A stretch of DNA of 64,000 nt from Tribonema minus (Eukaryota > Sar > Xanthophyceae > Tribonematales > Tribonemataceae), in contig JAFCMP010000546.1 of NCBI GenBank assembly GCA_017506865.1, positions 546,392-610,391 of the forward strand, read 5' to 3'. Of this stretch, positions 1 through 64,000 are shown in pieces (the first letter of the stretch is position 1; each line of letters opens with the position of its first letter). The notes under the pieces are model-generated. The model saw nothing but the letters and a program-made list of their open reading frames with translations, did no database searches and had not been told where the DNA came from. The translations under genes and the position numbers were made by a program.

Positions 1-2198
1 TGCCGCTGATGAAGCTGCGCATGCTGGTGCCGAGCGCAGCAAAGCCGCCTTCATTTTTGCCGCAGATGACGCGTACGGCCGGATAGGCCGGTATCAGGAT
101 GTTCATGTGCTCCTGCAACAGGACCTGTGCGGGTCACGTGGAGGAATGACATGCTTTTGTTCAGACCCTATCATGGGTTCTTCTCGGCTTGTGGAAAAGG
201 GGCAGAAAGGCTGCAAGATACATGCAGGTAACTTGAAGTACTGCAGGAAAGTTGGGACATGCAGCTAACTTGAAGTACATGCAGACAATTTGAAGTACAT
301 GTACGCATGCTGACAGTCGCATGGCCTGGTCTTCTCTTCTTCTTTAGGTGATGTCACGATCTGGCCACCTGCTCACAAAAGTTGACGCCGATGTACACCT
401 TGTAAGCCTTGACCTGACAGTGTAAGCTCACCACTCTGATAGATCGCTCATGCCAACATAGCGTGCTTCCATGAAACTGCATCTCGGCAAGAGCGTGTAA
501 GCTTGACAGAGGGTGGGCTTGTGAATTAAGCAATACCTGATTGCAGGTGCACCTGGTGTCTATACTTGATGCGGCAAGCAGCTCTCTCGACAGCACCCAC
601 GTCAACATGCAGCGGGGCACTCACGTCAGCAACCGCACACTCCTGGTTGTGAAAGTCCAACTGTATCTCGCCGCAAATCTCCACCAGCCTGTCTGCTGAA
701 CGGCCAGGCCGCGGCGGGTTGACGCAGTGCCACCTGACTGCGACGCTGCCCGCCTTTGCAGCCGCCAGCGCCGCCGCCGCGGCGTCCAGCTCCTGATCAC
801 TGACATTGTGCTTTGACTGCTTCAGGCGGTACTTGCTCCGCTGCTGCAGCAGCTCGTTGCGGCGCGCCTCTGCAGCCTCCACCGGCAGCAGGGCCTCACT
901 CCACATGACTTCATTGCGCGCCGTGACGCCCGCTTTGCGGTCTGTATAGGCGGCTGCCGCGTCCTCCCCCAGCTGGAGGATTTTGATGGTCCTCAAACGG
1001 CCTGTGTTGGGAATGGCGACCTCAAAGTACTCGCGGCTGAGCTGCGCCATGCTCTTCCACGGCCTGCCCCGCTGCGCATTCAGCCCCTGCAGCAATTCTG
1101 GGGGTCTGGGTCGCCCAGCTGCTGGCAGCGGTGGCGGCATCGGCGGCGCATCTGGCAGCGGCTGTGATGCTGGCAGCGCTGGACGCAGTGGTGGCGGCGG
1201 CGGAGCTGGCGGCGGCGGCGGTGCGGTTGCAGCGACTGCGCCTGCACACGAAGAAGTCATCCAATCAGCATTGAGGCTATGGCACACATTGAGAAGAGGC
1301 TCAACATAGTCTCATGTCTTCGCCACTTGGAGGTGCAAAGGCTGGTTGAGTCACACTTGGAGTACAGTGCAACACGATGGGACAGCCGGCACATCTTGTG
1401 CGGCCTAGGCTGCTGCACATGGCGGTGTCGTGTGAACTGGAAGTACGTCCCTCAAGAGAGCAGCGAGCAGCAGGATGACAGTGATAAGCTGACTTGGATG
1501 CTGGTAGAAAAGAGGTTTTACATGCAGGGTGTTACAGTTGTCTTTCTCTGTGCAATGGTTGTGATGTCACTACTCTGAGCATCATCATACTCTGGTGAGG
1601 TTCATTCTCGTAGACCTGCTGAAAATCCGAAAAGGCGGCAGTTGGCCTGCGAAATGACTTGACCAATCAGGGTACTGCACGCTGCAGTGCATGCACATGT
1701 TCGTGAGGCTACTTGGCTTTGTAGTGTATATTTGTCCTATGTCGTCGCACACAATGATAAGCAGCGGCATCGTGGCCGGAATCGGCTCGCTCCTCCTCTC
1801 GGCATTTTTGTGCTCAGCCACCGTGCGCTGGAGAAGCCGCAATGCATGCATCTCAGGTGCATGACGGCAACGCCAAGCTCATCATATCACCAGCAACAGC
1901 TTGGGCAAGCGTCAACAGCTTCTACGCCGCCCTAACGCTACTGATCATGATGGAGCCACTCTTTATCGAGCCCTCTGCGTGATGCTCACACGCGCAACAG
2001 CGTCCAAGCGCCAGCTGCCGAACAAGACGTTACGTGCTGACTTGCTACCGCATCATCAATAGCCGTACTCACCGATGTGTCCGGGCCGTGCAGGAGCCAG
2101 CTGCACTCCAGCGGGCTCAACATCCTCCTGCTTTCCCATCACGAACACCTTGCCGCCGTGCCGCGCTTGCAAACGCCCCTGTCGCGGTGCGCACGAGC
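1..2198 (-). CDS. Unidentified spliced gene, 3' part, truncated at the left window edge
   Basis: I do not recognise this protein. Four exons can be placed on the minus strand: about 2198-2073 (5' limit uncertain), 1241-553, 476-369 and 112 to beyond position 1. Each is bounded by AG acceptors and GT donors, and phases agree (phase 1 at 2073/1241, phase 0 at 553/476 and 369/112). The second exon opens with a Pro/Ala-rich linker, then a more ordered stretch containing WKSMAQLSREYFEVAIPNTG and VRWHCVNPPRPGR. The last exon reads EHMNILIPAYPAVRVICGKN and stays open to the edge. Alternating hydrophobic residues suggest beta-sandwich folds, loosely like trafficking proteins such as TRAPPC9/Trs120, but this is only an impression. 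The gene start was not found; further 5' exons may lie between 2.2 and 5.6 kb. Confidence 0.55.
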
Positions 2199-2203
2199 CT
2201 GCT

Positions 2204-5200
2204 ACAGTGGATCTGATTCCAATGCAGTTCAACAGTGGTGTGCCGGGCGCTGGAACATGCACCTGTGTGCTTCACATGCACATGCGCAACTTCAAAGTGA
2301 CAGTTGGCGGGGCCGTTACGGCCGTTAAAGAAACGGTTTGACACGTCGGCAATTTCAGGGTCACGGGCACCACCGCCGCGCGCGACGGCTGCTGTGCCCA
2401 TCTTGCAAAGAGCCATTAGTAAGTATGTTATTACGTTTGTTCTTGCCACATTGGCATTTTGTCTCTGCACACGAAGAGCGGCGGGGCGCTAACAAACAGT
2501 CCGTCACTTTTGAAACTGTCAGTCAGTTGGCAAAGAAATTCAGGAAACCACACCGGCTCCACACACGCGCAAGACCAGCATCTACAAGGACAGAGGAACT
2601 GCGCCTTAAGAGCGGCTGTCTGGCGTTGCATGAGCAGGGCCAAAGCCGGCTGTCCCGCATTGTCCGCGAACGGAAGCAAGGGGCGCTTGGTACAAGGTTT
2701 ACCCGTTGGTGCTTTGATGTGGCAGCTGAGGTAGCAGCTTGGTCCTCTTGGTGCACCGTGCTCCTTCTTGCAATCTGCAAGGTCACCCAAAGCAGCGAAT
2801 TGAGACTTGTCCCCGTCCTTGCAAGGAGCTGCAGGTCAGCCAGACATTTTTTGACGAGGCCAGCGTGGTGCCTGGAGGAGCCTCGAAATTTGAGAGCCTT
2901 TCTCGGCGCTGGGGCTGCCAACAAGCAGACGTAAGTGTAAGCTGACGATGTGCTCTGCAGTTGCGTAATGAGCCCGCTGCTCGGTGCGTGGCGTGCTTTG
3001 TGTGCGCGCAACAAACCCAGCAACCCACCTCGACAGACCACCAGCAAGACTCTTGCCAAGACTGCTCCAAGCACACGAGGGGTCCAGACCATCACGAAGC
3101 CCTTCCTTCGCCGAAGAGGAGCAGCGACACCCGCGGTTTGGGTCCCCGATACTCGTGCATGGGTCTCACTGAAGTCGGTCACGCGAGTGGGTGTCAGACA
3201 GCACGAGTCTAGCTAACGGCAGTGGTGTCGCGTACATACTTCACTACTACTGGAGTATGCGCGCCCCACGGCTAACGCTCCGCGCTGTAGGGCGCTGATG
3301 TTTCCCACCGGCCTTCTTGCTCTGGACACGGGGGCAGAACCGTCAGAGCAGCCGTCGACGTTCGCTCTGTGTGTCGACGCCTGCTCTGGCGCTTCGTGGC
3401 CCGCAACCTGTGCGGAGTCCCTGGGGGGGGAGCGGGGGCGCCAGCGGGCGGCGCATGCGCGGGGGTGCTGCTGGCTCTGCGTCATTCGCACCGCCGCCCC
3501 CACCGGCGTGTCAAGCCGCGGGCCCCCATGGCCGTCACGGAGCCGGCGTCAAGATGTCAAGTTTGAAGATGCGTCACCCACATGCGCGCAGCGCTCCAAG
3601 ACGCGGTCCGAGACTCCGCCGCGTGCGCATCGCATCGCGCTTCGTCGCGTTTGCTGTACATAGCACTCACGCAGGGTTGCTGGCTTGCATGTTTGTGCGC
3701 CTTTACGTGCCGCCGCCGTGCTGGCAAGTGCGTCGTGTTGCAGTTTTCTGTTGCGCGCTCGTGCAGGCCAGCAGCGACGAGGAGGCGCTGCAACTTCAAC
3801 TTCTGCCCCCCGTCGTCTACAATTGCCGCCGCCGACGGCGCTCGCGGCAGCGCTCGTCTGCCCCCAGCAGGGGGGGCAGGTCAGTGCGGCTCGCATGTAT
3901 ATTGCACTGCTGAGTTGTGCCCGTAGTTGTTGCACTGCTGATGGCGTCCTCTGCGCGCGTCGTGTGGTGTAACTGCCATGTAACTGCCACCTGCAACCAT
4001 GTACTGCCACAATGGTCTGACGACGCGCGCCCCCCTGCTCTGCTTGCCTGTGCCCCCTCTCTCCTGCTGCGCATGTGTCGAGACCAAGGCTTGGCGGGAG
4101 GCGCGATGCTGTCGCGGCGGCGGCGTTGCGCATCGCTGCACGCCGGAAGAAGAGTGGGCAAAAGCAGGGAGCGCTGATGCACTTTGTTCCCTGGCTGCAG
4201 CAGGCGCACATTGCTTCTGCTGCCTCATGCGTAGGAGTCCGCGCGAGTTCGTTCGCAACTGTAGGATGAGTTGCACTCTCGGAGTTGTGTGTGTAGAGAC
4301 TTGTGGGCGTTGTGAATGACATTGCACTTTTAACAATGAAGACACTGAGTCTCTCTTTCTGACTTGCTGTTGCTTATGACTGTGCAGTCCTGGCTCATGT
4401 TGCGTGCTCCTTACACGCATTTGTCTGCACCTGGGAATTGTCGCGTGTGGTCACTATGCATGCAATATCTGGCCAGAAAAGATGTTTGGCATGACATTCG
4501 TCTGCATGCATTGTGCCTCGAGTATGACAGAGACATATGGTGTCTTGAAGTTGTGGCTTGCACCTACTTCAAGTTGCGTGCTACATGTTTGGTCGCCCCG
4601 AACAACATCATGAACGCAGTGCAATGGCATCCCTTGACCTCACTGTCTCTGGAATGCCATTGGGGTTGGTGCAGCCTTGCCAATGCGGCAGAGCATATGC
4701 CACTCCTGACGTACAAGCAGTGACGACAAACATATCTGCAAATGTGCTGGGCTCATTAGCGAGGTTCGCATTGATCAGCAGTCAACAGAATGTCTTCTCA
4801 CACACTACCCAGTTACCATCTCATGATTGGAGTGCATTCTATGCAAATGGTCTTAACCCTTGACAAATGCGGAATTAACATCAAATTTCACACTGAATTT
4901 GTGCATCATCAAGCAATACACAACAGCAGTGGCAAGAGTGATTTCTCAGCCAGATTGTTCGCGGCTTCGTATTGCAGCATTTGACTTGATGCAACATGCG
5001 ATAATGGAAACCTAGCCAGTGGTACTTGTGAAGATGTGCACATGTTCAGCAACTGCCCAGTCGCTTGCCGTGCTGTACTGCCAATCCCTATCAGTTGCAA
5101 TGATGCATGTTGGATATTTGGTGTACAATGCTGTTTCAGTTTATGAGTTCCAGTGTGGCATTTCAATATTCGCTATGGCTGCAGTTGCAGTAAAAGCGGA

Positions 5201-5619
5201 ACTCCTGTGTTGTCGGTGTGTGTCACTAAGTATTGAGGAGACTCAGGCCGGGCTGACGCTCCCCAAAGTGTATACAATAGGTGGGTGCCAATGTCATGGC
5301 TGTGAACTTTATTATGACTCAGTAAATCAAAGTGACAACATTGTTAGACTCATCGACTGCTGGGATGTGTGGCTCATCTCGGAACAAGGGTTCGTTTGCC
5401 AGACTGTACGCAGAGCCTTACACAAATCAAGAAATCAGCACAATAGAAATCGGGCCAAAGGGCTTTAAAACTAAACTGCAGCGCACAGATTTGATGCAAA
5501 CAAAGCAGCTTGGGTGTGTCCATCAGGCCTTCGCAAGCTCAAGAGGGCAGGGAAACGGCAGCAAAGTGAAGCGGTACAAATGGTGCACCGCATGAGATGA
5601 CAAAATCATAACGTGGCGA
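2204..5619. other. Region without a confident gene
   Basis: About 3.4 kb of GC-rich then more AT-rich sequence. Several open stretches occur on both strands (for example 2.3-3.2 kb and 3.3-4.3 kb), with a few plausible splice sites such as a GTAAGT at 2931 on the plus strand and a GTGGGT donor near 3037 on the minus strand. None gives a chain of phase-compatible exons or a recognisable domain. It may hold 5' exons of the gene at the left edge. Confidence 0.4.
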
Positions 5620-6069
5620 TTAAGGCTGTGCAGGCCCTGCAAGGCGGAAGCTGACTGCATGATCGATGGCGATTCGCAGCCGTCGATCCACAACAAAGGT
5701 CGAGTTGATCCTATATCCAGCGAGCAAACAAAGCCAGCCACACCCCATAATAATGATGGGAAAACAAAAAATAAAGACACCTAGATAATCGGCAGCCAAG
5801 GTCATGGACACAGCAGTCACAACGGTAATTGTCAGGGTCGCACTGTAGCTGATGACACTGTTGTGCTGGTAAGTCACTCTGTCCTCCTCGCGGTCATAGA
5901 TCACGCCTGTAAACCGTCCCGTGCGCCTGTTTGAGTGAAATACAGACCAGATGTTGTCAATGCGCTCTGACTCGAAGAGTATGACGGGAGGGGATGCAGG
6001 CCGTGTCGTAGGCAGCGACAGAAACCCAACCAAGATGAATCTCTGTGTGGGGTTTGAGATGTCCATGTC
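5620..6069 (-). CDS. Small membrane protein, probably a terminal exon
   Basis: The frame is open from an ATG at 6222 to a stop at 5620 (200 codons), but a strong pyrimidine-rich acceptor ending in CAG at 6070 suggests that the exon really begins at 6069 with DMDISNPTQRF. The protein has a soluble N-terminal half with many Asp/Arg residues (ESERIDNIWSVF, YDREEDRVTYQ), followed by two closely spaced hydrophobic segments (SATLTITVVTAVSMTLAADY and FIFCFPIIIMGCGWLCLLAG) and a short basic tail. Base composition is less GC-rich than neighbouring genes. I do not recognise the family. The two-helix hairpin near the C terminus suggests insertion in a membrane. If the acceptor is real, upstream exons lie between 6.1 and 6.6 kb; otherwise this is a single-exon gene. 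Confidence 0.5.
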   Translation of the reverse strand, partial: DMDISNPTQRFILVGFLSLPTTRPASPPVILFESERIDNIWSVFHSNRRTGRFTGVIYDREEDRVTYQHNSVISYSATLTITVVTAVSMTLAADYLGVFIFCFPIIIMGCGWLCLLAGYRINSTFVVDRRLRIAIDHAVSFRLAGPAQP

Positions 6070-6642
6070 CTGATTAAAAACGTACAAACAATTGGAACTG
6101 ATCAAACAACGTGTGTGAAAGTTGTGAAGAGTGAGATGCATACGCGGACCAGCCTGCACGCGCGCGAGGGCTGCAGATATATCGCAGGCAGTGCCTGCAG
6201 CATCGTGCCTACGAAGGTGCATAGCAGGCGTTCCTACCGACCAGGAGAAGCAGCTTCGATGAGGTGCGTCTAGGTCTCAGATGGGTCGGCACGAGCCCCT
6301 GCTTTCTTCGCAACCGCCACGAATCAGGCCTTGCGCTGTCGCAACTGCGCAATCACTCAGCGCGCTGACTCTATGTCTGGCCTACATGAAACTTACCTGA
6401 TAATGCTGCGGCATTACTGTGCTGGCTTCAGCCTGCGTGCGACTTTGCGTCCTTCCACCGCAGCTGCCACCTGCTGTGTGGCCTGTACCACTTTACATGA
6501 ACTGTGAGGAAACCTAGAAACCTAGAATCAGCAAGCTTTGTCTGCAACAAGTTCAGACGCTATACCAGTTGCACCAGCTGTAGCTGCGTGCCTCTGCGTC
6601 CCACACACCAGTCGCCTTTCAGGCTGAAAGCAAGCTCTTATT

Positions 6643-7734
6643 GTGGCTTCACAGGATTTTGTCAACAGGTCATGCAACTTCAACACAGGCGCGTCCACTT
6701 CGGCGGCCAAATCAACTTCACGCATGAATCATCTTGCACACCGTTGGCACAACGGAACTATGATGAAGCACGGCAACAAGATGAAGGCGCAGGCTGCTGC
6801 AGCTCCTGGCCTGGTCACGCCAGCCTTCAAGAGCCCCCTGTACGCCAAGGCCGCCAAAACTCTGGTATCGCGTGATAGGGTGCTCCGCAACATCACTCCG
6901 GAGATGCTGGCGACGCTCTTCACGCTGCTGGACCTCCCCGCCAGGCGCCTCGTGAGGCTAGGCTTGGTGTCGCACGACGCCATGAGGACCGAGATGGTGG
7001 CGCAGAAGATCAGCAGCAGTGGCGATGCCGCAGCTGGTTCCTCCGATGGCAAGGACTTTGTTGTCGTCGACGGAGAGACGAAGAAGGCGTTTGAGGACAA
7101 GCCGGCCAACGTGGGCCCCATCCGCTCGCTGCTGCAGCAGCACGGCGTCGATCTTCCCCCCCGCCAGATGGCCGCTCTGCTGACCGCCCTTCAGACTCCT
7201 CCTAGCATGTTCGTCAAGAAGGGACTCGTTTCCAAGGCGGACCTCGACGCTGTGCGCCCCGAGCACGAGCTGCTCAACGAGGTCCACTTCTTCCGCCGTG
7301 GCATCGACATCCCCATCGCCAAGCCGCCTGCAGCGGCAGGCGGACCTTCGGGTGGCCCCTTTGCTGGGCCCAACTTCGGCACGGGCTGCAACACCGCCCC
7401 CAGCTTCGGGTTTCACGGTGGCCGTAGCGGCACCGGGGGCGGCTGGGGGGGCGCTTTCCATGGCCACCATGGCGCTCACAGGATGGGCGCTCACGGCAAC
7501 GGAGGCATGCGCCGCTGCGGCGGCGGCGGCAGCGGCGGCGGCAGCGGCTGCGGCGGTGGCGGCGGCGGGCGCGGCGGCAGGTGCGGCATGCAAAGCTGCG
7601 GCCGTTGCAGCCAGTACGCCGCGTGGGAGGCGCGCCACCGCGCGTGGCTGCAGGAGCGCAGCAACCGCATGCGCCGCTGCAGGGCTGGAGCCGGCGGCGC
7701 GCCCGTGGTCGCGTTCGCCGCCATGACGCTCTAG
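6643..7734 (+). CDS. Intronless gene: duplicated helical module plus Gly/Cys-rich tail
   Basis: A 363-codon frame. ATG at 6643 is the first start; ATG at 6724 (MNHLAHRWHN) is the next and may be the true one. Residues about 85-120 (ITPEMLATLFTLLDLPARRL) and 175-205 (LPPRQMAALLTALQTPPSMF) form two related modules, each a Leu-rich helix followed by a turn and the signature GLVS. They read as an internal duplication. From about residue 225 the protein is Gly/His-rich and then poly-Gly with regularly placed Cys (CGGGGG..., GRCGMQSCGRCSQYA), ending in an Arg-rich helix. No family is recognised. The tail could bind metal or nucleic acid, but that is a guess from composition. It has no visible introns, unlike the neighbouring genes. 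An antisense frame over the Gly region is a shadow of GGC repeats. Confidence 0.6.
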   Translation: MASQDFVNRSCNFNTGASTSAAKSTSRMNHLAHRWHNGTMMKHGNKMKAQAAAAPGLVTPAFKSPLYAKAAKTLVSRDRVLRNITPEMLATLFTLLDLPARRLVRLGLVSHDAMRTEMVAQKISSSGDAAAGSSDGKDFVVVDGETKKAFEDKPANVGPIRSLLQQHGVDLPPRQMAALLTALQTPPSMFVKKGLVSKADLDAVRPEHELLNEVHFFRRGIDIPIAKPPAAAGGPSGGPFAGPNFGTGCNTAPSFGFHGGRSGTGGGWGGAFHGHHGAHRMGAHGNGGMRRCGGGGSGGGSGCGGGGGGRGGRCGMQSCGRCSQYAAWEARHRAWLQERSNRMRRCRAGAGGAPVVAFAAMTL

Positions 7735-9658
7735 GTAGGTGGCGCCAAGGTGGGCGCCCGCTGAACCTGACTCTGCAGTCGGGAGTCTCTGAAGGAGGTG
7801 GGGGGCGCGCTTCCGCGTGCGCGCAGCGGCGACGGCGGCACGAAAGTACGCTCGAGTAGTGCCGCCGCGCGCATTGTGTGAGAGGTGCGCTTGCCCCCAA
7901 ACGCTGTTATTTAGTGCCTCCTCGAATGTTCTCATGTAGGGGGGGCGTAGCAGCGCTTCGGGCCTTCTGCAGTTCAGCTTTTGTAGCCGCGACAGACACA
8001 GAGAGCAATGCAAAACGGAGGTGTGTGAGGCCTGGTGCAGTCGGTAGCGAGATGAGAGATGCTTGGCATGTACACATGTTGGCTCGACAGGTGCAGATTG
8101 CTATTGCACCAGGTTCTATAGCATTGAGGGTGGGCGAGAGGACAGGGCAGGTTGTATTCTGGCACAGGCACCGCAGATGCGCACCAGTGCCTTGCATGTC
8201 AGGGGGTGATTTGCATGTCAGGGGGTGAGGGGAAGGTTGACACTGTGCAGATGTGCCGAGGGGTAGCGAAAGACTGCTGCAGCGGGTGTATTTCACAAGT
8301 GCGTGTGTTGCATGCGCGCGTTTTGTGCGGAAGCCACAGCGGTGTGGTTTCGTTGCACCTTGCGATGCATAATGGACATGCATGTGTCTGTGCGCGGATT
8401 TTGTGTGCATGTGGTATTCCTTGCTTGCTTGCCAGTTGAAGTGTGGTGATCCTCTGAGCCCATAATTTAAAGCGCGCTCGATGCAATTTGAGCCTAGGCG
8501 GAGTCGGGTCTTGAGTGTTTCTAGAAGACCTGAAGTTTGCGAGCCTGCAATTTGAAGTCATTCTTCTTGCAGATGTCAGTTTGTCTGTCGCCTTTGTAGG
8601 CTGCGTGGTGCCACGCATTTTGCTGCTGCGCATTTTAATCATGCAGTGTAGTGCCTTGTCAGATATGAGTGCCATGAATCGTCTGTGGCATTGTGTCATG
8701 GTGGCGCTCTGCGTCAAACCCTATGCCAGCCTACATACTACTGCAAGGATGTGCCATCTATTTGTGCACCAGCCAGCAAGAGACGAAGTCCCTGCAGCAT
8801 GTGGCCTCTTCGATAGCATTGTTTTGCATATGACACATTTATATCATGGGATACGTTTCCAGTCCATAGGACGCTTCGTGCGTCAACAACTGAGAGGATT
8901 GAGGCTTGCCAGTCCCTTGACACCACGGTGAGAAACCTGGCTTTCGTCTCCTTGCTGTTGTGGCAGATGTTGCAGATCACAGGTGTCAACAAGTGCAAAT
9001 GTTTCACTGCTTCATTGAGCTTTTCCCAGCTGTGGCGAGCACATTGGCACTTGAAACATATCATGCGTTGACAGTCGCATTTCTACTAGAAGGAATCTTC
9101 AATGATGTTGCACAGCATTGTGGCCATTGCACTCAGCACAGACATCGCATCGGATGGGCGCAGCACGCTGCAATACATCAACAAAATGCCACTGCGCAAA
9201 CGGTTCGTTGCAATAAGGTTGCACATGCAGCGGGCACAGGGACAGTGCCAAAAGCAGCACCAAGATTGTTCAAGAAGTAGCTCATTTCAAGTTTCAATGC
9301 ATGTGGCGCCTGCAGGCTTGGGCATGTAACTGCCCTGTTGCACTGTTACTTACAGGTGTACATATATGCCTTCAACACGCGCGCTACACTCGGCGATCAT
9401 CGACGGCGCATGATGCACACGCCGTCGCCTGAGCACTGATGTGCCTTCAGTAGACGCCCCAGATTGACACCGTCGCTGCCGCCATCTTCCGAGACAGCGA
9501 GCTGCAACACCACAGTAGCCATGGCACGGCCGTGCCTGCGCGGCCCTGGCCATCCTCTCTGTCCGCAACTCAGTCCACGCACGCACAGCGCCTGGCCAAA
9601 TGTGCCGCCGCAGCCCCCCTTCGTCCTACCCACTCACTCACTCACTCACTACTCCAAA
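7735..9658. other. Intergenic region, no gene seen
   Basis: Between the intronless gene and the 3' end of RAB3GAP1. It contains short direct repeats (a 14-base gcatgtcagggggtga-like word twice at 8193-8229) and moderately AT-rich sequence. Open frames of 60-170 codons occur on both strands but lack recognisable motifs or supporting splice structure. Confidence 0.4.
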
Positions 9659-12600
9659 TCACTCGTCCGGTATGCACAGCGACAGCGCGAGCCGCAGCGT
9701 CGTGCCGTCCGTGCACGCGTACAGACGGCTGGCGGGGGTCACCGCCCCCCCGCCGCTGCCCCCTCCCCCTCCCCTGGACCCCCACCCCCCATCCCCCCAT
9801 GCAGCAGCTGCGGACTGAGCGCTGCTGCTGCGCGTCGAGCGCTGCCTCCGCGGCGCGACGGCGCGCAGCACGTACTCGCGCTGCGTCGGCGGCGGCAGCT
9901 GCGCGTAGATGCGCGGCAGCGGCAGCAGCGGCGCCGCGGGGCCCCCCGCGAGCGCCTGTGTGTCGCACGAGGCCACGGAGGCAACGAGCGTGAGGTGTTG
10001 CGCTCTTCTGGGGTTGGCTTGGGTCAAGTGTGTGCTGCAGTGGTGGATATAGCGGTTCAAGGGTTGCGGATACTCACAACAGCGCAGCACTTCACAAAGC
10101 CTTGCAACACGCAACGTACAGCGGCGGCAGCAGTCGGCGGCGATGTGCAGTCGCAGCCGCAGCGGCGTTATAAGGCAGTTTGCGAGTGCCATGCGATAGC
10201 TGAGCGCTGCCGCAGAAGCATGGTTTGCGCCTGTGTCACACGCGATTCGTGCATCACATGTCCAGTAAAGCCTCAATTCACTGCGAGCAGACAAGGGTGC
10301 TCTGCAGCCGTGAAGCCTTCAGCGCTCATGATCAGATGCCACCTCTAACGGCTGCCACAACACGCCTGTTTTCCAGGCGCTTGAACACAAGCAACAGGAT
10401 GCTGCAAAGGAAAGCGGGGTTTTGCTATGCACACCGAAATGATGGTGGCCGTTTCCTTGCATGCAGCCAAGGCTCACCAGCTCGTGCTCTGCAGCGCCAT
10501 GCGCAAGCACTCATGGGGTCGGCACATTTGACTCTTTCAGTGCGTGTGGCGACGGTCAGGCAGGGCGGCGCTCTGCTTTGCAGCGCAAGACACGCCTTAG
10601 GGTTAGGGTTAGGGTCAGGTCAGTCGTCCTTGCGCCTGCGACCGAGGCTCACCAGCTCATGCTCTCGCGCCGCGCACGCCAGCTGGCACAGCGCGTGGCG
10701 CTGCTCCGCGTCCGTCACCTGACACGCGCACGCAGCCGGACGGCAAGCGCACGGGCGAGAGGTGGTGAGGCTCAAAACTACGCAGCTGTCTAGCAGGGCA
10801 GAGATGCCTGGAAGCCTTGTCTGAAAGCCTTGCAAGGTGTGCACGCCTGTAAAGATCAAGGACAACGCGTGCCAGCCGCCGTAGCGCGCGTCGTCGCTGC
10901 CGTACACCACGAGTCCCCCGAGGAGGTGGACGGCATGCAAGTGACGCTGCGTGCTGCATGCCCATGCTTCACGCTCAAAACCGCCGGCAGCGCAGCGCAG
11001 CGCGGTCATCGCGCGGCAGCGGCACTCACGCATGCGGCGCCGGAGCCCGCGTGCAGCAGCGACTCGCACAGCGCCGCCTGCCGCGGCAGCGCACGTAGCA
11101 GCGCCGCGCCGCGCGCGACGGTCGCCTCCGCCAGCTCCAGTGCGCGCCGCGCCTCCTCGCATGCCGCCAGCGGGCCTGTCGCAACGCTGCTGCTGCCGCC
11201 ACTGCCGCCGCCGCCGCTGCTGCCGCCGCCGCCGCCTCTGCTGCCGCCAACGCCGCCGCCGCTGCTGCCGCCGCCGCTGCCTCTGCTGCCGCCGCTGAGG
11301 CCCCTGCCTCCGCCGCCGCTGCCGCTGCCGGCATTGACACTGGCGCCGCCAGCGACGCCGCTGCCGGCGCTGCCGCCATCGCCGGTACCGGGCAGCCGCT
11401 GGGCGAGCGCGAGCGCTGCCACGGCGCGCTCTGCAGCAGCGCTCAGGTCGCTGAGCGCTGCTGCCACGGACGGCAGGCGCGCCGCCTCCGGCTCGCCCTC
11501 CGCCAGCACAAAGCGCGCCGCGGGCAGGTAGGCAGCGAGCAGCTGGCTGGCGAGCGCGGCGGGCGTGATGGTTTCCTACATGGGTGCCGGTGGGGTGGGT
11601 GGGGGGGGGGGGGGGAGAGTGTGAAAGTGCTCAGCAATGCTGCTGCTGATCTGTGCAGTTTGTGTACACTGTATGTGTGATTACTGCAGTGTGGCCTCCG
11701 ATCAACAGAACTGCCGTGCGTTGCGCATTTGCATGTAGTACCTGCTGCGGTCTGGCTGCCTGTCAATGATGGGACGTGCACTTTGCAATGCTTGTAAAGG
11801 TCTGCCTGCTGTCTAATGGCGTGGCGACAAAGGCATGCTCAGATACCAACGCAATCTTCAAAGAAATGCCAGCAGATTGGCAGAGGCACCAGCCCAGGCC
11901 ATGGCGGCGGGCGCGCGCATGATTCGAGCAAAGTGGGAACAGCGCGTCATTGCTGCTCCGATATGTGCACAGGGCAGAACACGCCTTCAGCTGAAAACGA
12001 GCCATTGCGAGGCATGAACAGCAACAGCGCAGCGTGCACGCGCTCAGCTCCACAAGCATCTCGCCCTGCACGCAAGCGCGCGGCCTACGCTTGCGCACAG
12101 CACACACGTACATATGTCACCGGCACTCACCAGGTAGTGCAGCGCCTTTTCGGCCTCCTGCGTGACGTCGAACACGGGCCGCTGCCGCACAGCTGCGCCG
12201 CCGCCGCCGCCGCGACCGCTGCTCCCGGCCCACGCGTCCGCCACCGCCGCAGCGACAACGGCGTTCGCCCTGATGTCCGTGGCGCCGTGCGCAGCGTACC
12301 ACTCAGTAAAGTCATGAATTGTTGGCACAGTGGCAGCAGCAGCGGCGGCAGCACCGGCGGCACCGGCAGCAGCGCCGTTTGTCGCTGCGTCAGCAGCCGC
12401 CACTGGCTCCGCAGCGGTATCACTACGCTCAGCAGCACTGCTGGTACCGTCAGCCGTTGGCAGAGCGCCTGCCGCTGCGACGGTGTCAAAAGTGGCAGTG
12501 CCAGCAGCGGCGGCAGCAGCTGCGCCATCAGCACCCGCAGCATCACCTGCCAAAGGCGCGGCGGCAGCGCGCGCAGATGACGCTTCACCAGCCCCCGCCG

Positions 12601-15600
12601 CATCGCCGCCCTCTCCGGTCCCGGTGACCTCCGCCGCCGCAGCGCCATCACCATCGCCAGTGGCGTCGGCAGCGGCAGCAGCAGCGGCGGAGTCGACCGG
12701 CGCGGGCATGTTGGCGCGGCGGAACGCGGCGGCGTCCGCCGCTGCCAGCGCCGCAAGCAGCCGCAGCGCCATGGCCTCCTGCTCCGCCAGCATGTCCGCT
12801 GTCAGCGGCGTGAGCGCCGCCAGTCGCGGCGCCACCCACGCAGCGCGCGGCAGCGGCGGCGGCGGCGGCGCTGACCGCGGCCGCTTCGTAGCGTGCTGCG
12901 TGTCGGCGTCCGAAGAGCTCTCCTCGACGCGCGGTTCCGCAGAAGCGTCTTCCTCCGTGCGTCGTTCCGCTGAAAACGGTTCCGGAGCATGTTCCGGGGA
13001 GCGTGTGGGTGCGTGTGTGGCGGCGGGGGCGCCGTCCGCGGGTGCCTGCGCTTGCGCGAAGGACCGTTCTTCTGTGGCAAGTTCCTTGGAATGGTCCCTC
13101 GCGGAGCGTTCCTCGCCAGTTTCGTACGAGTCAAAGAACTCGTCTTCGTCGATGCCGCTGCTCCTGCGGCTCATCGGCGCCGCAACTGCAACAGTTGACG
13201 AGCCAACCACAACAGCTGGCTCAGGCGCAGGAAAATATATACCGCCGCATGCAAGCAGATGCTTCTATAAATGGTGCACTGCCTTGTAGCTACTGAAGCA
13301 GTCCAAAAAGGCTTCTCAATTGCAGTATGACGAAGCATTAGTCGCTGCAGTAGGTCTGCTCATCCGCAGTGCACGCTGACGATTTCCCAGGTACAGCGCA
13401 ATAGCCACACAAGCTGCCAGTCGCTGAATGAATGACGTGCTCAATGGAAGTCAGTGTCCTGCCGCTGCCGCCTCGCACAAAAGACATCGGTCGTGCTGAA
13501 GCAACAGGGCCATTTGTCGCGTACACGCTCGAGCGTCAACTTCAACTTCCGCCGACCGGTGCGCGCATGCATGTAAACCCCAGCTAAGACACACACAAGC
13601 AGCGAGCTCACGATTTGAAGCTCGCAACCAAATCTTACAAGTGTGCCTACCCAACTTCAACTATGTGGAACCGAAACACATACAGCGCCATGTCGTCTGG
13701 CTACAGGGGACGTACGTACCTGCGCCGCTGCCGCCGCTGCTGCCGCCATTGCTGCCGCCACCGCCGCCGCCATTGCTGCCGCCGCTGCCGCCGCCGCCAC
13801 CGCCGCCGCCATCGGGCGGCGCCAGCAGCAGCGCTAGCCGCTGTTCGATGCAGCAGTTGAGCAGCTGCACCTTCTGAGCAATGAGGCAGAGGCGCATGTC
13901 CGGGTACGTCTGGTGCGAGGGGGGGGCGCGCAAACGGCCGCGCGCGTGCGCCTGCACGCCGCGCGCCTGGCCTGTCGCCACGGGGTCCAGCATGCTCTGC
14001 CTGAAACAGTCGGAGTCGGAAGGGGGGGCGGGGGGGGGGGGGTTGGAAGGGGGCAGGGATATAAAGGCCTCATGCCTAGGGAGAGAATTTCTGTCTTTGA
14101 CCGTTTGGCGCATTTGTGCTGCACGCCGCACGTCTGACCTGTCGCCATGGGGTCCAGCATGCTCTGCCTGAAAAGTTGCGGGTAGAGGGGGGGGGGGGGT
14201 AGCGTTGAATGTAGGCGACCAAGCGAAGGAACTGTGCACACACGCAGTGCAGAGCTGCTGCAGGCTGTCGGAATGGGGGGGGGGGGGGGGCAGAAATACA
14301 AAGGTCTCATGCCTGGGGCGAAAATTCGCGGCGCTGACCGTTTGGCGCATTTGTGTCACAGCAGCCAGTAGCGTGAATGCAGGCAGACAAGCAAAGGAAC
14401 TGTGCACACGCGCAGTGCAGAGGGAGACAGAGGCAGAGGCGCAGGCCGCCCGCAGGCGCCAGCGCAGGCGCCACGCCAGACTGGACCGATAGACAGTGGT
14501 ATCTAGTGAAAAAAACAAGAGAAGAACAGAAACGCCGCGCCAGACCACAGCCACAAAGAGTGGTTTTTGGTAGAAAAACAAGAGAAAAAGAGTGACCGCA
14601 TCGTCACGGCTGTTCAGGACGACAGACAGTGGTGGCTATGAGAAGAATCAAGAGAAGTGTAACCGTAATGTAAAGGCCATTCTCAATCAGTGGTTGCAAC
14701 CACGTCACCGCGAACCATACAAGCGACGAGTGCTGATGCTGAACCATGCACGGGACCATGAGTGAAATCCACTTTTCAACAGAATGAACTGCGTGGTCAG
14801 CATACTCTACATGTGATCATGGGGGGCGAGAGCAATAATTGAAGGTGAAGCTCAGCCCTGGTTCACCGAGCGGCGAGCACTGGGGACACTTTGATTGCCA
14901 CATCTTCAACTTCAACGTTCAAGTGCTCACCAATCCAGCGCCGGCAGCGCGCGCATGCGCGGTACCCCCCTGTCCTAGTGACACATTACGGTCTTCAACT
15001 TCAACATTGAAGTGATCACCCGTCCAGCGCCGGCAGCGCGCGCACGCGCGGCACACGAAGACGTATGCCCCGCCCTGTAGGTGACAGTACGTACACTGTG
15101 GATGTGATCACTACAGCTTCAAGTTTAACATTGAAGTGCTCACGCGTCCAGCGCCGCCAGCGCGCGCATGCGCGGCACGAAGACCCCCCCTTCCCAGTGT
15201 CACATGTAAAGTCTTGAAATTCAACATTAAATCTTCAACTTCAATGTTGAAGTGCTCACCCGTCCAGCGCCGGCAGCGCGCGCATGCGCGGCACGAACAC
15301 CCCCCCCTCCCAGTGCCCGCGCAGCTCCCGCACGGTCGCGCCCCACAGCGCAGCGAGCGCGCGCCAGCACCCCCCCTCCTGCGCCCCTCGCAGCGCGAGC
15401 AAGCTGACGAGGCGGCCTATCGGAGCGCTTCCGTGGGGGGTTGGCGCCCAGGTGGAAGGGGTGTGTGGGGGGTGTTGCTGGGGGAGCACGGGGGGGGCCT
15501 GTTGTGCTGGTGCTTCCAAGTCGTTGGAGGGGTCGGGGGGGGGGGACGGGGGGCGTTCGGGGTCTGGCGACGTGTGCCTGCACGGGGGAGGGAGGGAAAG

Positions 15601-18600
15601 TTAGCGTCAATGTTGCTTTGCAGTATACCCACTCTGACATGTGATGAATGTACACTTCAACAGATTATTGAAGAACGGCTGGAGACCTCACCCCCCTTGC
15701 CGCCTGCGCTGTGATTGGACAACCGTGCCGATCGCAGTCCGCCATACTACATTGCTGTCCACTTCACAGTATACTGAGTCTACTTCCGTGACGCTCACCC
15801 TCAGCCTAAACCTAACCATAACCCTAGCCCTGACCATGCCACTGCTGTCCACTCCATAGTACACCGCTTCTACTTCTGCGAGTATGCTCCTCAGCGATCC
15901 ATGTGCCACAACTTCATGTACGCTCTTGTATATCATTCAATCACGCCGACACGCAGAAGGCAGCATCACAACAGACCAAGCAAGCGCCTGAGAGACGGTT
16001 CTTCAGAGGCAGGGGTTGGGGTAGAGTTAGGGGTAGGTTTCAACTTCAACGCGCCGCGTGCTCATAGTCAAGCGGGTGGCGCACCTGTGCGCCCCCCCGG
16101 TTCCGTGCTTGAACAGCTCATCGATTGTTGCGTCCACCCACCCCTCCGCTGGCGCGGCGCCGACCGCAGCCGCCAGCTCTGGTGTCAGAGAGCTCTGCTG
16201 ACACACAAAACACAGTTACATGACATGTGGCACACCGTGCGTGTGAGCATGCTGCTGCTGCTGAGCATCACTTAGCAGCTCACACCTGCAGCTTCATGAA
16301 TACCGCTCAAGGTATGCAGCTGATACAGAGCGCGGGCTTAGCGACATCAATGCGTACATGCTTTCGGATGTGCACGTGTACACGCACTCGCGACATGTTG
16401 CGAACTAGCATGATAGCAGAGCTCAGCTCACAGTGTGGGAGTTTGGAAAAAAGCTGCAGGCGGTCGGGGTCCTGTTCAGCTGCGGACGCGTTCAATACTC
16501 CCACTCAGTGATAGACAGAGTGAGAGCCGCAGTATGTGTGCTCTGATATTTGTGGCAGGAAGAGCGCCAACGCTTTGAACCCCGAGGGGTAGATGGAAAG
16601 GGTGAGCGCTGCCGCTGGTCACACGTGAAGTACAGTAGGTGACGCACCTGGCTGCCAGTAGCGCAGACGTCCGCAACGAGAACGCCCGCCGCATCCAGAG
16701 CCTGCGCATTTAGCAGCAGAACATGGCGCCATGTCAGCTGACTGAAATATGCTGCAATTTGGTACGCTGCCTATGCTAGCTGGTAGGCAGCGTATGCTAG
16801 CCTACCAGCTAGTACTATGCCATAGCTGTGTGCCTGGTCTTGCTGGTCGACGCCAAGCAACGAGTGCCGCACACGCTGCTGCCTCTCCCACTTTCTTTAC
16901 AATAGTCTACACTCTTTGAGGCCTGTTCCCCCGTGTAGCGATGGAACACGGGGCGCTTTCACACGGGGAGGCTACGTGCTGTTGAGGGCCTTTTTTTTGT
17001 TTTTGTTTTGAGCCCGCTGCACCCAATGCATATGATGCGAGAGGAGGATCAAAGGTGATGCAAGTGGACCGAGGTATGATGATCGCCTACGTTGAGATCA
17101 CTGCTGACTCTCACGGTACTGAGACAGCACTGAAGGACTCCTCAAATTGACTCCACCAGGATCTGCACGAGATGTACTTCAAGTGACAATCTAGTCAGCA
17201 CTCCAGTGTGATGTACTCGGAAGGCCTGCAGGTTTGCACTGGCGTTTCATCGGCAGCGGCCTGTTGATCTGACAAAGCAGCACAGTCAGCACAGGGCAGC
17301 GCAATGAGCACCCCGCTAAAAGCCCCCTGTGCATCACTCACAGCCAGATGCATCTGCGCATGAAGTCGGCCACAGCCCAGAGGCACAGCCATGCATCGCG
17401 CCAGCTGCGCGCATGCATCCACACAGGTAGCAGCGCGCGCAGTGCACGCCGACCACGGCGAGTCACCGTGCGAGCAACTTCACCTTGCGTACACGCAGTG
17501 CAACAGCAAGGCATCCACGGTGACACTCCATCCAAGACTTCAAGAGGACTGAGCGCTGCGCAGCGGCCTTCCCAGATATATGCACATCAGCGCGAGAGCT
17601 CATGCACAACCCATAACTTCAACCTAAACTTCAACCACAACTTCAATAACACAATCCCGGCCTCGCCCCACCTGCGCCAGCACGTACGCCTCCAGCAGTG
17701 CTCGGCACCCCCGCGCGAGCCCCCCCCGCCGCCGCCGCCGCCGCCGCCGCCGCTATTCGCCCCCCACTCTACCCCCACGCGCCACTCGCAGCCGCCGCCG
17801 CCGCCGTCACGCATCGCGTCCAGCGAGCTGTGACTCTCCGCCTCCTGCGCGCCGCCCTCGCCGAGGCGCGGCCACCGCACGGCGAGCACGACGCCCTCCA
17901 CTGCGGCGGCGGTTTCGCTTTCCGCAACTGCCGATGGCGGCGGCGGCGGCGCGTTCAGCCCCAGGTGCGCCCCTAGCAGGCGCCGCAGGCCGCGGCGGCG
18001 CGCGCCGCGGAGGTCCGCGAGCAGCGACTGCGCGGCGGCGGCGCGCGCGGCAGAGCGCTGCTGCTGCTGCTGCGGCGGCGGCGCTTCCAGCGGCAGCGGC
18101 GGCGCGTCGGCGCGCGCGGCTGGCGGGGCGCGGTTGCGCGGTGCGGTCACGCAGGGAGAGCACGGACTGAGCGTCAGCGAGTGTAGAGAGGTCCGCGAGC
18201 AGCGACTGCGCGGCGGCGGCGCGCGCGGCGGAGCGCTGCTGCCGCGGCACTTCAAGCGGCGGCTGCGGCAGCGGCGGGGGCGCGGTGTCGAGCGCGGCTG
18301 GCTGGGGCGCGGTTGCGCGGGGCGTCGTCATGATGAGCGGGGGACTGAGCGTCAGCGAGTGGAGAGTATGAGGGTGAGATTGGCGCACAAGTTGCAGGTT
18401 GGCGTCAGTGGCGGCCGCAAGTACCAGACCGGGGTTTGGAGGGCGCATGCGGCGTGGAACCTTTGACCGCCCACATTGAGCACCGGCGATGAATGTATAA
18501 TTGGAAGTATATGACCAGTACGGCTGTCGTTGCACGCGTGCCATCCTTAGCCAGGAGTACTGATCGATCACTGGCAGTACACGTTGGAAGTATACTACCA

Positions 18601-20022
18601 GTACGGCTGTCCTTGCACGCGTGCCATCCTCAGCCATGAAGTACTTAGAACAAACTTCAACTTGAAGTAGGAGGTCTGCCCCTCACCCGCGTCCCCCGAC
18701 CAGCGCCAAACGTGCTGCACCGACGCCGTCGCGGTCAGGGCACTGTGCCGCCGCGTCAGCGCTCCTCCGCTGCCCTCGAGCTTCGCCTGCCACGAAGCGG
18801 CAGGCAGGGCACGATGGCTCAGGATCCCAGCAGTGTGACGGCAAAAACCGTCGACAAAGATCACGTCAGTGCCCCTTCGCTGCCGTCGCAAACTTGCCAC
18901 GACGGTGGCTCAGGACTTTAGCAGTGTAACATGGCACAGCTGTGACGAAGGCCTGCGCAATCTGACATCACATTAAAGCTGGCCTTGAGACTACTCGAAC
19001 GCTGGCGCTACCCTTAATCTTAGCCCACCAATGCCAGCAAGCACCATTGCCGCCCACTTCGTTGCCGCGCATCGCAGCAAGTCGCGTGCACATACTCGTC
19101 CGTGCGCTGCGTGCACACCAGAGCAGCAACTGGAGCGCTGTATCATGCTCCTACCGCGAGGTCTGCTGTGATGTCAAAGGTACAAGTGCACAATTTGGTG
19201 ACAATAATTGAAAATGATTGCTGCTGCGCATTGATACACACTTTGTCACAAGGCAATGTACATTAAGATATTGGTAGCAAGCTTGACATCAATCAATCAT
19301 CCGGGCTTTTTCGTACCACGAGCAAGCATCTGCTAAAATGCGCTTTCAGAAGTACCTTAAAAAGCTCCATCAGACCATCCAGCCACAGGCACGCGGGCGG
19401 GACGGCGTTGCTGGCAGCAGACTCAAAGCGCACGGCCAGCGGCACGCCTGCCGCAGGATTCGTCACGCTGAGACCCCTGCCCATAAAGAACAGAGCAGAT
19501 GTACGGTATACGGTATAGTATGAGGGACTGGTATTTGTGTGTGGCATGACCGCATCATGTGTGTGTAGATCACGACTGGCTTTGTGAGTGGCGTGGCGGC
19601 ATCGTGTGTGTGTACTCGAATGAGTATGGGAGAAACCATGCTTCGTCGGTGTGAATCTGCAGATTGAGTTGCCCTCTCAAACGACGTTTTTCGGGTACCT
19701 GCAATTGCTGCAAATACAGCGTCTGCGCTGCTAGCAGCGCTTTGTTTAGGGGGAGTGCTGTCGAAGCCTGGCACGCGCGGTGCGCACCGTGCAAACAATA
19801 TATTACGCCACACCCATGGAACTCCAACTTCAACTTCAACTCTGCAAACTGAACGCCTCACAATAAGCTACAGCGCTCATCATCACCTGATCTCTACCAG
19901 CGGCTCCTCCTCCAGCACGCGCGCAGCACTCAGCTCATCACTCGCAGCATCGCTCCGCTCCCGATCCCGCTCCTGCGCCTCGCTGTCCTCCCGCTGGGCT
20001 CCCGCCGCGCCGTCACTGCCGC

Positions 20023-20053
<31 letters not shown>

Positions 20054-21339
20054 ACCGCTGCCGCCGCCGCCACTGCCGCCGCCGCCGCCGCTGCCGCTGC
20101 CGCCGCCGCTGCCGCCGAGGCGCTGCTGCAGGTGCCAGTGCACCCTGCTCGGCAGCAGCGTCAGCAGCGGCAGCGAGCAGCCGCAGCTGCTGAGCGCTGT
20201 GGCCACTGCAGAGAGCAGCGTGCCGTCGCGCGCGTCCGGCAGTGCCGCGGACTCCTGCGGGCAGCGAGTGGTGGAGTGCGGGCGGCGACGAAGGATGGTT
20301 TTTCACCGCGCGTACTGCTGTTGCGCCGCAGTGCTCACACACCCGATCTATTTGCCTGGTGCGTCTGTCGTCCTCAGATGCGCTACGGACATCGACTTGG
20401 CACTTCGACACGCGCGCACGATCCTTCACAGGTGCAATCAAGGCCGCCATTGCCTTCAAAGTTAGAAAAGCGCGCGTTACTGCGCACCTGCCACACCGCG
20501 ACGTATGACTGCGCGATGCCGAAGAGCCGTGCCGGCGAGCTCAGGTCGTGATCGAAGTCTAACGCCTCATCATCCGGAGCATAGCACACGCTAGCCCCGT
20601 GCGGCGCCGCCGCTGCCGCTCCGTGGCCAGGCGCCAGGCACACCAGCTCCACGTGCACTGTGCCACTGATGCCGTCCACACTCAGCTCATCATGCTTCAC
20701 CGTCCGGCATCGCTGCTCGGGCTGTTGCTGGTGCTGCTTTGAGTGTTGGGTAACGAGAGTGGTTGTATCGGCATGCGCTTCTGCGTTGTCTAGGCCCCAC
20801 GACCGCAGTACATCCTGCGAAAATAGATGCGGCAGTTGATCGGCGCGTGTTATGCTTGCATCGATGAGCAACAGGCAGGTTTGAACTTGAACAGACAAGA
20901 GCTAAGTGCCGGCACATTGACGATGAATTGCCCGAGGGCTTGCAAAGTGCAACACTCCAATCAGCAATCAATCAGCAGGAGCAACAAGCTATGACTGCAT
21001 GAGTCAGACGATCCAGAGGCACAACTGGTGCAGCAAATCAGATGCAACATGCACAGCATCTTCACATGACACGTATCATGCAGCTGGTTCAACAATATCC
21101 CAAAAGGACTTTGAAGCTGCGCTGCACAACGTACAACAGGCACGGCAAAGATCGCCAAGTCCAAGATGATTCAGAAGGCTTGCCGGGCTGATGAGCGTGC
21201 ACATCAGCTTTTTGAAGTTCAGTCAGTTCACCTCAATTCGCCGGATGAGCTCCTCCCATGGGGTGACGCAGGTGTGGTCCACATAGCGGCTGTGCGGCTC
21301 AGCCTCGTGGTGTTGGCGAATGCCGCCTCCCGACGCCAT
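9659..21339 (-). CDS. RAB3GAP1: Rab3 GTPase-activating protein catalytic subunit
   Basis: Sixteen exons by my reading: 21339-21232, 20814-20488, 20254-19887, 19476-19356, 18786-18687, 18119-17672, 17404-17342, 16701-16648, 16194-16085, 15427-15260, 14000-13720, 13185-12131, 11575-11030, 10946-10845, 10718-10653, 9955-9659. Family hallmarks in order: TPWEELIRRIE/DVLRSWGLDN at the N terminus, VEGVVLAVRWPRLGEG (exon 6), PDMRLCLIAQKVQLLNCCIE (exon 11), the acidic DEDEFFDS motif, FTEWYAAHG and FDVTQEAEKALHYL (exon 12), and LPPPTQREYVLRAVAPR near the C terminus. In animals the protein pairs with RAB3GAP2, acts as GAP for Rab3 and exchange factor for Rab18, and works at membranes. It is about 1,400 codons against 981 in human because of Ala/Gly/Pro repeat insertions. 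Exons 7-9 are the least certain. Exon 6 changes frame at a run of eight G (see findings). The catalytic arginine known in human cannot be placed confidently. Confidence 0.88.
10461..10513 (-). repeat. Copy of RAB3GAP1 exon 15 end with its donor
   Basis: The minus strand reads AAEHEL followed by GTGAGCC, repeating the end of exon 15 (AREHEL at 10653 then GTGAGCC). It sits in the next intron and is one of the exon-edge duplications seen through all three host genes. Confidence 0.6.
14090..14360 (-). repeat. Copies of RAB3GAP1 exon 11 acceptor region
   Basis: Upstream of the exon 11 acceptor (14000), the words around the acceptor and exon start (QSMLDPVATGQ on the minus strand) recur at about 14147-14172, followed by repeated words at 14090-14130 and 14335-14360. 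Each copy is preceded on the minus strand by a C run (plus-strand G runs near 14189-14200 and at 14275-14290), as is the true acceptor (14030-14042). Confidence 0.65.
14925..15190 (-). repeat. Three copies of RAB3GAP1 exon 10 end with donor
   Basis: The last about 45 bases of exon 10 (encoding VPRMRALPALDG) plus the GTGAGC donor recur at about 14925-14976, 15013-15058 and 15137-15190, downstream of the true donor at 15259. Each copy keeps a possible 5' splice site. Spacers between copies share the word aacttcaac and its complement. Confidence 0.75.
16763..16812. repeat. Compound inverted repeat with two competing hairpins
   Basis: Arms tacgctgcc (16763-16771) and ggcagcgta (16786-16794) pair perfectly. 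Arms ctagctggtaggc (16776-16788) and gcctaccagctag (16800-16812) also pair perfectly. The two stems share bases 16786-16788, so only one can form fully at a time. It lies in a RAB3GAP1 intron. Confidence 0.7.
18120..18375 (-). repeat. Tandem duplication at RAB3GAP1 exon 6 acceptor
   Basis: About 185 bases holding the acceptor and first part of exon 6 (RSAARAAAAQSLLADL) are present twice. The upstream copy ends in TLADAQS instead of the exon 6 continuation, so the downstream copy (from 18119) is the one that leads into conserved family sequence. Confidence 0.65.
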
Positions 21340-21452
21340 CTCAGCTTTTTCGCTTTCGCACCAACTTCAAAGTGAACTTCAAGTTTGCACCAACTTCAAC
21401 GCAAAGTTGCAGTTGGACAGGTTGCCAAAAGAGGAACTGTAAGCGTGCAGCA
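21340..21452. promoter_or_regulatory. Divergent promoter shared by RAB3GAP1 and SRP72
   Basis: Only 113 bp separate the start codons of RAB3GAP1 (minus, ATG at 21339) and SRP72 (plus, ATG at 21453). The interval holds the word caccaacttcaa twice and related acttcaa/ttgaagt words. No TATA box is evident. Both 5' leaders must be very short or overlap the opposite transcript. The promoter role is inferred from geometry. Confidence 0.65.
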
Positions 21453-24400
21453 ATGGCGGCAGATAGTGAGGATGCGCAGCTGCAGAGCTGCTTTCGCAAG
21501 CTGCAGCCGCTGCTGAGCGAGGAGCACCATGAGGCAGCAATTGCGGTCTGCGAAGACAGTGAGTACTGCTAGCTTGAGTCTCATGTTTTTAGCACGTTGA
21601 CTAGGTTTGCGTTGACTAGGTTTGTGGTTCTCTGCAGGTGGCACATGCAAATTAGAAGCTGAGTGCTCTCCCCATCGGGCACCTCGAAGATGCTCATGAT
21701 GTTCACTTCTCTGCTGCTGCCACAGATCAGCTGCACACAGTGCAGGTGATGCCACAGAGAGTGCAGACGCATCAGCTGTTGACCACGCCTGCGCAATCAT
21801 CACTAGCTCTGCAGCTTTTGTGACTGCAGGATCTGGACACGTAATCCATGTCACAGCGTCACCCGCACAGATAATAATTCCATTTACTGTAGACCCTCCA
21901 CTCTTGACTTCTCACAAGCGCATCGCTGCTTGTTGCCCTCACCTCCGCAGTTCTCAAGCTGAAGCCCGACGATATAGATGCGCACAGGGTGCGCTGCCTG
22001 TGCCTCATGCGCCTGCAGGCAAGTGCTTCATCTGCGAGTGCTTAATCGAGTGCGAGCGATACTGGCCCGAGCAGCTTCAGACGCTGCACAATCCTGTTGG
22101 GTGTGTGCTTGTTGAACTGCTATCGTGCAATGCCAGCGCCCAATCGTTGGCCTCTGATACCTGCGACTCTGCAGTTCACGTGCTTGAGCATGATTCTTTG
22201 AATGTTCAGACTGTGCATACATTTGAAAATGTTTGTCATGGAAGCACCAGAGGAGTTCAAAAAAGTGCCCTGAGCTGTTCCGTGTCATGCCACAGCATCG
22301 CGGGCCATGGCGACCAATTCGCTCACGCCTGTCATGGAGCTTACCCCCATCATGGGGCAAGCTGACACTTATCTACTTATGTAGCAGCTCACGTGGCGCT
22401 GATGTTGACAATTGATTGTTGTGTGCGATGCAGAAGTACGCGCAGGCCATGGAGTCCGTGGCGTCCGGCAAGGTGCGCAAGAGCTTCGCGTTCGAGCGCG
22501 CGTACTGCCTCTTCCGGCTCAACCGTCTCAAGGACGCGCTGGCGCAGTGCAAGGCGACGCCGGACCGCACGGACGGCGTCATCCACCTGGAAGCACAGGT
22601 GACGCTCCTCGTCTGTTTCTTCAAGTTCAATGACATAGTCAACACGAAAAATACTGTGAGCGCTGGCAGAGCTTACACTCGCCGCCGCGCTAACCACAGC
22701 TGCTACGCGCATGGATGGGGGCTCACCGCCCACAACCCTACACGGGATATTAAACGGCACAAGATGACTGGCTGCTTTCGATGTGACTGTGCTTGACGCG
22801 TCGCTACCAAACGGGGGTCTCGCAGCGTGCGCGCCATCCAGTAATACGCACATCCATGCGCAAGCGGCGGTCGCAAGACACGCAATACTCACATGCTGCG
22901 ATCCAGACGCAGAGGATCTGCCTCCCTCCATGCGCTTGCTGATCATGCTCATCAGTATTATATGTACACTTCAAACTTTATAAATAATTTAAAGCACATG
23001 TGCTATGAGTACACGTTCCTGTGACCTTCTCATCCGGGTGCTTCGCCCCTCTTCCCCGGGGCAGATCCTGTACAAGCTGGGAGACTACGACAAGGCGGCT
23101 GCCTTGTACCAGGATATGGTGGACCGCAATCCGGACGATGAGACGAGCCAGGTGACACTCCAGTCCTTGAACTTCAACATTGAGTTTTGCTGATCTTGAA
23201 TCGACAAATCGATGCTGTTCCCGGCCTCGCAAATTGCAGCTTTAGGAACGGAACGAGCTCATGATGTAGCTTTGAAGTCGGTTTGTTGAAATTGCCTGAG
23301 CCAGATGAAGTGCCAGCCCTGAATTCAAATAAGTTCGAATTTGTCAAGGCCTTGCCACCACTGGCCACCGCAATGGAACGAGCCAGGCATAGCAGAAGCT
23401 GCGCTCAGGGTGTGCTGTGCAGCACAGCGCAGCATCTCCACCGCCGGCCTGGCATGCACTGCACACACCTCTCTAAAGCAGAAGTATACATTTTGGACAC
23501 GCAGATGGCGGCAGCAGCGCGCATGACACACGCAGCAGAGCGCACGAATTAACGCACATTGAAACGGACTCGACGACATCACGGGCGACTGCTGTTCTTT
23601 CCAGCGCGCCATGCGCCGCGCCCGCGCCTCACGACTGCGTGGCGCCTCCGCGCAGCGGAGCATCACGGCCGGCGGTCCGGGTTCGATTACTCAACATACT
23701 TCGAGGAACTGGTCCTTAAGAAGTGCTGCTAGGCAGTTTCTGACATGCCGATCGCGGCAGCGATGCAGTGAAGACGACATGGTGACATCACGGGCGACTG
23801 CTGTGTCACTTTCCAACGCGCCACGCGCTGCGCCCGCGCCTCACGACTGCGCGACGCCTCCGCTCCGCTGCGCCGCACATCGACACAGACGAATCTCCTG
23901 GCGGCGCTGACGGCGGCGGGCGCGCGGCGCGCAGCGGGTGCCGCCGGCTGCGCCGCCGCGCAGCGCAGCGGCGCGTCGCACGAGCTGCTGTACAACGCGG
24001 CGACGGCGCTGGCGGCGGCGGGGGATCTGGAGGGCGCAGAGGGGGCGCTGGATGCGGCTGAGGGGGCTTGCAGGGGGTCCCTTCTGGATGACGGCTGCAC
24101 TGAGGTGCGTTTTGCGTTACTTTGATACGCATGTCTACTTGGTGTTGAAGCAGTGATATTTATATAGGACAGGTTGTATACTTCTATATACATGTATTTC
24201 CGGGTTCTCCGAAGTATATTGTGAGCATATCGGAAGCACTGGCAGAGGGGGCTTGCAGGGGGTCCCTTCTTGATGACGGCTGCACGGAGGTGCGCTGTGC
24301 ATGCAGTGTAGTCTATGAGTAATCTTAGCACTAGCGCATAGTTGTACACAGAAGGTTGTATGGTTGTTCGTATATATGCACATTTCTGGGTGTGTCTTCC

Positions 24401-25626
24401 ATACTACTTGATGAAGTATGTGTGTGGCGGGAGGGGGCTTGCAGGGGGTCTCTACTTGCTGACGGCTGTACAGAGGTGCGCTTTGCGTGATGTGTGGTTG
24501 ATGTACGAAATGTCGTCAGGATAGAAATTGTTGTATCTGGAAGGTCGTGTGCTTCTACATACATGTATTTTTCCAGGTGTATGTGCATGGCGGAGGGGGC
24601 GTGTAAGGGGTCTCTGTTGGATGATGGCTGTACGGAGGTGCGCTTTGCTATGATATGTTTGTGATGGCGCTGAAGTAGTAAAATTGGTAAAGGGAAGGTT
24701 GCGCACTTGTTGGAAATGTATAATCGGGTTCTTTAAAGTATATCGTGACAATCAGAAGCACTAGTGTATGCACACGTATGGCGGAGGGGGCCTGCAGGGG
24801 GTCGCTTCTCGATGATGGCTGTACGGAGGGGCGCTTTGCTATGATGTATCAGAGCAGTGATATTTGTACAGGGAAGGTTGTACACCATATCTGTGGATAT
24901 CTGTATAGGAAATGTTGTACAAGCTATCTACTTGGAAGTGTATGCATTTCCAGGTACTTTGAAGGTAGACTGTGAGTACAGTACTATCATGCACTACAGT
25001 GTAGGGTTGATGCTTATGTATGGCAGAGGGGGCTTGCAGGGGGTACCTTCTGGATGACGGCTGCACAGATGTACGTTCTGCATGATGTGTGGTTTACGAG
25101 TGTGAATTAGTTGCTAGTTAATGGGTAGTTGAAGTATATGCATGGCGGAGGGGTCCCTGCTGGATGACGGCTGTGCGGAGGTGCGCTTTGCATCATGTGT
25201 AACTGATGTACGCAATGACATCAGAGTAGTAATAATTGGTACACGGAAGGTTGTTTGCTCTATATGTATATTTCCAGGCATAGCTTTTATCTTATTTGTT
25301 CAATATATGTATGGCAGAGGGGGCGCGCCGGGGGTCTCTTCTGGATGACTGCTGTACGGAGGTACGCTTTGTTATGATGTGTGGTTTACATTCCAACACA
25401 TCGCGGCTCTGACATTACCCCCCCCCCCCCCCAACGCTCAGGCGGAGATCGACGACGAGGCAGCCGTCATCCGCATCCAGCGCGCGTACGTGCGCCACTG
25501 CCAGCGTCGCGGCGGCGCCTCCGCGACGCGCGCCGCGCTCGAGGCAGTGCTTGCCGCCCGCCCTTCCGACGCCGCCGCCGCCGCCGTCGCCGCCGCCAAC
25601 CTGGCGGCGCTGCGCTGCGAGGCGGC

Positions 25627-25657
<31 letters not shown>

Positions 25658-27677
25658 GGCGGGGCGAAGAAGGGGGCGGGCGGGGGGGGGGCGGAGGGGC
25701 AGCGGAGACTGCGCGCGGCGGCGGCGGCGGCGGCGAGGGCGGAGGAGGAGGGGCGGCTGCTGCCTGCGCAGGCGGAGCTGGCGAGCGCGAACCGCTGCAT
25801 CGCGCTGGGTGAGTAATGTACAGCTTTATTTGTTGTGCACCGGGACGTGAGAGATATGTGTGGTGAGAAGGGAGGTCCGTCGCGAGAGCTTGGGAGTGGT
25901 CAATGTGCCTTTCTTGCCCAGAATATGCGTGCGGAGGAGGAGGGTCGGCTGCTGCCGGCGCAGGCGGAGTTGGCGAGCGCGAAGCGCTGCATCGCGCTCG
26001 GTGAGTGCCGCTTTGTGTGATGTGCATTGGCACATGAGAGATGAGCGTCATGTGCGTCAGGCCTTGCGTTGCATAATACTCGGCACCATTGCTGATGCTG
26101 TACAATGATTGGTTATTGAAGTATCCTACAAATTTATCATTGTCATGACAACCTGCAGTTTCCACCACCAATCTGCACGTCGCTGGCCTTGGGGGGTTTC
26201 TTTTTGTCCCCCTTCTCCGGAGGTGAAAAAGCAGGGGCTTCCCTGACTTTCAGTGTATCTTACAGTGCCTCATTTCAATCACTTCAACTTCAATGTTGTT
26301 GCGCTTGCTGGGCTGCATTCGCACATAACGCGCCCCGCTGCCGATGCTTTCCAATGCATCGAACCTCAAAGTATCAGCTCATGGGTTTACAGTCACTACA
26401 AAGGTCGGGTACTGACGTGGCTTTCACGTTCGCCTCCCGGTTCTCAATGACCACTTCATCTAACAACACTTGCACTCACAATCTTGAATTATAATGATGT
26501 TGTGGTGCACTTGCTGGGGAGCATGCACACGCCACGCCTCCCGCTGCCGGTGCTTTCAAACGCATCGAACCTCAAAGTATCAGCTCATGGGTTTAACTGA
26601 AAAGGTTGGGCACTGACGTGGCTGTTCGCGTTTCCCTCCTGGCTCTCACCTATCACCTTTTCTATTCACTCACCTTTTTGAACTGATGATGTCCTGGTGC
26701 TCTTGCTGGGCAGCATTCACGCATCACGCGTCTGGCAGCAAGGAGGCGGTCGGCGCGCATGGACAGACGGCGGCGGAGGCGCTTGAGCATCACCGAACGC
26801 GCTATCCAAAGGTGAAAGAGCGACATAGGCAAAGCATGACTTTGAAATTTGTCAGATGACTCTTGCAGTTTGTAAGAGTGCTACGATGTCATCCTTATGC
26901 TGCATTCAGTGCTAGCGGAGGCGCTTAAGCACCACCGATCGCGCTATCCACAGGTGAAAGAGCGACATTGGCTGCTCATGACCTTGAACTGTGTTGAAGT
27001 TGAGTCTTGCAGTACTTCATAGAGTGCGGCCGTGTCAATCATATACTTGAAGTATGATTTCAGTCAGTGCTCAGTACAGCAGCAGAGGCGCTGGAGCGTC
27101 ATCGAATGCGCTATCCACAGGTGAAGGAGCGACATTGGCAGCACATGACCTTGAACTGTGTCAAAGCCGATTCTTGCGTACTATAGAGTGCCATCGTGTC
27201 AGTCATACGCTTCAGTCAGTGCTCAGCAGAGGCGCTGGAGCGTCACCGACCACGCTATTTGCAGTTTATATGTTACAATCAATTATTTTGTATCATGACG
27301 CATTATATTTTTATAAGCAACCAATTTGCGCGCACAGCTTCGTAGCGTCGGCGTTCAACTTGCGCTTTGGCCAGCGCGCTCGTGTAGTGCATCATAGGTG
27401 GCCTCAGCAGCGTTGCGGTTTGGCGATTGCTGAGGTGCTGCTCCTCTCCACAAAGCAACACGCTCCTGGTCTCCAACAACACAGCATAGAAACTGGCACT
27501 CATGTGTTTTTCTATATAAATAAATCTGAACATTCCACAAAGCAACACGCTTCTGGTCTCCAACAACACAGCATAGAAACTGGCACTCATGTGTTTTTCT
27601 ATATGAATAAATCTGAACATGTACCATTGCCAGCATGCCGTCGTCTGCACGTCGGCATCCCAGGGTTAGGGTTAGGG

Positions 27678-27713
<36 letters not shown>

Positions 27714-30700
27714 ATTAGGTCAAATCAGTCCGGGCGCCGCGACTACTTCCTGCGCCATTCATTCACAGAAGCATCCATCGTCATCGTCGCTGATCATGGA
27801 TGCACATATACTACAAGTACTTGAAGTAGAAGTGCTCTACACTTACCCCACCTGTCTGCCAGCAGCTCACTTGTCTAGCCAACCGTCTCCAACTCTGCTT
27901 CAGCTGTGCGCTTAATGTCGTTGGCCTGGGCCAAAGCATGTAGAGCACTTTGCTTCATGCTGGTCCTGCAGCTTTGCTAAAGCAGCATCGTACCAGCGCA
28001 ATGACTGCACCCCCTGCATGTCGCTTTGCTGACGCCGAGGGTCGCATGCCCTGCTTGGAGCGTCACAGTTGCAGTTGCAGTTGCCCGTGCCATCCTTCAT
28101 TGCAGCATTCACTGTCATCGGCAACCACGGCACCACGCAGTTGTGCCCATTGCAGTGATCATTTCTGTGCGGGTTAGAATAGTAACAACAGTTCCATCAC
28201 AGCTCGAGCGAGAGCTCAAATTACACAAATCTATACGGCGCGGACAAGATTGAATGAAAAGAATGAGCCAGCTGTAAGCGGCGTCCCTCACCTCTCAATC
28301 AGTCTTTGCTGTCGCTGCAGTCGTGTGCGCACTGGGAGCGCCAGTTTCAACGTCCACCGCAGGGTTAGGTTTGGGTCAAATGTAGGTGTTTTATAGGGTG
28401 AGCCGTCGCTGGTCGTGGGGCAACGTTTTTGTTTTTTCTTCCGCGATCTGTCCGTCTGGCTTTGTGAGCTGCGTCCCTGACCCAGCGATATTTTGTGTGC
28501 TGACGGTCAGGCAGCTCTAGACTGCAAATTTCGTCCCTGACTCTGTGATTGTTGTGTGCTGGCGCTGTAGACCTGATCCTACCCTTCAACTGAGCTTTAA
28601 ACCTACCCCTTATCACGGCACCAGGCATTTCTGCATGCATCAGCGACCTCTTAGGTCAGTCAGCTCTACAAGTTTTGTCCCTGACCTCTCATCGTTTTGT
28701 GCTGACGCTGTAGACGCATGTGCCGGCAGCGTTTCAGGCAGTTCTGCCTATTTCAGTGAACGCTTCTGTCCAGGGCAACTAGTAGTTGACAACACAATCA
28801 CAGCTCAAGCAACAAGTCAAATCACACTAATTTGTACAACACGCACAACAATTTTTTTCATGAGTCAGCCCATGTGAGCTGCGTCCCTGGCCCTGAGATT
28901 GTTGTGTGCTGATGCTGCGGTCGCATGTGCCAGTGGCGGTGGAGGCAGCGCTCCACCTGCGCCTTACCCTATACTGAAACCTAACGCTATTCACGGCACC
29001 ATGCACCTCTGCCTGTATCAGTGATCTCTTAGGTCAGTCCGATCTGCAGGTTTCGTCCCTGACCTCTCAGTTGATTTTCTCTTTACTCTGCAGTCGTATG
29101 TGCCCGTGGCGGTGGAGGCAGCGCTCCACCTGCGCTCCCGGCGCTACGCGCAGTGCCAGCAGGCCCTGGCGGCGGAGCGGGAGCGGCTGTCAGCTCAGGT
29201 ATTGAAGTCGTACTTAACCTGTGTACTTTGATTTCAAGTGTGTGCTTTTCCGAAACTTCTAAGTGCACCTCATTCAGTGTGTGCAGACCTTGGGGTGCAC
29301 TTCAAAGATAAGTTGTGCCTGAAACGGTAATGCGCGGTGCTGGCAGGTGTGTATGGCAGAGCGAGAGTGGCTGTACGCGTTGGTACTGCGGTAAGCATGC
29401 GACGGTTGCTTCATGTTGAACTTCACGCTGTGACACCCACTCAATTTGCTCTTTAAACTTGTGATTTAAGTTTTGAACTTTCTGAATTTGGTTTATCACT
29501 CAATTTTTTTTTTCTTCTGACTTGCACTTCATGCTGTGACGCCCCACAAGGCCATGCGGACAATGCTTGTTTGTTCGCGTTTGTTTCTCGTCATTTGATG
29601 CCTGATTCATGGTATCTGCTGATGATGACAACGCAGGCAGGCTGCCAGCAAAGGCAGAGATGTGCCACATTGCTCGCGGTATCTCATTTATGAAGTACCA
29701 GGTTGTTGGTGTGTATATGAAGCACCTTGAGAGTGATAGTTAATGCTCGCTGAGGCACTTTGTCACAAGGCATATGTAGGCCCTGGCAGCAAGCTTGGCA
29801 GCAACTGTCTGTTTTTTTGTCGCGCCCTAAACGAGCATCAATGAATAGCTGGCACATTCACAAAACAAAACAAAAAAATCACGCAGGCTTCGCCCACACT
29901 CGCAATCACAGCTCTGCCAAATGAACCGGAATCAAAGGCGAAGAAGACACAAAGAATGTGCGCACTCATGTCCCATTGCTGACTAAGCCGCTTTTTTCTG
30001 CATACGCCCCAGCTAACACGTGCTCTTGCTGTCGTTATTATTGTTATCGTTTTATACGAATGTTGCTGTCTGTTTATATAGGACGGCGAGGCTGCGGTGA
30101 CGCTGGGTCTCATGATTGCTCAGGTGCGTGCCTGCTACTTCAACCTGCTACTTGAAGAATATTTTCGGTTGAGGCACCCGCACATGTGATTGCGGCGATC
30201 GCAGGTCATCTCGTTTTGGTGCCAGCAACCGGTCCCATCTGTTGTGCCTCAAGAATGCTACAATGATTTCAAAACTGCCTGCAAGCATATGACCACTGTG
30301 GACATGATTACACTATTTGACTCGTGGCCAATGACTGCAGCAGCGGCGACCACGGTTATTGGTGGAAGGCACTTGCGGCGAACCATCCCTTGTCACCTAG
30401 AGCTCTACAATCTTTTGATTCGTTTCCATGACCAAGTGTGGGTTACCTCGCAATCCAGCGCTGCGACGCACCGTACTGGTAATACACATGCGCATCACAG
30501 TGGTCGTGCCCGCTACGCGCATATGCATGACTGCGGGTGTGCCTGCTGCGACGGCATGCCTGCTATCCTCGGTCAAGGCCATGAAAATGCTTCTGGAGTC
30601 TTATTCAATGTATATATATATATAAATGCACGACAGCTGTCACGCGCTCTGTTTGCAGTAGGCGCCGGTTGGATGCCGCACAAGGCGACTTCAACTTCAT

Positions 30701-33700
30701 GTTGCCGGTGACCAGCCTCTGCTACTTTCATCCTTTTCTTGTTTGTCGTGAAAATGTAACAGCTGCCGCATCAACCCACAGGCGCACGTCGTGCAAGGGT
30801 AGTCCACCTTCAATGTTGCCGCTGACAACCTCTCCTTCTTCAATGTTGCCGCTGACAACCTCTCCTTCTTCATTATCGCACCCAAGTACAGTAACTGCCG
30901 CCCTGATCAGGGAACTCCAACCTCAACACTCACGTTCAGAATTCATGACCTTACTATTGAAATGCAACAATTGCAGGTGGACGCCGCGCAAGGCAACTTC
31001 AAGAACGCCGCAGACGGTATCGGCGCCATTGCGGAGGTCAGGGGCTTTGTGGCAGCAGTCGCCACGCGCGCAGCGCTCTACAGAGCTGCCGGCAACGCCA
31101 AGGCGGCCGCGGCGGTGCTGCAGGAGTTCATCGACGCATCCGCGGCTCAGGTGGGTGCTTTGTAATATACTTCAAGTTTGAAGTTCCATGCGCGCAGCGC
31201 TGCTCAGGGCTGCCGGTAACGCCAAGGCGGCCGCGGCGGTGCTGCAGGAGTTCATCGACGCATCCGCGGCTCAGGTGGGTGCCCTGTAATGTACTTTGAG
31301 TTTGAAGTTCAAGGGTGAAGTTCAAGTTGTGCAGTAGCACACGCTGTGGTGGGGGATCGCATGCCCCGACGGGATACTTACGACAAGGCGTTTTCATGTT
31401 GAAGTTCACAAGGGGTGCGTGCGATATATGTGAGTTTCTCAACGCGTCCGCGGCTGAGGTGGGTGCTGTGAGTTGAAGTTGAACTTTGAAGTTCAAGGCA
31501 CGAGTCAGTACAGTGACGCAGTACACACTGTGTGGGAAAGCCGCGGCTCAGGTGGCTGCCCTGTGAGTTGAAGTTGGGAAGTCCTGATTGAAGTTGCGGC
31601 AAAAATCAGCAGAGCGGTAGACTAGTACATGCCATGTGGGGGCGAGTTGTGCGGGATCGCATGCCCCGATGGCTTACTTGCAAAAGTGGATTCAACAAGA
31701 CACTTCACGTTGAAGTTCACAACGGTACATACAATTCATATGTGGGTTTTCAAAAGCTGGATTCATGTGATAATGACACAGACGTGCCTGGTTGAATCCC
31801 CCCCCCCCCCCCCCCTCTGTCCTGACCCCAGCTGTGGCTTGCATTATTGTTTGAGAAAGTTCCTCGTCACGCGCTGCAGCTTTCCTTGCGATACTGCCGG
31901 AAAACAGCGATCAATAATCCGCTGTGGCGCCGCCAAACCATACGCTAACGGGCACCCTGGTGTGAGGCGCAGAAGCCTTGTCCCAAACTTCAAAGATGAA
32001 GTACATAATCACCACACAAAGTCGTTCGCGTTTCGGCGCTGCCCTTTCTACTCTGCCCACTTGCTATCTATCGCCTCTACCACAGCTGTGCCTGACCCTG
32101 GTTGGCTGCCTGTCAGCACGGGTCGTGATTTGGCACGCTGCCGGCTCCCCAAGGGGCTTGCAAATAGCACCCATTCTACGCCTGGTCCCCATTTGCGTCT
32201 CGGTGCTGCCCATTGCAGCCCCCCTCGTCCCCTGCGTTTGCGCCGCCGCTTCCCGCGGAGCGCCTGATTCGACCTCGTGCAACCGCATCGAACCATACCC
32301 ACCCTGCATGCCAAGCTCAAATAACAACCTCAAAAGTGAAGCAGCATCATCATCATTGTACTTCTTCAAAGTATGTGTTTCGGTGCTGCGTGTTGCAGCC
32401 CCCATTGTCCTCAGCGTTCGCGCCCGCCGCTTCCATGGGCACCCTCGGGCGAGTGAGGTGTAGACGCCTTGACCCAAACTTCGAAGACGAAGTATCATAC
32501 TCACCGCACATAAACTTCATTGCGTTTCAGTGCTGCCCGTGGCAGCCCCCCTCGTCCCCCGCGTTTGCGCCGCCGCCCCCCACACCAGTTTTCTTAAAGC
32601 CGAGTCTCAACAACTTCAAATATGAAGTAGCATCATCCACCACACAAACTTGTTTGCGCTTCAATGCTCCCCCATTGCAGTAGGGACATAAGCGGCAGCC
32701 TGCATGAGGTGCGAAACGCCTTGACTCAAACTTTGATGAAGTAGCGTACTCACCACACAACCATGTGTTTGCATTTGAATGCTGCTGATTGCAGCCCCCT
32801 TCGTCCCCCGCATTCGCGCCGCCCCCCCCACGCCAACGCTCCAAAGCCGATTCTTAACAACTTCAAAGCTAAAGGAGCATACTCACCACACAAATATGTT
32901 TTTTGCATTTATATGCTACTCGTCGCAGCCATCTTCGTCCGCCGCGTTCGTGAATAACTTCAAATACGAAGCAGCATACTCACCACAAACATGTTTTTGC
33001 ATTTATATGCCGCCCATCGCAGCCCCCTACATCCCCCACATTTGCGCCGTCGCCGCCTGCGGAGCGCCTCGCGGCAGCGCTCGCCGGCGCCGCCACAGCG
33101 CTCCTCACGTGCGGCCGCGACGCCGAGGCCGCCGCCGCGTTCACCGCGCTGCTGTCCCCTGAGGTGGGTGTGAACGTGACAGTCGTGGACGAGTTGGCTG
33201 AGGGATAGGGTTAGGGGGTAGACAAGCCTAGTCCTAAGCCCAATCTTACGCAGGGTTGATGACAAAAGTAAAGAATCTTAGAGCATCTGTGAGGATTACC
33301 CTGCTTCTTGTAGGTTTCTACGAGTGGTGGACGAGCTTAGCGCTGCTGCCTCCTGAGGTGAGAATATTCGATGAGCGTAGCTAGCCCTAGTCTAACGCTA
33401 ACCCTACGCAAATCTGATGATGGAAGTAAGATGTCTCAGCCGTTTTTGGTGACCAAGAGTTGGCGGGCCTCACGTGCGGCCACGACGCCGAGGCCGCCGC
33501 CGCGGTTACCGCGCTGCTGTCTCCTGAGGTGAGAATAATCGATGAGCGTAGCCAGCCCTAGTCTAACCGTATCCCTACGCAAATCTGCCAAGAGAAGTAA
33601 ACATTACTCGGCCGTTTTAGATGACCACGAGTGGTTCGAATGCCTAGCCCTAACCCTCACCCAACACAACACTGAGCGTTGTGCCACAGTGCTCCTCGCG

Positions 33701-34467
33701 TGCGGCCGCGACGCCGCCGCCGCCGCCGCGTTTAGCGCGCTGCTGTCCGCTGAGGTGAGTGCGCACGACAAGCCTAGTCGTTACCTTTGACAAGCCCCGT
33801 CCTCACCTTAACTCTACTCAAACCTGATGAGGAAAGAAAACACTCTCCCCTGCGGTGGGTGTGAACGACAAGCCTAGCCCTGACCCCAAACTTGCGTAAA
33901 TTTGATGAGAAAAGGATCTCGCTGCTGTCCTCTGAGGTAAGAATCATCGATGATCGTAGCTATGTAGCCCTGCCCCAAACTCTGCGCAAGCCTGATGACA
34001 AAAGTAAACGTTTGCTCTCCGCTGAGGTATGTAGGTATAATCAGTGAGCGCCGCCACAGCGCTCCTCACGCCGCCGCCGCCGCTGCGTTTACCGCGCTGC
34101 TGTCTCCTGAGGTGCGTGTGCACAACAAGGCTAGTCCTGCCGCCAACCTAAGGCAAAATCCGTGAGCGTTTGCCTGTTGGCGCGACCCGCCTTTGAGGCG
34201 TGGGCCTTCCTTGTACTTGACTCTTCTTCTTTGCGAACTCATCGATCCAAGTGTGTTGGGCGACTTATCGATCCAAGTGCGTTGGGCGAGCTTCCCGTGT
34301 TTGCCTACGCAAGACAAGTACGCATGGTAGCTGCGCACGCTACGCACCGCCCCTTCGCCTCTCCCTCCCCTCCCCCCCTGCCCGCCTCTCGCCGTATTCC
34401 CCCCGTCAATCCAAGCATCCACTCCAGTGGAATCCATTACTCACCCCTCCCTCGTCCCCCCGTGCCC

Positions 34468-34499
<32 letters not shown>

Positions 34500-37215
34500 T
34501 GACAGGAGGGATCGCCGCTGCCTCCTCTCACCGGCGCCACACGCCTCTCCGCGCTAGCCTCCCTAACGCTAGCGCAGTCGCGATCCGACCCTGCTGCCGC
34601 CGCGCGCACGCTCGCGGTGCTCAAGCGCGAGAGCAGCGGCAGCGGCGGCGGCGGCGGCGCTGCTGGTTTCGGCGGCGGCGCGGCGGCGGCGGCAGCGGAA
34701 GAGTTGGAGGCGACGGAGCCGCCGCGCAGCGGGCGCGCGCGGCGGCTGGTGGCGGTCGGCAAGGACGCGCTCAAGGCGGAGCGCAAGGCGCGCAGCGGCA
34801 ATACGGTATGTACTTCTGCAGTATGCATTGTACTTCAAATTCCATAGGTGCTATTTCTGTGCTGCATTATTGAGAGTACTTTGAATTAATTCAAGTTATG
34901 GTGATATAGCAGCGCGGCGGCTGGTGGCGGTCGGCAAGGACGTGCTCAATTCGGAGCGCAAGGCGCGCAGCGGCAATACGGTATGTATGCGTTGTATGTA
35001 CTACTTTGAAGTAGTAGATGATCTTTGTATACTACTGCTATTGGAGTTGACCAGTGGTGGCGGTGGGCAAGGATGCGCTCAAGGCGGAGCGCAAGGCGCG
35101 CAGCGGCAATACAGCATGTAGCATTGTATTTAGATGGTGTTGAAGACTGCATTATGGAAAGTGCTACTTCAAGTATGAATCAGTTGATGTGATAGTGGTT
35201 CTGTAGCGCGGCGGCGGGTGGGTCGGCAAGGAAGCGCTTGAGGCGGGCGCAAAGCACGCAGCGGCAAGACGGTATGTATGCGTTGTATGTGGATGCTGTT
35301 TTGTGAAAGTGCTTTAAATTAGGCAAGTGATAGTGATCCTGCAGCGTGGGCGTGGGCAAGGACGCGCTCGAGGCGGAGCGCAAGGCGTGCAGCAGCAATA
35401 CGGTATGTATGCGTTGTTGTATGGGGATGCTGTTTGTATACTGCATGACTTAGAGTGCGTGATTGGTGTTGAGTGATTCTGCATTGGGCAACTGTCAGAC
35501 TATTGGAGTGTACGCATGTACCGCATGCTCACAGAAGCGCATACAGTGAAGCATGCTCCCTTGCGCTACCTCGCCTGCCTGTGTTTTTGCGGTGGCGCTT
35601 GCTGCACACTTCAACTTTAAAGTGCCACAGACTGAAGACCACGTACTCCAGACATGCAATCTACTTCAGATTCAGTCGATCGTGTCCTCGCTGACTGCCA
35701 TGACAACCTCGGCTTTGGCGTGCGGGCGCGACGTACCAAGCGCCGCTTGGCTCATCAAGCATCGTGCGCGCGCGCGTGAACTGCACGTGGCAGCGCTCAT
35801 CGCCTCACTCCTCGAGGCGCAGAGATATGTTAGAGCCCAGCAACACCTCAGTACACTGGACAGCCATCGTGTCCCCGCTAACTGCCACACAAACTTCAAC
35901 TTTTCACGCAGGCGCGACGCGCCAAGCGCCGCGCGCGCGCGAGAGAGGCGCACGTGGCAGCGCTCATCGCGCGCGGCAAGCTCGACCCCACCAAGCCCGC
36001 GCTGCTGCCAGACCCGGAGCGGTGGATACCGCGCAAGCAGCGCTCATATGCGAAGCGCGGCCGCAAGCGCAACAAGCTGCTCGGCGCGCAGGTGATGCTC
36101 AGTGCTCAGTGCAAGCTTTATTTGGCGTGTTGTGGAAGCTACTTCGCGCAAGCAGCGCTCATACGCGAAGCGCGGCCGCAAGTGCAACAAGCTGCTCGGC
36201 GCGCAGGTGATGCTCAGTGCTCAGTGCAAGCTTTATTTGGCGTGTTGTGGAAGCTGCCTCGCGCAAGCAGCGCTCGTACGCCAAGCGCGGCCGCAAGCGC
36301 AACAAGCTGCTCGGCGCGCGGGTGGTGCTCAGTGCTCAGTGCACGAGCTGTCTGGCGTGTTGTTGGAAGCTGCTTTGAATAGTGGCCCGCACACGCAGAG
36401 CGCGTATGTCCCCAGAGCTCAGTACAGGCGCGCGCGTTGCTGTTTCATGGCAGATATGAAAACGAATCAAAAGATCGTAGAGCTCTAGGTGACAAGGGAT
36501 GGTTAGCCGCAAGTGCCTTCCACCAATAACCGTGGTCGCCGCTGCTGCAGCAATTGGCCACGAGTCAAACAGTACCACCGTATCCACCAGTCAAAAAGAC
36601 TTCTGTGTGCAAGCTTTTAGCGTTCGAGGCATGGGTGTTCAGTATTGGAAAGGTCTCACGTGTTCGGTAGGCCAGCTCCAGCCGGCAGCAAAACACAGAT
36701 ATATTATGTGCAAAGTGGCGCACCATGCGCAGGCGCCAGCGCAAGGGGCTTGGTGCACGGGCACCCTCTGCGAGCTCTGTTGACTTTTGTGGCAACTCTT
36801 TCATGCTGCAAATGTGTGTGGTAGTCTTGGGGGGAGGGATGAGCAGGGAAAGCTTTCCTGAGCAGGGAAAGCTTTCCTGCCCAAGCTTTCCCTGCTCATC
36901 CAAGTACATTTGTGAGCGTACATGCACACGTTGTACGTAGGTAGTCCACACTAGTAGCGACTTGCCAGCTTTGTCCGACTTTGTGTACTTGAAGTGTTGG
37001 TCTCTGAAAAACTGGCATATCAAGTTCAACATTCTGAGGTCGCGCCCGTGATCATCTGCGCGCAGGGAGCTGGCGACGGCGCAAAGAAAGAGGAGGCGAA
37101 GCTCGATGTGGCAGCGCGAAAGGCGGCGGCGGCGGCAGCAGCAGCGGAGGCGCCAGAGCAGCGCTCGCCAGTGCCTGTGCTGCGCGGCAAGCGGAAGGGG
37201 CAGGGCAGGATGTAG
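21453..37215 (+). CDS. SRP72: Signal recognition particle subunit SRP72
   Basis: Fourteen exons: 21453-21558, 21951-22018, 22434-22598, 23065-23151, 23889-24104, 25442-25808, 26714-26811, 29094-29198, 30082-30123, 30977-31150, 33023-33163, 34506-34805, 35912-36091, 37066-37215. Lengths sum to 2,199 bases (732 residues plus stop; human SRP72 is 671) and every phase fits. The N-terminal two thirds are TPR helices: FERAYCLFRLNRLKDALAQC, ILYKLGDYDKAAALYQDMVD, SHELLYNAATALAAAGDLEG. Exon 13 carries the family's RNA-binding signature, PDPERWIPRKQRSY (residues 656-669), followed by a basic stretch. The tail is Lys/Arg-rich (RGKRKGQGRM), as usual. SRP72 pairs with SRP68 on SRP RNA and helps target ribosomes to the ER. 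Exon 6 contains a long Ala insertion. Intron 2 has a GC donor (GCAAGT). Exon 7 is the least certain, since four similar copies exist. Confidence 0.93.
24240..25365 (+). repeat. Seven copies of the SRP72 exon 5 end plus donor
   Basis: After the true donor at 24105, the final about 45 bases of exon 5 (encoding EGACRGSLLDDGCTE) with the GTGCG/GTACG donor recur near 24245-24293, 24430-24478, 24593-24638, 24782-24828, 25024-25072, 25142-25190 and 25315-25362. The copies keep the coding sense closely while the spacers diverge. Each contains an internal CAG acceptor-like site and a donor, so each could act as a microexon. Confidence 0.85.
25923..26003 (+). repeat. Copy of the SRP72 exon 6 end plus donor
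   Basis: About 80 bases repeat the end of exon 6 (AEEEGRLLPAQAELASA with K for N, then RCIAL) followed by GTGAGTG, about 190 bp after the true donor at 25809. Confidence 0.85.
26285..27264 (+). repeat. Repeats around SRP72 exon 7
   Basis: Upstream, a block of about 130 bases beginning cttgctggg recurs at about 26308 and 26508, before the version at 26702 that supplies the chosen acceptor. Downstream, the end of exon 7 (AEALEHHRTRYPK then GTGAAAG) recurs ending at 26953, 27120 and 27264 with small changes (AEALKHHRSRYPQ, AEALERHRMRYPQ, AEALERHRPRYLQ). Which copy is used in mRNA cannot be told from sequence. Confidence 0.75.
27456..27621. repeat. Direct tandem repeat, unit about 78 bp
   Basis: Two nearly identical units of about 78 bp (each starting ccacaaagcaacacgct and ending in taaatctgaaca) lie head to tail in the SRP72 intron before exon 8. 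They are AT-rich and do not resemble an exon edge. Confidence 0.85.
27661..27717. repeat. Interstitial telomere-type array (TTAGGG)
   Basis: About nine GGGTTA units in a row with one GGGTTTA variant, inside an SRP72 intron. It is flanked on both sides by unique gene sequence, so it is not a chromosome end. Confidence 0.9.
28306..28966 (+). repeat. Copies of the SRP72 exon 8 acceptor edge
   Basis: Words matching the acceptor and start of exon 8 (true acceptor ctctgcag at 29093, exon SYVPVAVEAALHLRS) recur upstream near 28306-28345, 28549-28575, 28690-28735 and 28908-28966. The last is best preserved (SHVPVAVEAALHLR in sense) but has lost the AG (gctgcg). Confidence 0.7.
30298..30432 (+). repeat. 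Dispersed repeat, copy 1
   Basis: About 105-135 bp with core ggccaatgactgcagcagcg ... gattcgtttccatga. The same sequence occurs inverted at 36448-36590 and direct at 51553-51661, all in introns or flanks of different genes. One frame stays open and nearly unchanged between copies 1 and 2 (AAAATTVIGGRHLR, TIPCHLELY). It is probably part of a mobile element; no terminal repeats could be defined. Confidence 0.75.
30651..30706 (+). repeat. Copy of the SRP72 exon 10 acceptor edge
   Basis: Repeats the acceptor and first codons of exon 10 (true exon VDAAQGNF at 30977): here LDAAQGDFNF after tttgcag. Confidence 0.7.
31185..31565 (+). repeat. Copies of the SRP72 exon 10 end plus donor
   Basis: The end of exon 10 (AAGNAKAAAAVLQEFIDASA then GTGGGTG) is repeated almost exactly at 31208-31274. 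Shorter, decaying copies of its last codons plus donor follow near 31436-31460 and 31540-31556. Confidence 0.85.
32205..32955 (+). repeat. Five copies of the SRP72 exon 11 acceptor edge
   Basis: The acceptor (g)cag plus the Pro-rich start of exon 11 (ccccctcgtcccccgcgttt-like; true copy at 33023) recurs at about 32216, 32396, 32541, 32794 and 32930. Each is followed by diverged sequence carrying ttcaaa(g)atgaagta words and a 'tcaccacacaaa' phrase. Confidence 0.8.
33330..34111 (+). repeat. Copies of the SRP72 exon 11 end plus donor
   Basis: After the true donor at 33164, sequence for CGRDAEAAAAFTALLSPE plus GTGAG/GTGCG recurs ending at about 33358, 33528, 33753, 33937 and 34111. Copies at 33470-33528 and 33695-33753 are the longest. 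Spacers share the phrase agcctagccctaac. Confidence 0.8.
34908..35405 (+). repeat. Four copies of the SRP72 exon 12 end plus donor
   Basis: The end of exon 12 (RLVAVGKDALKAERKARSGN then GTATGT) recurs at 34911-34980, 35054-35115, 35207-35271 and 35343-35402 after the true donor at 34806. Some copies carry one-base frame changes. Confidence 0.85.
35715..35810 (+). repeat. Copy of the SRP72 exon 13 acceptor edge
   Basis: A diverged copy of the start of exon 13 (arg-rich segment then HVAALIA) lies about 190 bp upstream of the true acceptor at 35911. Confidence 0.7.
36100..36335 (+). repeat. Two tandem copies of the SRP72 exon 13 end plus donor
   Basis: The codons RKQRSYAKRGRKRNKLLGAQ plus GTGATGCTCAGTGCTCAGTG are repeated twice after the true donor at 36092, ending at about 36208 and 36328, with a period near 118 bp and very high identity. 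This is the freshest-looking duplication in the gene. Confidence 0.9.
36448..36590 (-). repeat. Dispersed repeat, copy 2 (inverted)
   Basis: Reverse complement of the repeat at 30298-30432, including the segment encoding DSWP and RHLRLTIPCHLELYDLLIRF. It lies in the last SRP72 intron. Confidence 0.75.
36838..36900. repeat. Perfect 18-bp inverted repeat
   Basis: gatgagcagggaaagctt (36838-36855) is the exact reverse complement of 36883-36900. A second copy of the left arm core (gagcagggaaagctttcc) lies in the loop, so alternative stems are possible. It is in the last SRP72 intron. Confidence 0.85.
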
Positions 37216-38375
37216 TTCAAGTTTGATGTTGTGCAAAGGAGCACCGCACACGGCGCTCTCGTGTTCACACCCATGGTAGTTCAAATGAGGTTTGCTTGCT
37301 GAGAACAGTCGGTGATGAGCTCTGAGGCGATGATGCGAGTGGCAGGCGACCAGTACCTAATAATGCCTGGATGCCGCCGTATACAAGTTCAACTTGAGGA
37401 TGCGCGATGCGGTTGTAACCTGTTAGCAGGGGTATGGGGGGGTTCTTGCTGCGAGAGCCTGCTAAATGAAGGCTTTCTGCAAACATACTTCAAGTACTAC
37501 ATTTGATAGGCGGTCGACGCCAAGCATTCTGTCCATGGTGCATAGCATGCTCACTTTCCCGATTGCAGTCAAGAGTTTGCATTGTTGCGCACTGCAGCGC
37601 CTTGCACACCTGGGTAATTGCAAACTGCGCGTGCATGTGCAGTAGCTGCGTTTAGCATAGCGTAGCACGCAGCTGACTTGCGACAGCAGTGCACAAGCAC
37701 CTTGCATGCAGAGAACATGAGCAGCAAAGAAAGTCTAGCCGCACAGGCCCTTGATTACAATGATGCGTACGTGTGTATCGACGGCAGCGACGCGGTGCTC
37801 CACCACGCAACAAAGACTCTAGACGGCGCACTCAACGTCTAGAGGGTGAACGACCTGCCTCTTACAGCTGACGTCAGCGGCATCTCTTGAGAGCGCAATC
37901 CCTAAGTTCCCGCCGCCCCGATCATGGAACCATCCTGCCCTCGTATGTGTACATACATGCAGGCAGTACGTGTACTGCGCATGGGCGTGCTCTGCTGGTG
38001 AATATGAGGCAAGGGGCCCGCTATCAACCCGTACTTGACCTAGGGCGAGTACGTTTGTAGCGGCAGTGGCCGCGTGCCGCCGTGCAGCATTTAGCCCTAC
38101 ACGCAAGGCAGAGCCCGGGGGGGAGGGGGGGTGGGCAAGCCTTGCACCGATGATTGCTGCGGAGTACGACGCCTGTAGCTCAGCCTCTTTTCAATATAGC
38201 CAGAGGGCCTGACACGCCCCCGCCTCTCTCTAACCCCCATATGTTGCCCTGACACCAGGCTTGCGGCGTGAGCGCTGTGCTCCTGTTGAGCGCTGCTGCT
38301 GCGCTCGCGTGTTTGCAAAGGATCTCAGGGTTGTGATCATTGCCCTTCGCACCCATGTGACCGCTCTCGAAACAG
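37216..38375. other. Convergent intergenic region
   Basis: About 1.16 kb between the 3' ends of SRP72 (plus) and TMEM245 (minus). I see no open frame of interest and no clear terminator beyond the expectation that both polyadenylation sites lie here. Confidence 0.5.
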
Positions 38376-41300
38376 TCATGAGTCGTCGATGTTGCCCATG
38401 GAGCGCGTGCGGCCGCTGTGCAGGTTGCGCATGCTGGGGTAGCGCATGATGAGCTCCGGCCATGATGCCTGCGGGGCACGGGATGTGTCGCAAATAGGGG
38501 GGGGGGGGGAGTTACTGACTGATGGACCTTTTCATAGTTGCGTTTTTTCAAAAAACTAATCGCTTTAAAGTACAATCTGAAAGAGTACTTGAGAGCTCTT
38601 GTATTGTGCAGTCTGTGCAAATTTGTGATGAACAAATCGATCAAATGATGAGCTCCGGCCATGATGCCTGCAACGCAATCGGAAGTGTCGCAAATAGAGG
38701 GCGGGGTTGGGGGGGGGATTGAGGTTAGTGATGGGCCTCTTCATATACGTCAAAACGAATACTTGGACGTGTTCTGACAGCCGGTTTCACGCTGCAAATC
38801 CAGGCGTGAAGAATGTGCACCGCATTCTGTACAGCGTTCCAGCTTAACATACGTAGCCAACGCATCGTCGCTCCCAGCGCCAACTACCAGCGCAGGTACA
38901 GCCCTTCAGCTTACCGCTCGTGGGGCAGGCAGCAGCAGCTCGAAGCCTAGTAGTCATAGCGCTACACAGCCACTCTCGCCATGTTTCCTCGTGCTGAGTG
39001 TTGCCTGGCGTGCTGCCTCATCACGAGTTCGGCGCGATCTGATTGGCTGGTCTACGATTCATTCACTTTCACATTGTTCTTCACGGCCCTCCAAAAGGCG
39101 ACGTGACTCCATCTGCAAAGTGCCTCTGTCTTGACGCGTGTTTCACCCAAAGTCGTGCAAAAAGCGGCTGTACAGAATGGCCCTGCCTCTGTCTTGACAT
39201 GTTTTTCACCTGAGTTCACGCAGAAACCGGCTGTACAGAATGGCCCCAAAACAGTCAGACCGCGCCGGATTTGTGATGAGGCCCGCCAAGCGTCACTCAG
39301 CACGCGCAGACATGACTAGAGTGGCTGTGCAGCGCCACGACTACAAGGCTTTGAGCTGCCGCTGCCTGCGCCACGAGCGGTGCGCCGAGGGGCTGTACTT
39401 GCGCTGGTCGTCAGCGCTGCGAGTGACGTCGCGTTGGCCGCGTATGTGAAACTACAGTAGAGGGCCGTACAGAATGAACGCGTTTCGCAATTCACGGTGA
39501 AAAGAACTGGCTGCGCAGAACAGGTGTTAGTACATGAGAATAAATATGAGTCTGGTGAGTGCCTGAGAGTTCTTGCACGTGAAATCTGACCAAAATTTTT
39601 GATACATACTTCGTCCAAGTCTTCAAGGTCAAACCAGCAGGAAGCATGGCTCAGCAAAACTTAACGGGTGGAACTGCAGCCAGCCATCATACCGTCTGTT
39701 CGAAGCTGCCATTTGCCTCCAATGCAACCTAGCAATGTGTACAGGAGCTTCTCTAACCCTAACCCTAACCCTAACCCTAACCCTAACACTGTGCGCAGTT
39801 GCTACTTAACTTTTGCCATGTCATGCTGGCACCTGAATGTTTCCCGGCTCCAGGCACTGCACTTGACTGCTGCACCGTGAAGCACGCCTCGTACATGCGC
39901 CTGACACTTGAATGCTTCGCAGTGGGATGGAAACGCGGAGCCGTATTCAAACAGCGCGTTGCCTCGTTCAACCATGCTGCCGCTTGCTTGCTACAATACA
40001 CACCGCCTGATGATGTCAGGAAAATCGTTCAACAGAGCGCTCGACAGCTTCTAGCACAGCTTCTAGTAATAATAGCGATAGTAATACCCTTCACTGCTTC
40101 GAAGCGCAAGTGCACAAGTAGAGCTGTAAGCAGCACATAAGTAAAGCAACTACCTCAGACGACGCAACAGTTTCTGCACAACTACGCTTTTCTGCTTCGG
40201 CGCAAAAACGCACAGGCAGAGCCCTACGCAAATAGCACATCCCATCAATCAATTACCTTGGACGATGATGCCGTTGAGTCGGCAACGTGGCTGTCTTCGT
40301 GCTACAGTACATGGCGCCTGATGACGTCAGAAAAGCCACTCACTAGAGTGGTTGACAGCATTTCTGGTGCAACTACACGCAATTGGTTCACAGTGTAAAA
40401 GCACTTGAGCAGAGCCAAAGGGTTAGAATTAGGTTAAGGGGCAAGGTTAGGGTTGGGGTTAGGGTTGGGGTTAGTAACACATCACCTGGGGTTAGAGTTA
40501 GGTTTAGGTGTAAGCTTAGGGCTAGGGCTAGTAACACATCACCACGGGTCAGAGTTAGGTTTAGGGGTAGGGCTAGGGTTAGGGTTAGCAACACATCACC
40601 TCGGACGACGATGCCATTGAGTCGAGAGACAGGAAGTCTAGCCGTCCCAGAAACATACGCTGAACAGGGCGCTTGACAGCATCTAGCACAGCTCTGCGTC
40701 ACCGCTTTGGAGCGAACGCATGCAAAAAACAACCTTCAAGACCAGCACATCCCGCCAATCAATTACCTCAGACGACGACGCCATCGAGTCGAGGGACAGT
40801 ACATGGCGCTTGATCATGTCAGAAAAGCCACTCAACAGAGTGTTTGACAGCTTCTGGTGCAACCACATATACATGATAAAGTACAAGGTGAAAGCACTTG
40901 AGCAGAGTCATACTTCAAGAAGCGTAAGCAACACATCACCTCGGACGACGATGCCATTGAGTCCAGGGACAGGAAGACCAGCCTTCCCAGGACAAGCACG
41001 AGAGGGCCCGCGAAAACGCCTTGCACGCCAAACACGGCGAAACCCATGAATATGGACAGCACCGTCAGGTACGTCAGGAAGCCGTTAAAGCGCGACACTC
41101 CCGTGTTGATGATGCGCTGCAGGGCGGCGCAAAGAAGAGAGGGGCATTTGGTTATACTTCAAGGAGTGTCAATGACATACTTCAACGGAACCCATAATCT
41201 GAAGATAGGAACCTTGCAGTTAGAAACCTTGCGGTAGAACAAGAGCGGACAGTGCGCAGCTAGGGTGTTGATGAAACCCAGACCTTGTGACAATCACCTC

Positions 41301-42285
41301 ACATTGTTGTATGGGTACATCATACATACTGCCACTGAAGCGCGACACGCCCATATTGATGACGCGCTGCGGGCGACGCAAAACAAAGGAGGGCCTTTGT
41401 TTGTAAACACTAACGCTGTCTTCGTGACAATCACCTCAAATTGTTGAACGCGTTAATCATACATAACATCGTGGAAGCGCGACACCCCCGTGTTGATGAT
41501 GCACTGCGGGCGGCGCAGAAGAGGGAGCATTTTCACTACTTCAAGAAGTGACAAGAATAAGAACTGCTTGACTGGACCCCATGATCCTAACTTAGGTGCT
41601 CCGCGGTAGAACAAAAGCTGACATTGCGCAGCTAGGGTGTTGACGAAACCCAGACTTTGTGACAATCACTTAAATTGTTGTGTATGGCAATATAGAACAT
41701 GACAGTCGAGCGCGACATGTTCGTGTTGGCAGCGCGCCGTGGGCAGGCGTGCGGAGCAGGGGCGCACGAAGCATGCAGATATTACTTCCAAGTTTTGCCT
41801 GCACACTGAACCTTGCGTTTACAACAATTTTCTCGGCGTACGTACAATATGCTTTTAAGGTTATTGCAGTATAACACAAACTGAAGTCGTATGTGTAGTT
41901 TTCAAAACCTCGGTTGGCAGCCAGGCAGCAAGACCGAAAAACTGCAATTATGCCAACAATGGACAGATCATGACTATTTGAAGCATTATGGCTGGTAAAT
42001 TGCACTCCGGGCCATGTGCAACTTCAACCCAGTTGGGCCACAAAACTGGACACTGCAGGATCCTCGACGCAGCAAGGTTTCTCTCAAATCTGACTCCGCC
42101 GTGCAAAACTCATACTTCAACTTCCACTTCAAGTCACCTTGGCGACAAAACTGGAGACGACGTACTGCAGCACAAACAGCGCCACCCCCCGCGCCAGATC
42201 CCCGCCTATGATGAGCGCTGCCACCCACGGCAGGCACACCAAGTAGGGGTCTACCACAGGCAGCAACGAGAAAATCACCTGGCGC

Positions 42286-42321
<36 letters not shown>

Positions 42322-45300
42322 ATACTCAGCCAATGGCAACAACCAGAATATCACTTGGTGCAACCAGGGGGGGGGGGGCAACAGTGTTGTGTGTGCAGAT
42401 GCATGCATTCTCTTGTGTATTGCGGCTTGAGGAGAGAGCACAGCTGCCTTATGCATCAGAGGCAAGACAATGGAGTTGCAACCTGCAACAATCAAAGCGC
42501 CGAATCTGTCAAAGACCTCAGCAAATTCATCAATGGACGTATCACACTCTAACGACGTGCTGCTTTCAAAAGATGGGAAAAAGAGGAGAAAAACAAGCAT
42601 TTATAAAATGAAATAATGAGTGAAGCGCGCCACTCACCGACAAGAACGTTGGAAAAGGAAACTCAATGGACAGCATGGTACAGGTGTGTTGATGCCGAAG
42701 AAGCAGTACATTGAAGTACACAAACAACATAGTTCTGAGCAGGTCCCAGCTACACAAGTTTCAAAGGATGTGGAGCAAGTGCAACACACAACTCACACCG
42801 AGAGGGACGCAATGAAGAAGTGTACAAAACCCAGGTTTGGTGACATTCACAAATGAGGAAACATGAAGTTGAAGCGAACCGCGGCTGCAACCAACTGGAG
42901 CATGTTTATACTTCTAATTAAAAGCACCGGCGACTCCACACACAGCACCGCGGAGAAAGCTGGCGTGATGGTGTCGAAGAAGCAGTACAGTACAGCACAG
43001 TACACAGTTGAAGCACATTATGCACAAGATATTGTGGTTGAAGTGAACTGCGCCTCTCACCGACAGGAACGTGCCGAAGAACGGGAACTCGATAAACAGG
43101 CGCCGTGAAGGGCACAGAACACTGTACATACACAGTAGAAGTACATGTGATATGCCAGCAGGATGTCAGTGCCCGGAGGAGCGCGCCCTAAAGCTCTCAA
43201 GGGCATCGCCCTGGCGCGCTTACGCTCGGCACTGTCGGCAGCGCTCCACATGGCGTACTCTGGCCGTGTCATGACACACATGGCAGAATCCAGGGGGGGG
43301 GGCACAGGGAGGAGGATGTAGCGGAGGACCCCGAGATGCCATTTGGCGGCGGCGGCGTTTGAGTGGTTGTCGTTGCGACACTTTCAGACTGTCATACAAC
43401 ATGTAGATTCCTTACAGCTAGATGCCAATCATCTGGGCTTTTTCGCGCCCTGAGCGAGAATTAATAAAAAGTACATATGATACAGGAATGATGTACTGTA
43501 GTTCAAGTGAACTGCGCCTCACTCACCGACAGGAACGTGCTGAAGAACGGGAACTCAATGGACAGCGCCGTGAAGGACGCCAGCGTGATGATGCCGTGGA
43601 AGCAGGCGATGGTAGGTATGCTGAAGAAGACTCCCTCTATTGACTGCGCAGAATGAGTCAGAGTCACAAGTGCGAGAGCGGCAAATGATCAGGCAAAACC
43701 AATGGCGGCCCAAGGCGATCGTGAGCAAGATCAAAAGAAGGTGCCTCTGCTGAAGAAAAAACACATTCTGTTGGCTGCACGAAATGAGTCAGAGTCACCA
43801 ATGCAATAACGGTGAATCATCAGGCCTCCATCGACTGCACAACAAAATGAGTCAATTGCAGAATAGCAATATAGCAGTGAGTGCGCAAAAGGAGTCAGGA
43901 GCATGAGTGCAATAGCCGCGAATGGTCAGGCAAGTGTAATGCCAGTAGACACCGATGTGAGATAGCATTTGTTTTTCATCTTGAAGAAATGCTGAACCTC
44001 TGTCGACTGCACAGAATGGATCAGAAACATACGCAAGAGCTGTGTAAATGAGGCCCAAAAAAAGAGCGGAGAATCAGTCTCATGGGCAAAAAGCAATAGG
44101 TATATGCTGTACGGGAATGCCCTCTGTGGACTGCACAGAGTGAGTCAACAACAGCGGGCGATGGCGGCGTATGATAATCGCTGTGCGCTTGCACAAAGAC
44201 AGGGAAAGGTGCTCGTCAGGCACATGATGATACGCCACATTGAGGTTACAACAGCAGTGGTTCCAACAAGACTCCCCAGGAGTGCGACTTGACGTTGGAG
44301 GTAGACCACCTGTTCAGAGCGTGCGCACCAAGTTCAACTGTTATGTCGGGCGACATCGCGTGCCATGCGCTCGACCCTCGTCCCTGGCGCTAAATGGAGG
44401 GCACGTCAGTGCTCAGCGCGCCTGCGCAACAAGCGCACCGCCTCGCGGCAACTTCCAGAAACTGTACACGTGTCTGATCACCTCCAGACCCAACAACTCG
44501 AAACGCTGCCAGACATAATTGATGAACACCTGACGTCAGGCATGTGTGCCAGGGCAAGTCAGCAAGGCGAGGGTGCAGTGCTCAGCTCCCTGTTAAATGT
44601 GTTGACCCTAACCCTAACCCTAGATAAACAGCACATCAGCGCTCACAGCTCACCTGTCGCAGCTTGCGCACCGCGTCGACCTTCTTGTCGGGCGATGTCG
44701 GCAGCATGCGTTCAACCGTGACCCTAACCCCAATAACAGAGCATCAGCGCTCAGCTCACCTGCCGCAGCGCGCGCACCGCGGCCACATTACCTTGAACCT
44801 AAATTTAAACCTATGTACCCTGCAACAGAAAGTACGTCAGTGCTCAGCTCATCTGCCGCAGCGTGCGCACCGCGTCCACCTTCTTGTCGGGGGATATTGG
44901 CAGCAGGTCGCGCACCATGCGCTCAACCCTAACCCTACCCCTAGATGAACAGCACGCCAGTGCTCAGCTCACCTGTCGCAGCGTGCGCACCGCGTCGACC
45001 TTCTTGTCTGGCGATATCGGCAGGAGGTCGCGCACCATGCGCTCAATGAGGCTCTCCTGTCACATGTGTTCAACCCTAACCCTAACGCAGCGTGCGCACC
45101 GCGTCCACCCTTGCACTAACCCTACCCTAACCCTAAAAAGAGAGAAAGTCAGCGCTCCGCTCACCTGTCGCAACGTGAGCACGGCGTCGACCTTCTTGTC
45201 TGGCGATATCGGCAGGAGGTCGCGCACCATGTGCTCGACCTGACTTTAACTCTTGATAAACGGCACGTTAGTGCTCAGCTCACCTGTCGCAGCGTGCGCA

Positions 45301-48300
45301 CGGCGTCGACCTTCTTGTCTGGCGATATCGGCAGGAGGTCGCGCACCATGCGCTCGATGAGGCTCTCCTGGCTCAGCACGTACCACAGCACGGAGAAGAA
45401 GAGAATCGTCTTGAACCCAACGCTCAGCAGGAAAGCCAGCACCACCAGCAGCCCCTGAACAACCTGTGGCGAGCGCGAGACGTGAAGTTGTGGCAATGTC
45501 AGTTCGGATAAGCGCCAATGAGCACCGAGACTTCGTGACAACACTGAGACGTGGTGACAAAACAAAGACCCTGGTGGCAAGTGTACTGCTGGTCGCCTTA
45601 GGGTTAGGGTTAGGGTTAGGCTCGACGCTGCGCAGGAACAACAGCACGACCAGAAGGCCCTGCACGACCTGTGGCGAGAGCGGGGAGTGACATGCTGTGA
45701 TAAACTTCAACATGAAGTGCCAGTGGCACAGCACACATTGACTTGAACCCAACGCTCAGCAGGAAGGCCAGCAATACCAGCCCTTGAACGACCTGCGCGC
45801 GGTGCAGTGAGCGAGTGTGCTGTGAAGTTGGCGACGATGTCAATTAGGGCAACTGCCAGTGAACACTGAAACTTTGTGTGACAAAACGGTTGACTCAAAC
45901 CCAACGCTCAGCAGCAAGGCCAGCACCAGCAGCAGCCACTGGACCACCTAGGGAGAGCGGGGAGTGACGTGCCGTGATGATCTTCAACATGAAGTGCAAG
46001 TGTAAGTGCTTGGCGGCACAGTTGAAACATTCAATGAACACTGAGACTTCGTGTGCGCTGACGTTACGTTGCTACAGGCGGTGCGGGCACACGCAGGTTC
46101 ACCTTGAGCGAGATGTTGGCCATCTTCTGTCCGCCCCAGCGCGCGTGCCCCATGGCCATGAGCACGTCGCCGGGGCTGATCTCCCACGACGCCAGCTGGT
46201 CGCGCAGCTTCTGCGCCACCTGCCACGGCGTTAGGCTCTCCAGCTCCTGCGCAAAGGATGGTTTGCAGCGGGGGCCAATGAGTGCAGCGCAGCCTAACCC
46301 TACCTAGCGATGCAAGGCCCAACCCTGACTAGGGATGCAACGCTTTTAATTAAAATGCTACCGTGTCAGGCTCTCCAGCACCCTGCGCGAAAGACGAGCG
46401 TGTGATGGGCCAATGAGTGTCATGATGCGCAGCTTCTGCGCCACCTGCCACGGCGTCAGGCTCTCCAGCTCCTGCGCAAAGGACGAGCGTGCAGCGGGGG
46501 CTAATGAGCGCGGTGGCGCACAGCCTAACCCTACCCCCATGCTAACCCTTCCCCTAACCCTAGCCCCAGCCCGAACCCTAGCCCTATGTTACCTAGCACC
46601 CTGCCACGCATCCGGCACACGCTACGGAGCGCAGTCTGGATCATGCGCGGCGGCCCGCAGATGCTTTTGACGCCTCTTGGCGGATGCCATGCGTGGCAAA
46701 ACCAAGAAACCGAATCAAAAGCGCAAGCAGGTTTTCCCTGCTCCGAGGCAGTGCGCTGTCTGGTGGTGCAAGAAGCGCCGTCTGCTGCGGGCTCAGAACG
46801 ACTCTCTACCGCCTATCATAAGGCCACAGCATCAGCTCAGGTTGCCAGCAGGGCTGCATGCACCGGGTGTGCGCAGCGTGACCTAACCTTAGTCCTAAAC
46901 CTAAATCTAACCCTATATCTGACAGAGACAGGAATCACACAAGTGGGCTGTCCGCTGTGCGCTGGCAGGCATGATTTGGTGTAGCAGAACAATTGGCTGC
47001 CCCCTCTCGCTCACCACGCCGCCGAGCAGCTGCGACAGCGCCTGCGACACCACCGCCTGCCCCCCCCACTGCTCCCCCCCCGCCGCCGCCGCCCCCCCCC
47101 ACCCCCCCACTGTGCACGCCCCCTCCCCCCCCTCCCCTGCCCCCTGCTGCAGCGCGTACATACCCGCCCCCCCAGGCCCCTCCCCCACTGCGTACGCCCC
47201 CCCCCCCCCGCTGCCCTCCATGAACTCAGTCACCGCGTCCCTGTTGGTCCACCAGAGGGTGCCGTTGAGGGCGTCGCGCGCGGGCCCCCACCACAACGTG
47301 CCGTTGTAGGTCGCCTCCATGCCGGCGAGCGCGTCGCGCAGCGCGTGCTCGCCCTTGAGGATGTGCTCGCTCAGCGCCTCCTTCACCTCGCGATTGTCCA
47401 TCACGCTGCGGCGAGACACAAGAGCGCCGCAACACGAAGCTTAGCCAGTTCAGCCTGCGGCAGCGCTTGGCGGTTGGGGGCAGTGCTCAGTAAGTGTGCT
47501 GCATGCCGGCGAGCGCGTCGCGCAGCGCGCGCTCGCCCTTGAGGATGTGCTCGCTGAGCGCCTCCTTCACCTCGTGGTTGTCCATCATGCTGCGGCGGGC
47601 AGGCGGGCGGAATGAGCAGCGGAATACGTGCGGGGTACAAGTGCGGGGCGACACACTTGCTCAGCGCCATCTTCTCCTCGCAGGGGTCCATACTTACCCT
47701 AATTCTAACCCTAACCCTAACCCTAAGCGACACACGGCGGAGTGAGCGGCGACGCGATGCGGCGGCACCCATCAGACAAGCTCAGAAGCCTGATTGCAGA
47801 GCTCGGCGATGACTGCAGTGCTCAGCAGAGATGTGCTCGCTGGTGCTCGTCTTATGAACGGTGGGCTTGCTGCGCGCATCAGCTCCCTTCGTTGCGGCGA
47901 CGTTGTGGCGACGAAGGAGGTTTTGGTTGTTGGTCAGGGTTAGGGTGAGCCCCACAGCAGCGTGCACAAGAGCTCAAGCAAGACAGGTGCGCTTTCAACT
48001 GCCGTCTGGCGGCGGTGCCACTTGCAGTAGCGCTCAACCGCCTTCGTCCTGAGCAATGCCACTTGCAGCAGTGCTCCACTGTCAATTTCCTGAGCAACGT
48101 CACTTGCAGCAGCGCTCAACCGCCATTGTTCCTGAGCAATGCCACTTGCAGCAGTGCTCAACCGTCATCGTCCTGAGACATGCCACTTGCGGTGGAGAGG
48201 GGTCACGCTTCCCCCAGAGACACCCTGGGTGCCGCGCTGTAAGCGTGACGGTTGAGCAGTGCTGCAGTCTGTCATTTGAGCATATCAATGATGGTGTCAA

Positions 48301-51300
48301 ATGTATGCACCGAGGGAGGGATTGCGGTGAACCAGCTGTCGCTGCCGCATTGGTATGTATGTTTGCAGCTAATTATGCAAGAGTACATGAGATGGACTGA
48401 AATCAGTCGCACTATAACACATGTCTTCCCAAGTGCACTGCGGAAATATCAAAGAACCATTGTTCCTGAAGTTGTTTTGCGCAGCTAGCATGATATCTGC
48501 GCCCGTTATATGCACCACCGCCGCACCAATCGCATGTGTCATACCTGGTGATCCACTTTGTCGCTCGCTCCGCCACGGTGAGACCCTCAAGAACGCTCTC
48601 CGTTCCCAGGAACAGAACGATGAACCCGGAGCACAGGAAGAACACGCCGATCACCACCAGCGTCGCCACCGTGTTGTCGGATATGAACCGCCGGTAGAAG
48701 AAGACGCGCCTGCCGCGCAGTCAGCAACAGCAGACACGCGGGGGCGGTGCAGCAAATGATCAGCCATGCGGTACCGTATTCGTTGTTTAAAAACCAAGTG
48801 ATGTGCAACCATTGACGTGGGGCAGCCCCCACCCCACATGAGCCGTCACAAAAGTTCAACGGAAAATGCCAATCTCAATCTCTGTTTTAACTTCTTCTTG
48901 GAGCAGAGAAAAAAAAATGCCAACAAACCAAACATGAAGCGGAGAAAACGCCTGTGTGCCGCACCTGTCGAGCACGTACACCAGCAGCAGCGCAGGCACG
49001 AGAGCGCCGCCAGCAGCCCCCAGGAGTCATCCAAAATCAAATAGAAGTAGATGATGCTGTGGCATCGAGCTTCAAGTGCTTTGAAGTAGATGACAAGTGT
49101 GCGAGTGCGTCTCGCCTGCCGAGCACGTGCGCGAGCAGCAGCGCGGGCACGGTTGCAGCCAGCAATCTCCACAGGAGCTGCTCTGCTCGCCACTCCATGA
49201 ACTTCAAGTTGAACCGACAAACTCTCGTAAAACTTCATCATCAAGCAGGAAAAAAAAAGATGAACAAACGATCGATTTCAGATAATGACTGCGCGCCGCA
49301 CCTGCCGAGCACGTACGCCAGCAGCACGAGCGCCGCCAGCAGTCCGCCCAGCAGCAGCCACCATGGCGTCAGGTGCGTGAACTTCAAGTTGAACTGACAA
49401 AAAACTCTTGTGAAGAAGATGAACTTGGATGAGTTGCTGCGCGCCGCGCACCTGTCGAGCACGTACGCCAGCAGCAGCGCGGGCACGAGCGCCGCCAGCA
49501 GCCCGCCCAGCAGCAGCCACCACGGCGTCAGGTGCAATTACTGTAGAACTTCAACTTTGGGCAGGACATAACTTCTTATAGAAAATGACCGCGCGCTGCA
49601 CCTGTCGAGCACGTACGCCAGCAGCAACGCGGGCACGAGCGCCGCCAGCAGCCCCCCCAGCAGCAGCCACCACGGCGTCAGGTGCGTCAGCAGGCTCAGG
49701 AAGCTCGCGCCGCTGAACACAGACAGCCCCACCAGTGCCCGCACCCCCAGTGCCGTCCCCCCCCCCGCCGCCCCCCCCCCCACCCCCCCTGTTGCTGCGG
49801 TTGGTGTCGGGGGCACCGGCCGCGGGCTGAGGTGGTGCTGCTGCGGCGGCGGCGGTTTCGCCATGAGGGGGGTGGTGGGGGGGGTGAGCTTGGCGGGCTG
49901 CGCGCGCAGCCCCTCGCTCATGACCTGACGAGGAGGGGGAATGACATCGAACGGTGAAACGGGAAAACGTCGGCTCAGCAGCGTTGTTCAGGAAAGGTGC
50001 GTTGTTCAGGAAGGGTGGAGGTTGCCAGAAGACTGGGTGTTCATGATGAAGTTGTACACAATGCATGCTGAGATTTATGTTCAAGATGAAGATGAAGTTT
50101 TCTGTTGGGTGGAATCACGCCAGGCCCTCGCTGATGACCCGACAAGGAGGGAATGACATCTAACAGTGAAACGGGTAAACGTCGGCTCAGCAGCGCAGTA
50201 AACCTGATGTCCTTGGGGGTGAGTGCAGTGGTGGTGTCACATGGCGCTGTGTGCTGAAGCCTGCGTATCGTGCTGTAATGCTGCCGTATCACCTGTGGCT
50301 GCGCGCGCGGCCCCTCGCTCATGACCTGACGAGGAGGCAAATGACGTTTGAATGAAGAAACGGGAAAGGTCGGCTCAGCAGCATTCGGAAGTAGCACGTG
50401 GTTCAGGGAGGGTGGAGGTGGCCACTGGCCAGGGATCCGTTTCGAGATGAAGTTGTACAGGATTGATGTTGAGGTTTATGTCAAAGATGAAGTTGCCTGC
50501 TGAGTGGAATCACGCCAGCACGGCACGGCGCTGGAGGCATACAGCTGCCATCCACTGTGGTCTTTGCGTTGGGATTAGGGCCGTCTGGACCTTGATTCTG
50601 GCCCTCCCTGTGGTGCAGCACCCTGGTTTCTCCATCTTGATATGTTGCCAGCATGCCTCCGCGCAGTACAGCGCTCGGCGCAACGAATCTGCACGCGTGA
50701 GTTCATGGGCGTGAATTCATGAATCCAGTTTCATCAGCCAATAATGCTACGCAGTATGCAGGTCGCGCTGCGCGGCCCCGTGACCATGCGGGCACGGCCA
50801 GCAGCAAAGGGCGCGTCGCTGCCGTCAAGCTGCCGCAATGGCCTCATGCGTACTTCACCTTCGTGGATGAATGTTGGAGCGCAAGGTGCGCACGCAGCAT
50901 GGCGCTTGGCAAGCAACGTGCCGCGCGGCGCAGAAGGTTGCGCAGGCACGGCCAGCAGCAGAGGGCGTGTCGCTGCCGTCAAGCTGCCGCAACGTTGTCC
51001 GATTGCCGGGAGTCATGTGTGCTTCACCTTTGTGGACGAATGTTGGAGCACGAGGTGCGCTGGTCGAACGCGCGTGTCATGCGCTAACCCTAACCCTAAC
51101 TCTAACCCCAACCCTAACCCTAACCCTCCTAACCCTAACCCTAAGCACGTACGGCGCGTGACGCTCCGGTACCGCAGCCACAGCCGATGAGTCGAGCCTC
51201 AGTGCTCCGAAATCACTTCAATGAATGCAAAAAGTACGCGCACCACTAGAGACGGCTCACTAATACCTACATGGCACGTACGCGTGCCTGCGTCACACAC

Positions 51301-52754
51301 GTGTCTTCGGCAGCAATGGCCGCTGACGCATCGGGCGCTTTGAATGGAGTTCGCTTCCGTGAATCGTATGTGTACCACTGCACTGGTTCATTGAACGTGC
51401 GTGCATAACATCATCACGCACCTGCACCGCTGCCACAACCATGGTTGTGTTGGGCCGTTTCATGCCTCAAGAACCTCTCTGTGAATGGATGTCTTCAGAA
51501 GCGTTTGTGAACCACCTCACTGATTCACAGCACATGGTGCGTACAAACATTACGTGGCCAATGACTGCAGCAGCGGCGACCACGGTTATTGAAGGAAGGC
51601 ACTTGCGGCTAAACACTTCCTTGTCACCTAGAGCTCTACGATCTTTTGATTCGTTTCCATGACGCGCACCTGTGCCGCAGCCACAATCATAGACGTATTG
51701 GGCCGCCGCTCCGGGCAGCTGATCTCCTCAATGCCCCACAGCACCACGCCCTTGGCGGACTGCAGCGCCTCGCTGATGAGCACTGCCTGCACCGCCAATA
51801 AACAAACAGATTTGAAGTTAGTGTTTCAGGTTTTGAACTTCAGCTTTTGAACCTCGCTGGGGGGCATCACACCACCACAGCAGAGCCACGGCACAAGAAT
51901 GCATCTGTTGGCGGTTCTGCCACTATGAAATCTGACGTCCGTATCCTCAGAAACACCGGTGACATTTGCTGCTGGGAAAGCCTGTTCACCAGCTTTTGTT
52001 GTCCGCATTGTCACGTGAATGAGCAACAGTGCTCTACCTGTTTTCTGCTTTGCCGGCGGCTGAGAGCAAATTCATGTTGCTGTCAACGGTCATGAAGCAC
52101 AGAGCACCAGGTTGCCACCAAACACGCGTGAACTTTGATGTTTGACAATGAACTGGTGTTGAAGTTCCGCGTCCGCGAGGGCTTCAGCAGAGAAGTGCTA
52201 AAACCTATGGATGGCACATCATATGCGTAGAGTTGCTGCTTGGACTGTGCTAATGACGAGAGACCGACAGCGACTCCAAAACTAGTGACAGCAATGGCTG
52301 TAGGCAGATCCCACAGGCGGGCGCGGACTTAGGCATGTGGTCACGCAAAACAGTGCCCAATGCCTTCAGCAGGAGCGACAGTCCATTCTGCTTTTTTGGC
52401 AGTTGTGACCTGCTGCTGTTGACAGAAATCGTAAGATCCTTTACTTTGCCAAATGTGGCAGCACATTTACAGATATAAGTGCTTACATCAGACACCCTCA
52501 TCCAGTCTCAAGAGGCTCTGCTTCACGTCATGGCATGTTCCACTCACCCACAGTATGGTGAAGAAGTAGTCCGCGAACAGCAAGTAGTTGGAGTAGAGGA
52601 TTCCAAGCATCGCCAGCGTCACCAAGTTCGCCAGAACTATGGCGGTAATGATCGGCAACACAGAGCTGCTCAGATCAAGATTGACATAGGCGCCATCGTG
52701 CACGGGCATATGGCTCAAGCCGGATCCCGGCTCGCTCCCTAACTCCTTTCTCAT
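38376..52754 (-). CDS. TMEM245: TMEM245-like AI-2E family membrane protein
   Basis: Eleven exons: 52754-52548, 51786-51670, 49924-49602, 48709-48545, 47405-47015, 46246-46103, 45463-45284, 43643-43527, 42278-42138, 41116-40940 and 38468-38376; phases all fit, giving 684 residues (human about 880). Exons 1-4 give N-terminal membrane helices (VVIGVFFLCSGFIVLFLGT). Exon 5 is a lumenal-type loop with two NGTLWW glycosylation-type sequons and a Gly-rich insert. Exons 7-10 form the AI-2E domain: LLVVLAFLLSVGFKTILFF, SIEGVFFSIPTIACFHGIIT, PVVDPYLVCLPWVAALIIGG, FAVFGVQGVFAGPLVLVL, matching the order in animal TMEM245. Its transport role is not established. An ATG at 52799 is in frame and also possible. 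The terminal exon (RTRSMGNIDDS) is preferred because it has a C-run acceptor and an upstream acceptor copy; an alternative terminal exon at 39451-39341 is also in phase. Confidence 0.88.
38640..38745 (-). repeat. Copy of the TMEM245 terminal-exon acceptor edge
   Basis: The acceptor, the first codons of the terminal exon (ASWPELI) and about 80 bases of upstream intron (plus strand 38446-38536) recur here as a direct repeat about 200 bp upstream in the gene's sense. Confidence 0.75.
38843..39452. repeat. Large inverted repeat, arms about 200 bp
   Basis: Plus-strand 38843-39046 matches the minus strand of about 39250-39452 with roughly three quarters identity, leaving a spacer of about 200 bp. 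In both arms a frame reading YSPSA(H/Y)RSW followed by a Gln/Arg-rich end and a stop is conserved. The right arm contains the alternative TMEM245 terminal exon (39451-39341). Confidence 0.7.
39122..39247. repeat. Tandem repeat of about 63 bp, two units
   Basis: Two units starting cctctgtcttgac and ending ggctgtacagaatggccc lie head to tail within the spacer of the large inverted repeat. Confidence 0.8.
39753..39787. repeat. Interstitial telomere-type array (CCCTAA)
   Basis: Five to six perfect CCCTAA units in the last TMEM245 intron. Related, more degenerate arrays occur at 40422-40590. Confidence 0.9.
40145..40800 (-). repeat. Copies of the TMEM245 exon 10 end plus donor
   Basis: The last codons of exon 10 (SLDSMASSSE) plus a GTGATG/GTAATT/GTAGTT donor recur on the minus strand near 40768-40797, 40598-40622, 40253-40280 and 40150-40165, after the true donor at 40939. 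Their spacers carry degenerate telomere-type repeats. Confidence 0.75.
41335..41745 (-). repeat. Copies of the TMEM245 exon 10 acceptor edge
   Basis: The acceptor and start of exon 10 (RIINTGVSRF; true at 41116) recur upstream near 41341-41372, 41475-41513 and 41700-41745, decaying with distance. Confidence 0.75.
42640..43110 (-). repeat. Copies of the TMEM245 exon 8 end plus donor
   Basis: The end of exon 8 (SIEFPFFSTFLS then GTGAG) recurs at about 43062-43100 and 42638-42672 downstream of the true donor at 43526. Confidence 0.75.
43640..44140 (-). repeat. Copies of the TMEM245 exon 8 acceptor edge
   Basis: The phrase ctgactcattctgtgcagtc and the exon start codons recur on the minus strand at about 43760-43800, 43828-43860, 44000-44020 and 44120-44145 upstream of the true acceptor at 43644. 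Confidence 0.6.
44640..45240 (-). repeat. Copies of the TMEM245 exon 7 end plus donor
   Basis: After the true donor (45283), 35-90 bases encoding part of LLPISPDKKVDAVRTLRQ with GTGAGC recur near 45162-45238, 44968-45057, 44848-44925, 44756-44785 and 44648-44710. Telomere-type CCCTAA words fill the spacers. Confidence 0.85.
45595..45955 (-). repeat. Copies of the TMEM245 exon 7 acceptor edge
   Basis: The acceptor plus VVQGLLVVLAFLLSVGFK recur upstream of the true exon at about 45620-45672 (after a TTAGGG array at 45600-45620), 45750-45795 and 45898-45950. Confidence 0.8.
46365..46490 (-). repeat. Copies of the TMEM245 exon 6 start
   Basis: ELESLTPWQVAQKLR with its acceptor is repeated at 46430-46476, and a shorter RVLESLT copy at 46368-46390, upstream of the true exon at 46246. 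Confidence 0.8.
46526..46586. repeat. Degenerate telomere-type repeat
   Basis: A run of cctaaccct, ccctaacccta and cctagcccta words in a TMEM245 intron. Cleaner CCCTAA arrays occur at 47696-47726 and 51083-51144 in the same gene. Confidence 0.7.
47495..47600 (-). repeat. Copy of the TMEM245 exon 5 start
   Basis: About 95 bases repeat the acceptor and first 30 codons of exon 5 (MDN.EVKEALSEHILKGE) directly upstream of the true exon at 47405, with few changes. Confidence 0.85.
48955..49545 (-). repeat. Four copies of the TMEM245 exon 3 end plus donor
   Basis: The hydrophobic end of exon 3 (LLGGLLAALVPALLLAYVLD then AG and a GTGC donor) recurs ending at about 49452, 49302, 49114 and 48966 after the true donor at 49601. 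Spacers share gaacttcaagttgaac. Confidence 0.88.
50095..50335 (-). repeat. Copies of the TMEM245 exon 3 acceptor edge
   Basis: The acceptor and start of exon 3 (VMSEGLRAQP; true at 49924) recur at about 50118-50155 and 50300-50335, with shared flanks containing ggtgaaacgggaaa-like words. Confidence 0.75.
51083..51144. repeat. Interstitial telomere-type array (CCCTAA)
   Basis: About ten CCCTAA units with small variants in the TMEM245 intron between exons 2 and 3. Confidence 0.85.
51553..51661 (+). repeat. Dispersed repeat, copy 3
   Basis: Direct copy of the 30298-30432 repeat core (ggccaatgactgcagcagcg to gtttccatga), here ending at the donor of TMEM245 exon 2 (51669). Confidence 0.75.
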
Positions 52755-53514
52755 TGCAATTGCTGCTTGCCTTCCACGTGATGAACACTTTTCGAGCAAG
52801 TTGTCAAGTCAGCTACAGTGAAGTTGACGCGCCTACTTGAGGTTCGCGCGACACCAGTTGTTGTTGTTATAGTATGCATGGCTTCTTGAACTCAATCACT
52901 GCTGATGCAACAAAAATATGCACGGAGTGGCACATCTGCACAAGGCATAATATATGATCACATGCATGGTACTGGAAGCACCGATGCGCGAGCTCTATTG
53001 GTCAATTTGGTACCCCTTGACAAGAGTGCACCACGTCATTTCTTTCATTCATGCAGCACCAGCAAGCCCCTAAGTCGGTGCCTGCTTGTAAACATCCGCA
53101 GCGCCAAGTGCCCGGCAAACCTGTGTGTTGGAGATTGGACAGCTGCCTGGCGCCAACAAAATCCCACAAAAATGATACGGCTTGGGGGTGTATTCAGACA
53201 GTTACAGGCAGTTACACCTCACAGGTTGGCACAGGTCTCAGTAGACCTGTGTAGTCGGTGTAGACCTTGACATGTGATTGAGAGCTGGCCTGACCTTAGT
53301 TGAAGGCAGGTGCAACTAGTTGGGTCACATGCCAAAGGGCACATCAAAGTAGCATGCACAGCATCAGAACCTCCCCTGCAAGCAGCAAGCCCGAACCTTG
53401 CTGTGCCAGCATTCGTCCAGCCCCAAGCCTTCCGTCTCTCAGCAGCAGAATAAAATATCCGGTAAGCGCATCGCGTTTCCTTTCGCATAACATTTCATTT
53501 GAGTTCTCTGAAGC

Positions 53515-53757
53515 GTGTCTACTTGTTTTGCTCTTCCAGCTTGCTTGTTTGCATTCATGACAGCATCACAAGGTAAGCCGCTTCAATTTGGCACCCGAAG
53601 ACAGTCCTTACCTCGTGCTAACCCCGCCCGCAAGGGCAGCAGCGTGGTGATCGCTGTCCAATGTATCACTGCTCGAATCGTGTCAAAGCCTTTCGAGGAC
53701 CCAGATTACGTAAAGCAATACGTAAAGAACAGCCGTGGGAAGCGAGTTAAACGTTAA
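53515..53757 (+). CDS. Small basic ORF upstream of the retroelement
   Basis: A small frame ending KNSRGKRVKR. The ATG at 53557 (MTASQGKPLQFGTRRQ) gives 66 residues. A pyrimidine-rich AG (ctcttccag) lies just before it, so it may be an exon. The protein is strongly basic with no recognisable domain. It differs from the host exons in lacking GCG-rich coding. It could belong to the retroelement leader or to a host gene; I cannot decide. Confidence 0.25.
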   Translation: MSTCFALPACLFAFMTASQGKPLQFGTRRQSLPRANPARKGSSVVIAVQCITARIVSKPFEDPDYVKQYVKNSRGKRVKR

Positions 53758-54572
53758 TCACGCTAGGTTCCTGCACTAGAATGCTTATGACGGGGCGGCG
53801 TAGTGGTGCACCGCTACGTCGTGACCCGCCCCCTTGATGTCAACGACGCAGTGCGTGCTGCACGGGTCTGAGCAGCAATGAACACGCAACTTCATTTAGC
53901 TGGCCTTATTCTGCGGCTCATCTGTGGTTGATGAACGTGGTCACGTGGACCCATATAGGACATCGAGGGTAGACCCGTGCGGTAGCGCGCTGTGTACACC
54001 AGCTTGCGCGCCGTACACTATCACGTCACGAACGCACCAGAGTCTCCCGGGAGAACGCGCGGAGATCCTTTAGGGGGGACACGTGATAGCTTGTGTATCA
54101 GAAGTCACAGAAACGGTAGTGACTTGTCATAGACAGTGTTAAGTGGTTGCACTCGAGAAGTCTCGAGAATAAGCGCACAAAGGGGCATGCGCTGCCACTT
54201 TTCTGGCTGTAACGGTTGCCTATGACTAGAATAAAAACCCTACCGCATGCTCTTCCTTAGTAATTTGCTCTAAAGCTGATATGACTAGCTTTTTGCAAAG
54301 AAGGGGGAGAGGAGTCTAGCTTAAGAGCAAAGCGATGCAATTTTGCTTCATGATTGTACGGCCGCAATTGTGTTGCAGAATTGACAACGCGGTCGATCTG
54401 TACAACTGCTATGTCAAACTGGCTGGCTTGCAGTTCAGAGTGCCCTAGTAGCATCAGACCTCGTGCAGAGGCGTGCGGGGCATAGACGGCTCGTGCGCTG
54501 ACAATTTAAAATCATGGTTTTGTCGTCGCACTCAGCTTCATGCGCGTGAATCGTGTGCAGGATACACCATAA
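53758..54572. promoter_or_regulatory. Probable 5' leader and LTR region of the retroelement
   Basis: No second LTR is inside the window, so the LTR edges cannot be set. The stretch holds an AATAAA-type word at 54230-54235, a small inverted repeat ctcgaga-ag-tctcgag (54152-54167), and no ORF. Position directly before Gag suggests that it contains the 5' LTR and primer binding site, but I found no convincing tRNA-complementary site. Confidence 0.35.
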
Positions 54573-57500
54573 ATGGTCAAGACTGACCATGGCTCCAAGA
54601 AGCCAACGAGTGGGTCAAGCCGCAGCGGAGGTGTTAGTGGCGGTGCTAGGCCTGCTGGCAGCACTGCTGCTAAGAGCAACAAGGGCGGTCAGCGCTCCGC
54701 TACGCGCCCCGCACCAAGCTCGGGTGACAAGCCGTCACGCCCCCCTCCCCGGCCCGCGGCAGCGTCCGCACAACCCAGCCAGGTCGGTGCTAGCGCACCC
54801 GACACGTCTGCCTCGGTACGGTCCACAGAATCAGTAGTCACTGGTGCCGCACCTCCTTTTATACGTAATTTCGCTGAGTCCAGCGACGAGCCCGGCGGTG
54901 GCGGCTCAGAAGCCGAAGCCATAGTGGCAAGGCAGTTACGTTTGAGGCAGAAAAGAGAACAGCTTGCAGCAATGGGCATTATGCTTAGCGAAGCCCAGGT
55001 AGCAGAAGGCGAAGAAGCTTTTGCACGTGCAGCTGTTGAGAAAAAACTCGCACCAACGAAAAGCCCACGCAAGACACCGCGTGCAGCTGCAACAACCGCG
55101 CCAGTTGTGCCGGTAGCCGCGCCAGCTGTGCCGGCAGCGCCCGCGAAGTCTGCGGCGCCAGCACCTGCAAAGTCCACAGTGCCAGTTGCAGCACTGGTTG
55201 CGCCCGCGGTGGCCCCACCTAAGGTCGCGCGCAGTCAGCCGGCCAAGACGTCGGTTACGCGCGGTGCACGGGTCCCAGTTGCGGCGCCTGAAGTAGCACC
55301 GGCGGCTCCGACGCCTCAGAGCTCCAAGCCATCAGCTAGGCTAGTGGCTCCCACATACTATACTGCACCAGCGAGGGCCCCTGAAGCCTCAGATAAATCG
55401 CCTGTGACGCAGCCGCGTCGGGGTGCAAGTGGTAAGGCGCGGCGTGTGCCAGTTGTGCCACGTAGCGTGCCAGTCATGCAAAGTTCGCCAGTTGTGCCAC
55501 GTAGCGCGCCCGTCATACCGCGAAAGCCAGTTGAGCAACAAGCGGCAGAGCGACGGAGGGCAGTTAGGCAACTGCTCGAGTCTTCTGAGTCATCTGGTGA
55601 TGAGGGTGGTGTGCCCTTTGATCCTGAGGGCACAGATGAGGCTTATGACCAGTGGCGTGAGGGCATCGAAGCTCGCGTCGAGGCACATAAGCGAGCTGCC
55701 AAGGCCGCCAAAACGGCTGCAACGTTCGCCGAAATTCACGAGCGTGCCCTTTACGAACGCCTTGGCGAGCTCCAGCTTCGCGTCACCAGAGCTCCCAGTG
55801 AGAGCAAGAACATGGTGAAGAACTCACTGCTGCCGATGGCGCGGACGTTCGCTGCGGAGCAGGCCGAAGAGGTGCGCAAGCATAATGTTGCACTTCTGGA
55901 AAAACGTGGTCATGACTTCAAAGCTAGCCAGTTCGGCGAGCTGCTGACCATAGGTAAACACCGTAAGCGGTCCAATAGTTGGCATCGCTTCGCCTTCGGC
56001 ACAGGCGACGGTGAGGAGGCGGAACTCTGGCGAATGCTAAGGGAGTTCGAGAACACGCCTCTGGTCACCGAGGAGGCGCGCCTAGCTGCGGACACTTACC
56101 CGCGCAGCTTGGTGACGCACCCGTTCCTCAACACTGACGGGCACTCCGACACGTCGGACGACGACGCAGCCGGCGCAGCTGCGAGTCCGCGTGAAGATGG
56201 CGCAGTGGCCGGCGTAGCCACCAGCGCTTCGGCTCTAGGTGAGAGCATTAGGACTGCGGGGGCAGTAGAACCCTCGTACTCCTCAGTTGCCATGACGGCG
56301 CGGAAACCCAAAGTTGACTTGAGGGGTTTCGGCGGCACTGGCGTCGTCATTGTAACGCAAGTAGGCAGGCTTGAAGCTTCCATTAGAGCTTTTGAGCGTA
56401 GCTGCGACACGCGTGGCGTGCCCAAGTCGGCCTACTCAGAAGCGCTGTTGCAGAGTCTGACCAAGAGTCAGTACGCTGATCTGACCAGCGCAGTCACCAA
56501 TGAGCGCACGGGAATGCTAGAAACTCGTGCGTTTAGTGATTTGTCTTATGAGCAGATGGTGCAATGCCTTACGGCAGCGTACGATAGCACATCTGCCAGG
56601 CAAATAGCACTTCAAAAGTATCATGAACTCACGCGTACCTCCGGTACCAGCCCCGAAGTGTGGGGCAGGGAGGTAGTTGCAGCCGCGCACGACGCCGGCT
56701 GCGCGGACAACCAGCAAATTGTTCGTATGAAGTTCGTTCATGAACTGCCATTATGCTGCCGTCAAGAAGTAAACGGCATGTATGAGACCTGGGATCTAAA
56801 GAACACCGCTTTTCCCAAGGTCGTGGCAACTGCCCAGCAAAAGTGGCAGGCAGCGCCTATTGACGAGCGCGAGACTCGAAATGTTGTGTCTGCAATGGCC
56901 GCGGCACACATCTCAACCCCCCCCTACTCTGACACAGGCAAGCGCCCTGCCAAGGATGGGTGGAGCGTGGTCAGTAACGACCATCGCTATAAAAAGAAGA
57001 ATAAGCTTTCGGCTGTTCGCGCTGTGTTGGCGGGGCTGAGCGCTAACGAGCGTCGCCAGCTTGGAGTCAGCGACCGCGCGCCGCAGGGCAAGGCTAGCTC
57101 CGCAGGCGATAACGGCGGCGGCGGAGCCAAGCCCCAGAGCAACTTCAAGTGTCTTGGCTGCAGAGTGAACCAGGGAGACTGGGACACACTTATGCGGCAC
57201 AAGACTACCTGCCCTCAGTGCATTGCGCACCGAAAGAGGATGGCAGAAAAGCACCGCCAAGGTGAATCACACTTGCAGTTGTCTGCTGCCTTGGTAGGAA
57301 GTGACTTGCCTGCTGCAAGTTCAGCATCAGCAATCAGTGAATTGCCTGGTGTAGTTAGAGCAGATGCATGTTCGGCACAGGTAGCTGAGCATGCCACTGA
57401 CGCTGTTTACGATGTCTCTTTGTGCGCACAGATGGCGGCAATTGAGGGTGGGCCAGAGCCACCACCCAGAGTTATCAAACACGCGTCTATCTGCTGTGGG

Positions 57501-60500
57501 GCGCTAGGAGGCGCCATAGCTGGGGGTAAGTTGACCTCTAGAGCAGGTTTTGTAACACGCACAGTGCTTGCAGTTGACAAGAATGTCAAGGCAATTGAGG
57601 CTCTGCATGAAGTTCATCCAGAAGTGCCCACAATGACTGCATGCATGACTGATGCGAAGGTTGTTGCACGTCTTCTTGACGAGAAACCTGACATCACCAC
57701 CATCTCCCCGCCCTGCACAGATTTTTCGGCAGAGGGCAAGAAGGTCGAGGGCGAAGCTGCCGAGTGCACGGTCCATGCCGCACGGCTCATCGTGCGGGCC
57801 AAGCTTCGGGTGGTGTTGTATGAGAATGTGCCAGGAGTGCTAGTGTCACGCGCGTTTGCACGCGCAGTACGCATTCTCAAGTCGGCGGGTTACATGCTGT
57901 ACATTGCCAAGTTAAAGGCTTCTGAGTTTGAAGTACCTTGCAGGAGGCAGAGGGTGTACATTGTCATAGTACCAGCAGGGGTGGACTCACGTGAGGCGCT
58001 CCAGAGGTTCGGTGCGGTAATGAATACCAAGCGTTTACACAGCAGACCCACATCTGTTCGCTCTCGCTTGCGCTGCCCCGAACGCACATTCTTCTTGCAA
58101 CCACGCAGTGCTCAGCACCCTGGTGTTTTGGATGCTGATGGCTTGTTGCCTAGCCCAGTGCGCAGACTGCCTGGTAGGCCCACTGCGAGTTATGTTGCAC
58201 ATGCAAAGGACGCTGGCCCAGTGGCATCTGCCCGCTTGCTGTCGCTTGCGGAAATGGCGGTGCTCATGACGTATTATCATGAATTACCAGCGAGTGCATG
58301 CAGTAGTGATGTACGGCGTTACATTGCAGACTTGTTCATCCCAGAGATGGCATTTCACTTGTTCGTGGCAATTGAGGCCTCAGGCCTGTGCACACTGCCA
58401 GAACAACAGGTACGTTTGCCGCGTAGGTCAGACTCTACGTTGAGGCATTCAGTTGACTGCCCGCCCCCATCTTGGTTGGCTGGTCAGAGTGGTTCGCTGG
58501 TGCAGGCCGCTACCGCGGTACACGCAGCGCCCACGTCAAGTGCACACTGCTCAGCAGCAGTGGCGCGTAGCATACATGCAAAGGCGCATGATGCAGGGTA
58601 TGCAGAGGTACCCATAATTCCGATGCGCAGTGCATGGGAAGAGCCAGAGGTAGACTTGGCTGTGGTGCAGCCCGGCATGGCTGACATCGTGGAAGTCGAT
58701 GACTCTGACTCAGGGTCTGACTCTGAGTGGGACTCACAGTCAGTTATGAGCGTTTGCAGTAGCGCAGACGACATGGACATTGACACAGAAATCAGTGCTC
58801 CACCCATTGCGGCCGCAGCGGCACGCAAGAAGCTCGGCGGCGGTACAGACCCGCGCCTTGCCCCAGGTGAGTTGAAGGCAGCGCTCAGGCGCGCTGGCCT
58901 TGATGCTCAGTCTCTAGGCATATTAGACCATGTGCCAGGTGTCAGCAAGTTAGACACAGCCCCACCAGTGAGTGTGGCAGAGACAATTAAGAATCTCACA
59001 GAAGAGATCACAAAACAGAGGGAACCAGTCAAGTTACCTCATGTAGGCCTTGCAGTAGGGTCCCCTGAGCCTAGCTCGGTAGAGCGCTCCAAGTCGGAGG
59101 CTCCAGTGGAGTACATACGCCCAGTAGCCGGTGTTGTACCTCCAGGGCAGATGTTTGTGTCCGCGTCGTTACGCGTACAAAGCAACTCTCAGACGCCCAA
59201 AGAACTCTATGTGCGCGCCATGGTAGACTGCGGTGCAACCGTAACCGTCATGGGCAAGCGCATTGCAGACAAGCTCCCCAACAGCTATGTATGTACACCT
59301 CAGCAAGGTGACTACACTGAGATCCTCTTGGCAGACGGCAAGACGTCGCTGCAGATCAGTGGTGTGGTCAATGCATGGCTGCGGTTTAAGAACAAGATGT
59401 TCTTGCACAAGTTCTATGTGGTAAACGCACCCATGGACTTACTCTTAGGTACGGATTTCTTTGCCCCGCATGGCTCAGTCGTCTCGTATCACGGCGGTAG
59501 CCCAGCCTTCTTCCCAGGGGGACTAAAAGGTGTGGCCATACGCCCCATGCACGACAAGAATCGCGCAGACAACGCGAACGCGCATGCGGCAGCACTAGCC
59601 AGTTGCAAGGGCAATGGCAGCGCTGAGAGCACTGAGGCACCAGACAAGCCTCAGCAGTGCTCAGCTAGGATGGCATATAACACTGTACTGGCACCATCGT
59701 CGGAGACGATTGTGGAACTCACGCTGCTACCAAAGCCAAAGCGCGTGCAGCCCTATGAGGCATTGCTCATGCCACAAGAAACAGTAACTACAGAAATGAT
59801 GAGAGGCAAAGGTGTTAAGGCAAATATCACCGCTCTCACTGTAAATGCCAGCGGCACGATATACGCTACATTGAGCAACACTTCAATGTACCCGATTTAC
59901 GTGCGCCGCAACACGTATTGGGGAAAAGTGACTCCAATTAAGGCTGATGATCTGCTAGAAGTGCAGACAGCTACTCAGCAGGCTCTAGAAGCCAAACTGC
60001 TAGTAATAGCGGCCAAAAGGCACTCTGAAAATGCTAAGTTAGAGGCAGAATTAGCTGCTAGCATAGGCAAGACTGCCAAAGAGGTTGCACAAGAAGTGCA
60101 ACGGCTGGCAGACCTTAGCCAGCGCCACAATGACCAGCTAGAAAACTGCACGGATGCAGAGCTGGAGGAAATCCTTGTGAAAGATGGCAGGCTTGCGCCT
60201 CATTTGCAAGGAAGGGGGAAAGATGGGGTACTTTCAAAAACAAAAGCACTTGACATGCTAAAAAAGCACAGGAATGTCTTTGCTAAGGACCCTAAAAACC
60301 CTCGAGTCACTCAGCATTTTGAGATTGATGTTGACACTCAGACGGCCGAGCCGGTGGCGGACAAGGCACGCCATTGGGCTTTCAAAGAAGCCGAGTACAT
60401 CATGAAACAGATTCAGATGATGGCAAAGCGCCAACAGATTGAGCCATCAGCTAGTGCGTGGGCAAGCAACCCAGTACTAGTGGTTCAAGGCGACAAGATC

Positions 60501-61835
60501 CGCTTCTGCATAGACTTCAGGAAGTTGAATGCGGTCACGAAGCGTGATAGTCATGGCTTAGGCAACATGGATGACATGATGCGGGCTGTGCAAGGTGCGA
60601 GGATCTTATCTTCGTTAGATCTGGCAGCGGGTTACCATCAGATCCCGCTGGCCAAGACGGCTAAGGCCAAGACGGCCTTCAGAGCCCCAGACGGCTCGTT
60701 GTGGCACTACAAGGTGGCGCCATTCGGGCTAGTGAACTTGCCAGCGCAGTTCACGAGATTGATGCACCAAGTGCTGGGAGATGCCTTAGGCTCCCACGCG
60801 CTAGTGTACATAGATGACGTGTTGGTGTATGGCACGGACATCGAGGAGCACATCGAGCAGTTAGATGATGTTCTTGGCCGCATAGGCGCGGCGGGCATGA
60901 GTGTATCTCGCCCAAAGTGTCAGCTGTTTCAAGCTGAAGTCAAGTTCCTAGGCCATATAGTTGGCGCCGCTGGAACAAGACCAGACCCTGACAAGGTCAA
61001 GGCCATGCTTGACATGAGCCCCCCACTGAAAGGCGGGGTACCAGACAAGCAGTTGGTACAAGTGGTTATGGGAGTGTTTAACTATTACAGGCGATATGTA
61101 CCCAACTTTGGGGCGATATCAGAGCCTATAGTAGCCCTGACCAAGAACAAAGCAGTCATGGTTTGGGGGTCTGCGCAAGAGCGGGCTTTCAAGCGGCTGA
61201 AGAGTGCCATGTGCGACAGTCGCATAGTGATGCACCCAGATTTCAGTTTGCCTTTCGTATTGTACACCGACGCCTCCAAGACGGCGACGGCAGGTGTGCT
61301 TACACAGTTCAGACCTGTGAGTGAGGTCGAAAGGGCAACAGCGGGACAGCCATATGCTCACACGGGCAGGCGCCGCATAGCTGAAGGCGAGGAGGTCAGA
61401 GAAGTAGTCGTTGGCTACTTCAGCAAGCTGAACTCTGAACCCGACGCGAAGTTAGGAGCGACGGCAGTAGAGTGTCTGGCAGTAGTGCTGGCGCTCAACC
61501 ACTTCAGGCCTTACATTTGGGGTAACCCCGTTACAGTGGTCACAGATGCCGCTGCGCTCAGGTGGCTGTTGACGTTACAAGACTACAACGGCAAGCTACT
61601 AAGATGGGCCATGCGCATACAGGAGTATGACGTTACCATTCAGCACAGGCCTGGCAAAAGGAATGCCAATGCTGATGCCCCATCCAGGCTGCCACAGCAG
61701 GCAGAGTTAGATGCTGAGCGCTCTACGGAGCCAGCAGACGAACAGTGGCCAGACGCAGTCCCGAGCATGGACGCACCGCCGTCAGGTGTGCGCTTTGCGG
61801 ACGAGGCCACGAGAACGCACAAGTGGCCGACGTGA
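54573..61835 (+). CDS. Gag-methyltransferase-protease-RT-RNase H polyprotein
   Basis: 2,420 codons. Residues 1-350 are low-complexity Ala/Pro/Ser with AVPAAPAK-like and VVPRS repeats. About 370-430 is a charged helix. About 585-770 looks like a Gag capsid region. C860, C863, H876, C880 and C883 form a zinc-binding-type motif. About 967-1280 is a C5 methyltransferase: motif I SICCGALGG (972-980), catalytic PPC with Cys1048, ENV (1084-1086) and RRQR (1124-1127). Protease has DCGAT with Asp1552 and LLLGTDFF. RT has YIDD (2079-2082) and SLDLAAGYHQIP. RNase H begins near YTDAS (Asp2233) and continues through VVTDAAALRWLL to RPGKRNANADAPSR. The methyltransferase would be made as part of the polyprotein and could be released by the protease. 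The ATG at 54573 is the first in frame after a non-coding leader. Confidence 0.93.
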   Translation: MVKTDHGSKKPTSGSSRSGGVSGGARPAGSTAAKSNKGGQRSATRPAPSSGDKPSRPPPRPAAASAQPSQVGASAPDTSASVRSTESVVTGAAPPFIRNFAESSDEPGGGGSEAEAIVARQLRLRQKREQLAAMGIMLSEAQVAEGEEAFARAAVEKKLAPTKSPRKTPRAAATTAPVVPVAAPAVPAAPAKSAAPAPAKSTVPVAALVAPAVAPPKVARSQPAKTSVTRGARVPVAAPEVAPAAPTPQSSKPSARLVAPTYYTAPARAPEASDKSPVTQPRRGASGKARRVPVVPRSVPVMQSSPVVPRSAPVIPRKPVEQQAAERRRAVRQLLESSESSGDEGGVPFDPEGTDEAYDQWREGIEARVEAHKRAAKAAKTAATFAEIHERALYERLGELQLRVTRAPSESKNMVKNSLLPMARTFAAEQAEEVRKHNVALLEKRGHDFKASQFGELLTIGKHRKRSNSWHRFAFGTGDGEEAELWRMLREFENTPLVTEEARLAADTYPRSLVTHPFLNTDGHSDTSDDDAAGAAASPREDGAVAGVATSASALGESIRTAGAVEPSYSSVAMTARKPKVDLRGFGGTGVVIVTQVGRLEASIRAFERSCDTRGVPKSAYSEALLQSLTKSQYADLTSAVTNERTGMLETRAFSDLSYEQMVQCLTAAYDSTSARQIALQKYHELTRTSGTSPEVWGREVVAAAHDAGCADNQQIVRMKFVHELPLCCRQEVNGMYETWDLKNTAFPKVVATAQQKWQAAPIDERETRNVVSAMAAAHISTPPYSDTGKRPAKDGWSVVSNDHRYKKKNKLSAVRAVLAGLSANERRQLGVSDRAPQGKASSAGDNGGGGAKPQSNFKCLGCRVNQGDWDTLMRHKTTCPQCIAHRKRMAEKHRQGESHLQLSAALVGSDLPAASSASAISELPGVVRADACSAQVAEHATDAVYDVSLCAQMAAIEGGPEPPPRVIKHASICCGALGGAIAGGKLTSRAGFVTRTVLAVDKNVKAIEALHEVHPEVPTMTACMTDAKVVARLLDEKPDITTISPPCTDFSAEGKKVEGEAAECTVHAARLIVRAKLRVVLYENVPGVLVSRAFARAVRILKSAGYMLYIAKLKASEFEVPCRRQRVYIVIVPAGVDSREALQRFGAVMNTKRLHSRPTSVRSRLRCPERTFFLQPRSAQHPGVLDADGLLPSPVRRLPGRPTASYVAHAKDAGPVASARLLSLAEMAVLMTYYHELPASACSSDVRRYIADLFIPEMAFHLFVAIEASGLCTLPEQQVRLPRRSDSTLRHSVDCPPPSWLAGQSGSLVQAATAVHAAPTSSAHCSAAVARSIHAKAHDAGYAEVPIIPMRSAWEEPEVDLAVVQPGMADIVEVDDSDSGSDSEWDSQSVMSVCSSADDMDIDTEISAPPIAAAAARKKLGGGTDPRLAPGELKAALRRAGLDAQSLGILDHVPGVSKLDTAPPVSVAETIKNLTEEITKQREPVKLPHVGLAVGSPEPSSVERSKSEAPVEYIRPVAGVVPPGQMFVSASLRVQSNSQTPKELYVRAMVDCGATVTVMGKRIADKLPNSYVCTPQQGDYTEILLADGKTSLQISGVVNAWLRFKNKMFLHKFYVVNAPMDLLLGTDFFAPHGSVVSYHGGSPAFFPGGLKGVAIRPMHDKNRADNANAHAAALASCKGNGSAESTEAPDKPQQCSARMAYNTVLAPSSETIVELTLLPKPKRVQPYEALLMPQETVTTEMMRGKGVKANITALTVNASGTIYATLSNTSMYPIYVRRNTYWGKVTPIKADDLLEVQTATQQALEAKLLVIAAKRHSENAKLEAELAASIGKTAKEVAQEVQRLADLSQRHNDQLENCTDAELEEILVKDGRLAPHLQGRGKDGVLSKTKALDMLKKHRNVFAKDPKNPRVTQHFEIDVDTQTAEPVADKARHWAFKEAEYIMKQIQMMAKRQQIEPSASAWASNPVLVVQGDKIRFCIDFRKLNAVTKRDSHGLGNMDDMMRAVQGARILSSLDLAAGYHQIPLAKTAKAKTAFRAPDGSLWHYKVAPFGLVNLPAQFTRLMHQVLGDALGSHALVYIDDVLVYGTDIEEHIEQLDDVLGRIGAAGMSVSRPKCQLFQAEVKFLGHIVGAAGTRPDPDKVKAMLDMSPPLKGGVPDKQLVQVVMGVFNYYRRYVPNFGAISEPIVALTKNKAVMVWGSAQERAFKRLKSAMCDSRIVMHPDFSLPFVLYTDASKTATAGVLTQFRPVSEVERATAGQPYAHTGRRRIAEGEEVREVVVGYFSKLNSEPDAKLGATAVECLAVVLALNHFRPYIWGNPVTVVTDAAALRWLLTLQDYNGKLLRWAMRIQEYDVTIQHRPGKRNANADAPSRLPQQAELDAERSTEPADEQWPDAVPSMDAPPSGVRFADEATRTHKWPT
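57470..58412 (+). other. Cytosine-5 DNA methyltransferase domain
   Basis: All main motifs are in order: cofactor-binding motif I (ICCGALGGAIAGG), motif IV with SPPCTDFSAEGK (the Cys that attacks cytosine is residue 1048), motif VI ENVPGV and motif VIII RRQRVYIV. A target-recognition-like region follows, and then a motif IX/X-like segment (RLLSLAEMAVLM, RYIADLFIPEMAFHLFVAIE). Motif X is degenerate compared with the usual G-N-A-V. The spacing resembles short, single-domain enzymes of about 310 residues with no regulatory domains. It appears catalytically competent by motif; its target site is unknown. Confidence 0.9.
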
Positions 61836-63622
61836 ACAGCTGTCGTGGGTACACGGCGGACGCACGTTACGGGCCAGCGTTCAAGTTCAACGAGGCCGTC
61901 GCCATATCAGGCGCGGTGGCCGCTAGGTTAGCCGCTCTGACAGCTGTGGAGCTAGCACAGTTGTTGGACAGAAGGCTAGATGACTCCACGGTGGAGGAAG
62001 CTGAGGTTGATGAAGTTGAGATCAACACAGCGTATGCAGAGCCAGTCAATAAGTACACCGGCTCGTGGGAGCATTCCCAAGCGCAGCGACTCTTAAGGCA
62101 GATCGCATGCGACAGGCGACGCAGCATCAGCTCAAAGAGGGCCAAGTGCAGCGTCACCACGGCTCAGCCGGCGGCAGACTCATTGGAAGAAGGAGAGATT
62201 CCAGAGGTAGAAGCTGCTGCTGATGCAGATGAGGCAGACGAGCCACCGGATGGCGAAGCTGTTTTAGGCAAGCGCAAGAAGACGCTGCCAAGGCCAGAAG
62301 TAGTGCAGTTGCTGAAACGGGTGGCCGAGGGAGACTCGCCTGCCACGCCAGCAATGCTCAGCAGAGCCGCATTTCTTGAAGTTCAGAAAGCGGACGGTTT
62401 CTGTCAAGCAGTGAGCAAGATGCTCATTGAGGGTGACATACCCGAAGGCGCGGAGCTAGCCGCTCACGTCTTAGCACAGAGAGAGCAGTATACCATCGAG
62501 GAAGATGGCCTCTTAGTGCACAGTTCAACGAGCCACCCCAAGAGAGGTATGGTGTTGTTGCAGTGGGTCGTGCCAGTGGTGCTACGAACCCTAGTCATGC
62601 GTCTAGGGCATGATGACGCAAGCGCTATGCATTGCGGCATAGGCGCTACGCACACGCGTATATTCGAGAGGTATTTCTGGCCTGGTATGGGCGCGGACAT
62701 ACGAACGTACGTGCAGAGCTGCATGACATGCCTCGAGCGCAAACGCGCCAGCTCCACTCAGTACAGACAGTGGTTAGCTGAGCCCGTGCGTATGTGGCAG
62801 CGGCTCAACATAGATATCACAGAGCCTGGTATACAGTCCACGGCAGGGCACAGATATGTCCTGACCATAGTGGAAGCAAGGTCCGGCTTCGTGTGGCTCT
62901 CGGCCATGCACGGCCAGGGAACGCGCGATGTTACCCCGCACCTCATGACAGTGTTCCTTGAGATTGGCGCGCTAGTGGAGGAGCTGTGCTCTGACAAGGG
63001 CAAGGTCTTCCTAGGCAATGTGGTCACAGACCTTTGCAAAGCGTTCAAAGTGAAACGCATAGAAACCAGTGCCTACCACCCCCAGACCAATGGTGTGGCG
63101 GAGCACGCAAATGGTCGTGCCAAGAAGGCACTAGCATCCTGGGTCAGCGCTCAACAGACCAACTGGCACGAGGGCTTAGAGCTTGTGCAGTTCGTGCTGA
63201 GGACAACGCCCAGAGGTGAAACAGGTTTAACACCCTTTTTCTGTGTGTACGGTCGGGAAGCTTCACTGCCACATGATGCATTTATGCACGAGGATGGCAG
63301 CAGGAAGTTGGACCTACACGAAGAGATTGAGCACAAGTTAGATATGCTTGAGCTTGCAGACAAAGTGGTGTCAAAGGCGCTGCAAGTGCGCGCCCAGAAG
63401 ATCACCAAGCGCAATGAAGCTATTAAGCGCGCGGTGAAGTTCGCCGTCGGTGACTATGTCATGATACGGCTACCCAGGCAAAGAGACAGGTCGGCTGCTC
63501 TTGATGCCAGGTATGTGGGGCCTTGGCAGATCGAGGCTCGCACAGGCGAATCAGGCCTCTCATTCATCTGCAGGATGATGGCAGAAGAGTTAGACACACC
63601 ACAGCTCATGTTGAGAACATGA
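61745..63622 (+). CDS. Retroelement integrase ORF, -1 frame relative to the polyprotein
   Basis: Overlaps the polyprotein ORF by about 90 bases in the -1 frame. The ATG at 61745 may not be used if the product is made by frameshifting. An acidic linker with EEGEIPEVEAAADADEADE comes first. Then a zinc-binding region (H289, H296, and the CMTC pair), then the catalytic core with Asp357, Asp417 and Glu453; the last two are exactly 35 residues apart (D-x35-E). HPQTNGVAEHANG surrounds the Glu. A GPY/F-type segment (ARYVGPWQIEAR) follows near the C terminus. The stop at 63620-63622 appears premature because related coding sequence continues in other frames. A Cys-rich start (CALCGRGHE) might be a degraded zinc finger. 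Confidence 0.9.
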   Translation: MARRSPEHGRTAVRCALCGRGHENAQVADVNSCRGYTADARYGPAFKFNEAVAISGAVAARLAALTAVELAQLLDRRLDDSTVEEAEVDEVEINTAYAEPVNKYTGSWEHSQAQRLLRQIACDRRRSISSKRAKCSVTTAQPAADSLEEGEIPEVEAAADADEADEPPDGEAVLGKRKKTLPRPEVVQLLKRVAEGDSPATPAMLSRAAFLEVQKADGFCQAVSKMLIEGDIPEGAELAAHVLAQREQYTIEEDGLLVHSSTSHPKRGMVLLQWVVPVVLRTLVMRLGHDDASAMHCGIGATHTRIFERYFWPGMGADIRTYVQSCMTCLERKRASSTQYRQWLAEPVRMWQRLNIDITEPGIQSTAGHRYVLTIVEARSGFVWLSAMHGQGTRDVTPHLMTVFLEIGALVEELCSDKGKVFLGNVVTDLCKAFKVKRIETSAYHPQTNGVAEHANGRAKKALASWVSAQQTNWHEGLELVQFVLRTTPRGETGLTPFFCVYGREASLPHDAFMHEDGSRKLDLHEEIEHKLDMLELADKVVSKALQVRAQKITKRNEAIKRAVKFAVGDYVMIRLPRQRDRSAALDARYVGPWQIEARTGESGLSFICRMMAEELDTPQLMLRT

Positions 63623-64000
63623 AGCCCTTCCACATGAGGCCTAGTGCCATGTTGGAGCCAGGTGTGCACGCCATGCTGAGCCCCGACAAGTGGAGGAGCT
63701 AGCAGATGGTGAGAAGTTATACAGAGTTCTGGACCGCCAAGCGGGCCCCAATGGCTCGTGGCAGTACAAATGGCAGTCCATAGATGGCAAGTCACATGCG
63801 TGGGTGTCAGAGGATGACATGCTGCAAGAAGTGACGCCATGGACCTTAGACGCTTTTCACGCGCTCTATGAGCTGCGCAACGAAGGAAGGTTGCCGGCAT
63901 ATGCCATCAGGCCCACACCTAAGGAGGATGCTGGCATGCGCCGAGAGAGCGCGCTGCAACTCTATCCCATCGGCACGGCGCTGGTCAGGGAGCACAGAAA
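63590..64000 (+). pseudogene. Frame-broken C-terminal tail of the integrase, chromodomain-like
   Basis: After the integrase stop, coding-like sequence continues first in one shifted frame (VENMKPFHMRPSAMLEPGV) and then, after a stop near 63702, in another from about 63695 to the window edge (KLYRVLDRQ, WQYKWQSIDGKSHAWVSEDD). The second part has the spacing of a chromodomain (tyrosine start, YKW strand, WVSEDD acidic end). Ty3/gypsy chromoviruses carry such a domain for targeting chromatin. At least two indels separate it from the integrase. Confidence 0.6.

Follow-up and report, generated by a model that had tools for sequence, protein, structure and literature searches.

A cytosine-5 DNA methyltransferase in the polyprotein of Ty3/Gypsy elements of Tribonema minus

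A reading frame near the end of a contig of the Tribonema minus genome (JAFCMP010000546.1) combines motifs of a retroelement with those of a cytosine-5 DNA methyltransferase (DNMT), which raises the question of whether the enzyme genuinely belongs to the element and, if so, what it does there. We analysed this locus in the window, the whole stretch of 64,000 nucleotides containing it, together with related copies across the genome. An earlier note on this DNA had proposed a retroelement carrying its own cytosine-5 DNA methyltransferase, and this proposal is supported by both the fold of the segment and the domain-bearing copies; the focal element is, with near certainty, a DNMT-carrying Gypsy element.

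Anatomy of the focal element and its methyltransferase domain

The features of the element are collected in Table 1. A single LTR copy lies within the window; the contig and the window end together, leaving the 3' LTR of the focal copy unassembled. The 3' edge of the 5' LTR was fixed from the TSDs of near copies plus the CA end. Primer binding sites of the kind seen downstream of the LTR usually pair with the 3' end of a tRNA; a tRNA search of the window found none, and no tRNA was matched to this site. The earlier note described one intact ORF with Gag, protease, RT and RNase H. RT and RNase H, as well as the DNMT, appeared above the Pfam cut-off, but the protease fell below it, the frame breaks before the integrase, and the Pfam scan of the main ORF matched no Gag family, the region being termed gag-like from its position and a zinc-knuckle-like stretch.

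Table 1. Features of the focal element in the window
Feature	Position	Strand	Basis or remark
5' LTR	53173..53585	+	413 bp, TG...CA; present at either end of three near copies
Primer binding site-like TGGCACCCGAAG	53589..53600	+	3 nt past LTR; read from sequence
Main ORF, 2420 aa: gag-like - DNMT - protease - RT - RNase H	54573..61835	+	ORF listing and Pfam
Zinc-knuckle-like FKCLGC...CPQC (C-x2-C...C-x2-C), end of gag-like region	57144..57221	+	sequence only
C5 cytosine DNA methyltransferase domain	57471..58412	+	profile envelope 57402-58517
Motif I ICCGALGG, SAM binding	57489..57512	+	a residue longer than that of sister subfamilies
Motif IV SPPCTDF, catalytic Cys	57705..57725	+	family profile aligned to M.HhaI FPCQAF
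Motif VI LYENV	57816..57830	+	family profile aligns with M.HhaI
Motif VIII CRRQRVYIV	57939..57965	+	family profile aligns with M.HhaI
Motif X-like ADLFIPEMAFHL	58326..58361	+	sequence
Aspartic protease, VDCGA ... LLLGTDF	59211..59462	+	PF13975 0.00035, PF13650 0.00088, both below curated cut-off; motifs
Reverse transcriptase, YIDD	60492..60962	+	PF00078 9.2e-27
RNase H	61239..61628	+	PF17917 5.1e-22
Second ORF with integrase, out of frame with main ORF in focal copy	61745..63622	+	
Integrase H2C2 zinc domain	62570-62746	+	PF17921 2.9e-17
Integrase rve	62798-63082	+	PF00665 4.4e-06, below cut-off

The Pol order typical of Ty3/Gypsy elements (Metaviridae), PR-RT-RNaseH-IN, is present, with the focal integrase in the second, frame-shifted ORF. 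Near copies are open across the place of the frame break (three compared base by base and a fourth), and the integrase is continuous with RT in these four. The nearest solved relative of the focal RT is that of Ty3 (1.1e-43), and 4ol8 and 7q5b, both Ty3, top its eight PDB matches at E<=1e-10. LTRs form plain direct pairs in all three near copies inspected, and their identities of 97.3, 98.3 and 99.5% indicate recent insertions. A 4-bp TSD flanks two of the three (AGTA in C168 and CTAT in C120), while none was seen when looked for in C235. Of the 15 longer ORFs elsewhere in the window, 10 were scanned, and none of these had a Pfam match.

The motifs ICCGALGG, SPPC, ENV and RRQR were found where the earlier note had placed them, in one open frame; its range, 57470..58412, does hold the domain, but the in-frame start is 57471, the frame from 57470 having 19 stops. 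The main ORF matches DNA_methylase (PF00145) with 62 bits (8.3e-17), above the Pfam cut-off, and motifs I, IV (PPC), VI (ENV) and VIII (RxR) of that family are all present; the ordered set arose in none of 2000 shuffled versions of the focal ORF. The core of motif X is usually of GNSV type, which is not kept in the focal domain. A C5-MTase fold including the C-terminal half, the TRD and the region of motifs IX-X is predicted for the segment, which speaks against the non-methyltransferase fold raised as a possible refutation: residues 5-333 of a model steered by its alignment, which contained ten phage-type MTases, superpose on residues 2-325 of M.HhaI with an rmsd of 3.1-3.4. Modelled alone as a single sequence, the domain reached a pLDDT of 43.

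Copies, constraint and descent

About 329 DNMT places were found in the genome, and retroelements with their own DNMT, which had been called rare, are common in T. minus. A DNMT lies upstream in 109 of the 150 integrase matches listed (downstream control, 2) and in 100 of the 126 RT matches listed (downstream control, 0), so that between roughly two thirds and four fifths of the matches listed show the linkage; the remaining 41 and 26, respectively, may represent truncation, unlisted DNMT types or true absence. All five families taken from the RT and integrase lists carry a DNMT. The elements fall into three clades with two domain orders, the DNMT preceding the protease in the focal clade, and an L011-type element has a C-terminal chromodomain.

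The DNMT of the near copies is under purifying selection, with dN/dS of 0.07-0.34 versus 0.14-0.43 for RT in the same 10 pairs of five copies. Of six mid-range pairs, L016/L018 (0.65) and L017/L028 (0.77), whose elements have broken frames, showed weak constraint. Among the near copies, synonymous change in the DNMT exceeds that in RT, and divergence peaks at 57573-57873 and, more strongly, at 62673-63273; the excess in the DNMT looks like mosaicism. In favour of methylation, CG transitions, counted within the element, stood at 1.5-2.5 times the CA and CT average in nine of 10 pairs; against it, CpG depletion was slight (0.82 versus 0.92 elsewhere in the window).

In the tree, the retroelement DNMTs formed their own clade (95/94) against 18 viral-contig MTases, HhaI, DNMT1 and DNMT2, the last three entered as N-terminal halves only, and fell outside DNMT2, DNMT1 and the prokaryotic Dcm subfamily (HhaI row). 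This tree is without DNMT3, DNMT5, DNMT6, ChloroDNMT and the SymbioLINE orphans, and an origin near any of the latter four is possible. Sequence comparison sets the focal enzyme apart from the Dnmt3 enzymes published for the Klebsormidium Gypsy and Symbiodinium DIRS elements. The 52 PDB matches of a family profile (A1) at E<=1 included DNMT2, HhaI and DNMT1 but not a single DNMT3 chain, a negative to be read beside a control in which a phage-rich profile reached DNMT3A only at about 0.02; among the 50 matches by fold that were listed, DNMT5 was present and DNMT3 absent, although absence there carries no weight. Profile A1 gave 53 pattern matches in viral_contigs and 12 in genome_contigs, with no relatives in either. 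With profile A2, 142 of 219 viral stretches proved to be relatives, of which 80 were kept and 18 placed in the tree, all outside the retroelement clade; no viral or bacterial donor was found in these scans. The RT tree (14 rows) and the DNMT tree (17 rows) yielded the same three groups. The best RT tree joined Ty3 with group A (87/88), and p-AU was 0.18 for both Ty3+B and A+C and 0.08 for Ty3+C. The DNMTs are one clade, yet Ty3 can be placed among the RTs in more than one way, and both one old capture and several captures fit the trees.

What the captured domain may do

We consider it reasonably probable that a Ty3/Gypsy lineage of this alga has long carried a C5-methyltransferase in Gag-Pol and that the polyprotein-borne enzyme methylates cDNA before integration. 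The domain would be made as part of the polyprotein, enter the particle together with RT, and bind SAM and the new double-stranded cDNA through its HhaI-like fold; cDNA cytosines would be methylated prior to integration, and new copies would arrive pre-methylated, being either hidden from, or matched to, host marks. In some derived families catalysis would later have disappeared while the domain stayed, presumably because it binds DNA. Enzymes of the focal type probably do methylate DNA, whereas cDNA methylation being the main selected role of the domain is a more tentative proposition. The earlier note held that the catalytic residues are intact and that this copy may be functional; PPC, ENV and RxR are indeed kept, but the case for the focal copy is weakened because its frame is interrupted ahead of the integrase and motif I has an extra residue.

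Several families bear on whether catalysis matters at all. PPC is replaced by TLC in the L038-type and by TRC in the L041-type, and the L040-type lacks the stretch between motifs IV and VI, including the catalytic Cys, and has ENA as motif VI. These types were amplified despite the altered or absent loop, with 27 L040-type places aligning across the junction without the loop and frames of up to 3455 aa, and catalysis is therefore not needed by every lineage. In another reading, the domain persists chiefly as a module that binds nucleic acid or has a structural part in the particle or the pre-integration complex, and catalysis is dispensable and was lost more than once. Such a SAM/DNA-binding pseudo-methyltransferase, loop-less in some amplified families, would serve particle assembly, cDNA handling or integration, and the primary function of retroelement DNMTs would be to bind nucleic acids, with self-methylation coming second. 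Between L040 and L041, the DNMT (66-71% identical, dN/dS 0.12-0.19) is better kept than gag (47%, 0.30) and the linker (61%, 0.29), which favours such a module; the protease is 72% identical, its saturated dS giving no ratio. Nevertheless, RT is far more constrained (93%, 0.03), the two DNMT halves have dS values of 1.1 and 2.0, and one branch of the pair retained the loop. Each degenerate type is, moreover, represented by one sequence read, and the other lineages read retain PPC or APC, ENV and RxR. The first ~35 domain residues lie in a different frame at 16 of the 27 L040-type places, which makes a non-catalytic role slightly less probable; part of the family may thus be non-functional and mobilised in trans. 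Overall, we regard a binding role as rather unlikely.

The remaining readings seem to us less probable still. The enzyme might methylate the element's own insertions and thereby invite host silencing, a restraint on copy number from which element and host would both gain; PMC5890265 discusses slower retrotransposition as one possibility, and the CpG o/e of the focal LTR (0.46) is consistent with methylated, decaying LTRs. The elements are, however, abundant and recent, and the low value may be mere base composition over 413 bp, leaving such self-restraint improbable. Methylation of RNA (genomic RNA or primer tRNA) in the manner of DNMT2 is more doubtful again: the best PDB profile match of the domain is the tRNA MTase S. 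pombe Dnmt2 (9.8e-16), but M.HhaI scores nearly as well (2.7e-15) and is the better match of the two by fold, and the retroelement DNMTs do not group with DNMT2, whereas the genome's own L004 exon does. A chance ORF, or a bacterial-type MTase inserted once into a single copy, has in its favour only the contig end that truncates the focal copy and the break in its frame. Many related copies carry the domain, contrary to the one-off insertion that the earlier note had allowed for, and the DNMT lies upstream of integrase and RT; together with the motif shuffles and the predicted C5-MTase fold, the copies rule out chance, a single insertion and a non-MTase fold, and we give such an origin virtually no credence.

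PMC5890265 describes as unclear the role of a DNMT borne by a retrotransposon, the very kind of enzyme by which such elements are silenced. The Tribonema genome offers a natural experiment: in three clades with two domain orders, PPC is intact, altered or absent, and all have been amplified. Comparing methylation, expression and mobility among families would tell whether the role is catalytic or not, and the loop-less families that keep the domain make the purpose of the captured enzyme testable.

Relation to known systems

The Tribonema elements share the order of RT, RNase H and integrase with yeast Ty3 (Metaviridae) and chromodomain Gypsy elements, their RT being nearest to Ty3 and the L011-type bearing a chromodomain; to our knowledge, Ty3 carries no DNMT. 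Compared with prokaryotic and phage C5-MTases of the M.HhaI/Dcm type, the retroelement DNMTs are a separate clade, lack the motif X core and are buried in a polyprotein.

Capture itself is known, as the earlier note said for Symbiodinium and Klebsormidium, but the published enzymes of the Klebsormidium Gypsy and Symbiodinium DIRS elements are Dnmt3 and the focal one is not; a non-Dnmt3 source thus joins those known for methyltransferases captured by LTR elements. According to PMC5890265, KnitGypsy-Dnmt3 of Klebsormidium nitens is a Ty3/Gypsy element of an algal host with a C5-MTase in its polyprotein, several copies and purifying selection, all of which the focal lineage shares. KnitGypsy differs in its Dnmt3 domain and DIRS-like repeats, in contrast to the plain LTR pairs of three Tribonema near copies, and the Tribonema lineage is further set apart by its focal clade, where the DNMT precedes the protease, and by families with degraded catalytic loops. 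Like SymbioDIRS-Dnmt3 and SymbioLINE-Dnmt of Symbiodinium, it comprises hundreds of retroelement DNMTs, more than one domain order and old lineages; the Symbiodinium carriers are DIRS (tyrosine recombinase) and LINE elements, whereas the Tribonema carrier is LTR/Gypsy. In the same source, key DNMT residues are conserved in all three structural families, unlike in the loop-less Tribonema families. SymbioDIRS-Dnmt3 domains methylate CG in yeast, while KnitGypsy and SymbioLINE DNMTs gave no activity there, a result its authors judged inconclusive.

Structure of the focal element

The cytosine-5 DNA methyltransferase (DNMT) that the earlier note placed inside a retroelement does share a single frame with the gag-like region, protease (PR), reverse transcriptase (RT) and RNase H, and Ty3 is the nearest solved relative of the RT. 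The note's observation holds, and its reading is supported once amended. One frame extends from the gag-like region to RNase H; the integrase lies in a separate, overlapping frame, unlike in the four near copies (C235, C168, C120 and L024), in which the RT-to-integrase frame is uninterrupted. The focal copy is thus not fully intact; in three of the four near copies, the gag region has its own frame break.

Features of the focal element (window positions)
Feature	Position (strand)	Description
5' LTR	53173-53585	413 bp; set by comparison with near copies C235, C168 and C120
Main frame	54573-61835 (+)	2420 aa; gag-like, C5-methyltransferase, protease, RT and RNase H, in order
Gag-like region	first part of main frame	zinc-knuckle-like stretch at its end
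C5-methyltransferase	in main frame	PF00145, 8.3e-17
Aspartic protease	in main frame	weak match
RT	in main frame	PF00078, 9.2e-27
RNase H	in main frame, after RT	
Integrase frame	61745-63622 (+)	second frame, overlaps the main one

The window spans C543:546392-610391; its right end coincides with the contig end (the genome amounts to 158 Mb in 554 contigs), and the 5' LTR alone is assembled, the 3' LTR being absent from the contig. The primer-binding-site-like stretch TGGCACCCGAAG starts 3 nt past the 413-bp LTR. The near copies C235, C168 and C120 are ~12.0-12.1 kb long, and their paired LTRs are 97.3-99.5% identical; all three have a purine tract ahead of the 3' LTR, and two have 4-bp target duplications. 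The integrase stretch at 62673-63273 differs by up to 16% between copies otherwise 97-99% identical, which we read from the sequences as a sign of mosaic, recombined elements.

Elsewhere in the window, tandem units of 124 bp (31062-31310) and 115 bp (36030-36375) resemble joined exon and intron pieces with AGGT-like edges, possibly representing intron birth via tandem duplication. An interstitial TTAGGG-like tandem repeat occupies 40459-40604, and local GC skew is strong (+0.27) at 24001-26000, unlike in the rest of the window. The chlorophyll-binding family PF00504 is matched 92 times in the genome, which we therefore take to be that of an alga.

Abundance, linkage and origin of the DNMT domain

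A PF00145 profile search of the genome gave at least 123 matches, all above the cut-off (378 candidates, 123 scored), and the focal RT gave at least 126; of those listed, 46 cover the greater part of the query, with 88-100% identity (35 at 98% or more). The union of three DNMT queries (111, 142 and 115 matches listed, contributing 108, 78 and 86) amounted to at least 333 places, or at least 329 after removing four sequences of another kind (L001-L004), a rough number of places rather than of intact genes, which includes fragments and perhaps a few host genes. Among the matches listed, 109 of 150 for integrase have a same-strand DNMT 2.5-9 kb upstream, and 100 of 126 for RT have one 1.5-4.5 kb upstream; the downstream control gave 2 and 0, respectively. 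As most families were found via their DNMT, a fairer check comes from five families with long open frames taken from the RT and integrase lists and outside the PF00145 list, all of which carry the domain. Other copies therefore carry the domain too, with ~329 places among the matches listed and a DNMT upstream of most integrase and RT matches.

Six integrase matches of one score class (71.2 bits; C96:181631, C112:960143, C257:529081, C334:741852, C401:73332 and C57:1001986) have no DNMT among the matches listed and are a candidate DNMT-less Gypsy family. At C509:276190-278118 and C112:335106-336812, a DNMT match precedes an integrase H2C2 match by just ~1.3-1.5 kb, possibly reflecting a third domain order or a deletion. 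Locus L013 (C101:632529-642528) holds two L011-type DNMT elements in opposite orientation, 99.9% identical across 1.8 kb.

The RT tree (14 rows) and the DNMT tree (17 rows, 13 common to both) recover three identical groups, an agreement in group membership, as three groups allow one unrooted arrangement only. With PR located by visual inspection of D-x-G-A-like and LLG/IIG-like motifs, clade A (focal, L017, L020, L027 and L038, plus L037 and L039 in the DNMT tree) reads gag-DNMT-PR-RT, while clades B (L011, L015, L016, L018 and L023) and C (L019/L021/L022, L040 and L041) read PR-DNMT-RT. L011 has a chromodomain, and the protease of L022 is degenerate. Alanine-rich tandem repeats (offset ~105 nt) occur within the polyprotein near the PR-DNMT part of L011, L012, L014 and L015.

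A 42-row tree comprised 17 retroelement DNMTs, 18 viral-contig methyltransferases, M.HhaI, DNMT1 and two DNMT2, together with three further sequences of the same genome. All 17 retroelement DNMTs form their own clade apart from DNMT1, DNMT2, M.HhaI and the viral-contig enzymes (95/94), with A+C nested within (99/97). The positive control, L004 (C523), groups with DNMT2 and is probably an exon of the host DNMT2. L001-L003 (C223 twice, C181) are stand-alone C5-methyltransferase ORFs of ~370-390 aa; L001, whose best solved match is M.HhaI, and L002 fall outside the retroelement clade. To our knowledge, Ty3 carries no DNMT; when added to the RT comparison, it took no settled position relative to the DNMT-carrying clades. 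A single old capture with later relocation of the domain is possible, as are several separate captures.

Constraint, catalysis and possible role

Across the 10 pairs of five near copies, dN/dS is 0.07-0.34 for the DNMT and 0.14-0.43 for RT. Among six mid-range DNMT pairs, it is 0.14 (L040/L041), 0.19 (L037/L039) and 0.23 (L018/L023) at dS 1.5-1.7, 0.30 for L019/L022, and 0.65 (L016/L018) and 0.77 (L017/L028) in pairs from broken elements. The packaged enzyme may methylate the element's own cDNA. The element has a CpG o/e of 0.82, compared with 0.92 for the remainder of the window and 0.46 for the short LTR. Among C/T-type differences between element copies, the frequency at CG reaches 1.5-2.5 times the mean of CA and CT in nine of 10 pairs, the tenth (15 such differences) having no CG excess. 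These values are weakly compatible with CG methylation.

Several amplified families carry altered catalytic motifs. The multi-copy L038 type (clade A; C117:185950-189550) has STLC where others read SPPC; at least 13 places match its domain end to end at 97-100%, six of them at 100% and in frames of at least 3129 aa, and TLC is presumably retained in each of the 13. L041 (C15:514300-519000) reads STRC, whereas L040 (C214:50600-55600) lacks the catalytic-Cys loop and has ENA for ENV; both come from Gypsy families that are amplified and have long open frames. At least 27 places align gapless across the L040 junction at 98-100% identity, and relatives at 62-69% mostly give two-piece alignments flanking it, as predicted if those kept the loop. 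The whole domain lies in one frame in 11 of the 27 places (four in frames of 3452-3455 aa). In the other 16 (C8, C76:23453, C101:3019, C314, C423, C511:1660571, C538 and others), the first ~35 domain residues are in a different frame, mostly flanked on either side by a long open frame; the change near residue 35 is evidently either an inherited common lesion or a frameshift site, and calls for caution over the L040-type domain.

PF00145 scores are 15.8 bits for L040 (below the cut-off) and 33.9 for L041, and motifs I and VIII are retained in both. Between the two, the DNMT domain is 66-71% identical (dN/dS 0.12-0.19), gag 47% (0.30), the linker 61% (0.29), the protease 72% (dS saturated) and RT 93% (0.03). 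From one sequence read per type, we take it that constraint on the domain persists without the usual catalysis. In the mechanism we favour, the cDNA-methylating activity would be ancestral but dispensable; in the rival one, the domain would serve a DNA-binding role.

Comparison with known retroelement methyltransferases

Our literature search, with preprints and most subscription journals outside its scope, found neither non-Dnmt3 DNMTs in Gypsy elements nor loop-less retroelement DNMTs, and the available portions of PMC9998398, PMC12477816, PMC6338049 and PMC5963040 do not describe the present case. The accessible part of PMC12344493 mentions LTR Copia and DIRS elements that bear DNMT3s, plus LINE orphans. 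Retroelement-borne DNMTs as such are already known: as the earlier note said, methyltransferase capture has precedents, and the part of de Mendoza et al. 2018 consulted (PMC5890265) describes SymbioLINE, SymbioDIRS-Dnmt3 and KnitGypsy-Dnmt3, whose key residues are reported to be conserved.
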